From NCBI GenBank assembly GCA_026874595.1, contig CM049317.1:72005618-72069617 (forward strand): 64,000 bases of DNA, read 5' to 3'. This DNA is from Sipunculus nudus (Eukaryota > Annelida > Sipuncula > Golfingiida > Sipunculidae). Position numbers and translations under genes: made by a program. Within the stretch, counting starts at the first letter, position 1; every line of letters begins with the position of its first letter. The notes below the pieces were generated by a model that was not told the origin of the DNA, ran no database searches, and saw only the letters and a list, made by a program, of their open reading frames with translations. Positions 1-64,000 of this stretch are shown in pieces.

Positions 1-1095
1 TCAGATCAATCATTTTCCTTGGACTGCTAATAAGACAAACAAGACGACAAGAGGTCACGCGCTTGCCGGAAAAAAATTCTGAACCAGATTTGAAGTCAGA
101 TAAGCAGAACATGTCATAAAGAAGACAAAGAGGAAGAAAATGAGCCATGTTTTGTAAAGATAGGACCAATATTTAGAAAGTTACGATGGAAATAATAATT
201 TGACGTGTTTTCATGACATTAAAAATTGACCTATTTAAAAATATACATACAGCTTAAATAAATCGTTCCGTGGTACGAACGGTGAAAGTTACAAAGTGAT
301 TCCTGGTAAACTGTGAATTGTAGAATGCAATATAACACAGGCCAGAACCAGAAAGAAGGCAAAATTGAGGAAAACTGAAAAAAAAGATAGACATACTGAC
401 AAAGCGACAGAAAGCTGACACCAGATGACTTGACCAGGTTATGAGGAAAACATAAAAGAAGAAGAAAAGCTATAGTTTATGTATTTAAGGTTGATAGTTT
501 TAGAGATATGGCCAAAAAATATGTTGTAGTGTTTTGATTGGAGCGCCCCCTTGCGGCCATATCCTGAAAATGAAAAGTCACCTTTGATACATTAGTGCAA
601 GACATAAGATGTATCAGTTTCAAAAGTTTTCCTGCAAAATTGTGGCCTATAGAATGCTTTATGTAAGGCACAAGAGCCAGCAAGAAAGCGAAATTGAGGA
701 CAACAGATAGATAGACAGATATACTGACAAAGCGACACAAAGTTGAGACAAGATGACTAGACCATGTTATGAAGAAGATACAGAGGAAGAAAAATGAGCC
801 TAATTTTTGTAAAAATAGGTCAATATTGACAAAGTTATGATGAAAATAAAATTTCGACGTTTCTTTATGACCTTGACCTTTGATCTATGTTGACCACAAA
901 AAAAGGCTTCCAGAACTTCTGACTTCCAATCAACCCTGTAAGTTTCAAATCGATTGCTACAAAATTGTTACCCGGAGAATAATGACAAACAAACACACCC
1001 CTAAACACACAAACAGACATACGCAACTGACCAACATGCCCATTCATAGATTTCACTGAAGACGAAACAGTAAGCTTTAATTGGTGGTTATTGAA
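1..1095. repeat. Dispersed repeat with internal period near 325 bp
   Basis: At least three diverged direct copies of one module are visible. Each has a segment like GACAtACTGACAAAGCGACA, a segment on the model CATGTTATGAAGAAGA, an A-rich stretch and a run resembling GACCTTGACCTTTGATC. Examples lie near 100-230, 390-470 and 700-900. A related fragment recurs at about 42340-42715. No coding potential is seen; the short open frames here do not follow the repeat's conservation. Confidence 0.7.
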
Positions 1096-1127
1096 TGATA
1101 TATGTAATATTATATATTAACTTATAG

Positions 1128-1402
1128 AGAGACGTCATACAGAAGCTAAAGAAACAGAAATGACAAAACCAGAGCTGAACGAACCAGAATCCGGAACGGA
1201 AGCAGCTGACCTCCGGTGCCCGTCTGCCCCGCCACGTGAAGAAATGAACAGTTACCCGGCGTATCAGCCTTCGCCTGCCTCCAGGGGGCGCCCTTCCTAC
1301 CACCCAGCGGTCGATCCCGGAACACACCCAGCTTACAACCCTACACCCGCGCCCGTTATCAACAAGGCGTACAAACCAGCGCCTGCTCCCCAACTGCACT
1401 AA
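1128..1402 (+). CDS. Terminal exon encoding a Pro/Tyr-rich protein tail
   Basis: An open frame runs from a candidate splice acceptor (TTATAG at 1122-1127) through a Met at 1160 to TAA at 1400-1402. Composition changes sharply from AT-rich flanks to GC-rich, codon-biased sequence, as expected of a real exon. The translation is charged at first (repeated Glu and Lys), then rich in Pro, Tyr and Ala, with repeats of the type AYxPxPAP (SYPAYQPSP, PAYNPTPAP, KAYKPAPAP). This looks like an intracellular Pro-rich tail, perhaps a ligand for WW or SH3 domains. No globular domain is visible and I do not recognise the gene. Upstream exons would lie outside the window or far to the left. It could also be a transposon-captured exon. 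Strand and stop are well supported; the exact acceptor is not. Confidence 0.5.
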
Positions 1403-2738
1403 GCTTACAAACCAGCGCCTTGACCAGGTCCCGTCAAGGGACCAACAACATGCACTGCTACCCCTACCCTGCTACGGAGGAAGGAAAGAATAACCTATGT
1501 ATGACCCGAAAAAAAAAAAAGATTTTTGAAAATGAAAAAAAAACTTCTGAGTTTTTCCAAATGTTCCACCCAAGAAAGTTTTTGATAAGCTTATATTAAA
1601 TGATTATGTATCCAATTTTTTTCGTTTGTCTATCTAACCCAGTTTCATCACTTTAAACTTATGCTTAAAACATTTTGGGGCATAAGGTGCCACTTGAAAA
1701 TAGCGCATAATCTTTCATATTGTAGTTAAACAACAACGATTTTCCGGAAAGATGTTTCACTTACTACATGCTAAACATGGAATATTGGAACCCATGTTGT
1801 TACTGAAGAATCTTTGTTAAAAAATTATGCATTTCAGTCGTAACCTGTTGTGCGTAAAGCTGGAAAACTGTGAGAGATCGTTCTAGCTAACAATGTGGCT
1901 TTTGTTAGAATTTTCCATGCAGAATTAAATATGAATAGCTGAAGCAACATGTGGCAGAATGCGCATGAATGATTGATAACAATAAATAACTCGGAAATGA
2001 AAATATATCTGAGCATGGTATAGGGCATGTAACCCAAATTAATCCATTTTAATTTTCTTTTAAAGCGAAGTTCGCTATTTATCCATATAATATCTGTCAT
2101 TGAAAGGATCTTGAATTCTCTAACGCCCCCACCCCTCTTTCATTCTGCATTTAATATACCAAAATTCCATCAAAGATTGCTCTTTGGAAAAGTCCGTTGG
2201 TCCAATGTTTGATATAAACCTAAATTTTTTTCCTATCTTCTAAGCGGGACGCGACTCGCATGAAGTGTTCGAATCCGAATTATATTAAAACGGTGTTTTT
2301 TTGTGCATCTGAAAAGCAACACTTTAATATTTGTCACGTTATATGTTTGGTGATATAGTAAAAAACTTTCCTGCGACAGACCGAACATGTTTTCTTTCCT
2401 TGTCCATGTATCTATTGGTAATGTGAAGATTAGTAATTATTGTATTATTTAATGTATACGTATACTGTGTACATGCTGATTTTCGTTCACTGTGGTTAAA
2501 ATCTATACATATCATGTGTAAATATACATTTTTGTTAATTTCTTCACTTGCAATGTATCGAATTATATCATGTAATTTAGTTATTCTATATTAATATCAA
2601 ATGTGTACAGATATAATGTAGAAAGATGTATGAATATAGAGATAAAACATGACATACACAGAAATGTCGGTTTCTATACGGAGTGAGCCGACCTGTGTAT
2701 TCATGTTCTATATAAATGTATAATGCGTTTGACACTCC

Positions 2739-2774
<36 letters not shown>

Positions 2775-3305
2775 TCGTTAGATAACATCTCACTTAGCTT
2801 AGTTTTATATTGATCTGTAAACAAAGTTCTATTTGTTACTACAGAGTTTACGTTTGGTATCAGAAACCCTCAGAGCAGTAAAGGTCAAAGTTACCTAGAC
2901 GGTTCACCGTCTCCCAAAGTATAAGCTGTATATTGCACAATGTAGCAACAGCAATAATAACAGGTTGTTATTTGAAGGATAAGTAATTACATAATCATTG
3001 TTATGCTATTTTGTTAGCAATAATTGTCACAATTTTATTTAAAAAGCAAATAAAAATAAATTGTAAAGATACATATATTTTCATTTGTTTTTCTGTTGAT
3101 CTAAATCTGCAACAGAACTAAGCTGTTGCTGAGATATTCTTTAGCTTCAGGAATTTACAATTACCCCATTCACCCACCCAACTTTCAAAAATTTAAAAGA
3201 AAGATCACTTTTCATTTTTTTTCGCGAACAGTAATTTTTTTGCGATCTCCCAATACAATAATCTTCATAGAGCATATCCATTAATTTGTTACATGAATAA
3301 ATTCG

Positions 3306-3306
<1 letters not shown>
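1403..3306. other. Noncoding AT-rich DNA, possible 3' UTR and intergenic
   Basis: No exon is convincing here. The first part may be the 3' UTR of the Pro-rich exon; candidate AATAAA-type signals occur near 3048-3060. An AT dinucleotide run lies at about 2739-2774. Confidence 0.5.

Positions 3307-3366
<60 letters not shown>
3307..3366. repeat. (TA)n microsatellite
   Basis: Almost pure alternating TA with one TTTA interruption. Confidence 0.95.
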
Positions 3367-3367
<1 letters not shown>

Positions 3368-3754
3368 TATAAGCGCAAAATCATTACGATTGGCCGTAGA
3401 CCAAAGAGACCATCGGAAGCTAAGACGGTTTAAGTTTGTTGGAATTAGACGTTAAGAACACATTTAAGTAGAACATTTGTAGTTTGTATACTGGAAGAGA
3501 TTTGAGCGTATATCATCATTCATTGCCATGCCGTGCTATGTGATGTATCAGTTATGAGTAAACATCTGGCTGTAAAGAATGAAAGCACCCAAAGCGGATA
3601 ATAAAATCAGGTAAAATATATTAACTTATATTAACTTAAAATATTAAAACATTAGCTGACCATAATTCGCTGGTGTCAACGGGATTTTTGGACGTCAGTG
3701 AAACATGTAACACACTCCTGGTATTTTGGTCCAATTCCATATTTATGGAGATAA

Positions 3755-4205
3755 ATGGAGATCTGCCTCTTTAATGGTGTTGAAGACCTTTCACAGCACT
3801 TGGCATTGCATTTGGCGACAAGATTGTTGGAACTTAACTTTACTACCAGATTAGAAAATATTGAAAACATATTTAAACTCTGCAGACGGAGAAACCTCAC
3901 TCTAAAAGGGAGAATAATAATAATAAAATCATTAGCAATATCGCAACTCGTCTACCCAATGTCAGTCATACACCTTTCAACACAAAGTTAACAATGTGCT
4001 CAAAACGTAATTATTAAATTTATCTGGAACGATAAACCTCCTTAAAGCACACATAGCCAATATCTAACCTTTCGTTCCTGCCTTAAGTGTTAGAAAATAT
4101 CGTTGCCACTCGTATCACTTCATATATGGGGGAAAACTGTATGAAGACCAACTGTCTGCATATAGACCTTTTCATATCACTGAAACACGCCTGTTCAAAG
4201 TATGT
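3755..4205 (+). mobile_element. Fragment of an L1/Tx1-type LINE ORF2 C-terminus
   Basis: The translation from 3755 contains RLENIENIFKLCRRRNLTLK followed by GRIIIIKSLAISQLVYPMSV. This is the typical region downstream of the reverse transcriptase in L1/Tx1-class ORF2 proteins (pattern WxxRNLTLxGKxxIxKSLxxxxLxY). The frame stops at 3989-3991, then a frameshifted IYLERxxxL-like continuation is visible. It is truncated on the left and interrupted on the right by a different LINE. Confidence 0.65.
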
Positions 4206-5515
4206 AATGATCTCCTCTGGGCCATGGACTCCCAACAAGTAACCATTCTCATACTATTGGATTTATCTGCTGCCTTTGATGTATTAGATCATCAGCTCCT
4301 GTTACAACGGTTGTCCAACAGGCTTGGAATAACTGGAGATGCCTTGCAATGGATCAGGTCATGCCTGTGCAATCGAAGTCAGTGTATTAGTGTTGTAGGT
4401 CATAAGTCTTCTCCAACTGAGATTACCTACGGTGTTCCACAAGGTTCTGTGCTGGGGCCTCTGTTTTTTACAATTTACACATTACCACTTGGTGAATTAG
4501 TACGACAGCATGGAATGGATTATCATTTTTATGCTGATGACAGTAAAATTTATGTATCATTTAAACCAGAATCAAAGGTTTCTATTTCTACCATTGAAAG
4601 ATGCTTGCATGACATAGGTGTTTGGATGTGTCAGAATCTGCTTAAACTCAGTGCTGATAAAACTCAGGTTCTGATTATTGGTACAAACCAGCAGAGGTCC
4701 AAAATTCAGTTGAAAACTCTTAACATATTTGACTCTGTAGGTGTGCCAACGAACAGTGCTAGAAACCTGAGGGTAGTGTTTGACCAAGGGCTTTGCCTTG
4801 ACAAGCATGTAAATAATATTTGTAGTTTGGCTTTTTACCTGCGCAATATAGCTAGGATAAAGGGATTCCTGACTCAACATTCACTAATAACATTAATTCG
4901 TGCGTTCATTAGTTCAAGGATTGACTGTTCCAATTCTTTGCTATGTGGTCTTCCTAGCAAGTTACTGGACCAGCTACAGAGAGTGCAGAATGCAGCTGCT
5001 AGGCTTGTAACTGGTGCCAAGGACACATTACACCAATACTTAAAGAACTCCATTGGTTCCCAGTGCGACCCAGCATTGATTTTAAAATTTTATTATTAGT
5101 ATAAAAAGCCATAAATGGTCAATAGCCTATTTACATTAGGAACCTCTTAACATTTTATGTTCCAGTCAGGCAGCTTAGGTCATCTGATCAAGGGCTTTTA
5201 GTGATTCCTAAAGCACGAAGTGAGATGTGTCGTTCGAGAGCTTTCTCAGCTGTGGCACCAAGGTTGTGGAATGAACTTCCGCACTCGATCAGAGCTTGGC
5301 CATCTTTAGCTTCATTTAAAAGAAATCTTAAAACTTACCTTTTTATATAAGTTTTTGGTAGTTCTTAGAATTTAGGGTTTTCTTTTATGAATCTTTGCTT
5401 TAGCAGGAATCTACATTTTATGCTTTAGTAAAACTGTGCTTTGTGTCGTGTAAGGCGCTTTTGATAACTATTTTATACTATATATAACTATATGAATTAA
5501 ATATATTATTATTAT
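4206..5515 (+). mobile_element. 5'-truncated CR1/L2-like non-LTR retrotransposon
   Basis: The segment holds the reverse-transcriptase C-half and the C-terminal tail of ORF2, then a short 3' UTR ending in an (ATT)n tail at about 5502-5521, as expected of a CR1/L2-clade element. After the stop at 5097-5099 the same frame continues with conserved LINE tail residues (RLWNELPHSIR, then FKRNLKTYLF) up to about 5350. The break is therefore a point nonsense change, not the natural end. It abuts an L1/Tx1 fragment on the left and unit A of the receptor array on the right. Confidence 0.85.
4224..5099 (+). pseudogene. Reverse transcriptase fragment of the CR1/L2-like LINE
   Basis: The 291-residue frame shows RT motif A (LLDLSAAFDVLDH), motif B (GVPQGSVLGPLFF) and the catalytic YADD box within HFYADDSKIYV. 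The LLxGLPSxLLDQLQRVQNAAAR region that follows RT in CR1/Jockey-type elements is also present. There is no endonuclease domain and no N-terminal RT fingers, so the copy is truncated at the 5' end. A TAA at 5097-5099 replaces a sense codon in LLVxKAI and cuts off the C-terminus. It is a dead copy; the enzyme copied element RNA by target-primed reverse transcription. Confidence 0.9.
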
Positions 5516-5518
5516 TAT

Positions 5519-6481
5519 TATTTCCTAAACGCCATTCACCAGTATATTATAAACTGAAGTCACACCTTTTCAAGACTTCAATGTAACTTTGAAGACGACC
5601 TTTCTTCGCTTACTGTTTGGTTGAATAAATGTGTCACTCTCATGTTTAACAGAACCGTTTTTTGGTGCACTCAATATTTTTTTTTCATATCAGAGATATC
5701 AATGTCGACAGTACGATTTCCATTTAATTAACGAGAAGGGAAACAGGAGGTGTTTAGCCATACGAAAATACTACATAGGAGCTGTTAACAGCTATGTTCA
5801 TCTCTACGGCGTACTGAGTTACAGCTAAGGTACGTATATGAAATACTAGAATCGAATGTGATGTATCCTATAATGTAAAAACAATAAACTTTATTATATA
5901 GTGTGACCGTGTTTTAATTAACTGAAAAAAGAAACAATCCCCGTTATTTTCAAAATGTCGCATGTGTTAACCATGGAACTGTGCTTGAGGAAGGTTGTAT
6001 ATGGATCATATATAATGTAACAAAACTGGTACGCTGGGCGTTTTGGGTGTAGGTCAGCGGGAGGAGATCTGAGGATATTATTCGAGAAGAGAAAGGGAAT
6101 TTCTTGGTTGGTTGGCGAAAAGATGAGTGGGTAATCAACACGGCAGGTCCAGGTATCATGTGAAATTTCTCAATTAATGAGAAAATGTATTAAGTTATGA
6201 CTTCATATGTGCCAATAATTCACTAATATTAACGATTTACTGGTCATATTTCACAATCTTCACGATCAAATATGTAAATATCGGAATATATTATATAATA
6301 TTATGTATATATCCTTTAGGAATGTGACTCCCGTTAACTTTTTTTGTATTTCAGTGCTGAGAAATCAAGAAGGGTATTATTTTGAGAATGACAAAGAAAC
6401 GGAATTCTTATGCCAATTAAAATTAAAATGCATAGTTACAGGGATATGGTTGGAACAGTATGTCAAGGACATAGACCTGCA
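5519..6481 (+). pseudogene. Receptor unit A: relic CTLD exons 3, 4 and 5
   Basis: Three exon relics align with the receptor family. Exon 3 (5694-5829) keeps GNRRCLAIRK, but the expected phase-1 frame hits TAA and its length (136) is 8 short of 144. Exon 4 (5954-6152) has lost its acceptor (CAA for CAG) and is about 41 bp short, yet keeps WYAGRF-like and VGWRKDEWVINT-like codons. Exon 5 (6355 to about 6481) has a good acceptor and an open frame (QEGYYFENDKETEF), but then diverges from the family before a possible donor at 6482. No exon 1 or 2 is found; LINE fragments occupy the place where they would lie. The signal, membrane and tail exons are absent, so it is very probably dead. Confidence 0.75.
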
Positions 6482-6901
6482 GGTAGCTGGAAACATTTTC
6501 TACTTACGAAATATCCTTTTATATTACACTAGCAGGCTATATTGCTTTGAGATGTATATTTATGTGTGTGTAATCAAACTGAAATCATTTTTGACATTTA
6601 GTGATTTTCTATACTGACTGATCTTGGCTGAGAATAATATCAACGATATTAATCAAATCCATCATTTTTCTAATAATAAAACCAATCATCGCATGATAAA
6701 GTTAAGCTTTTTATATTTTCTGTCTTTCTGACTTGCAGAGAATCTTTCTGTTCAGCATGCTAATGTGTTGCTGTAAACATACACATCTTACAGGGTTCCC
6801 AAAAGGTATTCAAATGTTCTTTGATGAAAAATGCACTTGTGCCGTAATATTTATTGAAACTGTGGGGATTAAGAACGTTTTGCCAAATTTTACGTCTTGT
6901 G
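6482..6901. other. Noncoding AT-rich spacer
   Basis: I see no exon or known repeat between unit A and the next element. Confidence 0.4.
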
Positions 6902-8410
6902 TTTTTAGCTTAGGTAACTGTAAGTCATCTGAGCTATAGTCCGGCGTCCATCCGGCCGTCTGACCGGCCGTCCGTTAAGAATTCACAAAGCAAAACCGTG
7001 AGACTTAGAAACTTCAATCTTTACATCTTGGAAGGTCCTAGGCAAATCTCCTTGGAAACCTAATATTAGGTCATGCAGACCTAAAATCTGCGACCTGTTG
7101 GCCGAAAAGATGATTTTGACCACCCGTAGACTCGGACGGAGCACAAATTGTATCCATATAGCCAAGATCTTCTAACGTAAAGTTCAGGGAGGTCCTGGGA
7201 AAATATTCTTGCGAACCTGTAATTAGATCACCATGACCTATATTATTTGATTTAAGGCCGAAAACATGATTTTGAGCAACAAAGCAGTCAAATGAGACAC
7301 AAAATAGTATCCATTAGAACTAGAATTTTCAAGTGTAACATTCAGGGAGGTCTTTTGCAAATGTCCATAGAAACATGAAATTAGATTACTGTGGTCTTAG
7401 ATTACTGTATTCTACGAGCTATAGGAGAAAAGATGTCATTTGAGTTCCCTGAATAAAAAATGGTCCCAATCGCATCTGCTGGCTTAGAATATTCTAACAG
7501 AACATCCAGATTCTGGGCATAATGTCTTGAAAACCTAAAATTAGGCCATGGTGACCTATATTATATGAGCTACTGGCAAAAAGCATGTTTCTGAGCACCA
7601 AGACAGTCACACAGGGCACAAAACTTAATTGTTGAATCCAGAAATTTCTATTGTGAATTCAAGGGAGGTCCTTGGCAAGTCTCCTTTCAATCTTGAAATT
7701 AGGTCACTCTCGCTTACATTCTGTGAGCTTATGGGAATTACATGATTTGAGTGATAGGCACAAATCATAAAGCCCTGGAAGCTTCTAACTAAAAATTCAA
7801 GGAGGTTCTTTGGCAAAACTCCATAAAGTTCAACAACATGATTCCTTAAATTCTGTGCGGTACGAGCAGAAAACCTAATTTTGAGCAGTCAGACGTGACT
7901 ATTATCTTAAATTATGGATCCAGAAATGGGATTAAAATGTATCCTTGTTAACCAAAATAAGGCCACTATGGCTATATTCTTTTAAAATAATTTAAGCATC
8001 CGATTATTCAGCTGGGCACAAATGGTGCAGTTCGAACTAGAAACTTCTAATTTAATTAAGATCAAGCAGGGGCCCTGTACTAAATAAGGTCATTGTGGCC
8101 CATTTTTCTATGAGCATTTACCATCATTCATATAAGTTATATGGACACAATTCATAGCAGTTTGACATAGACCATTAGCATCAATGAAGTTCGTGGTAAA
8201 ACCTTCTTTGAAACCCTACATAAGCTGTATCCTCTGTTCCAAGGCTTTTGGACACGTGCTCAAAATGTTGAAAACTCTGGAAGTCATTTTTTCCACTGTT
8301 AAAGATTCCTTAACAAATATTTGTCACCAGATCATAACATTAATAATTATTACAAGCATCATCGGTATGTCAAATTCAGCTGAGCGTCATGGCCCATGGG
8401 CAACTTGTTT
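6902..8410 (+). mobile_element. Bivalve-type TTTTTAGCTCA...GGCCCATGGGC repeat element, copy 1
   Basis: One end carries TTTTTAGCTTAGGTAACTG, CATCTGAGCTATAGTC and a CCGTCC-rich block. The other end carries CAGCTGAGCGTCATGGCC and CATGGGCAACTTG. Between them about seven diverged direct subrepeats of roughly 155 bp recur, each with a phrase like TTCAgGGAGGTCCTtGGCAAA (near 7030, 7190, 7340, 7660 and 7805). From memory, this end structure is common in bivalve and other mollusc genomes. No transposase is visible, so it is non-autonomous. Confidence 0.75.
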
Positions 8411-10064
8411 ATAAATACTGACTGTCAAATATGATTTCATACATAAGACGCCATATTGCGTTCGCCTAAAATGTAATAAACAACACAAACGTACTCATGA
8501 ATACGTTTTCGGATCTGTAATGTTCATTCTGGTATGAGTTACATTGACACTAATGGGAAATAAAATAAACATAACCATAAACTGAATATTGCGTATTCTA
8601 TTAATGAATGTTGTAGCCATTAGCATTATTACGCATTAGTTTGTATACCATTAACATAATAATGATTAATATTATTTTCTTAAAGCCATTTTTCAAATTC
8701 TTTGTTTGAATCGTCCATGCTGATTAATATGCCAACTAGATCCACTTAGAATAAATGTAAAATTACATCTGTGGGACAAAAGGGACAGGACTGAGGTAAG
8801 TTCATTAACTTATTAAATAATTCACTGGACTCGGCATCATATTGCAAAGAACCATGAAGGCAAAAAACAGAAAGATCTTTTTTCAAAAAGGCATGTTCCC
8901 AGAGCGAGCTTGTTTCTTTAACCGATTGATTTATAAGGTTTTAATGACACTCCGGCCATTAAACCAATATATGGGGCGCTTTCTTAAGTGATCTGATCAA
9001 AATAGAACAAGCGCAAAGCATACCGTTTTCCAAGCAATATTGCGGGACTGCTTTTTCTCATACGTAGGTGACATCTAATAAAGTGCACTTTGGTCAACAG
9101 ATTATGAAGAAATATAGAGAAATAGCTGAAGTGTACTGAAGTTGCCATAGATTTTGATTAGCCCGTTCGTGTCGTGAGTGATTTTACCTAAGATCATGAG
9201 GAAACAAGTTCTCCTGTGAAAGATCAAAGACTAGCATCCTTTTATGTTATTATTCATTATAATAAAATTGGGCATGGTCATTTAGCTTCCCCGTGGTTTC
9301 TTACCACTTATTCTGTTCAAAATGTAAATTGGTTTATTATGTTAAATATTTTTTACATGATGATATACCTTTCTTGTTTTGTAACTGGATAAAAAGGCTT
9401 ATTTATGTGTTCTTTACCATTTGTCTAGTTGTGTAAAGTGCATTGATATTTGTACATACATTCAAACTGAAGTTCATATGGTTCTTACAAATATGCTTAT
9501 GGATGTGCAATGTATTACTAGAATAACTTCGAGTATTATGCACGGCCCTTGGCATATGTGTTGATATCTGTAGCCTCGTTCTAGTCGTGGGTGCCTTTCC
9601 AGTGGATCAAGATAAACCACGTGCTGCTGGATAGGAAAAAGAAAGGAAAGTTTATATGATATCCAGTATACAAGGAAAGAACAGAAACTGCAGAAATTCA
9701 CGGATATTCCTGTTCAGTATTTTGTAAATAATTTGTAGTTATAAGTAGAATTGTATGTCCCCTTCTACTGAATTTTTATATTTATACGTGTATACAGCTA
9801 TGCATGCTTCCATCTAGATTATCACATTTTGAATTTGTATCATATTTGTATTAAAAATTCCTTAGTATTTGCCTTTCATGGTGTGGAGCTGTTAAGTACA
9901 TGTAAATGATTTATCATCGAGGATACGTGTATTATATAAGTGTACAATGTATAATAATGTCTTAAGTTTTTAAAATGCCGTGGTCCAGTTTAGATTTATA
10001 ATTTATATTAAAATAACCCCATTGATATATTCATATTTATCATTGATATTGATGATACACTCTT
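8411..10064. other. AT-rich DNA without recognised content
   Basis: No exon, RNA gene or familiar repeat could be supported. Short open frames lack coding character. Confidence 0.4.
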
Positions 10065-10460
10065 CCTTTTTTTATTGAAGGTGACCGCCTCAAATTGTTA
10101 TGCAATCTAATTCTAGGTTTGTACATCTGCAGAGTTCAATTTCTGTTTGGGACTGCATGACAGGGCTGTAGAACTCGCTTCCTATCATGTACTTTTTGTA
10201 TCCTGATGTCACTAAGCCTGTTGTCTACAACACCCTTCGGATAAGCATCCCCATTGCTGGATCATAACACCGAGGAACCCCAAAGACGCACTCGTATGTG
10301 AGCGATACAGCGCTGGGGTCCACAACTTGCCATTAGTCCTGCACAGCGCTCACCCTGAGTTGGGCTTAATAAATCTCAACCCCTGGGTTGAGATTTGAAC
10401 TCACGACCTAAAAGCATTGAGTCCTATGCTCTATCCCTGAGCCACAGAAGTCGGTCACTA
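10065..10460 (-). mobile_element. tRNA-derived SINE, near full length
   Basis: On the minus strand the head (about 10460 down to 10385) has a pol III box A like TGGCTCAGGGATAGAGCA and a box B like GGTCGTGAGTTCAAATC. It is followed by a body with GAGCGCTGTGCAGGAC and CAGCGCTGTATCGCTCAC. The end is AGATTGCATAACAATTTGAG, then GGCGGTCACCTTCAATAAAAAAA. The head folds as tRNA-like, but the anticodon region is degenerate. The body resembles tRNA-headed SINEs of bivalves. Confidence 0.85.
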
Positions 10461-10604
10461 TTTTTGTTTGTTAATAGATTTCTTACTTATGACCATTTCA
10501 GATCACAGAATTTAAGTTAACAAATGTGTCACCACTTCCAGCTTTGCAAATCTTAATTATTCTAATTTATAAACTTATCTCGAGGCAGAAGGATCGATGG
10601 TTTT

Positions 10605-10849
10605 GGATTGCAGAAAGTAGTTCACAATAGAGGCATCAGCTGCCTACTATATGTCAGCTGTGTCATGAGTATGTCTGCAAAATTTGGTAAAGAAAGCAGT
10701 AGTCATTGTAGAGATATTTGGTAAAAGAATATGGCGAGATGTACGGATATATGGTCGGGACGGACGCGGATCATTAACATGGTCCTCCCTCCCAAGGCGG
10801 GTGATTAATAAAGCAAAAAAATACAGGTCTGTAATGACATATCTATCTA

Positions 10850-10886
<37 letters not shown>

Positions 10887-10945
10887 CTAAACATCAACAT
10901 TTGTAACATGTGTAAAAATCAGGCACCACTGGTGTTACTTTACAG
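10605..10945 (+). repeat. Dispersed repeat M, copy 1
   Basis: The sequence shares ATGTCTGCAAAATTTGGT and AGATATTTGGTAAAAGAAT with 45850-46060 and 50115-50335. A CATCAAC..TTGTAAC..CCACTG block is shared on the far side of a TA microsatellite (10840-10884). In the two other copies it forms the left edge of the satellite B/receptor cassette. Confidence 0.75.
10840..10884. repeat. (CTAT)/(TA)n microsatellite
   Basis: Four CTAT units run into a TA run. Confidence 0.95.
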
Positions 10946-11239
10946 GCATCATCGATCAAGGTATTTTAGTAATTGTCTAATACTGTTTTCATCTGTCATC
11001 CTTAGTCCTACATTAAAGTCCATCGAATCCCTGTGTTTGCCAACATTAGTAGTTTACCACAACTATGTGTGCTTACATGGCACAATGTACCAATTTGAAG
11101 TGTACTTCCACTATTCACTGTATATTTATTACATTCTGCTGTTTTCTTTACCATATTCATACAGACTACTCCATTTAATATGTCTTTTTCAAATTCCATT
11201 TCCACACAATAGTTTTGGTACTGGTTATTCAATGTTACG

Positions 11240-11470
11240 CAGCGTTTGGCCTCTAACCTCCGAACATCATATGGGGATACCCTGGCGGGATGTTTAAGCC
11301 AGTCACCTTCGAATCACAATATCAGATTAGTATCAAAGTGTTATCAAGGGCCAGCAAACGTTGGTTTAAAATTGTCAAACACTCCGCCATATATTCTTAT
11401 AAAAAAAACAAAGTATGTCATCTCAAGTTCTTTCCTAAAGATACCATATAGATCCCTAATAAGGCTCTGG
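11240..11470 (+). repeat. Receptor upstream flank repeat P, copy 1
   Basis: Blocks such as CATCATATGGGGATACCCT and GGGCCAGCAAACGTTGGTTT match 62461-62680. Each copy lies about 0.45-0.65 kb upstream of a receptor exon 1 (units B and H). I read it as ancestral 5' flank duplicated with the gene rather than a gene itself. Confidence 0.7.
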
Positions 11471-11898
11471 TAAGCTAGGCACCATTAAGTTGTTCAGTAA
11501 CCGTCTCATTCATTGTCTGCCTCCAGGTGTAATTGTTATAGACAGAAAAAAACATGTATGGATACATACTACTACTCCTCTGTATTGATCAGTAAATGTT
11601 AAATAGAGAAGGATCATATCATTATGCCAGTATGGTAAGTACTATAAAATTAAACAAATACAGGCAGTCGATGAACATCAGACAATATCGAAACTGATAT
11701 ATGTTGTATTATATAAACATTCTCCTCATATAAGAATAATTATGCAAAACAAAAACAAAGTATGTGGTGTTCTTGCTGCGGGTGGTAATTGTTTGTATTA
11801 ATGTTTAGCATATGACTGTCATTAAAGGTGTTTACTTAACAAAATATTCTGGAGAGGACAGTGACGTCATAACTGTGACTGCAGTCATTAGTTTAAAA

Positions 11899-13508
11899 CA
11901 TCGCCTCTTCCACCATCTATTCCTGTTCCTCTGTATTAAGTGTTTGAATCATGGACAAATAAAGATAAGGTCATTTCATGTGTCTTTTATTTTGTGAAGT
12001 CCCGTGAAGCATATAATCAAAAAGTCTTTACTTGTCTTCAACATTAAATGTTCCAGATGAAGTTACATAAAGGGATGAAAGTTACTATTCTTAATAAATA
12101 TGCCCACAGACTAAGTGTTAACATTAACATAACCGCGGAATGTACACCTTATTTATTCCTATCCAGGAGAGTGGGCTGGATATGAAACTATGGATCTGTA
12201 AGATTAGTAATGTTAATTTGCCAATGGTAAGGGACACCTGTTCTGATTTTGTGTTAAGGCATATTTCTCAATTCTACTGCAACCATGAGCTATTCGACCG
12301 CAGTGTCTTACTGCAGTGAGAGGGGAATGACGCTTCCTTCGACATTGTCGGAAGCAGAACACAAGGCCCTGACGGAGCTAATGACCACAAGTAACACAAG
12401 CAAAGTGTGGCTGTCTGTGGGGCGTAAAATAACTGAAATGTGGCTATATGTTAATGGATCTAAAGGTTACTGATTTAATAAATCGTTTTAAACATAAAGA
12501 AAATCAATTAATTTAATATTCTTGAGAATCTTGAGATACCCTTATCGCTATTTATAAGTATATCATGAATTGAATCCATACCTTTTTAGACAACAATGCA
12601 ATTTTGAACACGAATTTTTTTTCACTTAATAATTAATTTGTATAAATACAAGTTTGTCATGTTCAACGAACCCAATTGGTACACTGGCCGATCGGAGTGT
12701 AGGGCGGTGGGTGGAAATCTGAGGATTATTATTCGACATCTAGAAAGTTTCTAAACTTAAAGTGGAAAAAAAAACAAAGAGGATTTCTGGGTTAGTTGGA
12801 GAAAAGATGATTTGGTAATCGACACAGCAGATAAAGGTATGTGTTGGAACGTCGCAATAACTGAGAAAAAGTACTCAAATTGTGCGTTAATAAGTGCCAA
12901 TATGATCACCTGTTCAGTAACAATCGAGGAACTGGTTATAATTTCTAATTTTAATTTAATAGTATAACGTACATCATACATTAATGTAGCTCAAGATGCA
13001 TGTGTATGGTTTTCAGTGCTGAGATATCAAGTTGAGAATTATTTTGAGAAAAACAAAGGAATGGAGTTATTTTGCGCAGTGATCATGTTCTCGAACCAAA
13101 TAAGTTGGAGGATGTATAACTGCAGTCTTCCCGCTACCACTGTTTGTCACGTAAAAAATCCAAAAGTAGGTGTGAAATATAACATGTTCTTATTTTACTT
13201 AAACACTCTGCTTACAATTATTAATTTTTAATTATATTGTCCAAACCACTCTGAAATGAATTCCAAAAAGAACTTTTTTTTTTATTTTATCCCTTTTTTT
13301 ACTCTTTGGAATGCTGTCATAATTCTGGAACCAATGTTATTTCAATAACTGTGTTCTAAGTCCTAGGTAGCATTTACATGATGGTTTATGAGACAGGTAA
13401 AGAAACTTGTAAGATGCATTATGTAATTCACAGACGAAGATGAGGCAGAAATAAGAAACTCCTCTTATTCAGCTTGCCTGTGCCACAATAAACAATGTGA
13501 TAAGTCGG
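11899..13508 (+). pseudogene. Receptor unit B: degenerate two-CTLD gene
   Basis: Exon 1 relic (11899-11964) has lost the ATG and its donor is AT instead of GT. Exon 2 (12259-12465, 207 nt) is fully open and keeps SYSTAVSYCSERGMTLPS and KVWLSVGRKIT, with an AAG acceptor and a weak donor. Exon 3 and the first part of exon 4 are deleted; the exon 4 remnant is 12658-12836. Exon 5 (13017-13165) is open, with FCAVIMFSNQISWRMYNCS and the CTLD2 cysteines, but is 1 nt short and shifts frame at the donor. Exon 6 (13434-13508) is intact in frame. No membrane or tail exon follows. With the start, one splice site and one and a half exons lost, the unit cannot make the full receptor. Confidence 0.85.
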
Positions 13509-13889
13509 GTAACAAAATACTCCTGGTCGTTAATAATCAATGCCTAGCCAACTTTAAATATAGATATTATAGATACTTTCTCAACGTAATTTTAACCACG
13601 AAACACTTATGTCTTGTTCCAATTGTCTCATTTTACTCTTTTTCTATTGTACATGTCTCATGTGAGGATTCACTTCCATGTGTACTTTATTTGGCCTACG
13701 TAAGGTATTTGTGAATAAATGAAGCAATATAGCTGAAACGTTGTTAATAATTCTATTCTCAATTCTTTCACAAACATTGACATATGTATGTATATATTTG
13801 TACTTCTCTATGTATTTTTATTTGTTATGATGTTGAATATTTATGTATGTTTATAATATCTGTTTGAAATAAATATTTAAACAAAAGTG
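13509..13889. other. Unit B 3' flank, no exon seen
   Basis: The sequence departs from the receptor introns soon after exon 6. No transmembrane exon could be found. Confidence 0.4.
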
Positions 13890-14200
13890 TTAACAACATG
13901 TTCTATGCTACCATACTTCCTATCCCCTCCCGATATTTCTTGGTGGGGGGGAAATAGATACTATTGGCACGTGCGAATCATAGGGGCCCCTTTGCCAAGC
14001 CGCTCTGACCTTTATTCCCCTTTCCGGCCGTTGTAACAATGCTTGCTATGCTTCTAAACATCCTACACACTCCCGATTATTTTTGGTAGCAAATAGCTGC
14101 CATTTGCGCGTGCTATTCATCCTGTCCTTCTACGTCCGCTCTGACCTCCACTCTCCCTGGCGGCAGTTTTAACAATGCTTGCTGTACTACTCATTTTTCG
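13890..14200 (+). repeat. GC-rich minisatellite C, short array
   Basis: About two and a half units of a roughly 125-bp repeat contain ATGCTTGCTATGCTaCCATA, a CCCC/TTTTTT stretch, GGTAGCAAATAGCTGCTATT and a GGCCGCTCTGACCTCCACTC block. Related arrays lie at 47105-47890 and 52504-53315. All three end about 310-320 bp before a receptor ATG. Confidence 0.85.
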
Positions 14201-14515
14201 TAACCGTAGTGAAGTATTCTAGTAAGAAACAGCTGGCAAAAATCAAAAACGTCTGATAAGCTCAGTTACAGGCCACTACCGAAAACCGGCAGTTCCCCGA
14301 CGGAAAATATCTATACAGTTACATGTTGAATTATATAACCATGCTCATATCTGATTAATTATGAAAAACAAAATCAAAGCATGTGGTTTTCTTGCTGTAG
14401 AAATTGATTATGTTAATACGTATCCTATGACTCTCATTAAGGCTGTTTATTTTACGAAATATTCAACAGAGGACAGTGTTATCAAAACTTTGACTGCAGT
14501 CATTAGTTTTACAAT

Positions 14516-17281
14516 ATGGATCGCCTCTTCTGCAATCTGCTCCTGTTCCTCAGTATAAATTATTTGAATACTGCTCATGGTCAAATAATAGGTAAGGTCA
14601 TTTGTACAAATCTCTTCATTTTTTTGTGATACGGAAGATTTTCCGAAATCGATCATTTAACATGTGCCTGTTTTTATTTGCAGTCCCACGAGGCATATTA
14701 TCAAACGTTTTTATTAGTTTACCATACTACTAAATATGCACACGGTCTAGCATGTAATTTTACGTGTGAACATAAAAATAACAGCGGTACGTACCCCTTA
14801 TTTATTCTCGTCCATAAGAGTAGGCTGGATATGAAACAATGACTCTGTTAGATTAGTAATTTATATTTGCCATTGCTATGGGGAACCTATATTCTGATTT
14901 TGTGTTCAGGCATGTTCCTCAATTTTACTGCACCCATGAACTATTCGACCGCAGTGTCTTACTGCATTAAGAGGGGAATGACGCTTCCTTCGACATTGTC
15001 GGAGGCAGAACACAAGCCCTGACGGAGCTCTTGACCACAAGTGTGGCTGTGCGCGGCGTAAAATAACTGAACAGTGGCTATATGGAAATGGATCTAAAGG
15101 TTACTGATTTAATAAATCGTTTTAAACATAAAGAATATCAATTTATTTAGTATTCTTGATAATCCTCATATACCCATAACGCTCTTCATTCGTATATCAT
15201 AAATTGAAGTCATGCCTTTTTAGATAATGCAATTTTGAACACGGTGAATTTGTCAGGATACAATATCACTCTCGTGTGTAACAGGACCACTTCATGGTAC
15301 ATTCAATGTTTTTTTTCATATTAGAGGAGTCAATGTCGGGAGTGCGATTTCTTTTAAAAAACGCGATGGGAAACAAACGGTGTTTAGCAAAAAGGAAACA
15401 CAATGCATGGGTTGTTCAAGCTGTTCACTGCTTCCATCAAGCCGACGGCGCACTCATTTACAGCAGAAGTACGTTCATTGTGAAATAAGGAATTGATTGT
15501 CGTACATTCTATGATATAAAAAAGAATAAACTATGTGATATGGAGTGTTTTGATGAAACAATTAAGGTTTAACGATCCCTGCTTTTTTTTCAAAATGTCA
15601 CGTATGTCTAGCATAGACCTGTGCTCGTGTTGAGGGAGGCTGTATATGGGTCATATTTAAAGCACCAAACTGGTATGCTGGGCGTTCTGAGTGTAGGGCA
15701 GCGGGAGGAGATCTGTGGATGTTATCTGAACTTAAAGTGGACAAAAGAAAAAAGGAGTTTTGGGTTGGTTGGCGAAAAGATTACTGGGTAACCATCACAG
15801 CAGATACAGGTATGAGTTTGAACATCACCGTGTTTGAAGAAAACAAAGTATTTAAATTATGCGTTAATAAGTGCCAATATGATCACCTGTTCCTTAACGA
15901 CCGAGGAAGTGGTAATATTGTCTAATTTATATTTATTAGTATATGAGTATATTAGTATAACAAATATATGAACACCAAAAATGTCATTTTAGGTCACGTA
16001 TATCATATATCATTGTAGGTCAACATGCATGTGAATGGTTTCCAGTGCTAAGATATCAAATTGAGAATTATTTTGAGAAAGACAAAGGAACGGTGTTCTC
16101 ATGCGCAGTGATCAAGTTCTCGAACCAAATTACTTGAAAGATGTATAAATGCAATCATTCTGCTGCGACTGCATGTTACGTAAATAAATCCAAAGGTAGG
16201 TGTGAAATATTACATGTTCGTTCTTATTTTACTTAAATACTCTGCTTACATTGATTATTACATTTTTTAATTATATCGGCACACCACCCTGAAATGATAT
16301 CCAAACAAGACTTTGTTTTATTTAAATCCCACGTTTACTTATTAGCATGCTGCTGACAATCTCCCTTTCTTGCTGCCAAAATTCTGTAAACCACTGTTAT
16401 TTCTATAATGGAGCTAAATTCCTTTGGTAGAATTTACATGATGTTTGTATGAGACAGGTGAAAGAAATCTGTAAGATGCATAATGGGTTTCATAGACGAA
16501 GATGTGGCAGAAATAGGAAATTCCTCATATTCTTCAGCTTGCCAGTATCCAAATAAACAATGTAAAAAGCCAGGTATCAAAATACCGCTAGTTCTAAATA
16601 TCCATGCTTCGCAAGTAGTTTGTTGTGCTGGTTTGTAATCTCAGCTGTCTATTCTACTGCCGTGTACACATAAACAGAATGATAGCAGACAACTGTTACA
16701 ATATCATCAAAGAACCTCTTCACTCCTGATTAGAAATTAAGATCGATGTTTCCAGTATGTTACATCGTTGTGTTATATTAATTAACATTATACATATCTT
16801 TGGTACATTTTCCTGCTGTAACGTTTCGAAGTGTTAAATAGCAATATTCAAGGATCCAAAGTCAAAATTCGAATATATATGTTTCCAATATTAAACAAAT
16901 GTAAAACTACGTCCGATAATTTGGATAATTTACACGTGACGCCGTCCAACCTTGCATTCGATTGAAATGATACAACCTAGAAATATGTATGAACGTTGTT
17001 CATAATATATAACTTTGGTTATACACGCTTTATGCAAATATACTCATATCTTCTGGCGATTCCTTACATTGAGAGAACATTGTAAAGCACTTCATTTTAA
17101 ATCATACTAAATCTAAATGTCATTGTTAATATCAAGCGTTCCGACTCTCATGAATGGTTGTAAAACGACTAGACGGTGATAAATGTAGGTCTATTTGTCT
17201 TCATAAAGCACCTCCCACAAAACTCTGATATTCTTTCGTTGTAGGCTCCGTGTTGATAACAGTTTTACTGGGATACCTCTA
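14516..17281 (+). pseudogene. Receptor unit C: pseudogene with exons 1-6 and a cut exon 7
   Basis: Exon 1 (14516-14591) is intact and encodes a signal peptide (MDRLFCNLLLFLSINYL). Exon 2 (14910-15099) is 17 nt short through small deletions; the frame hits TGA just after AEHK. Exon 3 (15325-15468, 144 nt) is open (GNKRCLAKRKHNAWVVQAVH), though its last CTLD1 cysteine is replaced. Exon 4 (15594-15809) has a CAA acceptor, an early TAG in CLA-stop and a 24-bp deletion. Exon 5 (16046-16195) keeps 150 nt but has TGA for TGG in the SNQITW motif. Exon 6 (16496-16573) is open. Exon 7 begins at 17245 (GSVLITVLLGYL), then reads TAA and is cut off near 17281. Several independent lesions mark it as dead. 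Confidence 0.92.
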
Positions 17282-17502
17282 ACCACTTCCTGACTCATTA
17301 GTTCGGTCGCTACTAGACTCAACCTTGTTTTATTGTCTTAAGCTTTTTCTTTGTAGATTTTGTTTGCCTAAACATCAGGTGTAAAAAATATGTTGGTTGG
17401 CCCTCTGTCTGCCTTGGGCAATTTTTGCTAATTTGCATAAAACAAAATTTCCGCCAAAATAATGCGAAAATAGCAAAAATGCCATAATTACCTTTAAATT
17501 TG
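17282..17502. other. Short spacer between unit C and the inverted-repeat element
   Basis: Nothing recognisable is seen. Confidence 0.4.
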
Positions 17503-18330
17503 ACATAGAAGGTCATCCAATACATGCATTCTGGGGTATTATGACCCAGAGAATTCATTTTTGGTATTGTTTAAGCTGTTCTCTCATTAAAAAAAAACTG
17601 TAAATATACTGAACACATGATTTGGTTAGTATATATGTTCCGAAGCATTCTGCAGATCGATGGTAATAAATTAAACACTAAAAGAGATGTAGATGAGATG
17701 ATCAAACATCCTGGAAAACAGCTGTTATGATTATTAAAAATAATATGCTCCTTTTGTTACCTATATATGACCTTCATAATGAATCAATAAGAGCGAAACT
17801 GCCATTATCCACACAGTTTTTTTATTCTCCCCCCCCCCCCTTGTGTCACGTCGAGGCCCGATATTTACAACTTAGTGAGATTTGACTTAGTTGAAGGGGG
17901 ATTATGTGAGCATAATTTTGGGTCCATTTAAATCAAAATGGCACCTTTACGGAAACTCATCTTTATTCAGGGTAAATGTAACAGTTGTATATGTTTGCAT
18001 ATAATATTAAAGGTACTTGCAAGATAAAAGATTATGTAAAATTTTGTAGAGTGTATTATGAAGGGTGTATATAATACGAACGGACAAAGCTGCCACATGC
18101 ATTGAAAACTAACTAATCTTTCAAAAATATTTATATATAATTATAGCAGGGTCGAAAAGCATTACAGACAGCAAAGTCATACTTGAGGTCCCATCCCCCC
18201 CCCCCCCCCCCCCCTTTTCTCCAGGACTTTCATGCAGTCTTTATATATTTTGTCAAAGGTTATTTAACTTTGGACTTCCAAATGTGGCCGCTAAACTTCA
18301 CAGACGTAGGATGTATATTTTTTTTTTTTG
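17503..18330 (+). repeat. Left arm of the long inverted repeat
   Basis: Pairs with 20475-21301 in inverse orientation. It contains poly-C tracts at about 17829-17840 and 18187-18214, matched by G-runs on the right arm. Confidence 0.75.
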
Positions 18331-20130
18331 CGCCTCACACGAATCAGAACGACAGGCACATGTCAAGCCATGCAAATTCCTGCGCATAATAAACTGATAC
18401 ATGTAACAATGCTGCTGCAAGCTTCCATCAAAATCATATAGCCATAAGCATCAAATTAACATGGATTATTTGTCTGCTATGTTGTCACCAACTATGTCGA
18501 CTTGCCAGTGCAAGCTGAACTCATTTCTCCACTTTCTGTAGCTAAACCAGAAAAGACTATTACTTTATATTTTATATTAAAATTTACAGCTTTTAAGAGG
18601 AAGGTTACCCAAATGAGCATAAATTTAATCTTTTTTTTAAATTGATATTATGGAAACATACAAATTTAGTCAATACCAACATATGACAACTGATGTTAAT
18701 GAACACACGCTTCTGACGTCATTTCTGTTATCAAATATTCCAGGAACACCTGAAACCTTCAGCGCAAAAAAAGTCATGTTATGTAAACAATGATGACAAT
18801 GCGCTGGAGTTTTATGAAATGCCGTCGGCGTTATCATAATGAGGTAAAAAAAGTCTTTCTGAAACTTGGAACTTAAACAATGCATGAGCGCAAATCGGCA
18901 ACATATAGATGTATTCCCATGTATTCACACAGAAAACACTTAGGTTACATGCAATTAATCGTATAATATTCAGCTTGAATATAGAAACACGTAACCATAA
19001 TTAGTAATGTCAAATTTCGATCTGTGAGATGATATCGCAAATTAAGGGTTTATACTTGTATCTAAGAGACTTGAAAATGCAGACAACAAAATGATTTGCT
19101 GTGAGCACCCTGAGACTAAAATATCGCTAATTAATTACTCATATACATTTATTTATCCATCAATTAATGCACAAGGATGATTAAGCTACATTTCTCATGA
19201 AAATAAAAAATGATGATGACCTTGGACTTTATATATAAATGGTCTTATGGGGAAGGGGGCTCTCATCTCAAGGAATAGTTCGCTATGGGTTGGGACACAG
19301 ATATCGAGAACATCTCAGTTAAGCTCTTGTTTCATTAAAGTCAACTATATAGATTAACGTACAGCCAAAGCTGTCGATGGCATGCATAAGAAAAAATTAT
19401 TATGAAATATTACCATACACATTCTTTTCCTTATTGCTATATTTAAATTTATGAGAATTAAAATGTATTTTCTACCTTATTAAATAATGTCGCCAAACTC
19501 ATATGTCAGCTATAGGATCTTATTTCAATATACAAGATCTGGTTTGTAAAAACATTTTTTTCAGCATTCCTCTTTGTTTGCACCTAGAGTTCTGAATTTG
19601 AATAGGGAGTCTACATATTAGGGTGCAAGTTAAAGCTTGCCTTGCTTTAAAGAACTGATATGATTTATAAATGAAATAAACGACACTAAAACGGTGCTTA
19701 TGGTGAGAAATATTACAGGTCTTGGACTTGAAACCTTTAGCCTATCCTGCTGTCGATTCTAGATTGGTCAAGAAATAATTTCCCAGGAACATTTATGTCA
19801 GGAAGCCCGCAGAAGATCATTCATGCTACAGCTGAATCAGTGAGGACCGAGTGCATGTCAGGCGGGTTGAGACTATACTAGTTGATTACGAAATTCACCT
19901 GTCTGATCTGTGTAGCCGTGTTCCTACCTTACCCACAGGCATTTTTCTCCATTTACTGAGTTTCTTTTTCTCAAAACATATTTATTTATGTACTGGTTGC
20001 ACAGTGCCACTATACGTTAACAAAAGCTTTTGAAGAGGTTGGAGCATACTAGTATTTGTGATCTGAGCCGGACAGATACATTACCAGGATATCATCAAAA
20101 AGTAGAAAGTAGTCAAATACCACTGGTTCC

Positions 20131-20338
20131 GCCAGGATTTTCATCAAACTGTGCTGTTTTTCATTGAACATGTGTTTCAGGGTAAACGAACTCCATGCAT
20201 GGTTTGCGCTGAAAAATTACAATGGGCCTGATTTCGCCAGGATTTTCATCAAACTGTGCTGTGTTTTTCATTGAACATGTGGTTCTCGGTAAACGAACTC
20301 CATGCATGGTTTGCGCTGAAAAATTACCATGGGCCTCT
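20131..20338 (+). repeat. Two-copy direct tandem duplication, period 104 bp
   Basis: The block starting GCCAGGATTTTCATCAAACT at 20131 repeats at 20235 with only a few changes and ends at a GGGCCT both times. It lies inside the spacer of the inverted-repeat element. Confidence 0.9.
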
Positions 20339-20474
20339 TTTGGGATAGAAAAATCTCATGGTTGTAAGCATGCAGGAACTTCTTCAGAATTTAAAGGATT
20401 GTTTCATGTGTATTATCCTATTTCTCTACAACATTTGTATTGAAGATGCTAATATATTGACAGAGCAAACAAAT

Positions 20475-21301
20475 AATAAACCAAATACACCCTAAGTATG
20501 TAAATGTTAGCGTCTACATATGGAATCCACAGTTATATAACCTTTGACAGCATGTGTAAAGACTGCATAAAAGTCATGGAGAAGGGGGGAGGGACTTCAA
20601 GTATGACTAAGCTGTCTGTAATGCTTTTCGATCCCGCTTTTATCATATATAAATATTTTTTGACAGACCAGTTAGTTTTCCATGCATGTGACAGCTTTTT
20701 CCATTCGTATATACACCTTTCATAATACACTCTTCAAAAACTTACACAATCTATTGTCATGCATGTCCGTTTAATATTATATACAAACAGATGCAACTGC
20801 TACATGTGCCACGAATAAAGATGAATTTCCGCAAAGCAGCCATTTTGATTTAAATGCACCCAAATTAAGCTAACATAATCCCCCTCCAACTAAGTAAAGA
20901 ATCGTATAAGTTGTTAATAACAGGCCTCGACGTGACACAAGGGGGGGAAATAAAAACTGGCAGTTTCGCTCTTATTTTATCATTATGATGGTCATAAATA
21001 GGTTACCAAAAAGCATATTATTTTTATGATGTATAACAGCTGTTTTTCAGAACTTTTGATCATCTCATCTTCATCTCTATTTAAGTTTTTAATCAGTTTT
21101 ATTAATTACCCTGATGATCTGCATGATGCTCAGGAACATAGTCCTTATCAAATCATGCGTTGAGTATATTTACAGTTTTTTTTTTCAAATGGGAGAACAG
21201 CTACAGTGCAAATGGTGGGTATTATGACTAAAACAATACCAAACATGAATTCTCAGGGTCATAATACCCCAGAATGCATGTATTAGATGACCATCTATGT
21301 C
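20475..21301 (-). repeat. Right arm of the long inverted repeat
   Basis: Reverse complement of the left arm. It includes CTAACATAATCCCCCTCCAA and the partner of the TGTCACGTCGAGG block. Confidence 0.75.
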
Positions 21302-22906
21302 TAGTTATTGATTAACGCCATGTTAGGGGCAGTGGACTGTAAACTGTGTATAAATCCGATTATCCTCAACCTTAACACCAAACTCTGTCAAATTGCTGCT
21401 TTATGCATAGTCGTTTCGGTTCCTCTATAAATATGTTAATTAGGGCAGTATTGAGGTAATCAGGGGTCAAACGGTCATGAAAATCTAGTGACTCATCAGC
21501 GCTGAAAATAGGTTGAAGAATCAAATTATATGAAATCCCTGACCCCTGAGGCATAGAGAACAAATGAATTTATACCATATCGTATCTTTTTTTCATGTTC
21601 AGCCAATGAAAAAAAAATAGCCAGGCCATATATAATCCGAAAGGGGCTAATGTAGGGGCCAAGATCTTTCTTCTTAAAAGGCCATGCATTGATATATAGT
21701 TGCTTTTATTAACATGGTTATGTGGGAATCAGCAGGCACTTGAGAGCTGTTTACATTACAGATCAAACAGCATACTTCAAATCCTAAATGGCTGCCAATA
21801 TGATGGCCGTCAATTTCGTCAAATTTATTCATTATCATTATAAATGCAATTATACATACCATGGGTGATTTAGTGTAAATGTCATTCTGAGTTGTTTACT
21901 GTAAAAGAAGAATTGACTCCTTGTAATACAAATAATGCCAGGTGTAAAAGAATATATAAAAAGGATTGTCAAGCTGATTATAATGAAAGGATGCGTCTTT
22001 ATCTCTTGTTTAGTATAAGCAACTAGTTCTGTAGTTCTAGAATAACTTTTTTTGTAATTATGCCATTTCAATTTCCCCTACCCCTAATAACAAAGTTTTT
22101 TTTATGTTTAAAAATTATTTAGCATGTGTAAGCATGTTATATACCCATTTATAACATACCATGAAACCATTTGGTCTATTTTCCCCCTTAACATACATGA
22201 TGATTCTTCAGTTTCTAGTTCTTGGCCAAAGGTAAAAGTTTCATGAACTTTCGGCCAATACTGACCTAATATGCACATTTTATATATCTGTATTGGCGAA
22301 AAATGTATCTTTAAGGCAAAAAGCCGTGGAAGCTTGGTGAAATTAGTGAATGTCTGTCATCCCCGGAAATTACATCCATATTCACTGAATGACAAATGAA
22401 AACTTAATGATATGTCAGATATTTACCAGTCTAATAAATATTCGGCTTAACTTTATTCCTCCTTATTTGAAATAACTAGTTTACGATTTTATGTTACACA
22501 TTTGTACAGAACTTCAAATAATTAATTTAGCAATTCATGATCGTTGACAACAGAGTCTATTAAAAGTCATTTTTTCCCTCTCTCTGGAAATGATGTCGTC
22601 TCAGCTGAACAAGGGAATGTTGTTTTTAACATTATATGGAATTACATGATAAGTGAGGGACAGATCAAGGGTGTAATAACACGAAAGAGTTAAAAGCTCA
22701 AATATTAACACTTTTTATGCCTGTGGAATGATTTTTTTTCCAAAAAAGGCAGAATACTTGGAACAATTTCGGAAATTCATGTTCAAAGCGTTAAACATTT
22801 AATTTTTTGGGGAGGGGGGGTAGTCACCCCAATAGTGAGACTTAATTGGTGATGGTACCATGTTTTTATCAACTGCGGAGAGTTAAATGGTATTTCTTAT
22901 TTCCAG
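21302..22906. other. AT-rich DNA between the inverted-repeat element and unit D
   Basis: No exon 1, 2 or 3 of a receptor could be found upstream of unit D. A G-run occurs near 22812-22819. No other element is recognised. Confidence 0.4.
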
Positions 22907-23304
22907 AATGGCGCATTAGTTTACATTGGAACTGTGTGCGTCAAGTAAAAGGTTGAATTTCGGCAATTTTTGGTGTGAAAAACTGGTACACTGGGCGATC
23001 TGACTGTAGCTCAGTCGGAGGACATCTGTGGACGTAAAAGTTTTTTTTCCAAACTTTAACTGAAAAAAGTAAAGAAAATTCTTTGGATCGATTGGCGGAA
23101 AGATGATTGGGTGATCGATAAAGCAGGTAATGGTATGGTTTGAAACCTCCTCGTAAATGAGAAAAAAAGTAATAAAAATATGCGTTAAAAAGTGCCTATA
23201 TGGTCACCTGTTCAGTAACAACTGAGAAACTCATGACATATCCTAATACGTATTAATTAATATAACAAATATATAATAACAATATATATATAAATATATA
23301 TATA

Positions 23305-23341
<37 letters not shown>

Positions 23342-24076
23342 TATCAGGTTCTGTATATCGTTTTATAATATAGCTCAAGGTGTCCATGACTGTCAGTGCC
23401 GAGATATCAAGTTGGGAATAACTTTTTCAAAAGACAGAGGAACGGGATTTTGATGCGAAGTAATTACTTTCGGGGACAAAATAAAATGGAGGATGTATAA
23501 GTGCAATCGTACGGCTGCAACTGTCAAATATATCAAAAGGTAGGTTTGGAATATTACATTAATTATATATTAAAAATTACATTAATGTTATAATATAACG
23601 TAGTTACTCTGATACTATGCTTGTAATTATTATTAAATATGTAAACAGACTTGAAAGAGTTCTGGTTCAAAGTACTTTTATTTATATAGCGTGCTATCTA
23701 GCACTTTTTATACTGTCCATTAGTCTAAACCCGGTTTTCATTGACCATATTATTGATATGAGTTTAAAACTACATTTTGTTTCATTTAATTACCGTAAGC
23801 CTTCAATTATCAACCAATGAATTTTTATTTACTCGCGGAGTGTTCAGCAAACGGTACAGAGATTGATTAAAACAGAGTCGCTTCATGGACCAGTTATATG
23901 ACGCGGTGAATTTCTCACGGGACCATCCCAGGAGCAATGCAGCTATGTCAAGTATCGCGGAAATGACCGTTTTAATGTCAGTATACGCTGTAATCAAGGA
24001 AAGGTCAGGAATCTTCGAGGGAACGCCTGGATCAGGAATTTATGCACCGCACTTGGTGTACACGATATACCAGTAG
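22907..24076 (+). pseudogene. Receptor unit D: relic exons 4 and 5 plus a divergent tyrosine tail
   Basis: Exon 4 relic (22907-23126, 220 nt against 240) is frameshifted but keeps NWYTGRSDC-like and WRKDDWVIDKA-like codons. Exon 5 relic (23397-23539, 143 nt) is also frameshifted. No exon 7 is visible. The exon 8 homologue reaches TAG at 24074-24076. It carries SKRYRD, then an in-frame TGA, then from 23885 an open tail with QLYDAV, SVYAVIKERSG, GIYAPHL and VYTIY. The first two tyrosine motifs match unit F in sequence and in their 29-residue spacing. The rest of the tail differs, so D comes from a separate sub-lineage. Its tail reads better than its ectodomain, which is odd for a uniformly decaying copy. 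Confidence 0.8.
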
Positions 24077-25720
24077 CAGCGAAAGTTAAGAAAAATGGTT
24101 TGGTAAATGCAGACGAAGAATCACGTGTGTTAGAGGGATAAATATGACACCCCTATATAACTAGATAAAGGAACAACCAACATTATTGAAAAGAACCCAT
24201 AAAACACAATTGTAGAATTATATGCTTATCCTTGGTTATGTTTATGTGTTACTTGTGATTAATAATCATATGGTTACAAGTATAATTATGTCGACATAAA
24301 TTTTAGTTTATTTGATATTTTATATCTAACTTGCAAATATGAGTATTATTTCATTATTTGTTAAATTATATATTTATATATATGTAATTATACAGAGAAA
24401 AAAAATGCCTAGAGTTGTAATAACTTAATCTTTATCATGTGCTTGTCAGACTGGTTAACAATAAAATGTTTATCATGTGTGTGTCAGACTGGTTAACAAC
24501 AAAATGTATTTTTTTTATTCAAAATGTAGTGAATGTGTATATAAGATATAGAAAAATCTAATTTGCCCTTAGTTTTTAGAATCCGCATTTCTCTATGTCA
24601 CATGTCTACCTAAAACAGTTGTTCAGTTTTCCTTATAACCACTGATAATGTTTAGAAAACTATGGATAATTCTATGCAGAGGCAGAATAATGTTTTAAGT
24701 ATTTGCAGCAATAATACAAATAGTCTTCTTCGGTATTAATGTCATTGCATACCAGCCAGTTTGCGACTATACCCGGCCACATATTAACTGTTCGAGTTCC
24801 CTGACTATATCATATACGCCACCTGACCACAATAAGCTTCAGCCTAACCCATATTCAAACTAAGCATCTTCTAGAAATAGAACATTAATTAATATGTTTA
24901 ACATCCATTTTTTTTAATCATGCATTGATACATTATCTTGGATATATCAGCATACGAAGTACTTCGCGTACGGTGGATATGATATTAGTTAATAAAACTG
25001 AAAAAAACATTAATAGTTATCATAAATGATTTATCGGATCGAGAGATTACTTGTTATTCATTAACTATGTGCTTTATGCTGCCATGATGGTAATATAACT
25101 TTGCTTTGTAACTGTAAACCAATGCTTTGTACGATTTAATAACATGTATGCTGCAACCTTGAGGATATGTTTATAATTATGTTGTGTTGACTCTGTTCGC
25201 TTAAGTCATGTGTATTTTACAGATGTATCTACCATTTCCTTCAGTAGTTTAGTATAGGTACATGTATTGAAGATGCCTCTAAGATATTATGCCTATTAAT
25301 TATTCAGAGAAATATTCACGACATCCTGTGATTGTGAATAACCATGTCAGTAAAAATATTAAAAAATAGCATTGTGATCTACTGTTCAACATGACCTGCA
25401 GTCACTAAATCTGCGAGCCACTGTGCTTTTGTTATCTGTAATTATTAAATTAAGTACACTGCACTGCCTTTCTGTTATCAAGCCATTTCACCTGTAATTC
25501 CTGATAAAGTACATAATAGCGTCTATGTATCAACCGATTTTAGTCTATGATTATTTTTCTGCTTTCAGAGCCCCCTTCCACTTCCGCCCCTCAGCACACA
25601 TGCATACTCCATGCTTAATGTTTTTGGAGGTCTTTTTTTAAATCTTCCTGGATTTACCCCTTAAAGATCTTGCATTCAAAATTAATAAATATAGACAAAA
25701 GGTCTATATTGGGTTGGCTG
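24077..25720 (+). other. Unit D 3' flank, homologous to the 1.48-kb repeat R
   Basis: Diverged blocks match 57099-58581 in order: ATGGTTACAAGTATAATT, GAATAACCATGTCAGTA, then a C-rich stretch followed by CATGCATAC..CCATG and a TGGAGG..TTaAA..CTTGCAT phrase near 25570-25680. The flank is therefore old receptor 3' sequence. No coding content is seen. Confidence 0.65.
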
Positions 25721-26676
25721 TGTGATAACTTCACTTTTTGTTTACACTAGGGCGTAGCCTACACTTGTCCATGACTGGATGAAGATGTGCAGGTAGTCAG
25801 TCTATATTGTTTTGTTTCAATGAAAAACTGAAGCGTTGAACGTCCACAATGCCAAAATGCAAGCGAAGCCGCGTTCGTGTTAAGACGGAGACGTGACCTC
25901 TGGGTAACAGAGACGTGACCTTTCATTCCTTGAAAAGCAGGTGGCCCGAGACTATAGTTTAAGATAATTGACGGCTTAAATTAGGGCTGTCTTAAAGAAG
26001 CAAGACGGCCGGTCAGCCTTCGACAGGGAAATATAAAATTCAAAAGTGGTCCTGCACATCACGGATTAGCTGCAACATCCCCGTCCTGGATCCCAGGCAG
26101 AACTGTAATGTGAAATATATGATTTTTTAAATTCGAATCTTTGTTAAAAAAGGAAAGCCTGTTATAAAGTGGTAAGGAAACAGATAAGACATTTGGAGGC
26201 CTTAGTTCCATGGTGGGTGAGAACTTTATATAATATATTGATTTTCCGGTGATAAGACAGCAAGGGGGCTGTAAATTGTTTCCATGCCTGCCGCACGTTT
26301 GTGAATGTTTGTGCACTTTGACATAGGCGCGATGGAAATTAAAGAGTACACGTGATGACCCCCTGCAGTAGATGAATTCCTTGAACCCCAAAGAAAACAA
26401 TTCTAGCTTTAATCGGCATGGGAGGGGCTCTTTTTGTATACCCGGATCAAAGAAAGAGACTGGAGAATAAATGAAGAATAGGGTCATTTTTAGTCCGAGA
26501 TTTCTATGAAATTGCTTTTTTGTAAGCGCACCGACCTTATTCACCCCTTCCAGCTTACGAAATGTTTAATAACATATTGTCGAGAATCCATATTTCCTAC
26601 CAGTCAGTTGGGATTGCCCGGAAACCCCACAATTATACGGGTATCCATGAAATAGAATGCTATTTTTATGCCATTA

Positions 26677-26678
<2 letters not shown>
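25721..26678. other. Unassigned DNA with one 161-codon minus-strand open frame
   Basis: A minus-strand frame spans 26544-26059 (161 codons from ATG to stop). Its translation has no signal peptide, domain or repeat I recognise, and composition does not stand out. It may be chance or a decayed repeat. Nothing else is supported here. Confidence 0.3.

Positions 26679-26733
<55 letters not shown>
26679..26733. repeat. (TA)n microsatellite
   Basis: An uninterrupted TA run of about 27 units. Confidence 0.97.
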
Positions 26734-26736
<3 letters not shown>

Positions 26737-26889
26737 TACATATGCCTACTTAAACTGCCGAACGTGGTTAAACACTTTCATGCTGTTTGACGTGCCCCGG
26801 ACACAAATTGAGGGGCTTACTCCATGTCCCCAACACTCTGCAGACCTCAGCACTCATCACCACACGTGTAGTATAAATGCACGAAACGG

Positions 26890-27837
26890 TTGCCGACAGG
26901 GGGCGCTATATTCGGGCTCATACTCCCTAACTTACATGCAGCCTCTAGAAATGTCGCAGAAAATGTCCCAGTGACTAGACATTTCGACATATCCAGGTAC
27001 TACATAACTTCTAGTGATACATCCCCCACGCCCTGGAGCCCTTCATAATGTCGCATGTAATGACCCAGTGACTAGACATTTAGACATACTGGACCAGCGC
27101 CGATTGGCGGCCCTTGGACTATAAGAATATCAGTGAACATATTTGTAGCAATTTGTCGTATGATATGTCATTTTTTATGATTATATATAAAATATTAATA
27201 TATTTATATATGCATACATTATAGATATAAGTATCAAACGGGCACCTATTGGCGGCGCTAGGAATGTAAGAATAACAATAAAATGCTTTAGTAACAATAT
27301 GTTGTATGAAATATTATCACTAAATGATTACACATAACAGTTATAGATTACACCTCCAACGCTCTGGAGCCCTCCGAAATGTCGCAGATAATGTCCTTAA
27401 GACTAGACATTTAGACATTTCCTGAAAGAGCGAGATTGGTACTAGTCGGGCGCCGGTAGGCGGCGCTTTGACTGTAAGAATAACAGTGGACATATTTATA
27501 ACAAAAGTATCGTATGAGACATTATTATACGTCGATTATATATAATATTTATGTATGTATATGAATATGGATATATGCATCTGTATGCATATAAGGTACA
27601 AGATATATCAATATATACATAACTTCTCGTGATACAATCCCGACCACCTGTGCCCCCCCCCCCCATATGTCCCAGAAGATGCCCCAGTACCTTAGACATT
27701 TCGACTTTTCGACCTCTGCTCAAGATTGGTACTAAACGGGCACCGATAGGCGGCGCTTCGAAGGTTAAAATAACAATGAAATGCTTTTATAACAATATGT
27801 CGTATGAAATGTTATCATTAAATGATTACACATAACA

Positions 27838-27891
<54 letters not shown>

Positions 27892-28280
27892 TGATGTACT
27901 ACATATCTAAATTTATATATAACTTCCAATGATACGTCTCCCACCCCCTGGAGCTCTCCGAAATGTCGCAGATAATGTCCCAGACACTAGACATTTAGAC
28001 ATTTCCTGTACGGGCCGAGCTTGGTACTAGTCGCCGGTACATAACTTCTCGGGATACATCCCCCACCCCGTGGAGCTCACCGAAATGTCACAAAAAATGT
28101 CCCAGGGGACTAGACACTTCAACATTTCCCGCTCGGGCCGGGATTGTTACCAGACCGGGCGTCGATTTAGGCGGCGCTTGGACTGGTAGAACATGCAGTT
28201 GCGTATGCAGGATATGAAAATAGAGGGGGCGCAGCCCTAAAGTCGGGAAAGGGGGCTGTTCTGCGTCTTTTAGACATGTC
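26890..28280 (+). repeat. Tandem repeat D, unit near 300 bp
   Basis: Repeated phrases are GATACATCCCCCACCCCCTG, GAGCCCTCCGAAATGTCGCA, GACTAGACATTTcGACATTT, GGGCGCCGATAGGCGGCGCT and CGTATGAAATATTATCATTA. Starts of the GGAGCC phrase near 27036, 27368, 27950 and 28070 give spacings of about 120-330 bp because of partial units. TA microsatellites lie at 27840-27889 and 28286-28327. Further units are at 29790-30320 and a fragment at 31780-31850. Confidence 0.85.
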
Positions 28281-28283
28281 ATT

Positions 28284-28327
<44 letters not shown>

Positions 28328-28330
<3 letters not shown>

Positions 28331-29386
28331 AAAAACAACACTTATATATAAATTAATAAATCATTTTTTTTTTAAATTATATTGATATTCCACAAAGCCC
28401 TATCAGTAGGAAGCAAGCATATTTAAACTTGTTTGAATACACTGCGTGGCTGTTAAATTGTCTCCTACTAAACATATCCAATATTGTTAGTTCGTGCATT
28501 ATTATTATGATTATTATATGTAATTTTGTAAGGTATCCAGTTCAAATTGTTTATTATGTTAACCGTGGGACCCTCATCTATATGTAATGCATTAATTGAA
28601 CAACAACAAAAAACATGTGTAGTGTTGTAACTTAATTGTCAGGATTAGGTTCAAGATGGTCAGCACACATGTAAAAGAACTTAAATGGATTAACTATTAT
28701 ATGTCCCTGAATCTGTCAAAGGGTACAACATCTATTTTTCATGTAGAGCTTCTGATAATAAATTCCATAATATAGGTTTTCGTAGATAAATTATTTTTGC
28801 AGCAATTTAGTTCGAACTATAGCCAGTTGGAGTTAAACAGAAATAAAGATAGTCTGACCTGAGGTAATTAAACTACATAAACACAAGAAATATTAGATGT
28901 GAAAATACTCATTGACTTTTATTTGCATACTCTTTTCAGATTTATTATTATTATTGAAAAATTTAGCTTTCAGACATAAAGCCTGGCCATCTAGCTCCAG
29001 GGACAATAGCTGGGTATTTAGAGGTGATTTTAATTACCCCAAAATCAAGAAACCGGAATCTTTCATATAAACTCTTGGTGTATTCCAGGGTACATTTTAA
29101 AAATAAGGCATAGCAAGCGTCTAGTGGAAGTACAAATAGCTTGCATGGACTGTTTAACATGCACCATTATGTGACAGTACAATCATAGGTAAGTATATAA
29201 TCTCTTCACTGTTCAGATTTATTTAAGAAATTTTCAAAGTTTGACACTCTTTACATTTACATTACAGACAATATCTTGCTAAGCTTTTGTTCTTTCTTCA
29301 CAAAACTTCAACAAATCAACAAAACTTGTTTCTCTTTAGGTCAATAGAATCCTTTAGAACTGATAATTAATATACATTATTATACC

Positions 29387-29444
<58 letters not shown>

Positions 29445-29789
29445 TACAGACAAGGTTTTTCTTGTGTTTCTTCTTTCTTTTCCATATTTGAATAACATTA
29501 CCATAACCGTGCACAGAGAAACATGAAATTATTTATTTACTGAAAACGCCATATTTTATCTATGTGTGTGTATGCTCAAATAATCGAACATAAAATAAAT
29601 TTGAGTTAACAAACATAACACTTGCCAGTAGTTAACTCAATAAGTGTAAGCAGAGTTTTAGGGGGGCGCGCGCCCCTTTGCGCCCCCTATGAATACGCCC
29701 CTGTAGAAGAACACTGAACCTTTTCAGTGTATCATATGTTGTATCATAATTATATTATAAAATGATTATATATAATATTTTTATATGTA
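28328..29789. other. AT-rich insert splitting tandem repeat D
   Basis: No exon was found. A TA run lies at about 29390-29440 and a GC-rich patch (GGGGGGCGCGCGCCCC) at 29661-29676. The patch and its flank look like the end of an old repeat. Confidence 0.4.
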
Positions 29790-30320
29790 TATATTTATAT
29801 ATTGATATATATGTACCTGGTAGAGTCTACTTTGCGACATATATAAAAATAATCATAACTTCTCCCGATACATCCCCTCCGAAATGTCACAGAAAATGTG
29901 CCTGTGACTAGACATCTCGACACTTCCTGCTCAGGCCCAGATTGGTACTAGCTGGGGGCCGCTAGAAGGCGCTTGGACTGTAAGGATGACAATGAACCTC
30001 ATGATAGAAATATATCGTATGACATATTATTTTTATTAAATTATTACATATAATAGTTATATATGTCTATATTTTGCTAAATACATAGATAGATATGTAT
30101 TTGTATGTATACAATGTACTATACATTTATAAATATATTCATAACTTCTCCTGATACATTCTTGACCAACTGCATTGAGCCCTCCGATATGTCACAGAAC
30201 ATGTCCCAGCACCTCTGACATTTCAACTTTTCGTCCTCTGCTTGAGATTGGTACTACACGGGCACCGATAGGCGCCGCTTGGGATGTAGGAATAACAATG
30301 AACCTCTGAAAAGGTGCCCA
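29790..30320 (+). repeat. Tandem repeat D, second block
   Basis: Two diverged units carry the same CTCCGAAATGTCACAGAAAA, GACTAGACAT and GGGCACCGATAGGCGCCGCT phrases as the main block. Confidence 0.8.
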
Positions 30321-30824
30321 TCCCCCTTTCTTTGGCTTCTTCTGAGTGTCTATTAATAATGTAAGGGTACTTTTGGGTTGTGAAACGTTCTTAAAACGCA
30401 ATCGGGAAGGATTTATGGACATGTTTATCAACAGCATGTTGGTTAATACAGCAATGTTGACAAACACGAAAAACATGTTACTTCAGGTAGTAGTTTGCAT
30501 ATGTCTGGAGGCAGAAAGAACACTTGAGGCAAACCGCCATTTGGAAAGTTCTGGCTTATCTGACTTCCTGCTTAATGCTCTTGTCGAATTCGTTTCGATT
30601 ATTTTGCCGCGCCCTCAAATATCAAAAACACGTTGATATCAACAAAACAAGCATCTGTGTGCGGTGATATCCACATATAACCTGGCCTTATGTAAGCCCC
30701 ATGGGATTACCGGTGCTTTATAAAGACAGGTGATTGAGCCCAATCTAAGAACTATATGTCGTATGAAATATTATAATTTCAGGATTATATATAATACTCA
30801 TACATGTTTATATTTTTACATATA
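30321..30824. other. Spacer, no feature supported
   Basis: Opposed short open frames overlap here. Neither shows a domain or splice context. Confidence 0.35.
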
Positions 30825-31736
30825 CAGTCAAGCCCGCTTATTGTCATATCGGCAGTGCATGCGTTAATTATGATAATAACCGGGATGTGACATTATGCGG
30901 GCTTCAACAGCGATGTCCTATTGAGTCATACAAGAAGAGTAATGTCTCAAATCATATTTAATAAATCGTCAATGAAAATGAAATAGATACGTTTATGAAT
31001 ATTTTATTGCACAACGGAATATTAAATTACGTTTATGCGCACCTTACAATTTATTTCCTGTAAGTTTTTTGCCGCATGACGCAATAACTGACAAAAATCT
31101 GACAAAAAATGGCATCATCGTGCCATTGTCAACATTCTGACGTTTCGTCGCGACTGAGATTTTAGAACGGGTGCATTAAGTGCTCACAAAACCTCCAGCT
31201 TTTCGTAGACCCTTAAAGGGGATTGCAAGTCGAAAGCAACGTTTACCGCTCGTGCTTCATATCATCTCGGCGCAACGTCACCGAGGTATAAACCACGGCC
31301 TTGCAAAGCCAGGAGATCATTATGTATGACGTGATCGACAACATCGCCCTTGCTAACATACGAAGAAAGGCAATGATCTGGATTACAGTGTTATCTTAAG
31401 ACGTTAATTAGCTAAGTGACGGGAAATGACCCGCATGCATCACTACACTTGCCTGCCGCACACCGGTGGGAGATGTGATCGTTTGATACGCCTGACCGAT
31501 TACAGGCTCTTGGCCTTGTTGATCGCCGTGTCGGCGTTTGATGTGATATTAACTGCGAACTGGTATCACTGCCAAGGGTTCCAAGCATGACAATAAACGG
31601 GATTATGACAATATTCCATGATATAAACCGGTCAGATTTACCATTATATATATAGGATATGGTTTGGGATTTCAGATTTATGTGACAATAAACGGGATTT
31701 TCTATTAACCGATATGACACAAAGTGGGCTCGATTG
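30825..31736. mobile_element. Pogo/Tigger-like MITE, 912 bp, TA target duplication
   Basis: The left end begins CAGTCAAGCCCGCTTATTGT and continues CATATCGG. The reverse complement of the right end begins CAATCGAGCCCACTTTGTGT and continues CATATCGG, giving 28-bp terminal inverted repeats with a few mismatches. TA flanks both sides (30823-30824 and 31737-31738). TIRs starting CAGTC and a TA duplication are typical of the pogo/Tigger branch of Tc1/mariner. No transposase with a DDE core is visible, so it would need one in trans. Confidence 0.88.
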
Positions 31737-31906
31737 TATATCTATATATGTATGACATGTAATGTACAAGACACATAAATATATACATGACTTCTCGTGT
31801 TACACCCACCATGTCGCGGGCGCCTCTAGGAGGCGCGCCTTAACTATAAATATACATTATATACATTATAAGATTAACTATGGACTGTTAGATTTGTAGA
31901 TTGCGT

Positions 31907-31996
31907 GTCAGTTGGACGGGCGCCAGTTGGACAGGTCCCACTTAGACGCTCCCATTTTGACGGGTCCCAGTCGGACGGGTCCCATTTAGACGCTAT
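31907..31996 (+). repeat. 15-bp minisatellite, + orientation
   Basis: Six units follow the model GTYGGACGGGTCCCA (for example GTTGGACAGGTCCCA and GTCGGACGGGTCCCA). The same motif occurs inverted at 36872-36985. Confidence 0.9.
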
Positions 31997-32572
31997 GTTG
32001 TATTTACGTTACTTTATCAGACACGTAAGTAGCTAGGAATTGAAGCTTTATGAGAAAGCCAAACTGAAATAATAAAACTTTATACAGTTAATCAAACACG
32101 GTATAAGTATGGAATTTTATGCAAGCCATGATATCTGTGCACATGAATTACTGTTCAAAGAGCTATAGATTTTTTACCGTCATATAGTTCCCTGATGTAT
32201 CTTTCGTGAAAACTGAAATAACTGTATCTCAGTAGTGTCTTTTTCGTCAGAGATGCGATTAGGAATCAACTTGCAATGACATGTCAAATAAACTAGCCAT
32301 ATCTGCTATAATAACCGGCGTGGGGTCGACATGCTATGCCATTTCTGTAAATAAGCAAAATATATAAGCTAGGTTTTCGGTGAATTCTTATTTTTCATTC
32401 CAATATATCACATAATCCATTACCTGCCATGTTGTCAGTCAAAAACTATGCACATTTCCAAGAAATAAGAGTAGGAAGTTAGGAAACCCCGTACCACATC
32501 AGGGATATATGACAGAGCAACCTACACCTCCGACACGGTCACTGCACTTCAAGGGGAAGGGAGGTCGCTTTA
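31997..32572. other. Spacer, no feature supported
   Basis: No exon or known element is seen. Confidence 0.35.
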
Positions 32573-35393
32573 TAACAAGGGGCCCATGGGTCACGTCGCT
32601 CAGCTGAATTTTGGGAAATATTAGTAACTGCAAAATATTTTTTTTCACATGGTTTTTCCATGTATATTACCATTTGAAAAGCTAAGAGAAAATGGCCCAG
32701 CTTAAATGAAACTCTGTCAATTATAGAATAATGGACATGAGCTAAAGCATATGGACTGTGTAATAAATGAAACCTCTGGCCTGAAACCTTTTAGTCATGC
32801 CTACGGTAAGTGTCATATAAAAGTTTCATTTCATAAACAAATAATGTGTGAAGGTAATTAAGTTTTCAAAAGTTACATATATGGCCATATGAGTTAAAAA
32901 TAATCCCAAAAAGTTTGACCAATATTTCTAATTTTAAAAACTAGGTTTAACAGTGTTATTCACACCTAGGCCCCGCCAACTTTCAGAGATATGAATGAAA
33001 TGCTACCAAGTTTTTATATCATCTGAAATCTTGTCAGTTAGCACTTACATTAGGTCCTAATTTATTACCATATTTGAATATTAGGATTAAAATCCTGAAC
33101 ATTTTTTTCTTTAAAAAAAATCGAGATTGTCTAAGTCTCAACAAAAAGAATTTTTTTAACATTAAAATTATAAGCTTTGTCTTGTATATTAGTCCTGTGT
33201 ATCGAAGCGGTGGGTCAGGGAGGGGTCTCTGTTGTTACTGTTCATCGCTGAAAAAATGTGAAATTATAAGATTCATCTTGTTCAGAGTACAGGTCTGTCA
33301 ACAGAATGGGGTGGGGGGGGGGGGGAGAAAGGCTCCCTGTGGTATTTATGCTGGCAGCCTGATCAAACTCAACAAGAGAGAGGGCTTGCCGAGTGATGGG
33401 ATTACATAACACCCTGGGGAGCATAGAGAGTTGCACTGAATAACCTACAGTGACCTCAGTGGACTGCCTGACAATGTAAGGGAATACAACAAGAGCCTCC
33501 AAACAAATTCAATAACAAGCCTAATTTTGCAGCTTTTATTTTTCAAATTTCAGATTTTAACAGATTAAATCCTTATGTGTACATGCTGTGAAAATAACAT
33601 CCACAGTACTCTCAGGAAAAAATAGTGCCGTGGCCAAAGTTGGGCAAAATTTAAGGTACTGATTTTATATTTATGCTAATAACTTAAAAAAATTGCAAAT
33701 TTCAGATCTAATTTTCGGTATACAATTGAATCTTGATTAAGTGATGTTATATCTCTGAAAAAAAGTCTCAGCAATTCTTATGGTGAGTAAATATATATCC
33801 AGATTTTTTACAAGGTGCATTATGTTTGGGCCTATAACTTCAACAAATTATGCAATACTGACCTAAAATTAGGTATGTACATAGGAAATGTATGGAAAAA
33901 TATGAATATTTACAATTACATCTAACATTATGCCAATTTATTGGATTACCAGGTAAACATAAATAGGGTCATGTTGCTAGAAAATACAAATACATTAAGG
34001 CTTCTAAAAACTTCAATAACTAGACTATTTTTAAGCTTATACTTTCAAATTCAAAATTCATCAGCTTAAATCCATATGTAAACAGGCTGTGAAAATTAAA
34101 TCAAATGTACTTATAAGAAAAAAATGTGCCATGGTCAAATTAAGGCAAAATTTAAGGTACCAATTTTTCATTTTTGCTAATATTTTAAACAATTTAACAG
34201 ATTTTGATCCAATTTTGGGTATACAATTTAATTTTGGTTAATTAAAGATTTATAACTGGAAAAAAAGTCCATAGCTTTAAAATATTTTGTGTTCAGTGAT
34301 CAAATATCTTTCCTGATTTTTTACAAATTGCATTATGTTTGATCCCATAACTTTTTTTAAATCATATAATACAGACCTCATTTCTGGCATGTACATAGGA
34401 ACTATATAGAGGAATATTTATGTAAATATGAGGAAAAACAGGTGAGTGGTTTCATAGTTAAGCTGTCCTGACATGTAAAAATAGGTTTTTCATAAAAAAT
34501 TGAGGGTTTTCCTTAATATCTCAAAGGTAAAGAAGTCGCAAAGACCCAGTTTTTAGGCTTGGTAGGAGATCTTGGGGACTTCTAACATTATGCCAACAAC
34601 CTTGAGAGCATAGAGATCTGCAGTGAATGACCAACAGTGACCACAGTGGACTGCTTACAAAGTAAGGGAATGCAACAAGAGCCTTCAAAAACATTCAATA
34701 ACTAGCCTAATTTTGCAGCTTTTATTTTCAAATTTCAGATTTTAACAGATTAAATCCTTATTTGTGCATGCTGTGAAAATTAGATCCACAGTACTTGCAG
34801 AAAAAAAAAATGTGCCTTTGTGAAAGTTGGGCAAAATTTAAGGTACCAATTTTTTATTTTTGTGAATATTTTAAAAAATTTAAAAGATTTTGATCTAATT
34901 TTGGGTATACAATATAATTTTGATTAATTAAAGTTATATTATTGGAAAAAAAAGTCCATAGCTTTAACATGTTTTGTGTTAAGTGATCAAATATCTTTCC
35001 TGATTTTTTACAAAATGCATTGTTTGGGCCCATAACTTTTTAAATTAAATAATACAGACCTAATTTCTGGCATGTACATAGGAACTATATATTTATGGTA
35101 AATATGAGGAAAAACAGATGAGTGGTTTCGATATTAAGCAGTCCTGAAGTGTGAAAATAGGTTTTTAATAAAAAAATGAGGTTTTCCCTTAATTTCTCAA
35201 AGGAACGAAGTCGCAAAGACCCAGTTTTCGGCTTGTTAGGAGTTCTTGGGGACATCTAATATTATGCCGAATTTTGGATTCCTAGGTCTTACGGTTTCAA
35301 TACGTGCCACATCTACGGACGGACGGACGGACGGACGACGGACAATGGACCACGACTATAGCTCAGATGACTTATAGTCAGCTGAGCTAAAAA
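32573..35393 (-). mobile_element. Bivalve-type TTTTTAGCTCA...GGCCCATGGGC element, copy 2
   Basis: Read on the minus strand, it starts TTTTTAGCTCAGCTGACTAT, then has CATCTGAGCTATAGTCGTGG and CCGTCC repeats. It ends GCTCAGCTGAGCGACGTGAC and then CCATGGGCCCC. The interior has three long direct subrepeats (near 33490-33990, 33990-34680 and 34680-35260) sharing GCTGTGAAAATtAgATCCAC, CCATAACTTTTT and CATGTACATAGGAACTATAT. Its ends match copy 1 at 6902-8410, but the interior is nearly twice as long. No transposase is visible. Confidence 0.8.
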
Positions 35394-35814
35394 TGCACCC
35401 TTAATAATTAACTAATTGTTTGAATAACCGGACTAATTAAGTTGCGTTTCACAATGATTGTTACGGTAAGGCATTTTTCTATGTGCATTAAAAAAACAAT
35501 TACTCTTTGACGTGTTTGATTTAATCAAAAAGGCACAAACCCAAAAACAAGGAAAAAGAGAAACAGTCATTTTCCTGGTCTCTTCTTATATTTGTCGAAG
35601 AAGAGCAGTGAGGGAATCAAATGACCGTCAATTATCAAATGTAAGGGCTGGAGGGATGAAAATGAAATGAGAGAGCGAGGGAGATAAAGAGAGAAAAGAG
35701 AATGTTTGTATACAATTACCTAAAAAATGGGAGACAGAGGGAGATATTGAACAGAGAGAAAGAGAGAGAAGATAATAATTGTACAGCGAGAGTGGAGAGA
35801 CGATAAGACAATAC

Positions 35815-35866
<52 letters not shown>

Positions 35867-36237
35867 GCTTGCTTGAGAGAGATATGATAGGAGGAAAGGA
35901 GAAAGGAGTTTATTTTCATAAAATTGAAAGGATTTTATAACTGAATTAATTATAAAACACATTCGTTTAATTTCACAGGGGACTTTATTCTTTAGTGGTT
36001 CATGTTAATCAACAGACTATTTATCAAAGACCACAGTACTCTTATTATAACAGTTACCACATGGCTTAAACAATCGGTGCAGAACTAACCTAATCACAGT
36101 AACTGGTTCATTAACAAGAAGATGCACTTATGTGGTTTCCCTTTGAAACGTGGTAAATGGGATGTACAGTTTTCTCATACCTGTTATGGCCCTTGAAGAA
36201 AGTGATTTATACATTTATTCATTTAAGGAGTTAAACA

Positions 36238-36282
<45 letters not shown>

Positions 36283-36577
36283 CTAATATATTAGGCCATG
36301 TAGGATACACATGTCCGTAAAGATTTATTCAATTGAATACTTAATTAATAGGCAATGTAAAGGATACACAAGTTCGTAAAGAAGCGTTGACTTTAATACC
36401 TAAAGCATATTTATTAAAGAAAAATATGTAACATCTCAAATGAATGACTCCTATTTTATTGATTGACCACGTAACTTGGCTTTCAAATTAGGACAATTCT
36501 GATTTAATTGATATCACAAGCAAGCCGATCAATCTTCATGCCGTTGCAAATGGTTCCATATTTTCATATATACTAGT

Positions 36578-36632
<55 letters not shown>

Positions 36633-36869
36633 ACAACAAGACAGCAAAATACAGTTGATATTTCAAGGTAAGTGATTATAGAACGAGTCCATGTAATGCT
36701 TGCACATCATGTTGGCGTCGCAAAACAGCCGGGTGGTCTATGCGAATGAGCCGTTCATCCTTCAGGACGTTCCAAACTGCTTGATATTTTCATGTATACA
36801 TTCACAATACTTGATATAATATATATGCATATATTATAGCCTTTCTTATTTCTTAAACCCATACGTAAT
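35394..36869. other. Noncoding DNA rich in microsatellites
   Basis: A GA run lies at 35818-35862, a TCTA run at about 36239-36283 and a TA run at about 36580-36630. Serine-rich frames over the GA run are products of the microsatellite. Confidence 0.6.
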
Positions 36870-36871
36870 TG

Positions 36872-36985
36872 ATAGAGCGTCTGACTGGGACCCGTCCAAC
36901 TGGGACCTGTCGGACTGGAACCCGTCCGGATGGGATCGAAAAAATCTAACCTGTCTACTTGAAACCCGTCTATTTGGGATGGCAC
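36872..36985 (-). repeat. 15-bp minisatellite, inverted copy
   Basis: Units such as GTCTGACTGGGACCC and GTCCAACTGGGACCT are the reverse complement of those at 31907-31996. The array is longer and more degenerate. Confidence 0.88.
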
Positions 36986-39142
36986 CGAAATCTATATAGA
37001 CAGAACAAACGATATACACACATACATATGTATGTACATACATTTATATATATACATAAATATATATATATAAATATAAGTATATATCTATATTTATTTA
37101 TATTTCATATATACATACACATATATATAGGCCGCCTGTCCCAGAAACCCCTCGCATAGGGCCCGGCATTATCCCGGATATGGGATATATCAATAGTTAC
37201 AAACACTTACATGAGTATTTATTGCCCACAGGGCTAGGGTAACCGGTATCCCAAAAAGAACACATATTAATAGTGACAAACAGTTCCTGCAGTATTTCAT
37301 GCTCCAAGGGTTACGGTGACCCGTATTCCGGATATAGCATACATTAATACTGACAAATACTTGGAGAGTATTTCATACCCAGAGGGTTAGGCCAACCCAT
37401 ATCCGAGATACAGCACATACCAACAGTGACAACACTTACTGGGGTATTTCATGCCCGAAGGGTTAGGGTAACCCATATCCCGCATATAGCATACATTATT
37501 ATCGACAAACATTTGGAGAGTATTTCATGCCTGAAGGGTTAGGGTAACCCGTATCCCGGATATAAGATATATTAATAGTTACAAACACTTTCTATAACAT
37601 TTCATGCCTGAAGGGTTAGGGTAACCCCTATCTTGGAACTAACATATACCAATAGTGACACACACTACTAGTGAGCAACAACGAGATAAAGCATTCATTT
37701 CTAGAGACAAACTGTTACTGGATTATTACATGCCTGAAGGGTTAGGGTAGATATAGCATGTATTAATTGTGAAAAACACTTACTGCCGTTTTTCATGCCA
37801 GAAGGGTTAGGGTAACCCGTATGCCGGATATAGCATATATTGAATGTAACAAACACTTACTGGGGTTTCTCATGCCCGAAGGGTTAGGGTCACCCGTACC
37901 CCCAGATATACCATATACAAACAGTGACACACACTTAATAGAGTATTTTTTGCTTGAAGGGTTAGCGTGACCCGTATCCCGAAGATAGGATATACTTATG
38001 GTGACACACACTTACTGGAGTTTTTCATGCAGAAAGGGTTAGGGTCACCCTTACGCCAGTTATACAATATATTGAGAGTGACACAGAGTCACTGGAGTAT
38101 TTCATGCCTGTACGGTTAGGGTAACCCGTATCCCGGATATAGCATGCATTGTTAGTGATTAACACTTACTGGAGTATTTCATGCCCAAAGGGATAGGGTC
38201 ATCGGTACCCCTGATGTAACAAATATTGAGAGTGACAAAGAGTTAGTGGGGTATTTCATGCCTGTACTGTTACAGTAACCCGTATCCAAGATATAGCAGG
38301 CATTGTCAGTGAGAAACTGCTTCTGGAGGATTTCATGCCGGAAGGGTTAGGGTAACCCGTATCCCGGATACAGCTTATTGTCAGAGTGACAAACACTTAC
38401 TGGAGTGTTTCATGCCCAAGGTTTAGGGTAACCCGTATTGCGAATACAGCATATTCTAAGAGTGACAAACGCTTACTGGAGTATTTCATGCTGAAGGGTT
38501 AGGGTTACCCTTACCCTGGATATAGTATACATTCATACTGACAAACACTTGGAGAGTATTTCATGTCCAAAGGGTTAGGGTAACCCGTATCCTGGATACA
38601 GCTTATTGTAAGAATAAAAAACACTTACTGCAGTATTTCATGCTTAAGGGTTAGGGTAGCCCGTACCCTGCATATAAGGTATATTAATAGTTACAAACAC
38701 TCACTATAATATTTCATGACAAAAGGGTTACGGTAACCCCTATCTTGGAACTAGCATATACTAATAGTGAAAAGCACTACTAGTGACCAACACCCGGATA
38801 CAGCATTCATCTTTAGTGACAAACTGTTACTGGAGTATTACAGGCCTGAAGGGTTAAGGTAACCCAGATACAGCATGTATCAATCGTGAAAAACACTTAC
38901 TGCAGTTTTTCATGCAAGAAGGGTTATGGTAACCCGTATCCCGGATATAGCATATGTTAAATGTGACAAACACTTACTGGGGTTTCTCATGCCTGAAGGG
39001 TTAGGGTAACCCATATCCAGGATATAGCATATAATTATAGTTACACACACGTACTGGAGTGTTTCATGCCCAAGCTTAAGGTTCACCCGTATTGCGGGTA
39101 CAGCATAAACTAAGAGTGACAAACACTTACTGCAGTATTTAA

Positions 39143-39549
39143 TAAAGCTTAAACGGGTACAAATTTTTGGACTCGAGTACCCGATAGCCATTACCCGACT
39201 CGGACTCGAGTACTCGTTACCATGGCAACGCTCTGAGATAAAATGGACATCTGTTTAACGATGCAAAATATGCATATATTTGACCTCGTGACGATTTAAC
39301 TTTATTTTAACGTAGAAACAGATATATGTCATAACAAGACCTGTGTTAATTTGACTAGCATATGTTTGGAGCCATATGCCAGGCTATGATAATGAATAAG
39401 TAGGCCTACAGACTGCCCGTAAATTAGCAGTAATATTCAGATATGCATGCTAACTTGTACATACGTGAGTACTCGAGTCCAAAATGTTGACTCGAGTACT
39501 CGGTAAGTATTACCCGGACTCGCGTACTCGAGTATTCCTTTCAGCCCTA
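39143..39549. mobile_element. hAT-like MITE in satellite A, copy 1
   Basis: A 407-bp non-satellite insert is flanked by the 8-bp direct repeat GTATTTAA (39135-39142 and 39550-39557) inside a satellite monomer. The ends are imperfectly inverted: TAAAGCTTAAACGGGTA on the left, TAGGGCTGAAAGGAATA as the reverse complement on the right. Subterminal GACTCGAGTACTCG motifs occur on both sides. An 8-bp duplication and a CAGGGCTG-like tip fit the hAT superfamily. No transposase is present. Confidence 0.8.
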
Positions 39550-39943
39550 GTATTTAAAGCCCGAAGGGTTAGGGTAACCCGTACCCCGGATATAGTATAC
39601 ATTAACACTGACAAACACTTTGAGAGATTTTCATGCCCCCAGGGTTAAGGTAACCCGTATCCCGGATATACCACATATTATTAGTAGTGACAAACAGTTC
39701 CTGCAGTATTTCATGCTCCAAGGGTTACGGTGAGCCGTATTCCGGATATAGCATATGTTAAATGTGACAAACACTTACTGGGGTTTCTCATGCCTGAAGG
39801 GTTAGGGTAACCCATATCCAGGATATAGCATATAATTATAGTTACACACACGTACTGGAGTGTTTCATGCCCAAGCTTAAGGGTAACCCGTATTGCGAGT
39901 ACAGCATAAACTAAGAGTGACAAACACTTACTGCAGTATTTAA

Positions 39944-40350
39944 TAAAGCTTAAACGGGTACAAATTTTTGGACTCGAGTACCCGATAGCCATTACCCGAC
40001 TCGGACTCGAGTACTCGTTACCATGGCAACGCTCTGAGATAAAATTGACATCTGTTTAACGATGCAAAATATGCATATATTTGACTTCGTGACGATTTAA
40101 CTTTCTTTTAACGTAGAAACAGATATATGTCATAACAAGACCTGTGTTAATTTGACTAGCATATGTTTGGAGCCATATGCCAGGTAATGATAATGAATAA
40201 GTAGGCCTACAGACTGCCCGTAAATTAGCAGTAATATTCAGATATGCATGCTAACTTGTACATACGTGAGTACTCGAGTCCAAAATGTTGACTCGAGTAC
40301 TCGGTAAGTATTACCCGGACTCGCGTACTCGAGTATTCCTTTCAGCCCTA
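39944..40350. mobile_element. hAT-like MITE in satellite A, copy 2 (duplicated with its flanks)
   Basis: The copy is nearly identical to 39143-39549, with the same GTATTTAA target duplication (39936-39943 and 40351-40358) and the same satellite flanks. The offset is exactly 801 bp. It arose by duplication of the host satellite, not by a second insertion. Confidence 0.85.
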
Positions 40351-41515
40351 GTATTTAAAGCCCGAAGGGTTAGGGTAACCCGTACCCAGGATATAGTATA
40401 CATTAACACTGACAAACACTTTGAGAGATTTTCATGCCCCCAGGGTTAAGGTAACTTGTATCCCGGATTTACCACATATTATTAGTAGTGACAAACAGTT
40501 CCTGCAGTATTTCATGCTCCAAGGGTTACGGTGACCCGTATTCCGGATATAGCATACATAAATACTGACAAATACTTGGAGAGTTTTTCATACCCGAAGG
40601 GTTAGGGCAACCCATATCCCAGATACAGCACATACCAACAGTGACGACACTTACTGGGGTATTTCATGCCCGAAGGGTTAGGGTAACCCATATCCCGCAT
40701 ATAGCATACATTATAATCGACAAACATTTGGAGAGTATTTCATGCCTGAAGGGTTAGGGTAACCCGTATCCCGGATATAAGATACATCAATAGTTACAAA
40801 CACTTACTATAATATTTCATGCCTGAAGGGTTAGGGTAACCCCTATCTTGGAATAAGCATATACCAATAGTGACACACACTATTAGTCAGGAACACCTGG
40901 ATACAGCATTCATTTCTAGTGACAAACTGTTACTGGAGTATTACATGCCTGAAGGGTTAGGGTAGATATAGTATGTATTTATCGTGAAAACACTCATGCC
41001 AGAAGGGTTAGGCTTACCAGTATCTCGGATATAGCATATATTTACAGTTACAAACTATCACAGGAGTATTACATGCCTGAGGGGGTAGGGAAACCCAGAA
41101 ATATAGCATGTATTAATTGTATTTCATGCCCGAAAGGGTTAGGGTAAGCTGTTTCACGGATATAGCATGCATTCAAACTGACAAACACTTGGAGAGATTT
41201 TCATGCCCCTAGGGTTAGGGTAACCTGTATCCCGGTTATACCACATATTAGTAGTCACCGACAGTTCCTGCAGTATTTCATGCTCGAAAGGTTAGGGTGA
41301 CCCGTATTCCGGATATAGCAGACATTAATACTGACAAATACTTGGAGAGTTTTTCATACCCGAAGGGTTAGGGCAACCAGTACCCCAGAAAAAGCATATC
41401 CTAACAATGACAAACACTTACTGGACTATTTCATGCCCGAAGGGTTAGGGTTACCCATATCCCGCATATAGCATACATCATTATCGACAAACATTTGGAG
41501 AGTATTTCATGCCTT

Positions 41516-42339
41516 AAATATTTATTTGGCATATCCCTCCACATCCGAACGCTGGATGTAATTGAATATCTTCGGTTTATCTTTAAAAACTAAGATAAAA
41601 TTCATTGGATACATTTTTTATGAAATATATTGTTACATTCATATGAAGAATACTCTATGTTTCAATAATCTTTTTTGGAGATAATTTCCAGAATCATCAA
41701 CTCACACAGCCGGTTCTGGCGTAATTGGACTCCAGTTCTTTCAAATACGCACCACTACAATCCTTTCCTCTACTCCTAAGCACTAAAAATTTATTACCAC
41801 GATTCCCTATATCTTAAGCATAGAAAAATTGGCTTTTTGCACACCAATTCCACGAAACTCAGCACACAGACCTAAATTGTACATCAATTTACCCCATTTA
41901 CACTCACCAGGTGGCATCTCAAAGCATTTGGCACAACTCTATCAGAAAAAAAATTTCATACCACTGAAATTTTCAAATTTGGTCATAGGAGTATATGCAG
42001 ATTTCCCCTTTTTTACCTTACACCTGTAAAAATAGTCCCACAAACATGGTTTTGGTTTAATTCGGCCCCGTTTAGGGTCTGTATACATGAAAACATGCCA
42101 TGTTACCCTTCCCCAACAAACAAAAATTTCAGACCACTCTGAATTTTTTGTATAGGATCCTATCAGTGTGTACAAAAATAACTTTTTTTATCATCTCAAC
42201 TCTTAAATAATGGTTTCAGAAAACTGGTTCTGGCCTCATTTTACTCCATTTCCAACCATTATGCACCAAAACACACCATTTGATTTTACTTCAATCCACA
42301 ACCATGATCACAACTATGAACATGTCAACAGACCACCGT
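41516..42339. repeat. Old two-copy repeat, spacing near 525 bp
   Basis: The phrase CCGGTTCTGGCGTAATTgGA..CTCCA near 41711 recurs as CTGGTTCTGGCCTCATTtTA..CTCCATTTCC near 42224, each followed by an ACGCACCA/ATGCACCA block. The short open frames are unconvincing. Confidence 0.5.
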
Positions 42340-42715
42340 ATATGTCTTAAGTAAAGAAAATTTGTTTAGATTGAGGACAACTGACAAACAGACAGACATA
42401 CTGACAAAGTGACACATCCGAGATTAAAGATCACTAGATAATCATATGTAAAATGTGTAGAAGAGCAAAATGACCTATTATATAGATAAAAATTATAGTT
42501 TTGGAGATATGGCAAAAAATGATATAATGTGGACCCTAGGGGCTATTTTCCAAAGATAAAAAATCTCTTTCGAGATATTAGTGTAAGATACAAGATGTAC
42601 CAGTTTCTGTGGCCTGTAGATTGTTAATTGTGAGACGCAAGAACTAGCATTCCTGTCGGACATACCCGCCGAAACTGGGACAGCAATCACAGCAGGAATT
42701 TTAATATAGGGCTAC
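42340..42715 (+). repeat. Dispersed repeat related to 1-1095
   Basis: It shares GAGGACAACTGACAAACAGA, CATACTGACAAAGTGACA, TTTTGGAGATATGGC and TAcAAGATGTACCAGTTTC with the repeat at the window start, in the same order. Confidence 0.75.
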
Positions 42716-43005
42716 CCCCGACACACACACATTTTTTTGGGATGGGGGATGGTTATTGCAACCACCATTCAAGGAATAATATTTATATATTGCAAATGAA
42801 ATAATATTGATTTTATATTCTTTGGTTCAATATATGAATTTATTATGCAATACAATATGTAAAATAATATCTAAAATTGGTTTAGAATTAACTTATACTC
42901 GAAACATAATACCTTATTTTTCTAAAACCTTATAATTAATTGTAAAATATTTAAAATGTGATTAAATACATATATTTGAAATGTTATTTACAGACACTAA
43001 AAAGG

Positions 43006-43047
<42 letters not shown>

Positions 43048-45104
43048 CGAACTTAAGAGGACACGATATTGACTGCACCCAAACCTGCGAGGACTTTTTT
43101 CCTGTGAGGACTTGCACACGGGTCCTCGAAAAACGAAAGCTGTTAAAGCATTGAAAAAGCTGAGAAAATTATGCTGGGGAAAAGGTCTTGCAAATCCTCA
43201 TAAGGGACGTTTCGCTTTAAATATGTTTGTGTGTGTGTGACAGCGACATCTATTGAGAGCTTTGCACGATGGTCGGAAATATGTGTAAGCCGGGGCTGTA
43301 AGCCTTTACCTCGATAATATGTTTAAATGGTTATTCAAGGGTGCTAGATATACTGATTAGTATATCCTCGTTACGACCTGAAGACATAACATTAAAGTGC
43401 AATATGCACATGAACGTCCTCGCAAGTTGTACGCTAGTTCAACGCATCTTTCTCTCGTCTAACCAGCCTTTTTCTTTTAAAAATAGTGTGCGATGATACA
43501 TGCTTCTTTTACTGTTTTTATCTCAGAAGCTCTTCTTCCTCACTGCAGCGGAACTGCTGGTCCTCGGAACTGCGGTGTTAAAGCTACGTCTCGCGGGTTT
43601 GTTTATCCGCGAATGTTTATGTATGCGTGTGTGTGTTATATTTTTATATGAAATAACTAAAATATATATATTAATTGTGTCTGTTCATGATGTTGTTCTC
43701 GATTCTGAATATCACGCCGATAAATCAAATATATATTATTAATTGATCGATATAACAATTTCACCTTACTATCACAGATAGAATGTAATTGTTTGAAGAA
43801 TACTGTGCGATAATGCGTGTAGACTATAAACAGAAACAGAATACTATCAAAGGCTGAAATAACGTAGTTTAAACTTGGTCGTCCGTGCTCTGCGCAGAAA
43901 AGTAAAATTGTGACATACAGTATCCTGCAATTTATCCGCAGTTTTTCGAAATTGAAAACAGAGAAACCAAAGTTGGATCATTTATCCGAAATTGGAACAG
44001 TAATTAAAACTAATATTCTTATTCCAAGCAAATATAAAAAAATTAACAAAGATCTGTTATATAATTAATACAAATTAATATTCCGGAGCCTTTGGCAATA
44101 ATTTTAGTGATTTGAAGGATACATTGATTAAATGGATGGAAAACGTAGAAAATTTGTGTTGCCAAAGTTAATTTGGCACTAATCCCATTAATCAATCTGG
44201 CAGTATCTGATAACGACAAGTATTTGCCAATAATGAAGCTATAAGTTTTATTTATTTCAAATGATAAATCAATTAAAATGATGAAAAGCATTATTATTGC
44301 CTTTTATTTTGGGATTTCCTCTTTAATGTGTGACTCTCAGTGTTTGATGACAACTGGTACTCGGGGGCAGGTTAGAAATGACACATGCATGTGCCCACAT
44401 ACTTACACACAACACCTCATGGAGCTGAATGTACTGTGAATGCATTGCAACATTATAATATATGTTGTTTTCAATACGGATACATGTACTCTTAAATTTG
44501 TGTTAAGCAGGCCACAGTTTCTGTAGGGAAACCATTGCATTCCGGTATATTATAACATTATTTTCAGAACTGGAAATATTTTAATCTGAGTGGACATGCT
44601 ATAAACGTCCTCATGTGTTTCTTGTAACAAATGCCTAGAGGATCACATTCCCCCCCCCCCCCCCGTGTATGTAACCAGAAAATGTGACATCAGTGTCATA
44701 ATATCCAAGCGTATGTTCTCATATTGAAACAGGAATTTTGAATAGCAATGGATAAGAAAAACTGATAATTATATATCATGTATTATCCGAAACAGGTGTT
44801 GTCATAGATGCGTCCGAGAAATAACCTGCAAAATTTAATGCTAACAGCTCCTTGTTTTTCTGGGATATTTGGTACTAGATAAAACATCTATTATGCAGAC
44901 ACTGGAGATATTACAGTTGAGTGTCTACTTGTTTCACAAAAAAAAATCATCAAATTAATCATTCAAGTGACAATTATTTAATTCTCATGTTTTATGAAAC
45001 CATTCATTATATCATGAAATCCAAAATCTAAATATATTTTCTGACAAAGTAAGGAATAAAAAGAAAATACATGTTCACTTCACAGATTAAGCCACTAAAA
45101 GTGC
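42716..45104. other. Noncoding AT-rich DNA with a (TG)n tract
   Basis: A TA/TG run lies at about 43007-43044 and a C-run at about 44651-44664. A block at about 44830-44975 reappears inside satellite B at 51395-51545. The open frame at 43500-43742 has a hydrophobic start but no splice or domain support. Confidence 0.45.
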
Positions 45105-45795
45105 TGCCATCTGTAGGTGAAAATCACAGATGAAGAGTAAAATATCTACCGACATAAGTAATGACTGGTGCAATAGTTCATGATATAAAAGGTAACAAAT
45201 GTCACCCCATAGATGCAAAGATGTGAAATCATAAAATTTTGCGGTCGGCACACTTAAACGTTCTGTGCGAATATCATTTAGAAAGGAATTCCATTCAAAG
45301 TAGTGTTTAACTTACTCTTTTTGCTCCAATTAATGCTTTTGTGTAATTTTAAGTCTAAAGCGTTCTTATTTATTGACTTATATAATATAGTAGGAAAGTC
45401 TATTTTATATAATAGAAAAAAAACTAGTTGGTCATATGAAAGAAAAATCTCTTTCAAATTTTAATTATCTGAACCCTAAAGCATAATCTAATGGCTTAAG
45501 CTTCTTGTTTGTTGATGCAGATCACAGGACAGATGTTGCATCACCGATATAATGACATGGCACATGATCGAAATGTCTCTTAAATATGGAAATGAATGGT
45601 GCTGTGGTTCATGATACAAAAGGTAAGATATTTTGCACCACAAACGCAAGAATAAGAAATTGAATTTTTTTTTCGTCCAGCAAAATCAAATTAAAAGTAG
45701 TGTGGAAACATCATTTACAAAACAAATCTAATCAATTGTACCTTTAAATGCCCCTTCTAAAAGGGATCCTTGTTCCTGATTTGAGATCTAAATTG
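45105..45795 (+). repeat. Two-copy diverged direct repeat
   Basis: Blocks such as GGTTCATGATACAAAAGGTA (near 45604) and GTTCATGATATAAAAGGTAA (near 45176), plus AAAGTAGTGT and a following C/T-rich block, recur at an offset of about 430 bp. Confidence 0.6.
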
Positions 45796-45849
45796 TTCTG
45801 ATATACTGAAAGTAGGATTGAATTTGGATAGTAGAAACTAGTTCAATAT

Positions 45850-46060
45850 AGGTAGCAACAGCTGCAGATTAATCATATGTCAGCTATGTGATGAGAATGT
45901 CTGCAAAATTTGGTGCAAAAAGCATCAGGTATTTTAAAGATATTTGGTAAAAGAATGAATTGAGAGCAAAATACAGTTTATATATTACACATTACATCAA
46001 CATGTGTAACAACATGCTTAACAATAAGCTACCACTGATTATCAATGTTTAACGGACTTC
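45850..46060 (+). repeat. Dispersed repeat M, copy 2; left edge of the unit E cassette
   Basis: Nearly identical to 50115-50335 (AGGTAGCAACAGCTGCAGAT, TTAATCATATGTCAGCTATG) and related to 10605-10945. It runs directly into satellite B. Confidence 0.85.
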
Positions 46061-47104
46061 TTGTCAATCCACCGATGTCATGGTCTCTCTGGAGTATTCA
46101 GTGCCCGAAGGGTATGGGATACCGACATCAGGGATGTGCCATATGACACCCGTGACAACCAGATAGTGCCTTATTCCATACCCGAAGGTTTAGGGTTAAC
46201 CATATGTCGGACATATTATATGCAACCAATGTCAGGGCCTTTATTTAGTATTCCATGCCAGAAGGGTTAGGGTTACAATCATCACGGACGGGTCATCTGA
46301 CACCAGTGAAAAGCACATACTGCATTGCTCCATGCCCGAAGGCTAACGGTTATCCAAATGTCAAAAATATTATATGCCACCGATGTCATGGTTTCTCTGA
46401 AGTGTTCCATGTCCGAAAGGTTAGAGTTACCCATATCACGGACGTGTATGATGACACGAGTGACGAGCATTTACTGCTTTATTTCATGCCCGAAGGGTTG
46501 GGTACCCATATGTCGGATATAATATATACCACCACTGTCATAGTCTTACTGTAGTATTCCATGCCCGAAGGGTTAGTGTAACTTGCATCACGTACGTGTC
46601 ATACGACACCAGTGACAAGCACTTCCTGCTTCCCTTCACGAACGAAGGGCCAGAGTAACCCATATGTCGGACATATTATATGTCAACAATATCATGGTCT
46701 TTCTGGAGTATTCCATGCCCGAAGGGTCAGTGTTACCGAAATCAAGTACGTGCGATATGACAGCAGTGACAAACACATATTCCAGTATTCCATACCCGAA
46801 GCATAAGAGTTACCCACAACAAGGACGTGTTATATAACACTATTGACAAGCACTTAATACATTTCTCCATGCCCGAAGGATTAAGTTGACTCGTATGAAC
46901 GACGGGTCATGTAACATCAGTGACAAGCATACACTGCATTATTTCATGCCCGAAGGGTTAGGGTTACCCACAACAAGGACGTGTTATATGAAACTAATGA
47001 CAAACACTTACTGCATTATTCCATGCCCGAAGGTTAGGGTTATCGGACTTGCTATATGTCACCAATGTCATCATGGTCTTTCGGGAGTATTCCGTGCAAG
47101 AAGG
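46061..47104 (+). repeat. Satellite B array upstream of unit E
   Basis: About thirteen monomers of roughly 80 bp carry CCATGCCCGAAGGGTTAGGG, TTACCcATATcacGGACGTG, TCATATGACACCAGTGACAA and GCACTTACTGCATTATT. The CCCGAAGGGTTAGGGT box is shared with satellite A, so the two are subfamilies of one satellite. Confidence 0.93.
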
Positions 47105-47890
47105 GTTCCTCTTTTATCGTGCTTCCTACCCCCTCCCTAAATTATTTTGGTAGCAAATAGCTGCTATTTGCGCGAGCGTGCATTGGGGCCCCTCTGGCCG
47201 GGCGCTCAGACCTCCACTCCCTCTCGATACAGTTTGAACAATGCTTGCTATGCTCCCATACTTCTTTCCCCTTCAATTATTTTTTGGATGTAGTAAATAG
47301 ATGATATTTACGCATGCGACTCACGGGAACCCTCTGCAACTCCACTTCCACTGCCGACAGGTTTTTAATGCTTCCTATGCTACCGTATTTCCAACCCCCT
47401 CCTCATATTTTTGTACCAAATGGCTGCTATTTAAGCGTGCGATTCATGACGTTCCCTCTACGAGGCCGCTCTGAACACCACTCCCGCTGCCGACAGTATG
47501 TATTAATGAGTGCTATGCTACCATATTCCAACCCCTTTCTTTGTTTAGTGCCAAATGGGTGCTATTTGTGCGGGCCCCTCTGGCTGGGCGATCATAAATC
47601 CTCCTGCCGGCAGTTCTAATAATGCTTGTTTGCTATCATACTTCCTTACCCCCCCCCCCCCCAGACCCTTTTAAAGCAAATAGCTGCTATTTGGGCGTGT
47701 GAATCATGGCGGCCAATCTGTTTTAACAATGCTTGCTATGCTACCATACTTCCTCTTCCCCCCGAATTTTATTTTTTTTTTTTTTTTTGGTAGCAAGTAG
47801 CTGCTATTTGTGCGGGCCCTTGTGCGAGGCCGCTCTGACCTCTATCCCCCTAGCCGCAGTCTGATCAATGCTTGCTATCCTACTCATTTT
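47105..47890 (+). repeat. GC-rich minisatellite C upstream of unit E
   Basis: About six units of roughly 125 bp share TTGCTATGCTACCATACTTC, GGTAGCAAATAGCTGCTATT, TGCGCGTGCGATTCATG and GCGAGGCCGCTCTGACCTC. The array is bounded by satellite B on the left and unit E on the right. Confidence 0.9.
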
Positions 47891-48017
47891 TCGTACCCGT
47901 AGTGAATTATTCCAGTAAGAAATGGCCTGCGATAATCCAAAAAGTCTGATTAGCTCAATTACAGGCCGCTACCGAAAACCGACAGTTCCCCGATAGATAA
48001 TATCTATACACTTACAT

Positions 48018-48212
48018 GTTGTATTATATAACCATTATCCTATCTGATTAATTATGTAAAACAAAATAAAAGCATGTGGTTTTCTTGCTGCGTTTGGTAA
48101 TTGGTTGTGTTAATACTTATCATATGACTCACATTAAGGCTGTTTATTTTTCGAAATATTCAAGAGAGGACAGTGATATCATAACTGTGACTGCAGTCGT
48201 TAGTTTTAAAAT
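48018..48212 (+). promoter_or_regulatory. Candidate proximal promoter of unit E
   Basis: The block TTGTATTATATAACCAT about 190 bp before the ATG is shared with units B (11704), C (14327, one change), F (53448, one change) and H (62948). Just before the ATG is the palindrome TGACTGCAGTCA, perfect in B and C and one base changed in E and F. The shared block includes a TATA-like TATATAA. No transcription start is known. Confidence 0.4.
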
Positions 48213-48288
48213 ATGGATCGCCTCTTCTTCAATATGTTCCTGTTCCTCAATATAAAATATTTGAATCCTGCTCATGGTCAAATCAACG
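48213..48288 (+). CDS. Unit E exon 1, signal peptide
   Basis: Encodes MDRLFFNMFLFLNIKYL followed by NPAHGQIN. A hydrophobic core follows a short N-region, with likely cleavage after AHG or close by. The donor is GGTAAGG and the exit phase is 1. Confidence 0.85.
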
Positions 48289-50068
48289 GTAAGGTCATTC
48301 GTACAAGGCTCTTCTTTGTGATACGGAAGGTTATCCAAAATCGGTCATTTAACATGTACCCATTATTATTTGAAGTCCTGCGAGGCATATTATCAAACGT
48401 CTTTATTAGTCTGCAACATTAAATGGCCAAGATGATGTTACATGAAGGGATAAACGTAACCATTCTCACTAAATATGCACACAGTCTAGTATTTAATTTT
48501 AAGTTTAAACATAAAAATAACCGCGATATTTACCCCTTCTTTATTCCTATCCATGCGAGTGGGCTGGATATCAACCCATGACCCATGATCAGATAAGTGA
48601 TATTTATTTGCCATTGCCATGGGGCACCTCTAATCTGATTTTCTGTTCAGACATGTTCCTCAATGCTACTGCACCGATGAACTATTCGACCGCAGTATCT
48701 TACTGCAGAGAGAGGGGAATGACTCTTCCTTCGACATTGTCGGAGACAGAACACAAGGCCCTGATGGAGCTTATGATCACAAGCGACACAAGCAAAGTGT
48801 GGCTGTCTGTGCAGCGTGAAATAACTGAAGAGTGGCTATCCGTTAATGGGTCTAAAGGTGAAACTGATTTCATAAAACGTTTTAAACATAGAGAATATCT
48901 ATATATTTAGTATTCGTGAGCATTTGGAGACACCATAAACGCTATTAACAAGTTATCATATATTGAAGCCATGCCTTTTTAGATAAACAATACGACTTTG
49001 AACACGACCTTTATAATTAATATGTTTTAAAAAATGCAGTATCAGTCTCGTGGGTAACACGACCACTCATTGGTTCATTCAAATTTTTTTTTCATATCAG
49101 AGGAGTCGATGTCGGGAGTGCAATTTCCTTCAAATAACGGGATGGGAAATAGGAAGTGTTTAGCAATAAGGAAACACGGAGCACGAAATATTCAAGCTGT
49201 TAACTGCTTTCATCCTGTCGACGGCGCAATCTGTTACAGGAAAGGTACGTACAATGAGAAATAAGAAATTGACTGTCATGTATTTTATGGTATAAAAACA
49301 ATAAACTATATGAAATCAAGTGTTTTGATGAACCAAAGAAAGTTTAACGATCCCTGAGTTTTTTTTCAGAATGTCGCATGTGTCTAGCATGGAACTGTGC
49401 TCGTGTTAAGAAAGGCTGTATATGGGTCATATTTAATGTACCAAACTGGTACGCTGGACGTTCTGAGTGTAGGGAAGCGGGAGCCGATCTGTGTATGTTA
49501 TCTGAAGTCTGGAAAGACAGTTTTTCTAAACTTAGAGTGGATGAAAGAAAAAAGGATTTTTGGGTTGGTTGGCGAAAAGATGATTGGATAATCAACACAG
49601 TAGATACAGGTATCAGTTGGAACATCACCGTAACTGAGCATAAAAAGTATTCAAATTATGCGTTAATAAGTGTCAATATGATTACCTGTTCAGTAACAAC
49701 CGACGAACTCGTAATATTGTCTAATTTATATTTAATAGTATAACAAATATAGGAATACAAAAAATGTCATATAAGGTCACATATACCATGTAGCTTAATT
49801 TGCATCTTTATGATTTTCAGTGCATAGATATCAAGTTGAGAATTATCTTGAAAAGGACAAAGATACGGAGTTCTCATGCGCAGTGATCGCGTTCTCGAAC
49901 CAAATTACTTGGAGGATGTATAACTGCAGTCTTTCTGCTGCGACTGTATGTCAAGTAAATACATCCAAATGTAGGTGTGAAATATAACCTGTTTTTATAA
50001 TACTTAAAAAAGAAACTCCTCCATTTCTTCGGCTTGCCAGTGCCAAAATAAACAATGTGATAAGTCAG
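48213..50068 (+). CDS. Receptor unit E: two-CTLD protein lacking membrane and tail exons
   Basis: Exons 1-5 (48213-48288, 48651-48857, 49101-49244, 49370-49609, 49821-49970) have good GT/AG sites, join in phase 1 and are open throughout. They encode a signal peptide and two CTLDs. CTLD1 has cysteines in SYC, KCLA, NCF and ICY; CTLD2 in EC, SC, NC and VCQ, the usual four-Cys pattern. No EPN/QPD or WND calcium-sugar motif is present, so canonical sugar binding is unlikely. An exon 6 remnant (about 50006-50068) has lost its acceptor and first codons. Exons 7 and 8 are missing because repeat M begins at 50115. If the exon 5 donor is not used, the frame adds CRCEI and stops at 49987, giving 277 residues, secreted. 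Otherwise it might splice into unit F. Extracellular recognition is the likely role; the ligand is unknown. Confidence 0.75.
48651..48857 (+). CDS. Unit E exon 2, CTLD1 N-half
   Basis: 207 nt, phase 1 at both ends. It holds the first CTLD helix motif NYSTAVSYCRERGMTLPS and the KVWLSVQREITEEWLSVNGS segment (the WIGL..W.W region of CTLDs). Possible N-glycosylation sites are NAT, NYS and NGS. Confidence 0.88.
49101..49244 (+). CDS. Unit E exon 3, CTLD1 C-half
   Basis: 144 nt, phase 1 at both ends. It contains the last three CTLD1 cysteines in GNRKCLAIRK, AVNCF and AICYRK. The donor is GGTACGT. Confidence 0.88.
49370..49609 (+). CDS. Unit E exon 4, Cys-rich linker and CTLD2 N-half
   Basis: 240 nt. 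It starts CRMCLAWNCARVKKGCIWV, with four cysteines as in long-form CTLDs, then WYAGRSECREAGADLCML and DFWVGWRKDDWIINT. The donor GGTATCAG differs slightly from the GGTATGAG seen in unit F. Confidence 0.86.
49821..49970 (+). CDS. Unit E exon 5, CTLD2 C-half
   Basis: 150 nt. It encodes RYQVENYLEKDKDTEFSC, then SNQITWRMYNCSLSAATVC, supplying three CTLD2 cysteines. The donor is TGTAGGTG; reading through it gives CRCEI and a stop at 49985-49987. Confidence 0.86.
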
Positions 50069-50114
50069 GTAACAAAAAACTCCTTGTCCTACATAAACCG
50101 TATTTCGCCAACTT

Positions 50115-50335
50115 AGGTAGCAACAGCTGCAGATTAATCATATGTCAGCTATGTGATGAATATGTCTGCCACATTTGGTGCAAAAAGCATCAGGTATTTT
50201 AAAGATATTTGGTAAAAGAATAGATTGAGAGCAAAATACAGTTTATATATAACACATTACATCAACATGTGTAACAACATGCTTAACAATAAGCTACCAT
50301 TGATTATCTATGTTTAACGGACTTCCTGTCAATCC
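50115..50335 (+). repeat. Dispersed repeat M, copy 3; junction of unit E with the unit F cassette
   Basis: Starts AGGTAGCAACAGCTGCAGAT directly after CGCCAACTT of receptor intron 6. In unit F the same CGCCAACTT (near 55789) continues as normal intron. 50114/50115 is therefore the duplication breakpoint, and the cassette offset is 4265 bp from 45850. Confidence 0.88.
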
Positions 50336-52503
50336 ACCGATGTCATATTCTGTCTGGAGTGTTCAGTGCCCGGAGGGTAAGGGTTAACGACATCAGGGAT
50401 GTGCAATATGACACCCGTGACAACTAGATAGTGCCTTATTCCATACCAGAAGGTTTAGGGTTAACCATATGTCGGGCATATAATGCAACCGATGTCAGGG
50501 CCTTTCTTTAGTATTCCATGCCCGAAGGGTTAGGGTAACAATCATCACGGACGGGTCATCTGACAACAGTGAAAAGCACATACTGCATTGTTCCATGCCC
50601 GAAGGGTAACGGTTATTCAAATGTCAAAAATATTATATGCCACCGATGTCATGGTTTGTCTGAAGTGTTATTTCATGCCCAAAGGGTTAGGGTTACCCTA
50701 ATATGAAAGACGGGTCAAATGACATCAGTGACAAGCAGATACTGCATTATTTCATGCCCGAAGGGTTTGGGTTACCGACATCAAGAACGTGCCATATGAC
50801 TTCAGTGACAAACACATATTGCGTTATTACATACACGAAGGGTTAGGGTAATTACCCAAACGTCGAAATATTATATGCCGCCGATGTCATGGTCTTAATT
50901 GCCTATGCCATGCCCGAAGGTTACCGATATAACGGACGTGTCAAATAGCATTGACCAGCAATTACAGCATTATTTCATGCTAGAATGGTTAGGGTTTCCC
51001 ATATGCCGGACATATTATAAGCCACCAATATCATGGTCTTTCTGGAGTATTCCATACTCGAAGGTTCGGGTTACCACATCACGTACGTGCATATGACAAC
51101 AGTGACAACAACTTACTGCATTATTCTATGCCCTAAGGGATAAGAGTTTCCGATATTTCGCCAATATTTTATGCCACCAATGTATGCCACCAATTATGCC
51201 ACTAATGTATGACGAACGTTTTATATGACACCAGTGACAAGCACTTACTGCATAATTCCAAGCCTGGAGGCTTAGAAATACCCATATCACGGACGTGTAA
51301 TATGCGAACAATATCATGGTCTTTCTGGAGCATTCCATGCCCGAAGGGTCAGGAATTATCCCTATCATGGACGAACCTGTCAAAGAAATATGCCTGCACT
51401 TTGCTATGCAAACAGATCCTGTTTTCTCGGGGATATTTGGTACTTTATTAAACAATAAGTATGCAGACACTAGACATATTACAGTTGACTGACTAGAACA
51501 TATTTTATTTAACAAAAAGCAAATATGAGATTTACCATCCAAGTGTCGACATATTATATGCCAACAATATCATGGTCTTTCTGGAGTATTCCATGCCCGA
51601 AGGGTCAGGGTTATCCCTATCATAGACGAACCATATGACACCAGTGACAAGCATTCACTGCATTTTCCATGCCCGGAAGGTAAGGGTTACCCATATCACG
51701 GACGTGAAATATGATATCAGTGACATGCATTTACTGTTTTATTCCATGCCCGGAGGGTTAGGGTTACCAATATGTCGGACATTTTATATACCACGACCAT
51801 CATGGACTAACTGGAGTATTCCATGCCTAAAGGGTTAATGTAACTAACATGACGGACGTGTCATACGACACCAGTGACAAGTACTTACTGCTTCATTTCA
51901 GGAACGTAATCCCCCAATATCATGGTCTTTCTGGAGTATTCCATGCAAGAAGGGTTAGGGTTACCGACATCAAGTACGAGCTATATGAGATCGGTGACAA
52001 ACACATATACCAGTATTCCATACCCAAAGGATAAGAGTTACCCTCAACAAGGACGTTTTATATGACACTAGTGACAAGTACTTAATACGTTTTTCAATGC
52101 CCAAACGATTAGGGTTACCCGGAAGAACGACGGGTCATATGACATCCGTGACAAGCATTCACTGCATTATTTCATGCCCAAAGGATTAGGGTTACCCACA
52201 ACAAGGACGTGTTATATGAAACTAGTGACAAGCACTTACTGCATTATTCCATGCCCGAGGGTAAGGGTTACCCATATATCGGACACATGTCACCAATGTC
52301 ATTGTCTTTCTTAAGTATTCCACAACTGAAAAGTTAGGGTTACCTCGGCATTGAAGTATCATACGACACCAGTGACAAACACATATTTCATTATTCCATA
52401 TGCGAAGGGTTAGGGCTACCCATATGTCGAAATATAATATACCGCCGATATTATAAGCCCCAATATTATGGTCTTTCTGGATTATTCCATGCAAGAAGGG
52501 TTG
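50336..52503 (+). repeat. Satellite B array upstream of unit F
   Basis: Same monomer family and starting order as 46061-47104 but about twice as long, with local reshuffling. It is interrupted at 51395-51545. Confidence 0.93.
51395..51545 (+). repeat. Non-satellite insert in satellite B
   Basis: Shares GGGATATTTGGTACT and ATGCAGACACTaGAcATATT, then ACAGTTGA and TCCAAGTG, with about 44860-44975 outside the cassettes. The flanking monomers are ordinary satellite B. Confidence 0.75.
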
Positions 52504-53315
52504 CTGTGTTACCGTGCTTCCTATCTCCTCCCTTAGTTATTTTGGTAGCAAATAACTGCTATTTGCGCGTGCGTGCATGGGGGCCCCTCTGGCCGGGCGC
52601 TCAGACCTCCACTCCCTCTCGACGCAGTTTGAACAATGCTTGCTATGCTACCATACTTCCTTCCCCCTTCAGTTATTTTTTTGGGGTAACAAATGGCTGC
52701 TATTTGCGCGTGTGTTTCACGGGACCCCTCTGCAATGCCGCTCTGAACTCCACTTCCGCTGCTGACAAGTTTTTTAATGCTTCCTATGCTAACATATTTC
52801 GAACCCCTCCTCATTTTTTTGTACCAAATGGCTCCTATTTTCGCGTGCGATTCATGACGTTCCCTCTGCGAGGCCGCTCTGAACACCACTTCCGCTGCCG
52901 ACAGGTATTTTTAATGCTTGCTATGCTACTATATTTCCCACCCCTTCCGCTTTTTTAGTGCCAAAGGGGTGCTATTTGTGCGTGCGATTCATTGCGGCCC
53001 CTCTGTAAGGCCGGTCTGTCCTCCAAACCCCTCTCCTTTGCCTGCAGTTTTTATACAATGCTTGCTATGTCACCATACTTCTACACCCCTCCCTATTTTT
53101 TTGGTACCAAATTCATGGGGACACTGAGACCTCTACTCCCCCCGGAGGCAGTTTTAACAATGCTTGCTATGCTACCATACTTCCTCTTCCCCGCCCCCGG
53201 TTTTTTATGGCAAGTAGCTGCTATTTGCGCGGGCGATTCATAGGGTCTTCTGCGAGGCCGCTTTGACCTCTACTCCCCCTGGCCACAATATGAACAATGC
53301 TTGCTATCCTACTCA
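52504..53315 (+). repeat. GC-rich minisatellite C upstream of unit F
   Basis: Six to seven units of about 125 bp match 47105-47890 unit by unit at many positions. The open frames that cross it on both strands are by-products of its GC content. Confidence 0.9.
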
Positions 53316-53447
53316 TTTTTCGTACCCGCAGTGAATTATTCGAGGAAGAAACGGCCTGCGAAAATCCAAAAAGTCTGATAAGCTCAATTACAGGCCGCTA
53401 CCGAAAAACCGACAGTTCACCGATAAATAATATCTATACACTTACAT

Positions 53448-53622
53448 GTTGTATTACATAACCATTATCATATCTGATTAATTATGTGGTTTTCTTGCTG
53501 TGTTTGGTAATTGGTTGTGTTAATACTTATCATATGACTCACATTAAGGCTGTTTATTTTACGAAATATTCAATAGAGAACAGTGGTATCATAACTGTGA
53601 CTGCAGTCGTTAATTTTAAAAT
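53448..53622 (+). promoter_or_regulatory. Candidate proximal promoter of unit F
   Basis: Contains TTGTATTACATAACCAT (one change from the other units) and the near-palindrome TGACTGCAGTCG about 25 bp before the ATG. It lies between minisatellite C and exon 1. Confidence 0.4.
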
Positions 53623-53698
53623 ATGGACCGAATCTTCTGCAATCTGTTCCTGTTTCTCAGTATAAATTATTTGAATCCTGCTCATGGTCAAATCAAAG
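53623..53698 (+). CDS. Unit F exon 1, signal peptide
   Basis: Encodes MDRIFCNLFLFLSINYL, then NPAHGQIK. The donor is GGTAAGG and the exit phase is 1. Confidence 0.88.
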
Positions 53699-54068
53699 GT
53701 AAGGTCATTGGTATAAATCTCTTCTCTTTTGAGATACGGAAGATTGTCCGAAATTGGTCATTTAATATGTTCCTGTTATTATTTTCTGTTATAAGTTTTG
53801 TGAGGCATATTATCAAACGTTTTTATTAGTCTTCCACATTAAATGGCCCGTTTAAAGTTACATGAAGGGATAAAAGTTACCATTCTTACTAAATATGGAC
53901 ACCGTCTAGCATTAAATATTATGTGTAAACATTAAAATAACTGCGGTACTCACTCCTTATTTATTCCTATCCAGGAGAGTGGGCTGGATATGAAACCATG
54001 ACTCTTTAAGATTAGTGATGTTTATTTGCCATTGCTATGGGGCACCTATATTCTTATTTTGTGTTCAG

Positions 54069-54258
54069 GCATGTTCCTCAATGCTACTGCACCGATGAAC
54101 TATTCGACCGCAGTATCTTACTGCAGTGAGAGGGGAATGACTCTTCCTTTGACATTTTGCCCTGATGGAGCTAATGACCACAAGCGACACAAGCAAAGTG
54201 TGGCTGTCTGTGCAGCGTGAAATAACTGAAGAGTGGCTATCCGTTAATGGATCTAAAG
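54069..54258 (+). pseudogene. Unit F exon 2 with a 17-bp deletion
   Basis: Opens normally (MNYSTAVSYCSERGMTLP). It then reads LTF and shifts frame where units E, G and H read TLSETEHKA-type codons. Both splice sites are intact. Confidence 0.92.
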
Positions 54259-54499
54259 GTGAAACTGATTTCATAAAACGTTTTAAACATAGAGAATATC
54301 TATATATTTAGTATTCGTGAGCATTTTGCGACACCCTAAACGCTATTAACAAGTTATCATAAATTGAAGCCATACCTTTTAGATAAACAATGCGACTTTG
54401 AACACGACCTTTATAATTAATATGTTTTAAAAAATGCAGTATCAGTCTCGTGTGTAACACGACCACTCCTTGGTTCATTCAATATTTTTTTCATATCAG

Positions 54500-54643
54500 A
54501 GGAGTCGATGTCGGGAGTGCAATTTCCTTCAAATAACGGGATGGGAAATAGGAAGTGTTTAGCAATAAGGAAACATGGAGCACGAAATATTCAAGCTGTT
54601 AACTGCTTTCATCCTGTCGACGGCGCACTCTGTTACAGGAAAG
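54500..54643 (+). CDS. Unit F exon 3, CTLD1 C-half
   Basis: 144 nt, almost identical to unit E exon 3, with ALCYRK in place of AICYRK. Both splice sites are canonical. Confidence 0.85.
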
Positions 54644-54768
54644 GTACGTACAATGAGAAATAAGAAATTGACTGTCATGTATTTTATGGTATAAAAACAA
54701 TAAACTATATGAAATCGAGTGTTTTGATGAACCAAAGAAAGTTTAACGATCCCTGAGTTTTTTTTCAG

Positions 54769-55008
54769 AATGTCGCATGTGTCTAGCATGGAACTATGCT
54801 CGTGTTAAGAAAGGCTGTATATGGGTCATATTTAATGTACCAAACTGGTACGCTGGGCGTTCTGAGTGTAGGGAAGCGGGAGCCGATCTGTGGATGTTAA
54901 CTGAAGTCTGGAAAGACAGTTTTTCTAAACTTAAAGTGGATGAAAGAAAAAAGGAGTTTTGGGTTGGTTGGCGAAAAGATGATTGGGTAATCGACACAGT
55001 AGATACAG
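54769..55008 (+). CDS. Unit F exon 4, linker and CTLD2 N-half
   Basis: 240 nt, open. CRMCLAWNYARVKKGC replaces one linker cysteine of unit E with Tyr. It then has SECREAGADLWMLTEVWKD and EFWVGWRKDDWVIDT. Confidence 0.87.
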
Positions 55009-55223
55009 GTATGAGTTGGAACATCACCGTAACTGAGCAAAAAAAAGCATTCAAATTATGCGTTAAAAGGTGCCAATATGATCACCTGTTCAGTAACAAC
55101 CGACGAACTAGTAATATTGTCTAATTTATATTTAAATAGTATAAAAAATATATGAATACAAAAGAAATGTCATATAAGGTCACATATACCATGTAGCTTA
55201 TGTTGCATCTTTATGGTTTTCAG

Positions 55224-55373
55224 TGCATAGATATCAAGTTGAGAATTATCTTGAAAAAGACGAAGAAACGGAGTTATCATGCGCAGTGATCGCGTTCTCG
55301 AACCAAATTACTTGGAAGATGTATAACTGCAGTCTTTCTGCTGCGACTGTATGTCAAGTAAATACATCCAAAT
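55224..55373 (+). CDS. Unit F exon 5, CTLD2 C-half
   Basis: 150 nt, open: KDEETELSCAVIAFSNQIT, then YNCSLSAATVCQV. The donor TGTAGGTG is the same as in unit E. Confidence 0.87.
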
Positions 55374-55673
55374 GTAGGTGTGAAATATTACCTGTTCTTA
55401 TTTTTCTTAAATACTCTGCATGAAATAATTTCATCAAATTTCATCAAAATTTCATTGTGCACTCCACTCTGAAATGAATTCCAAACACGACTTTTTATTT
55501 ACATCCCTCGTTAACTATTAAGCATGATGTCTGACATTTTCTCGTTCTTGCTGTGTTAATTCCGTAAAGCACTGTTATTTCAATTAAAGTGTTCGATTAC
55601 CTAGGAAGGCTTTACAGGATGGTTTTAAGAGACAGGTGAAAGGAATTTAAAAGATGCATAATGTAATTCACAG

Positions 55674-55751
55674 ACGAAGATGAGGCAGAAAAAAGAAACT
55701 CCTCTAATTCTTCGGCTTGCCAGTGCCAAAATAAACAATGCGATAAGTCAG
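55674..55751 (+). CDS. Unit F exon 6, stalk
   Basis: 78 nt encoding EDEAEKRNSSNSSACQCQNK followed by QCDKS. It is acidic, then Ser/Asn-rich with N-glycosylation sites, then has three cysteines that could pair between chains. Confidence 0.8.
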
Positions 55752-56438
55752 GTAACATAAAACTCCTTGTCCTACATAAACCGTATTTCGCCAACTTCAT
55801 ATATTTTGCATGTTTGTGTCTTTAAATTAAGCCGTCTATTCTACCGCCGTTAGCATATAAACATATAAATTGTGGTAAGAGAAAAATGTAACAAAGTTAT
55901 CAAGGAGTCCTTCATCCCTGATTTGAAATTAAGATCGCTGTTTATATTATGTTACCTTGCTGTGTTACATTAACATTATACGTGTCTTTGATGTATTTTC
56001 CCAATGTAACGTTTCGAAGTGTTAAATAGCTACATTCATGGATCCAAAGTCAAAATTCAAATATATGTGCGTTTTAATACAAACAGCTGTAACACTTCGT
56101 CTAGTAATTTGGTTAATTTACTAGTGACGTCATCCAAGCCGGCATTCGACTGAAATGTTACAACCCAGAAATATGTATGAACATCGTTCGTAATATATAT
56201 ATATAACACGGGTATACACGCTTTATACATATATACTCGTATCTTCTGTTGATGCCTTACATTGAGAGAACATTATGTAGGAATACATTTTAAATCATAC
56301 TACATCTTGATGTCTTTGTTGATATCAAGCGTACCGACTCTCTTGATTTGTTGTAAAACAATTAGACGGTGTTAAACGTAGGTTTATCTGTCCTCAAAAA
56401 AGCAACTCTCACAAAACTCTTATATCCCTTCGTTGTAG

Positions 56439-56541
56439 GCTCCTTGATGATAACAGTTTTACTGGGATGCCTCTGTCAAATCATGATAATATTAATAACC
56501 CTCGGATTCTATTTGTGCATCCGAAAAAGAAAGAGACTGAG
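56439..56541 (+). CDS. Unit F exon 7, transmembrane helix
   Basis: 103 nt. It encodes a hydrophobic span LMITVLLGCLCQIMIILITL, then GFYLCI, then a basic stop-transfer RKRKRLR. Entry phase is 1 and exit phase 2. There is no charged residue inside the helix, so pairing with an ITAM adaptor through a helix charge is not indicated. Confidence 0.85.
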
Positions 56542-56726
56542 GTAAACCTTATCCTTATAATTCACTTTACTTTGGACAATATATTTGTCAAACATATAAC
56601 AACAATCACGAATTAGTAAAAAAAAGTTTAAAGCTTTTAATTGTGTGCCTCATATACAGTAATTGTATTTACATTTAAATATCCAAAGCCTTAACATAAC
56701 AACCAACGATTTTATTTGAATTGCAG

Positions 56727-57039
56727 TCACTTTACCAAGCGGTATAGAGAAAGATTACATCCGCGTCACATCATGGAGCAGTTATATGACAAGCTGACCT
56801 GTTCACGTGACCGATCCAAAAACAGTCCAGCTAAGTCCAGTTTCGAGGAAATGAACAAAGAAATGCCAGTATACGCTGTGGTCAGGAAGAAGTCGAGAAA
56901 AGAAGAGGAAACGCCGGAGTCTGGAATCCATAGCACAACACTTGCCGTAGAAGATGATACCGGTGGCAACGAAGTGAGAAAATATGAGGAGAAGAAGATT
57001 CAATGGTGTCTGAGAGGGATAAATATGGCACCTATATAA
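56727..57039 (+). CDS. Unit F exon 8, cytoplasmic tail with tyrosine motifs
   Basis: The 103-residue tail starts SHFTKRYRERL. It carries QLYDKL and, 29 residues later, PVYAVV; both are YxxL/V motifs usable for SH2 recruitment or AP-2 sorting. A basic KKSRKEEE patch and KYEEKK follow, and it ends MAPI-stop. PVYAVV lacks the S/I/V/L residue two before Tyr of a strict ITIM; the unit D equivalent, SVYAVI, has it. Confidence 0.83.
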
Positions 57040-57098
57040 ATCTAGAGGAATGAACCCATATAACACTTTCAAGAATGAAGATATATTGTCCTTTGCTT

Positions 57099-58581
57099 AT
57101 GCGTAGTTCGTGATAAATTATCTTTTAGTTACAAGGATAATTGTGTTTCAACAACAGTTTCAGTTTGTTTGATATTTCTGTTATCCTATCAGCCTTTGAT
57201 ATATAAACTGTATATATAAAATATGTAAATATTTTTATTATGTGTTCATTTGTTACTATGTATGGAACATGTTTATGATTTCTAGAGTTGTTACAACAGT
57301 TTAGTCTTAAACCTACAAATATTTATATTTTTTCGGTTAAGATTATGACTAAATCTTAATTATATGTTTCAAAGACTTGTAAGCAACGAATGCAGATTTA
57401 TTTATTCAAAATATAAAAGTGAATGTATTGTGATGTATATAGGATGTCAATTAATCTATTCTGCTTAGTTGTGAGAAACCACACGTCTCAATGTCATATG
57501 TTTACATATGATAGCAACATATTGTTAATCATTCCTTATAACCACGGATAATTTTAAGAAAAGCTGCTGGTCATTGTGTACACAAGCAGAGTAATTTGAC
57601 AGCAATTACAGCATAAATAAAGAATCGTAATGCCATTGCATACCGGACCTCAATAAGCAATACTGACTCTGTATTACTTCTTAGATTTAGTCGGGATTTC
57701 TAAGGAAATATAAAGAAGAATAGGTCTTTTTCTATATCATGGATATATAAGCAGAAGGTACATGCAACAATCGCTAACTTCGTGCATAATTAGTTGATCG
57801 AATCCCATGGTTACTTTCCGCTTAATATTGGACGTTAATTAATTGATTATGATATATTGAAACTTACATTCTGCTTTGTAAATGTAATCGACGCTAGGTG
57901 GGATAAATTATATGTCCGCTGTAGCCTTGAGGTTATGTATATAATTATATTCAAATATAATATTCAAAGACAAAGTCATGCTTGTGAATAACCATGTCAG
58001 TACAAAATACACAACACAATACTGGATCCTTCGAAATCACCTGTTAACAACAACCCGTTATGGATAACAAATGTTTTGTGTAATAACTGTACATAAAACT
58101 ATAAAGGATACTGCACTGTCTCCTTGTTTTCAAGTCACTGTAACTATAGATAAGGTATATAATGGCATCTGATCAACTGATTTTAGTTTAACTATGACTT
58201 GATCCAACTTTCTCAGACCCCCCCCCCCCCCTCCCAAGCACGTAAGCATACACTTCTTCGATCCATGTTTTGGAGGCCTTAAATAGCTCTGGATTAATAA
58301 TAACAGATCTTGCATCCCTAGACAAATAGAGTACAGATAATACAAATAATATGTAGTTATATATTGAATATATTATCTGTTATTAATGAAACATTGCCAG
58401 TTCTACGGAAATAATATGACATATATAGCGTTACATAGTATAACCTCATATACTTTTTACGCACATGCCTAAAAAGACATATGAGACAGCTGAAAGAGGA
58501 CAGTAGTTTTAGTGTAAATGGAATATGTATTAGTTACATTTTTTTTATGTTTTTAGACGGAAAACATACCAAAAAATAAAT
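57099..58581 (+). repeat. Repeat R, copy 1 (receptor 3' flank)
   Basis: A 1483-bp copy starts ATGCGTAGTTCGTGATAAAT about 60 bp after the unit F stop. The first 250 bp differ from the other copies at many sites; the remainder is almost identical. It holds a C-run near 58219-58232. Distantly related flank follows unit D (24235-25700). No coding content. Confidence 0.95.
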
Positions 58582-60061
58582 ATGCGTAATTCGTGATAGA
58601 TTATCTTTTAGTCACAAGAATAATTGTGTTTTAACAACAGTTACAGTTTGTTTGATATTTCTGTTATCCTATCAGCCTTTGATATATAAACTATATATAT
58701 AAAATATCTAAATATGTTTATTATGTGTTCATTTGTTACTATATATGGAACATGATTCTGATTTCTAGAGTTGTTATAACAGTTTATTTTTAAACCCACA
58801 TATATTTATATTTTCGGTTAAGATTATGACTAAATCTTAATAATATGTTTCAAAGACTTGTAAGCAACGAATGCAGATTTATTTATTCAAAATATAAAAG
58901 TGAATGTATTGTGATGTATATAGGATGTCAATTAATCTATTCTGCTTAGTTGTGAGAAACCACACGTCTCAATGTCATATGTTTACATATGATAGCAACA
59001 TATTGTTAATTATTCCTTATAACCACGGATAATTTTAAGAAAAGCTGCTGGTCATTGTGTACACAAGCAGAGTAATTTGACACTAATTACAGCATCAATA
59101 AAGAATCGTAATGCCATTGCATACCGGACCTCAATAAGCAATACTGACTCTGTATTACTTCTTAGATTTAGTCGGGATTTCTAAGGAAATATAAAGAAGA
59201 ATAGGTCTTTTTCTATATCATGGATATATAAGCAGAAGGTACATGCAACAATCGCTAACTTCGTGCATAATTAGTTGTTCGAATCCCATGGTTACTTTCC
59301 GCTTAATATTGGACGTTAATTAATTGATTATGATATATTGAAACTTACATTCTGCTTTGTAAATGTAATCGACGCTAGGTGGGATAAATTATATGCCCGC
59401 TGTAGCCTTGAGGTTATGTATATAATTATATTCAAATATAATATTCAAAGACAAAGTCATGCTTGTGAATAACCATGTCAGTACAAAATACACAACACAA
59501 TACTGGATCCTTCGAAATCACCTGTTAACAACAACCCGTTATGGATAACAAATGTTTTGTGTAATAACTGTACATAAAACTATAAAGGATACTGCACTGT
59601 CTCCTTGTTTTCAAGTCACTGTAACTATAGATAAGGTATATAATGGCATCTGATCAACTGATTTTAGTTTAACTATGACTTGATCCAACTTTCTCAGACC
59701 CCCCCCCCCCCTCCCAAGCACGTAAGCATACACTTCTTCGATCCATGTTTTGGAGGCCTTAAATAGCTCTGGATTAATAATTACAGATCTTGCATCCCTA
59801 GACAAATAGAGTACAGATAATACAAATAATATGTAGTTATATATTGAATATATTATCTGTTATTAATGAAACATTGCCAGTTCTACGGAAATAATATGAC
59901 ATATATAGCGTTACATAGTATAACCTCATATACTTTTTACACACATGCCTATAAAGACATTTGAGACAGCTGAAAGAGGACAGTAGTTTTAGTGTAAATG
60001 GAATATGTATTAGTTACATTTTTTTCATGTTTTTAGACGGAAAACATACCAAAAAATAAAT
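58582..60061 (+). repeat. Repeat R, copy 2
   Basis: A 1480-bp direct copy of the preceding repeat, differing from copy 3 at only a handful of bases. Confidence 0.97.
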
Positions 60062-61235
60062 ATGCGTAATTCGTGATAGATTATCTTTTAGTCACAAGAA
60101 TAATTGTGTTTTAACAACAGTTACAGTTTGTTTGATATGTCTGTTATCCTATCAGCCTTTGATATATAAACTATATATATAAAGTATCTAAATATGTTTA
60201 TTATGTGTTCATTTGTTACTATATATGGAACATGATTCTGATTTCTAGAGTTGTTATAACAGTTTATTTTTAAACCCACATATATTTATATTTTCGGTTA
60301 AGATTATGACTAAATCTTAATAATATGTTTCAAAGACTTGTAAGCAACGAATGCAGATTTATTTATTCAAAATATAAAAGTGAATGTATTGTGATGTATA
60401 TAGGATGTCAATTAATCTATTCTGCTTAGTTGTGAGAAACCACACGTCTCAATGTCATATGTTTACATATGATAGCAACATATTGTTAATTATTCCTTAT
60501 AACCACGGATAATTTTAAGAAAAGCTGCTGGTCATTGTGTACACAAGCAGAGTAATTTGACACTAATTACAGCATCAATAAAGAATCGTAATGCCATTGC
60601 ATACCGGACCTCAATAAGCAATACTGACTCTGTATTACTTCTTAGATTTAGTCGGGATTTCTAAGGAAATATAAAGAAGAATAGGTCTTTTTCTATATCA
60701 TGGATATATAAGCAGAAGGTACATGCAACAATCGCTAACTTCGTGCATAATTAGTTGTTCGAATCCCATGGTTACTTTCCGCTTAATATTGGACGTTAAT
60801 TAATTGATTATGATATATTGAAACTTACATTCTGCTTTGTAAATGTAATCGACGCTAGGTGGGATAAATTATATGTCCGCTGTAGCCTTGAGGTTATGTA
60901 TATAATTATATTCAAATATAATATTCAAAGACAAAGTCATGCTTGTGAATAACCATGTCAGTACAAAATACACAACACAATACTGGATCCTTCGAAATCA
61001 CCTGTTAACAACAACCCGTTGTGGATAACAAATGTATTGTGTAATAACTGTACATAAAACTATAAAGGATACTGCACTGTCTCCTTGTTTTCAAGTCACT
61101 GTAACTATAGATAAGGTATATAATGGCATCTGATCAACTGATTTTAGTTTAACTATGACTTGATCCAACTTTCTCAGACCCCCCCCCCCCCCCCAAGCAC
61201 GTAAGCATACACTTCTTCGATCCATGTTTTGGAGG
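60062..61235 (+). repeat. Repeat R, copy 3, truncated
   Basis: Ends in TCCATGTTTTGGAGG, where copies 1 and 2 continue CCTTAAATAGC. The next base starts unit G sequence, only 40 bp from its ATG. Confidence 0.97.
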
Positions 61236-61275
61236 GCAAAATAACCAACCGTTAATGCTGCCATTAATTAAAAAC

Positions 61276-62095
61276 ATGGATCTCTTCTACAACCTGTTCC
61301 TCTTCCTCGGTATAAAATTATTGAATCATGCACATGGTCAAATAAAAGGTAAGTCCATTTATCTGAAACTCTTACTTTTGTGACTCGGACGATCAAAATA
61401 ATATTTAATGTGCTCCGAGGGATAATATTAAACGATGTCTTTATTTTACTGCTACTTTGAATGATCTAGATGAAGTTACATGAAGTGAGGAAATTTGTTT
61501 GCATGTATTTTTACGTGTAAACCTGATAATAACCTCAGAAGTTGTATCCCTAATTTATTTGTATCTTAGAAAGTGATTGTCGATATGAACAACAGGTAAT
61601 GTAGGCAAAATGTGACACATCATTTGCCATTGTATTGGGGTAATGATTTTGGATTTGTATTTAGACATGTTCCGCAATGCTTCCCTACACATGAACTATT
61701 CGACGGCAGTATCTTACTGCAATGAGAGGGGAATGAGGCTTCCTTCAACACTATCGGAAACAGAACACAAGGCCCTGATGGAGCAAATGAACACAAGCAA
61801 CATAAGAAAAGTGTGGCTGTCTGTTCGGCGTGTAATAAGAGAAAAATGGCTATCCATGAATGGATTTAATTAAAGGTTCAACTGATCTAATAATGTTTTA
61901 TTCTCAGATAATACCCTTTTAATACTTAAGATATGATTTTTTATTTTATTTGTTCACCGAATAATTTATTTGTTTATAAAACCAGACCCACTCTTGTTTA
62001 CAAGAATCACTTCTTGATTCATTCAGTATTTTTTAATGTCGGAGGGCCAATGTCGGGAATTCTGTTTGCTAGAAATATGAAAATGTGATTGTGAA
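61276..62095 (+). pseudogene. Receptor unit G: exons 1-2 and a broken exon 3
   Basis: Exon 1 (61276-61348) is intact: MDLFYNLFLFLGIKLLNHAHG. Exon 2 (61665-61875) is open through KVWLSVRRVIREKWLSMNG, but a 4-nt insertion (211 nt) creates TAA just before the donor. Exon 3 begins near 62052 with a lost acceptor (GG for AG) and falls out of homology after about 62090. No exon 4-8 follows. The usual upstream promoter sequence is missing because repeat R stops 40 bp before the ATG. The unit is closest to H in exon 1 (xHAHGQI). Without its promoter and 3' exons it is a fragment. Confidence 0.88.
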
Positions 62096-62460
62096 TATTG
62101 CGCATGTCTCTTATTCGTAGAGCATCTACGGATATTTCGCAGGAACACAATCCGTGTACCGGCGATGTTTACAATTTAGTCCTTAAGTAGTTACCGGCGG
62201 TTTATTGTTTCGACGTGTTCTTAATTAAGTTTTGTCACAGAAGCCTGATAATGTTTTTTTTTAATAACGCCGGCCTTGAATAGACGCCGGCTTTGTTAAG
62301 ACACCGGGACAAAGCAGGGTCTGAAAAAATAACGCCCGGACGTCTGATCAACGAAGTACGGTATAAACTGTTCATTTGTTTACAATCGGTTGCTTTCAGT
62401 GCCATTTTCTTATAGACTACTTAATTTAACATATCTTAATGAACATTTTCCATTTTCCCA
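62096..62460. other. Spacer with a short GC-rich patch
   Basis: GCCGGCGTCTATTC-like and GACGCCGGC phrases near 62268-62294 suggest an old repeat. No exon is seen. Confidence 0.35.
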
Positions 62461-62680
62461 ATGTATCGCCTCTAGCCTATGTACATCATATGCGGATACC
62501 TTTTTTGGATGTTCAAGTCAGCTTGGTGTCACAATACCAGAATAGTATCCAAGCGTTACCCTGGGCCAGCAAACAGTGGTTTAGATACACAGGTACTCCA
62601 ACAGTTTCCTGCTAATACCACAGTCTGTCATCTCCAGTTCTCTACATACCCTACTAATGGACAGCCCTAATGAGGCTAGG
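62461..62680 (+). repeat. Receptor upstream flank repeat P, copy 2
   Basis: Matches 11240-11470 (TCATATGCGGATACC, GGGCCAGCAAACAGTGGTTT) and lies the same way round upstream of unit H. Confidence 0.72.
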
Positions 62681-63139
62681 GCAAGTCAAGTACCATAAAC
62701 CATAGTTATTCAGTAGCCTTCTCATCCATTTTCAGCAATAGGTGAACTTATTAATACACAATAAAATCATGTATAGGCACATACTACTCCTCTTCAGTAA
62801 CCGATGAAAAATGTTAAACAGTAAAAGATCATAGTAATGTGCCACCATAACCACAACATACTTCGTCCCACGGTAATGAACTAAATGGATTAGACGAACA
62901 CAGGCAGAATCAATTTAAGAACAAACACATAATATCCATACCTTTTGTTTGTATTATATAACCATTCGCTTCATATTGGATTAATTATGCAAATCCAAAA
63001 CCACGCATGTGATCTTCCTGCATTAGATAATTGAATCATATTAATCCCAATCATATGACCAAACATAAGTCCATTTATTTTAAAACAAATGTCAAAGGAC
63101 AATACATAACCAACCGTCACTGCTTCATTAATTTAAAAC

Positions 63140-63991
63140 ATGGATCGCTTTTTCTACAATCTGTTCCTGTTCCTCAGTACAAAATTATTGTATCATGCAC
63201 ATGGTCAAATTACAGGTAAGGGCATTTATGTAAAACTCTTCTTATTATAACTCGGAAGATTATAAATTCTGAAATTATTCAATGTGCTGCGAGGGATAAT
63301 ATCAAACGATGTCTTTATTTTTGTCTTCTACTTTGAATGATACAGATGATGTTACACGAAGGTTGAAAGTTACGATTCCTAATAATTATGCACATAAGCT
63401 AACATGTTTTCCTACGTGTAAACCTCTGTAGTTGTATTCCTTATTTATCCCTATCTGTGGATATGAACAACAAGAAATATTGACAAAATGTGACATATTT
63501 TTGCCATTGTATTTAGGTAATGAATTTTGCTTTGTATTTAAACATGATCTATTTCTTTTGCCTGATTTTGTCTGAGAGGGGTATTTATGAAAGGTTGTTT
63601 TGCATTGGTCTAATTAAATCGTTTGAACAAAATGTAGATAGAAAAAATATACAATTCTTTATCAGAATATACACATGCCAACATGTGGGGTTTCCTTTTA
63701 TTACATGAACGCCTAAAATTATTAACAGTATGTGATATATCGTTTGCCATTTAACTGGTGAAGTGAATTTGATTCTGTATTCAGATATGTTTCTCCTCGC
63801 AACTACACCCATGAACTATTCGACCGCAGTATCTTACTGCAGGGAGAGGGGAATGACGCTTCCATCAACACTATCGGAGACAGAAAACATGGCCCTGAAG
63901 GAGCTAGTGACCACAAGCAACACTAGCAAAGTGTGGTTGTCTGTGCGGCGCGAAGTAACTGCAGAGTGGCTATCTGTAATTGGATCTAAAG
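63140..63991 (+). CDS. Receptor unit H: 5' part of an apparently intact two-CTLD gene
   Basis: Exon 1 (63140-63215, 76 nt) encodes MDRFFYNLFLFLSTKLLYH plus AHGQIT, a signal peptide. Exon 2 (63785-63991, 207 nt) has the CTLD1 opening TPMNYSTAVSYCRERGMTLP and SKVWLSVRREVTAEWLSV. Splice sites are GGTAAGG, TTCAG and GGTAAAA; phases are 1. No lesion is visible. The shared TATA-like block lies at 62948-62964. The intron contains a broken partial copy of the exon 2 entry region (about 63500-63600). The window ends nine bases after the exon 2 donor, so later exons are unseen. Expected product: signal peptide, two CTLDs and perhaps helix and tail as in F. Confidence 0.82.
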
Positions 63992-64000
63992 GTAAAATTG

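Follow-up and report, generated by a model that had tools for sequence, protein, structure and literature searches.

This 64,000-nucleotide stretch of DNA (the window) carries tandem units that encode paired CTLDs and, in places, a transmembrane exon and a tyrosine-bearing tail. The question it raises is whether such units form working membrane receptors, and of what kind, or are largely the remains of a dying branch of a receptor family.

Exon plan of the units and the intact gene

We identified eight two-CTLD units on the + strand, across about 5.7-64 kb of the window, by exon-by-exon tblastn. Their exon plan comprises a leader (exon 1), CTLD1 (exons 2 and 3), a Cys linker with CTLD2 (exons 4 and 5), a Cys stalk (exon 5b), a transmembrane helix (exon 6) and a tyrosine tail (exon 7). 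An earlier note had placed eight units sharing this plan between positions 48213 and 63991. Every type of exon that it named occurs on the + strand, and in unit D the gene model shows GT/AG sites, but only four units (A-D) begin within that interval and most lack the whole plan. No unit is complete inside the interval, and seven of the eight are incomplete or broken. The units and exons are as follows:

U1, 5693..6413, + strand: frameshifted remains of exons 3, 4 and 5
U2, 11902..13508, + strand: exons 1, 2, 4 (broken), 5 and 5b
U3, 14516..17279, + strand: exons 1-5b with stops and deletions, and a trace of exon 6
U4, 22906..24155, + strand: exons 4, 5 and 7, interrupted by stops and frameshifts
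A exon 1, 48213..48288, + strand: leader, with GT donor
A exon 2, 48651..48857, + strand: first half of CTLD1
A exon 3, 49101..49244, + strand: second half of CTLD1 (Lectin_C in the spliced protein)
A exon 4, 49370..49609, + strand: CxxCxxWxC linker and first half of CTLD2
A exon 5, 49821..49970, + strand: second half of CTLD2
A stalk-exon remnant, 50007..50068, + strand: at most about 36 nt from exon 5, acceptor side missing
B, 53623..57039, + strand: exons 1-7 all present
B exon 6, 56439..56541, + strand: transmembrane helix
B exon 7, 56727..57039, + strand: tail carrying YDKL and YAVV
C, 61276..61873, + strand: exons 1 and 2 only
D exon 1, 63140..63215, + strand: leader
D exon 2, 63785..63991, + strand: part of the D gene model
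D exons 3-7, window-relative 64238-66787, + strand: past the window end (locus L013)

The four upstream units (U1-U4) are fragments bearing stops or frameshifts, and exons 3, 6 and 7 of U2 were not found in the window. Compared with D, exon 2 of unit B lacks 17 nt and its exon 7 lacks 1 nt. Exon 2 of unit C reaches a stop ahead of the donor position. In unit E, which lies downstream, exon 4 is frameshifted and a search for the stalk exon (5b) found none.

Unit D is the only intact unit of the eight. Together with flanking DNA it forms one gene with a 436-codon open reading frame, GT/AG sites at every intron and phase 1 introns throughout the ectodomain. The 436-residue protein runs from leader through CTLD1, CTLD2, Cys stalk and transmembrane helix to tail. 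The helix is the sole region with hydropathy of at least 1.6 (peak 2.67 at residue 303; windows at or above 1.6 start at 295-306) and is followed by a basic stop-transfer run, IRKRTK. The leader was recognised by eye, and its hydropathy windows are all below 1.6. This leader and the single internal helix before the IRKRTK run bear out the proposed type I, single-pass topology.

Both D domains are CTLDs by Pfam Lectin_C. Searched alone, CTLD1 scores 35.6 bits and CTLD2 33.4 bits against a cut-off of 22.6, far beyond chance. The search of spliced translations proposed in the earlier note thus gave both D domains over cut-off, along with two Lectin_C stretches in the A protein. The four cysteines claimed for each CTLD are present in D (44/114/127/136 and 173/239/255/263, assigned to the fold by eye), and the linker and N-terminal end of CTLD2 contribute four extra cysteines. 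As the note had also reported, the calcium-sugar signature is lacking: the triplets of classical calcium-dependent sugar-binding CRDs (EPN or QPD, and WND) are all absent from the D sequence. No other Pfam domain in D exceeds its own cut-off, and NCBIfam assigns the protein to no family.

The YxxL/V motifs predicted for the tail are real (YDTL, YAVV and YINL in D). The D tail has three YxxΦ motifs, a number that 675 of 10,000 shuffled tails also reach and that is only mildly above the shuffled expectation. The D tail contains no strict ITIM ([SIVL]xYxx[ILV]) and no ITAM (YxxL/I x6-12 YxxL/I). The hemITAM consensus has an acidic lead, which the D motifs lack. A sister subfamily has its own, different tyrosine tail: eight of the ten copies read carry a strict ITIM-type S[AV]YxxV, plus a proline-rich stretch. 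Among the 16 sister tail loci, 15 have a same-strand exon-4 match 1.9-5.3 kb upstream.

Ectodomain units upstream of membrane and tail exons

Unit A is open through exons 1-5 and lacks exons 6 (transmembrane) and 7 (tail). If its exon 5 donor is unused, the frame stops about 5 residues on. A simple scan of the gap between A and B (49980-53480) gave no transmembrane candidate other than exon 6 of B. With the acceptor side of its stalk exon also lost, we rejected A as a plain two-domain receptor with membrane exons of its own.

This arrangement, in which an open ectodomain unit lacking membrane exons lies just upstream of a CTLD-damaged unit with an open transmembrane exon, was seen twice. The upstream members are A, a unit at 49.198 Mb and a unit at 48.882 Mb; the downstream members are B and units at 49.202 Mb and 48.886 Mb, all of which keep tyrosine motifs in their tails. 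The blocks at 49.2 and 48.88 Mb share 95.8% identity and were counted as one event. Because the ectodomain introns of D are all phase 1, splicing an upstream ectodomain onto downstream membrane and tail exons would yield a full receptor. Ectodomains and tails would then be separable modules, a reading that we hold to be doubtful. If it were true, two or more ectodomains could share a single tail, and the CTLD exons passed over in splicing would be left to decay.

Details of the blocks bear on this reading. Between the two units of the 49.2-Mb block there is one open, hydrophobic stretch, whose donor is poor, so a private transmembrane exon is possible there. Exons 2-5 of the upstream unit are open, and its leader was recognised by eye only. 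In the downstream unit, similarity to the related locus L026 begins inside exon 2; exon 1 was not found there, and exon 1 of L026 was likewise not identified. One of the two block tails (L041) carries a stop, and the B tail has the 1-nt deletion described above.

Relatives in the genome and selection

We identified at least 100 genome-wide matches to exon 4 among the 150 of 367 candidates scored, 78 of them on a single contig (C12). The linker signature occurs at 79 places, compared with 25 for a reversed control. The window cluster is a small, mostly decayed outpost of a larger family of probable immune receptors. In the same genome, scoring 150 of 203 candidates gave at least 141 C1q matches. 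No match came up for the mollusc haemocyanin beta-sandwich domain, a weak negative since control genomes likewise gave none. These indirect signs suggest that the genome may be that of a bivalve.

Older copies are under overall constraint, and most local copies have decayed. Pooled dN/dS is 0.34-0.60 in 13 of 14 pairs, those with dS of at least 0.28. No older pair exceeds 1, unlike the positive selection often met in pathogen receptors. The few close pairs with ratios above 1 each rest on at most 11 changes: A-B exon 4 (1.71; 1 and 7 changes), L026-L031 exon 3 (1.88; 1 and 7), L028-L031 exon 3 (1.20; 2 and 9) and L031-L032 exon 5 (1.30; 1 and 4).

The comparison of ectodomains with tails at these loci covered eight of ten ectodomains (without L029 and L030; L034 minus exon 5) and seven of ten tails (without L039, L040 and L044). 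At L035 and L036, an ectodomain dS of about 1 and a tail dS of about 0.1 had suggested a tail homogenised by gene conversion. We rejected this as a wrong pairing. A second CTLD unit, a relative of L026, sits between ectodomain and tail at these two loci, and their ectodomain-tail comparisons were therefore dropped.

Function and known systems

We lean towards a birth-and-death cluster of type I two-CTLD receptors, with a role in innate immunity or phagocytosis as the likeliest. The D protein is predicted to lie in the plasma membrane, where it would bind its ligand through CTLD1 and CTLD2 without a classic calcium-sugar site. Without that site, the probable ligand is a protein or else a non-canonical glycan. 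A signal may then pass through YDTL, YAVV and YINL, by SH2-type docking at putatively phosphorylated tyrosines or by AP2-type uptake, most likely in haemocytes or epithelia.

It is somewhat unlikely that the local cluster is instead a graveyard, a dying side branch with D as at most one working gene and a window that does little. The stops, deletions or missing exons in U1-U4, B and C are as such a history would leave them, as are the loss of membrane and tail exons from A and the frameshift in E, but pooled ratios well below 1 in the older pairs and the intact D gene, with all its splice sites, suggest long constraint. Self- or allo-recognition, which the earlier note had considered, appears very improbable. 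The units are clustered, many-copy and devoid of sugar-binding triplets, and four close pairs have an exon-level dN/dS above 1; those ratios, however, rest on very few changes, and no older pair reaches 1. The triplets are likewise missing from NK-type CTLD receptors that recognise proteins. We know of no colony fusion system in bivalves, which we count against this role.

An endocytic or clearance function is unlikely. On this view, the CTLD pair would take up food particles, debris or glycoproteins, with the YxxΦ motifs serving as signals for AP2 sorting. All three D motifs fit YxxΦ, and no strict ITIM or ITAM is present among them. Moreover, CTLD+CTLD+TM genes of the sea slug genus Elysia have been studied as candidate plastid-recognition receptors, some of them higher in freshly fed E. 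cornigera, in the part of the report consulted (PMC7663992). The S[AV]YxxV motifs and proline-rich stretch of the sister subfamily point instead to signalling in that branch.

The PDB gave no sequence match closer than generic CTLDs: CTLD2 aligns with the CRDs of mannose receptor 2 and DC-SIGN, and the best E value, to mannose receptor 2, is only 0.01. Members of the mannose receptor family are type I proteins that carry ricin and FNII domains in addition to 8-10 CTLDs, and DC-SIGN is a type II protein with one CRD. D, in which the two CTLDs are the only Pfam domains over cut-off, does not match the mannose receptor family.

The earlier note could match the architecture to no named vertebrate family; the architecture does have precedents in molluscs (PMC7663992; PMC13027682). 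The portion of the bivalve survey available to us reports about 200 CTL genes, or 300-500 in many species, and trees marked with signal peptide, transmembrane domain and CTL domain number; it describes no family with the D exon plan or tail (PMC10140915). CTLD+CTLD+TM proteins are tabulated for E. cornigera and E. chlorotica as putative homologues of several proteins, among them mannose receptor 2 and versican (PMC7663992, in part); this one paper is our source of precedent for two CTLDs joined to a membrane span. They share two CTLDs and one transmembrane region with D, a likeness of described architecture only. As excerpted from a review, oyster CgCLec-TM1 and CgCLec-HTM are membrane-bound C-type lectins that signal via Syk through a tyrosine motif in the tail (PMC13027682). 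D is of the same general type, but they combine a CRD with a Syk-binding hemITAM or non-classical ITAM, whereas D has two CTLDs and three YxxΦ motifs.

These reports indicate that the general design of D was already known in molluscs. Our analysis would tie a two-CTLD, one-span mollusc receptor class, known in outline, to a concrete gene structure, to an exon signature that locates relatives genome-wide and to subfamily-specific tyrosine tails. A shared tail, if true, would offer an animal without antibodies a simple route to fitting an old signalling tail with new binding domains.

Units in and around the window

The window occupies C12:72005618-72069617 in a genome of 1.43 Gb and 153 contigs, and peptides from each exon of the plan in the earlier note (1, leader; 2 and 3, CTLD1; 4 and 5, Cys linker and CTLD2; 5b, Cys stalk; 6, transmembrane helix; 7, tyrosine tail) were used as queries against the window and its flanks (80 kb on the upstream side, 120 kb on the downstream side). 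These identified eight units on the + strand of the window, so the eight that the earlier note had placed at 48213..63991 hold for the window as a whole but are too many for that interval. The 80 kb upstream gave no exon-peptide match at E 0.05.

Two-CTLD units from the exon-peptide search, window-relative
5.7-6.4 kb, +, U1
11.9-13.5 kb, +, U2
14.5-17.3 kb, +, U3
22.9-24.2 kb, +, U4
48.2-50.1 kb, +, A
53.6-57.0 kb, +, B
61.3-61.9 kb, +, C
from 63.1 kb, +, D
72.6-76.0 kb, +, E, downstream of the window
about 86.5-82.3 kb, -, F, divergent unit (exon 5 by eye)

Integrity was judged by exon-by-exon alignment to D and reading of frames. The exon plan proposed as common to all units is complete in D, the sole complete unit, with 436 codons and GT/AG at all introns; its exon lengths place introns 1-6 in phase 1 and the final intron in phase 2. 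The plan is only partial in U1-U4, which are fragments broken by frameshifts or stops, in A, where exons 1-5 are open and have AG/GT sites but exons 6 and 7 are absent, and in C, which consists of exons 1-2 with a stop in exon 2 ahead of the donor position. B has all exons but, compared with D, is missing 17 nt from exon 2 and 1 nt from exon 7. In E, exon 4 is frameshifted, the tail end is altered and no stalk exon was found.

Exons of D, window-relative (exons 3-7 in the downstream flank, L013)
63140-63215, +, exon 1
63785-63991, +, exon 2
64238-64372, +, exon 3
64497-64736, +, exon 4
64940-65089, +, exon 5
65488-65565, +, exon 5b
66165-66261, +, exon 6
66460-66787, +, exon 7

F (L014-L015, window-relative 86501-79378, - strand) is a divergent two-CTLD unit whose exon 4 is 44% identical to that of A; no transmembrane exon was found at the locus, and further downstream an open frame contains HYVNIYVEE. 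A 77-bp satellite-like repeat, with 22 copies in one repeat family, flanks A on both sides (46049-47042 and 50466-52429). A with its following satellite seems to correspond to B with its preceding satellite, at a distance of about 5.4 kb. From just past the B stop to C exon 1 (57098 to about 61200) run three tandem copies of a unit of roughly 1,480 bp. A 343-aa open frame at 4068-5099 looks, by eye, like a non-LTR retrotransposon reverse transcriptase.

Predicted protein products of D and A

Searches of the spliced translations with Lectin_C, as the earlier note had proposed, match two stretches each in D (7.3e-16) and A (3.7e-18). Singly, both D domains exceed the cut-off of 22.6 bits (CTLD1, 35.6; CTLD2, 33.4). 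PDB gave only weak sequence matches, the best to mannose receptor 2 (E 0.01), and NCBIfam has no family for D. The leader is short and was identified by eye; hydropathy reaches 1.6 only at the transmembrane helix windows (295-324). The reported lack of a calcium-sugar signature is borne out by the absence of EPN, QPD and WND from D.

The 116-residue D tail contains five tyrosines, three of them in YxxΦ motifs (YDTL, YAVV and YINL), and no strict ITIM or ITAM. The YxxL/V motifs noted earlier are present, but their count was equalled in 675 of 10,000 tail shuffles and by itself proves little. YGTYINLEE is C-terminal in D, and similar letters occur out of frame in B and E. Read in that frame, B shows only two changes from D, both synonymous, and E shows an N-to-D replacement, a synonymous change and loss of the stop; these few changes suggest that D retains the older reading. 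By eye, the stalk exon contains an AATAAA in A (50047-50052) and at the matching position in B and D, near which a secreted form, truncated and polyadenylated, could end.

Relatives across the genome and selection

The two-CTLD genes are a real gene family, whose outline the earlier note recognised correctly. The exon-2 peptide has at least 34 matches, 28 on contig C12, which carries the window (among 150 scored of 342 candidates); for exon 4 the corresponding figures are at least 100 and 78 on C12 (150 of 367 scored). The exon-4-start pattern AGA-N-TGY-N6-TGY-N6-TGG-N3-TGY, encoding C-x2-C-x2-W-x-C right after the intron boundary, occurs at 79 places, versus 25 for the same pattern read backwards. 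Of these 79, 42 are on C12 and 13 in a 0.5-Mb stretch of contig C3; the remaining 24 roughly equal the control count. The C3 places form a second cluster with the linker signature (G000:C3:63646614-64117846).

All four matches to the D-type tail lie within D's cluster. A second tail type, that of the 49-Mb cluster on C12, has 18 matches, on C12 only, at 16 loci; at 15 of these, the same strand carries an exon-4 match 1.9-5.3 kb upstream. An ITIM-type S[AV]YxxV is found in eight of the ten such tails read (L026, L037-L045); a stop interrupts the motif in two of the ten. Three distant paralogues were examined whole: in L026 and L025 (67.76 Mb), a transmembrane-like stretch and an open frame with tyrosines come after the CTLD exons, and in L027 no clear tail was evident.

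More than 50 of 151 genomic Lectin_C matches are dispersed copies of near-equal score on contigs C1-C17 (for example, C12:2526720-2527037 and C8:54904953-54906688); most lie in open frames of about 360-382 aa, and some are tandemly arranged at intervals of about 1.4 kb. A mobile element seems to have dispersed this lectin-domain frame. Bivalves typically have large C1q families; here the C1q domain has at least 141 matches (among 150 of 203 candidates scored). The mollusc haemocyanin beta-sandwich domain had no match in this genome or in the control genomes. On these indirect signs, a bivalve source is taken as likely.

With shared open exons pooled among A, B, C, D, E and U2 (broken B exon 2 and E exon 4 excluded; C, exon 2 only; U2, exons 2 and 5), 13 of 14 pairs have dN/dS of 0.34-0.60 and dS of at least 0.28; single exons spread wider, up to 0.94 (E-U2 exon 5). 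The fourteenth pair, A-B, has dS 0.03 and dN/dS 1.0, from 3 and 12 changes (1.71 for exon 4 by itself, from 1 and 7). Older pairs of the 49-Mb subfamily are also below 1, and some close pairs exceed it in single exons: L026-L031 exon 3 (1.88 on 1 and 7 changes), L028-L031 exon 3 (1.20 on 2 and 9) and L031-L032 exon 5 (1.30 on 1 and 4). These ratios indicate that older copies diverged under constraint; for recent copies they do not separate relaxed from diversifying or chance change.

A recurring split of ectodomain and membrane exons, and known mollusc lectins

In the window, the open ectodomain unit A, which lacks membrane exons, is followed by B, in which the CTLD1 exon is broken, the transmembrane exon is open and the tail retains YDKL and YAVV. 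A simple scan of the interval between them gave no transmembrane candidate. Of the two units at 49.20 Mb, the upstream one is divergent, with exons 2-5 open by reading frame and a leader identified by eye. The downstream one has a frame-broken exon 2, with similarity to L026 starting within that exon, and lacks two of the exon-4 cysteines; it is followed by a transmembrane candidate and tail. The 48.88-Mb block is a 95.8% copy of this block, and exon-4/tail spacing suggests more copies. The split-block tail has a stop in the L041 copy and none in the matched part of L045.

Splicing of the upstream ectodomain onto the downstream membrane and tail exons would yield a receptor with no change needed. 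Simple decay explains the same picture, and A may have another fate, either as a dead copy or as a secreted form, whose frame would end about five residues past exon 5 if the donor is unused.

From domain content, clustering and tail, we infer an immune function for the two-CTLD receptors. The exon plan, linker signature and tails are not described in the mollusc lectin literature covered, and may be elsewhere. The architecture itself is less unprecedented than the earlier note had claimed. In the parts of the sources covered, CTLD+CTLD+TM proteins are reported for Elysia cornigera, where levels are higher after fresh feeding, and for E. chlorotica, where they are higher in an early phase of plastid uptake (PMC7663992). 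Bivalves have about 200 CTL genes, and many species 300-500, in trees that mark signal peptide, transmembrane domain and CTL-domain number (PMC10140915); a C-type lectin expansion is reported in hard clam (PMC8905726), and an oyster Siglec provides background only (PMC5877582). Oyster CgCLec-TM1 and CgCLec-HTM are membrane lectins that bear a tyrosine motif in the tail and associate with Syk; both drive ERK and IL-17 responses, and CgCLec-HTM drives TNF responses as well (reviewed in PMC13027682). As far as these sources go, each piece of the two-CTLD, transmembrane and tyrosine-tail architecture is already known in molluscs.
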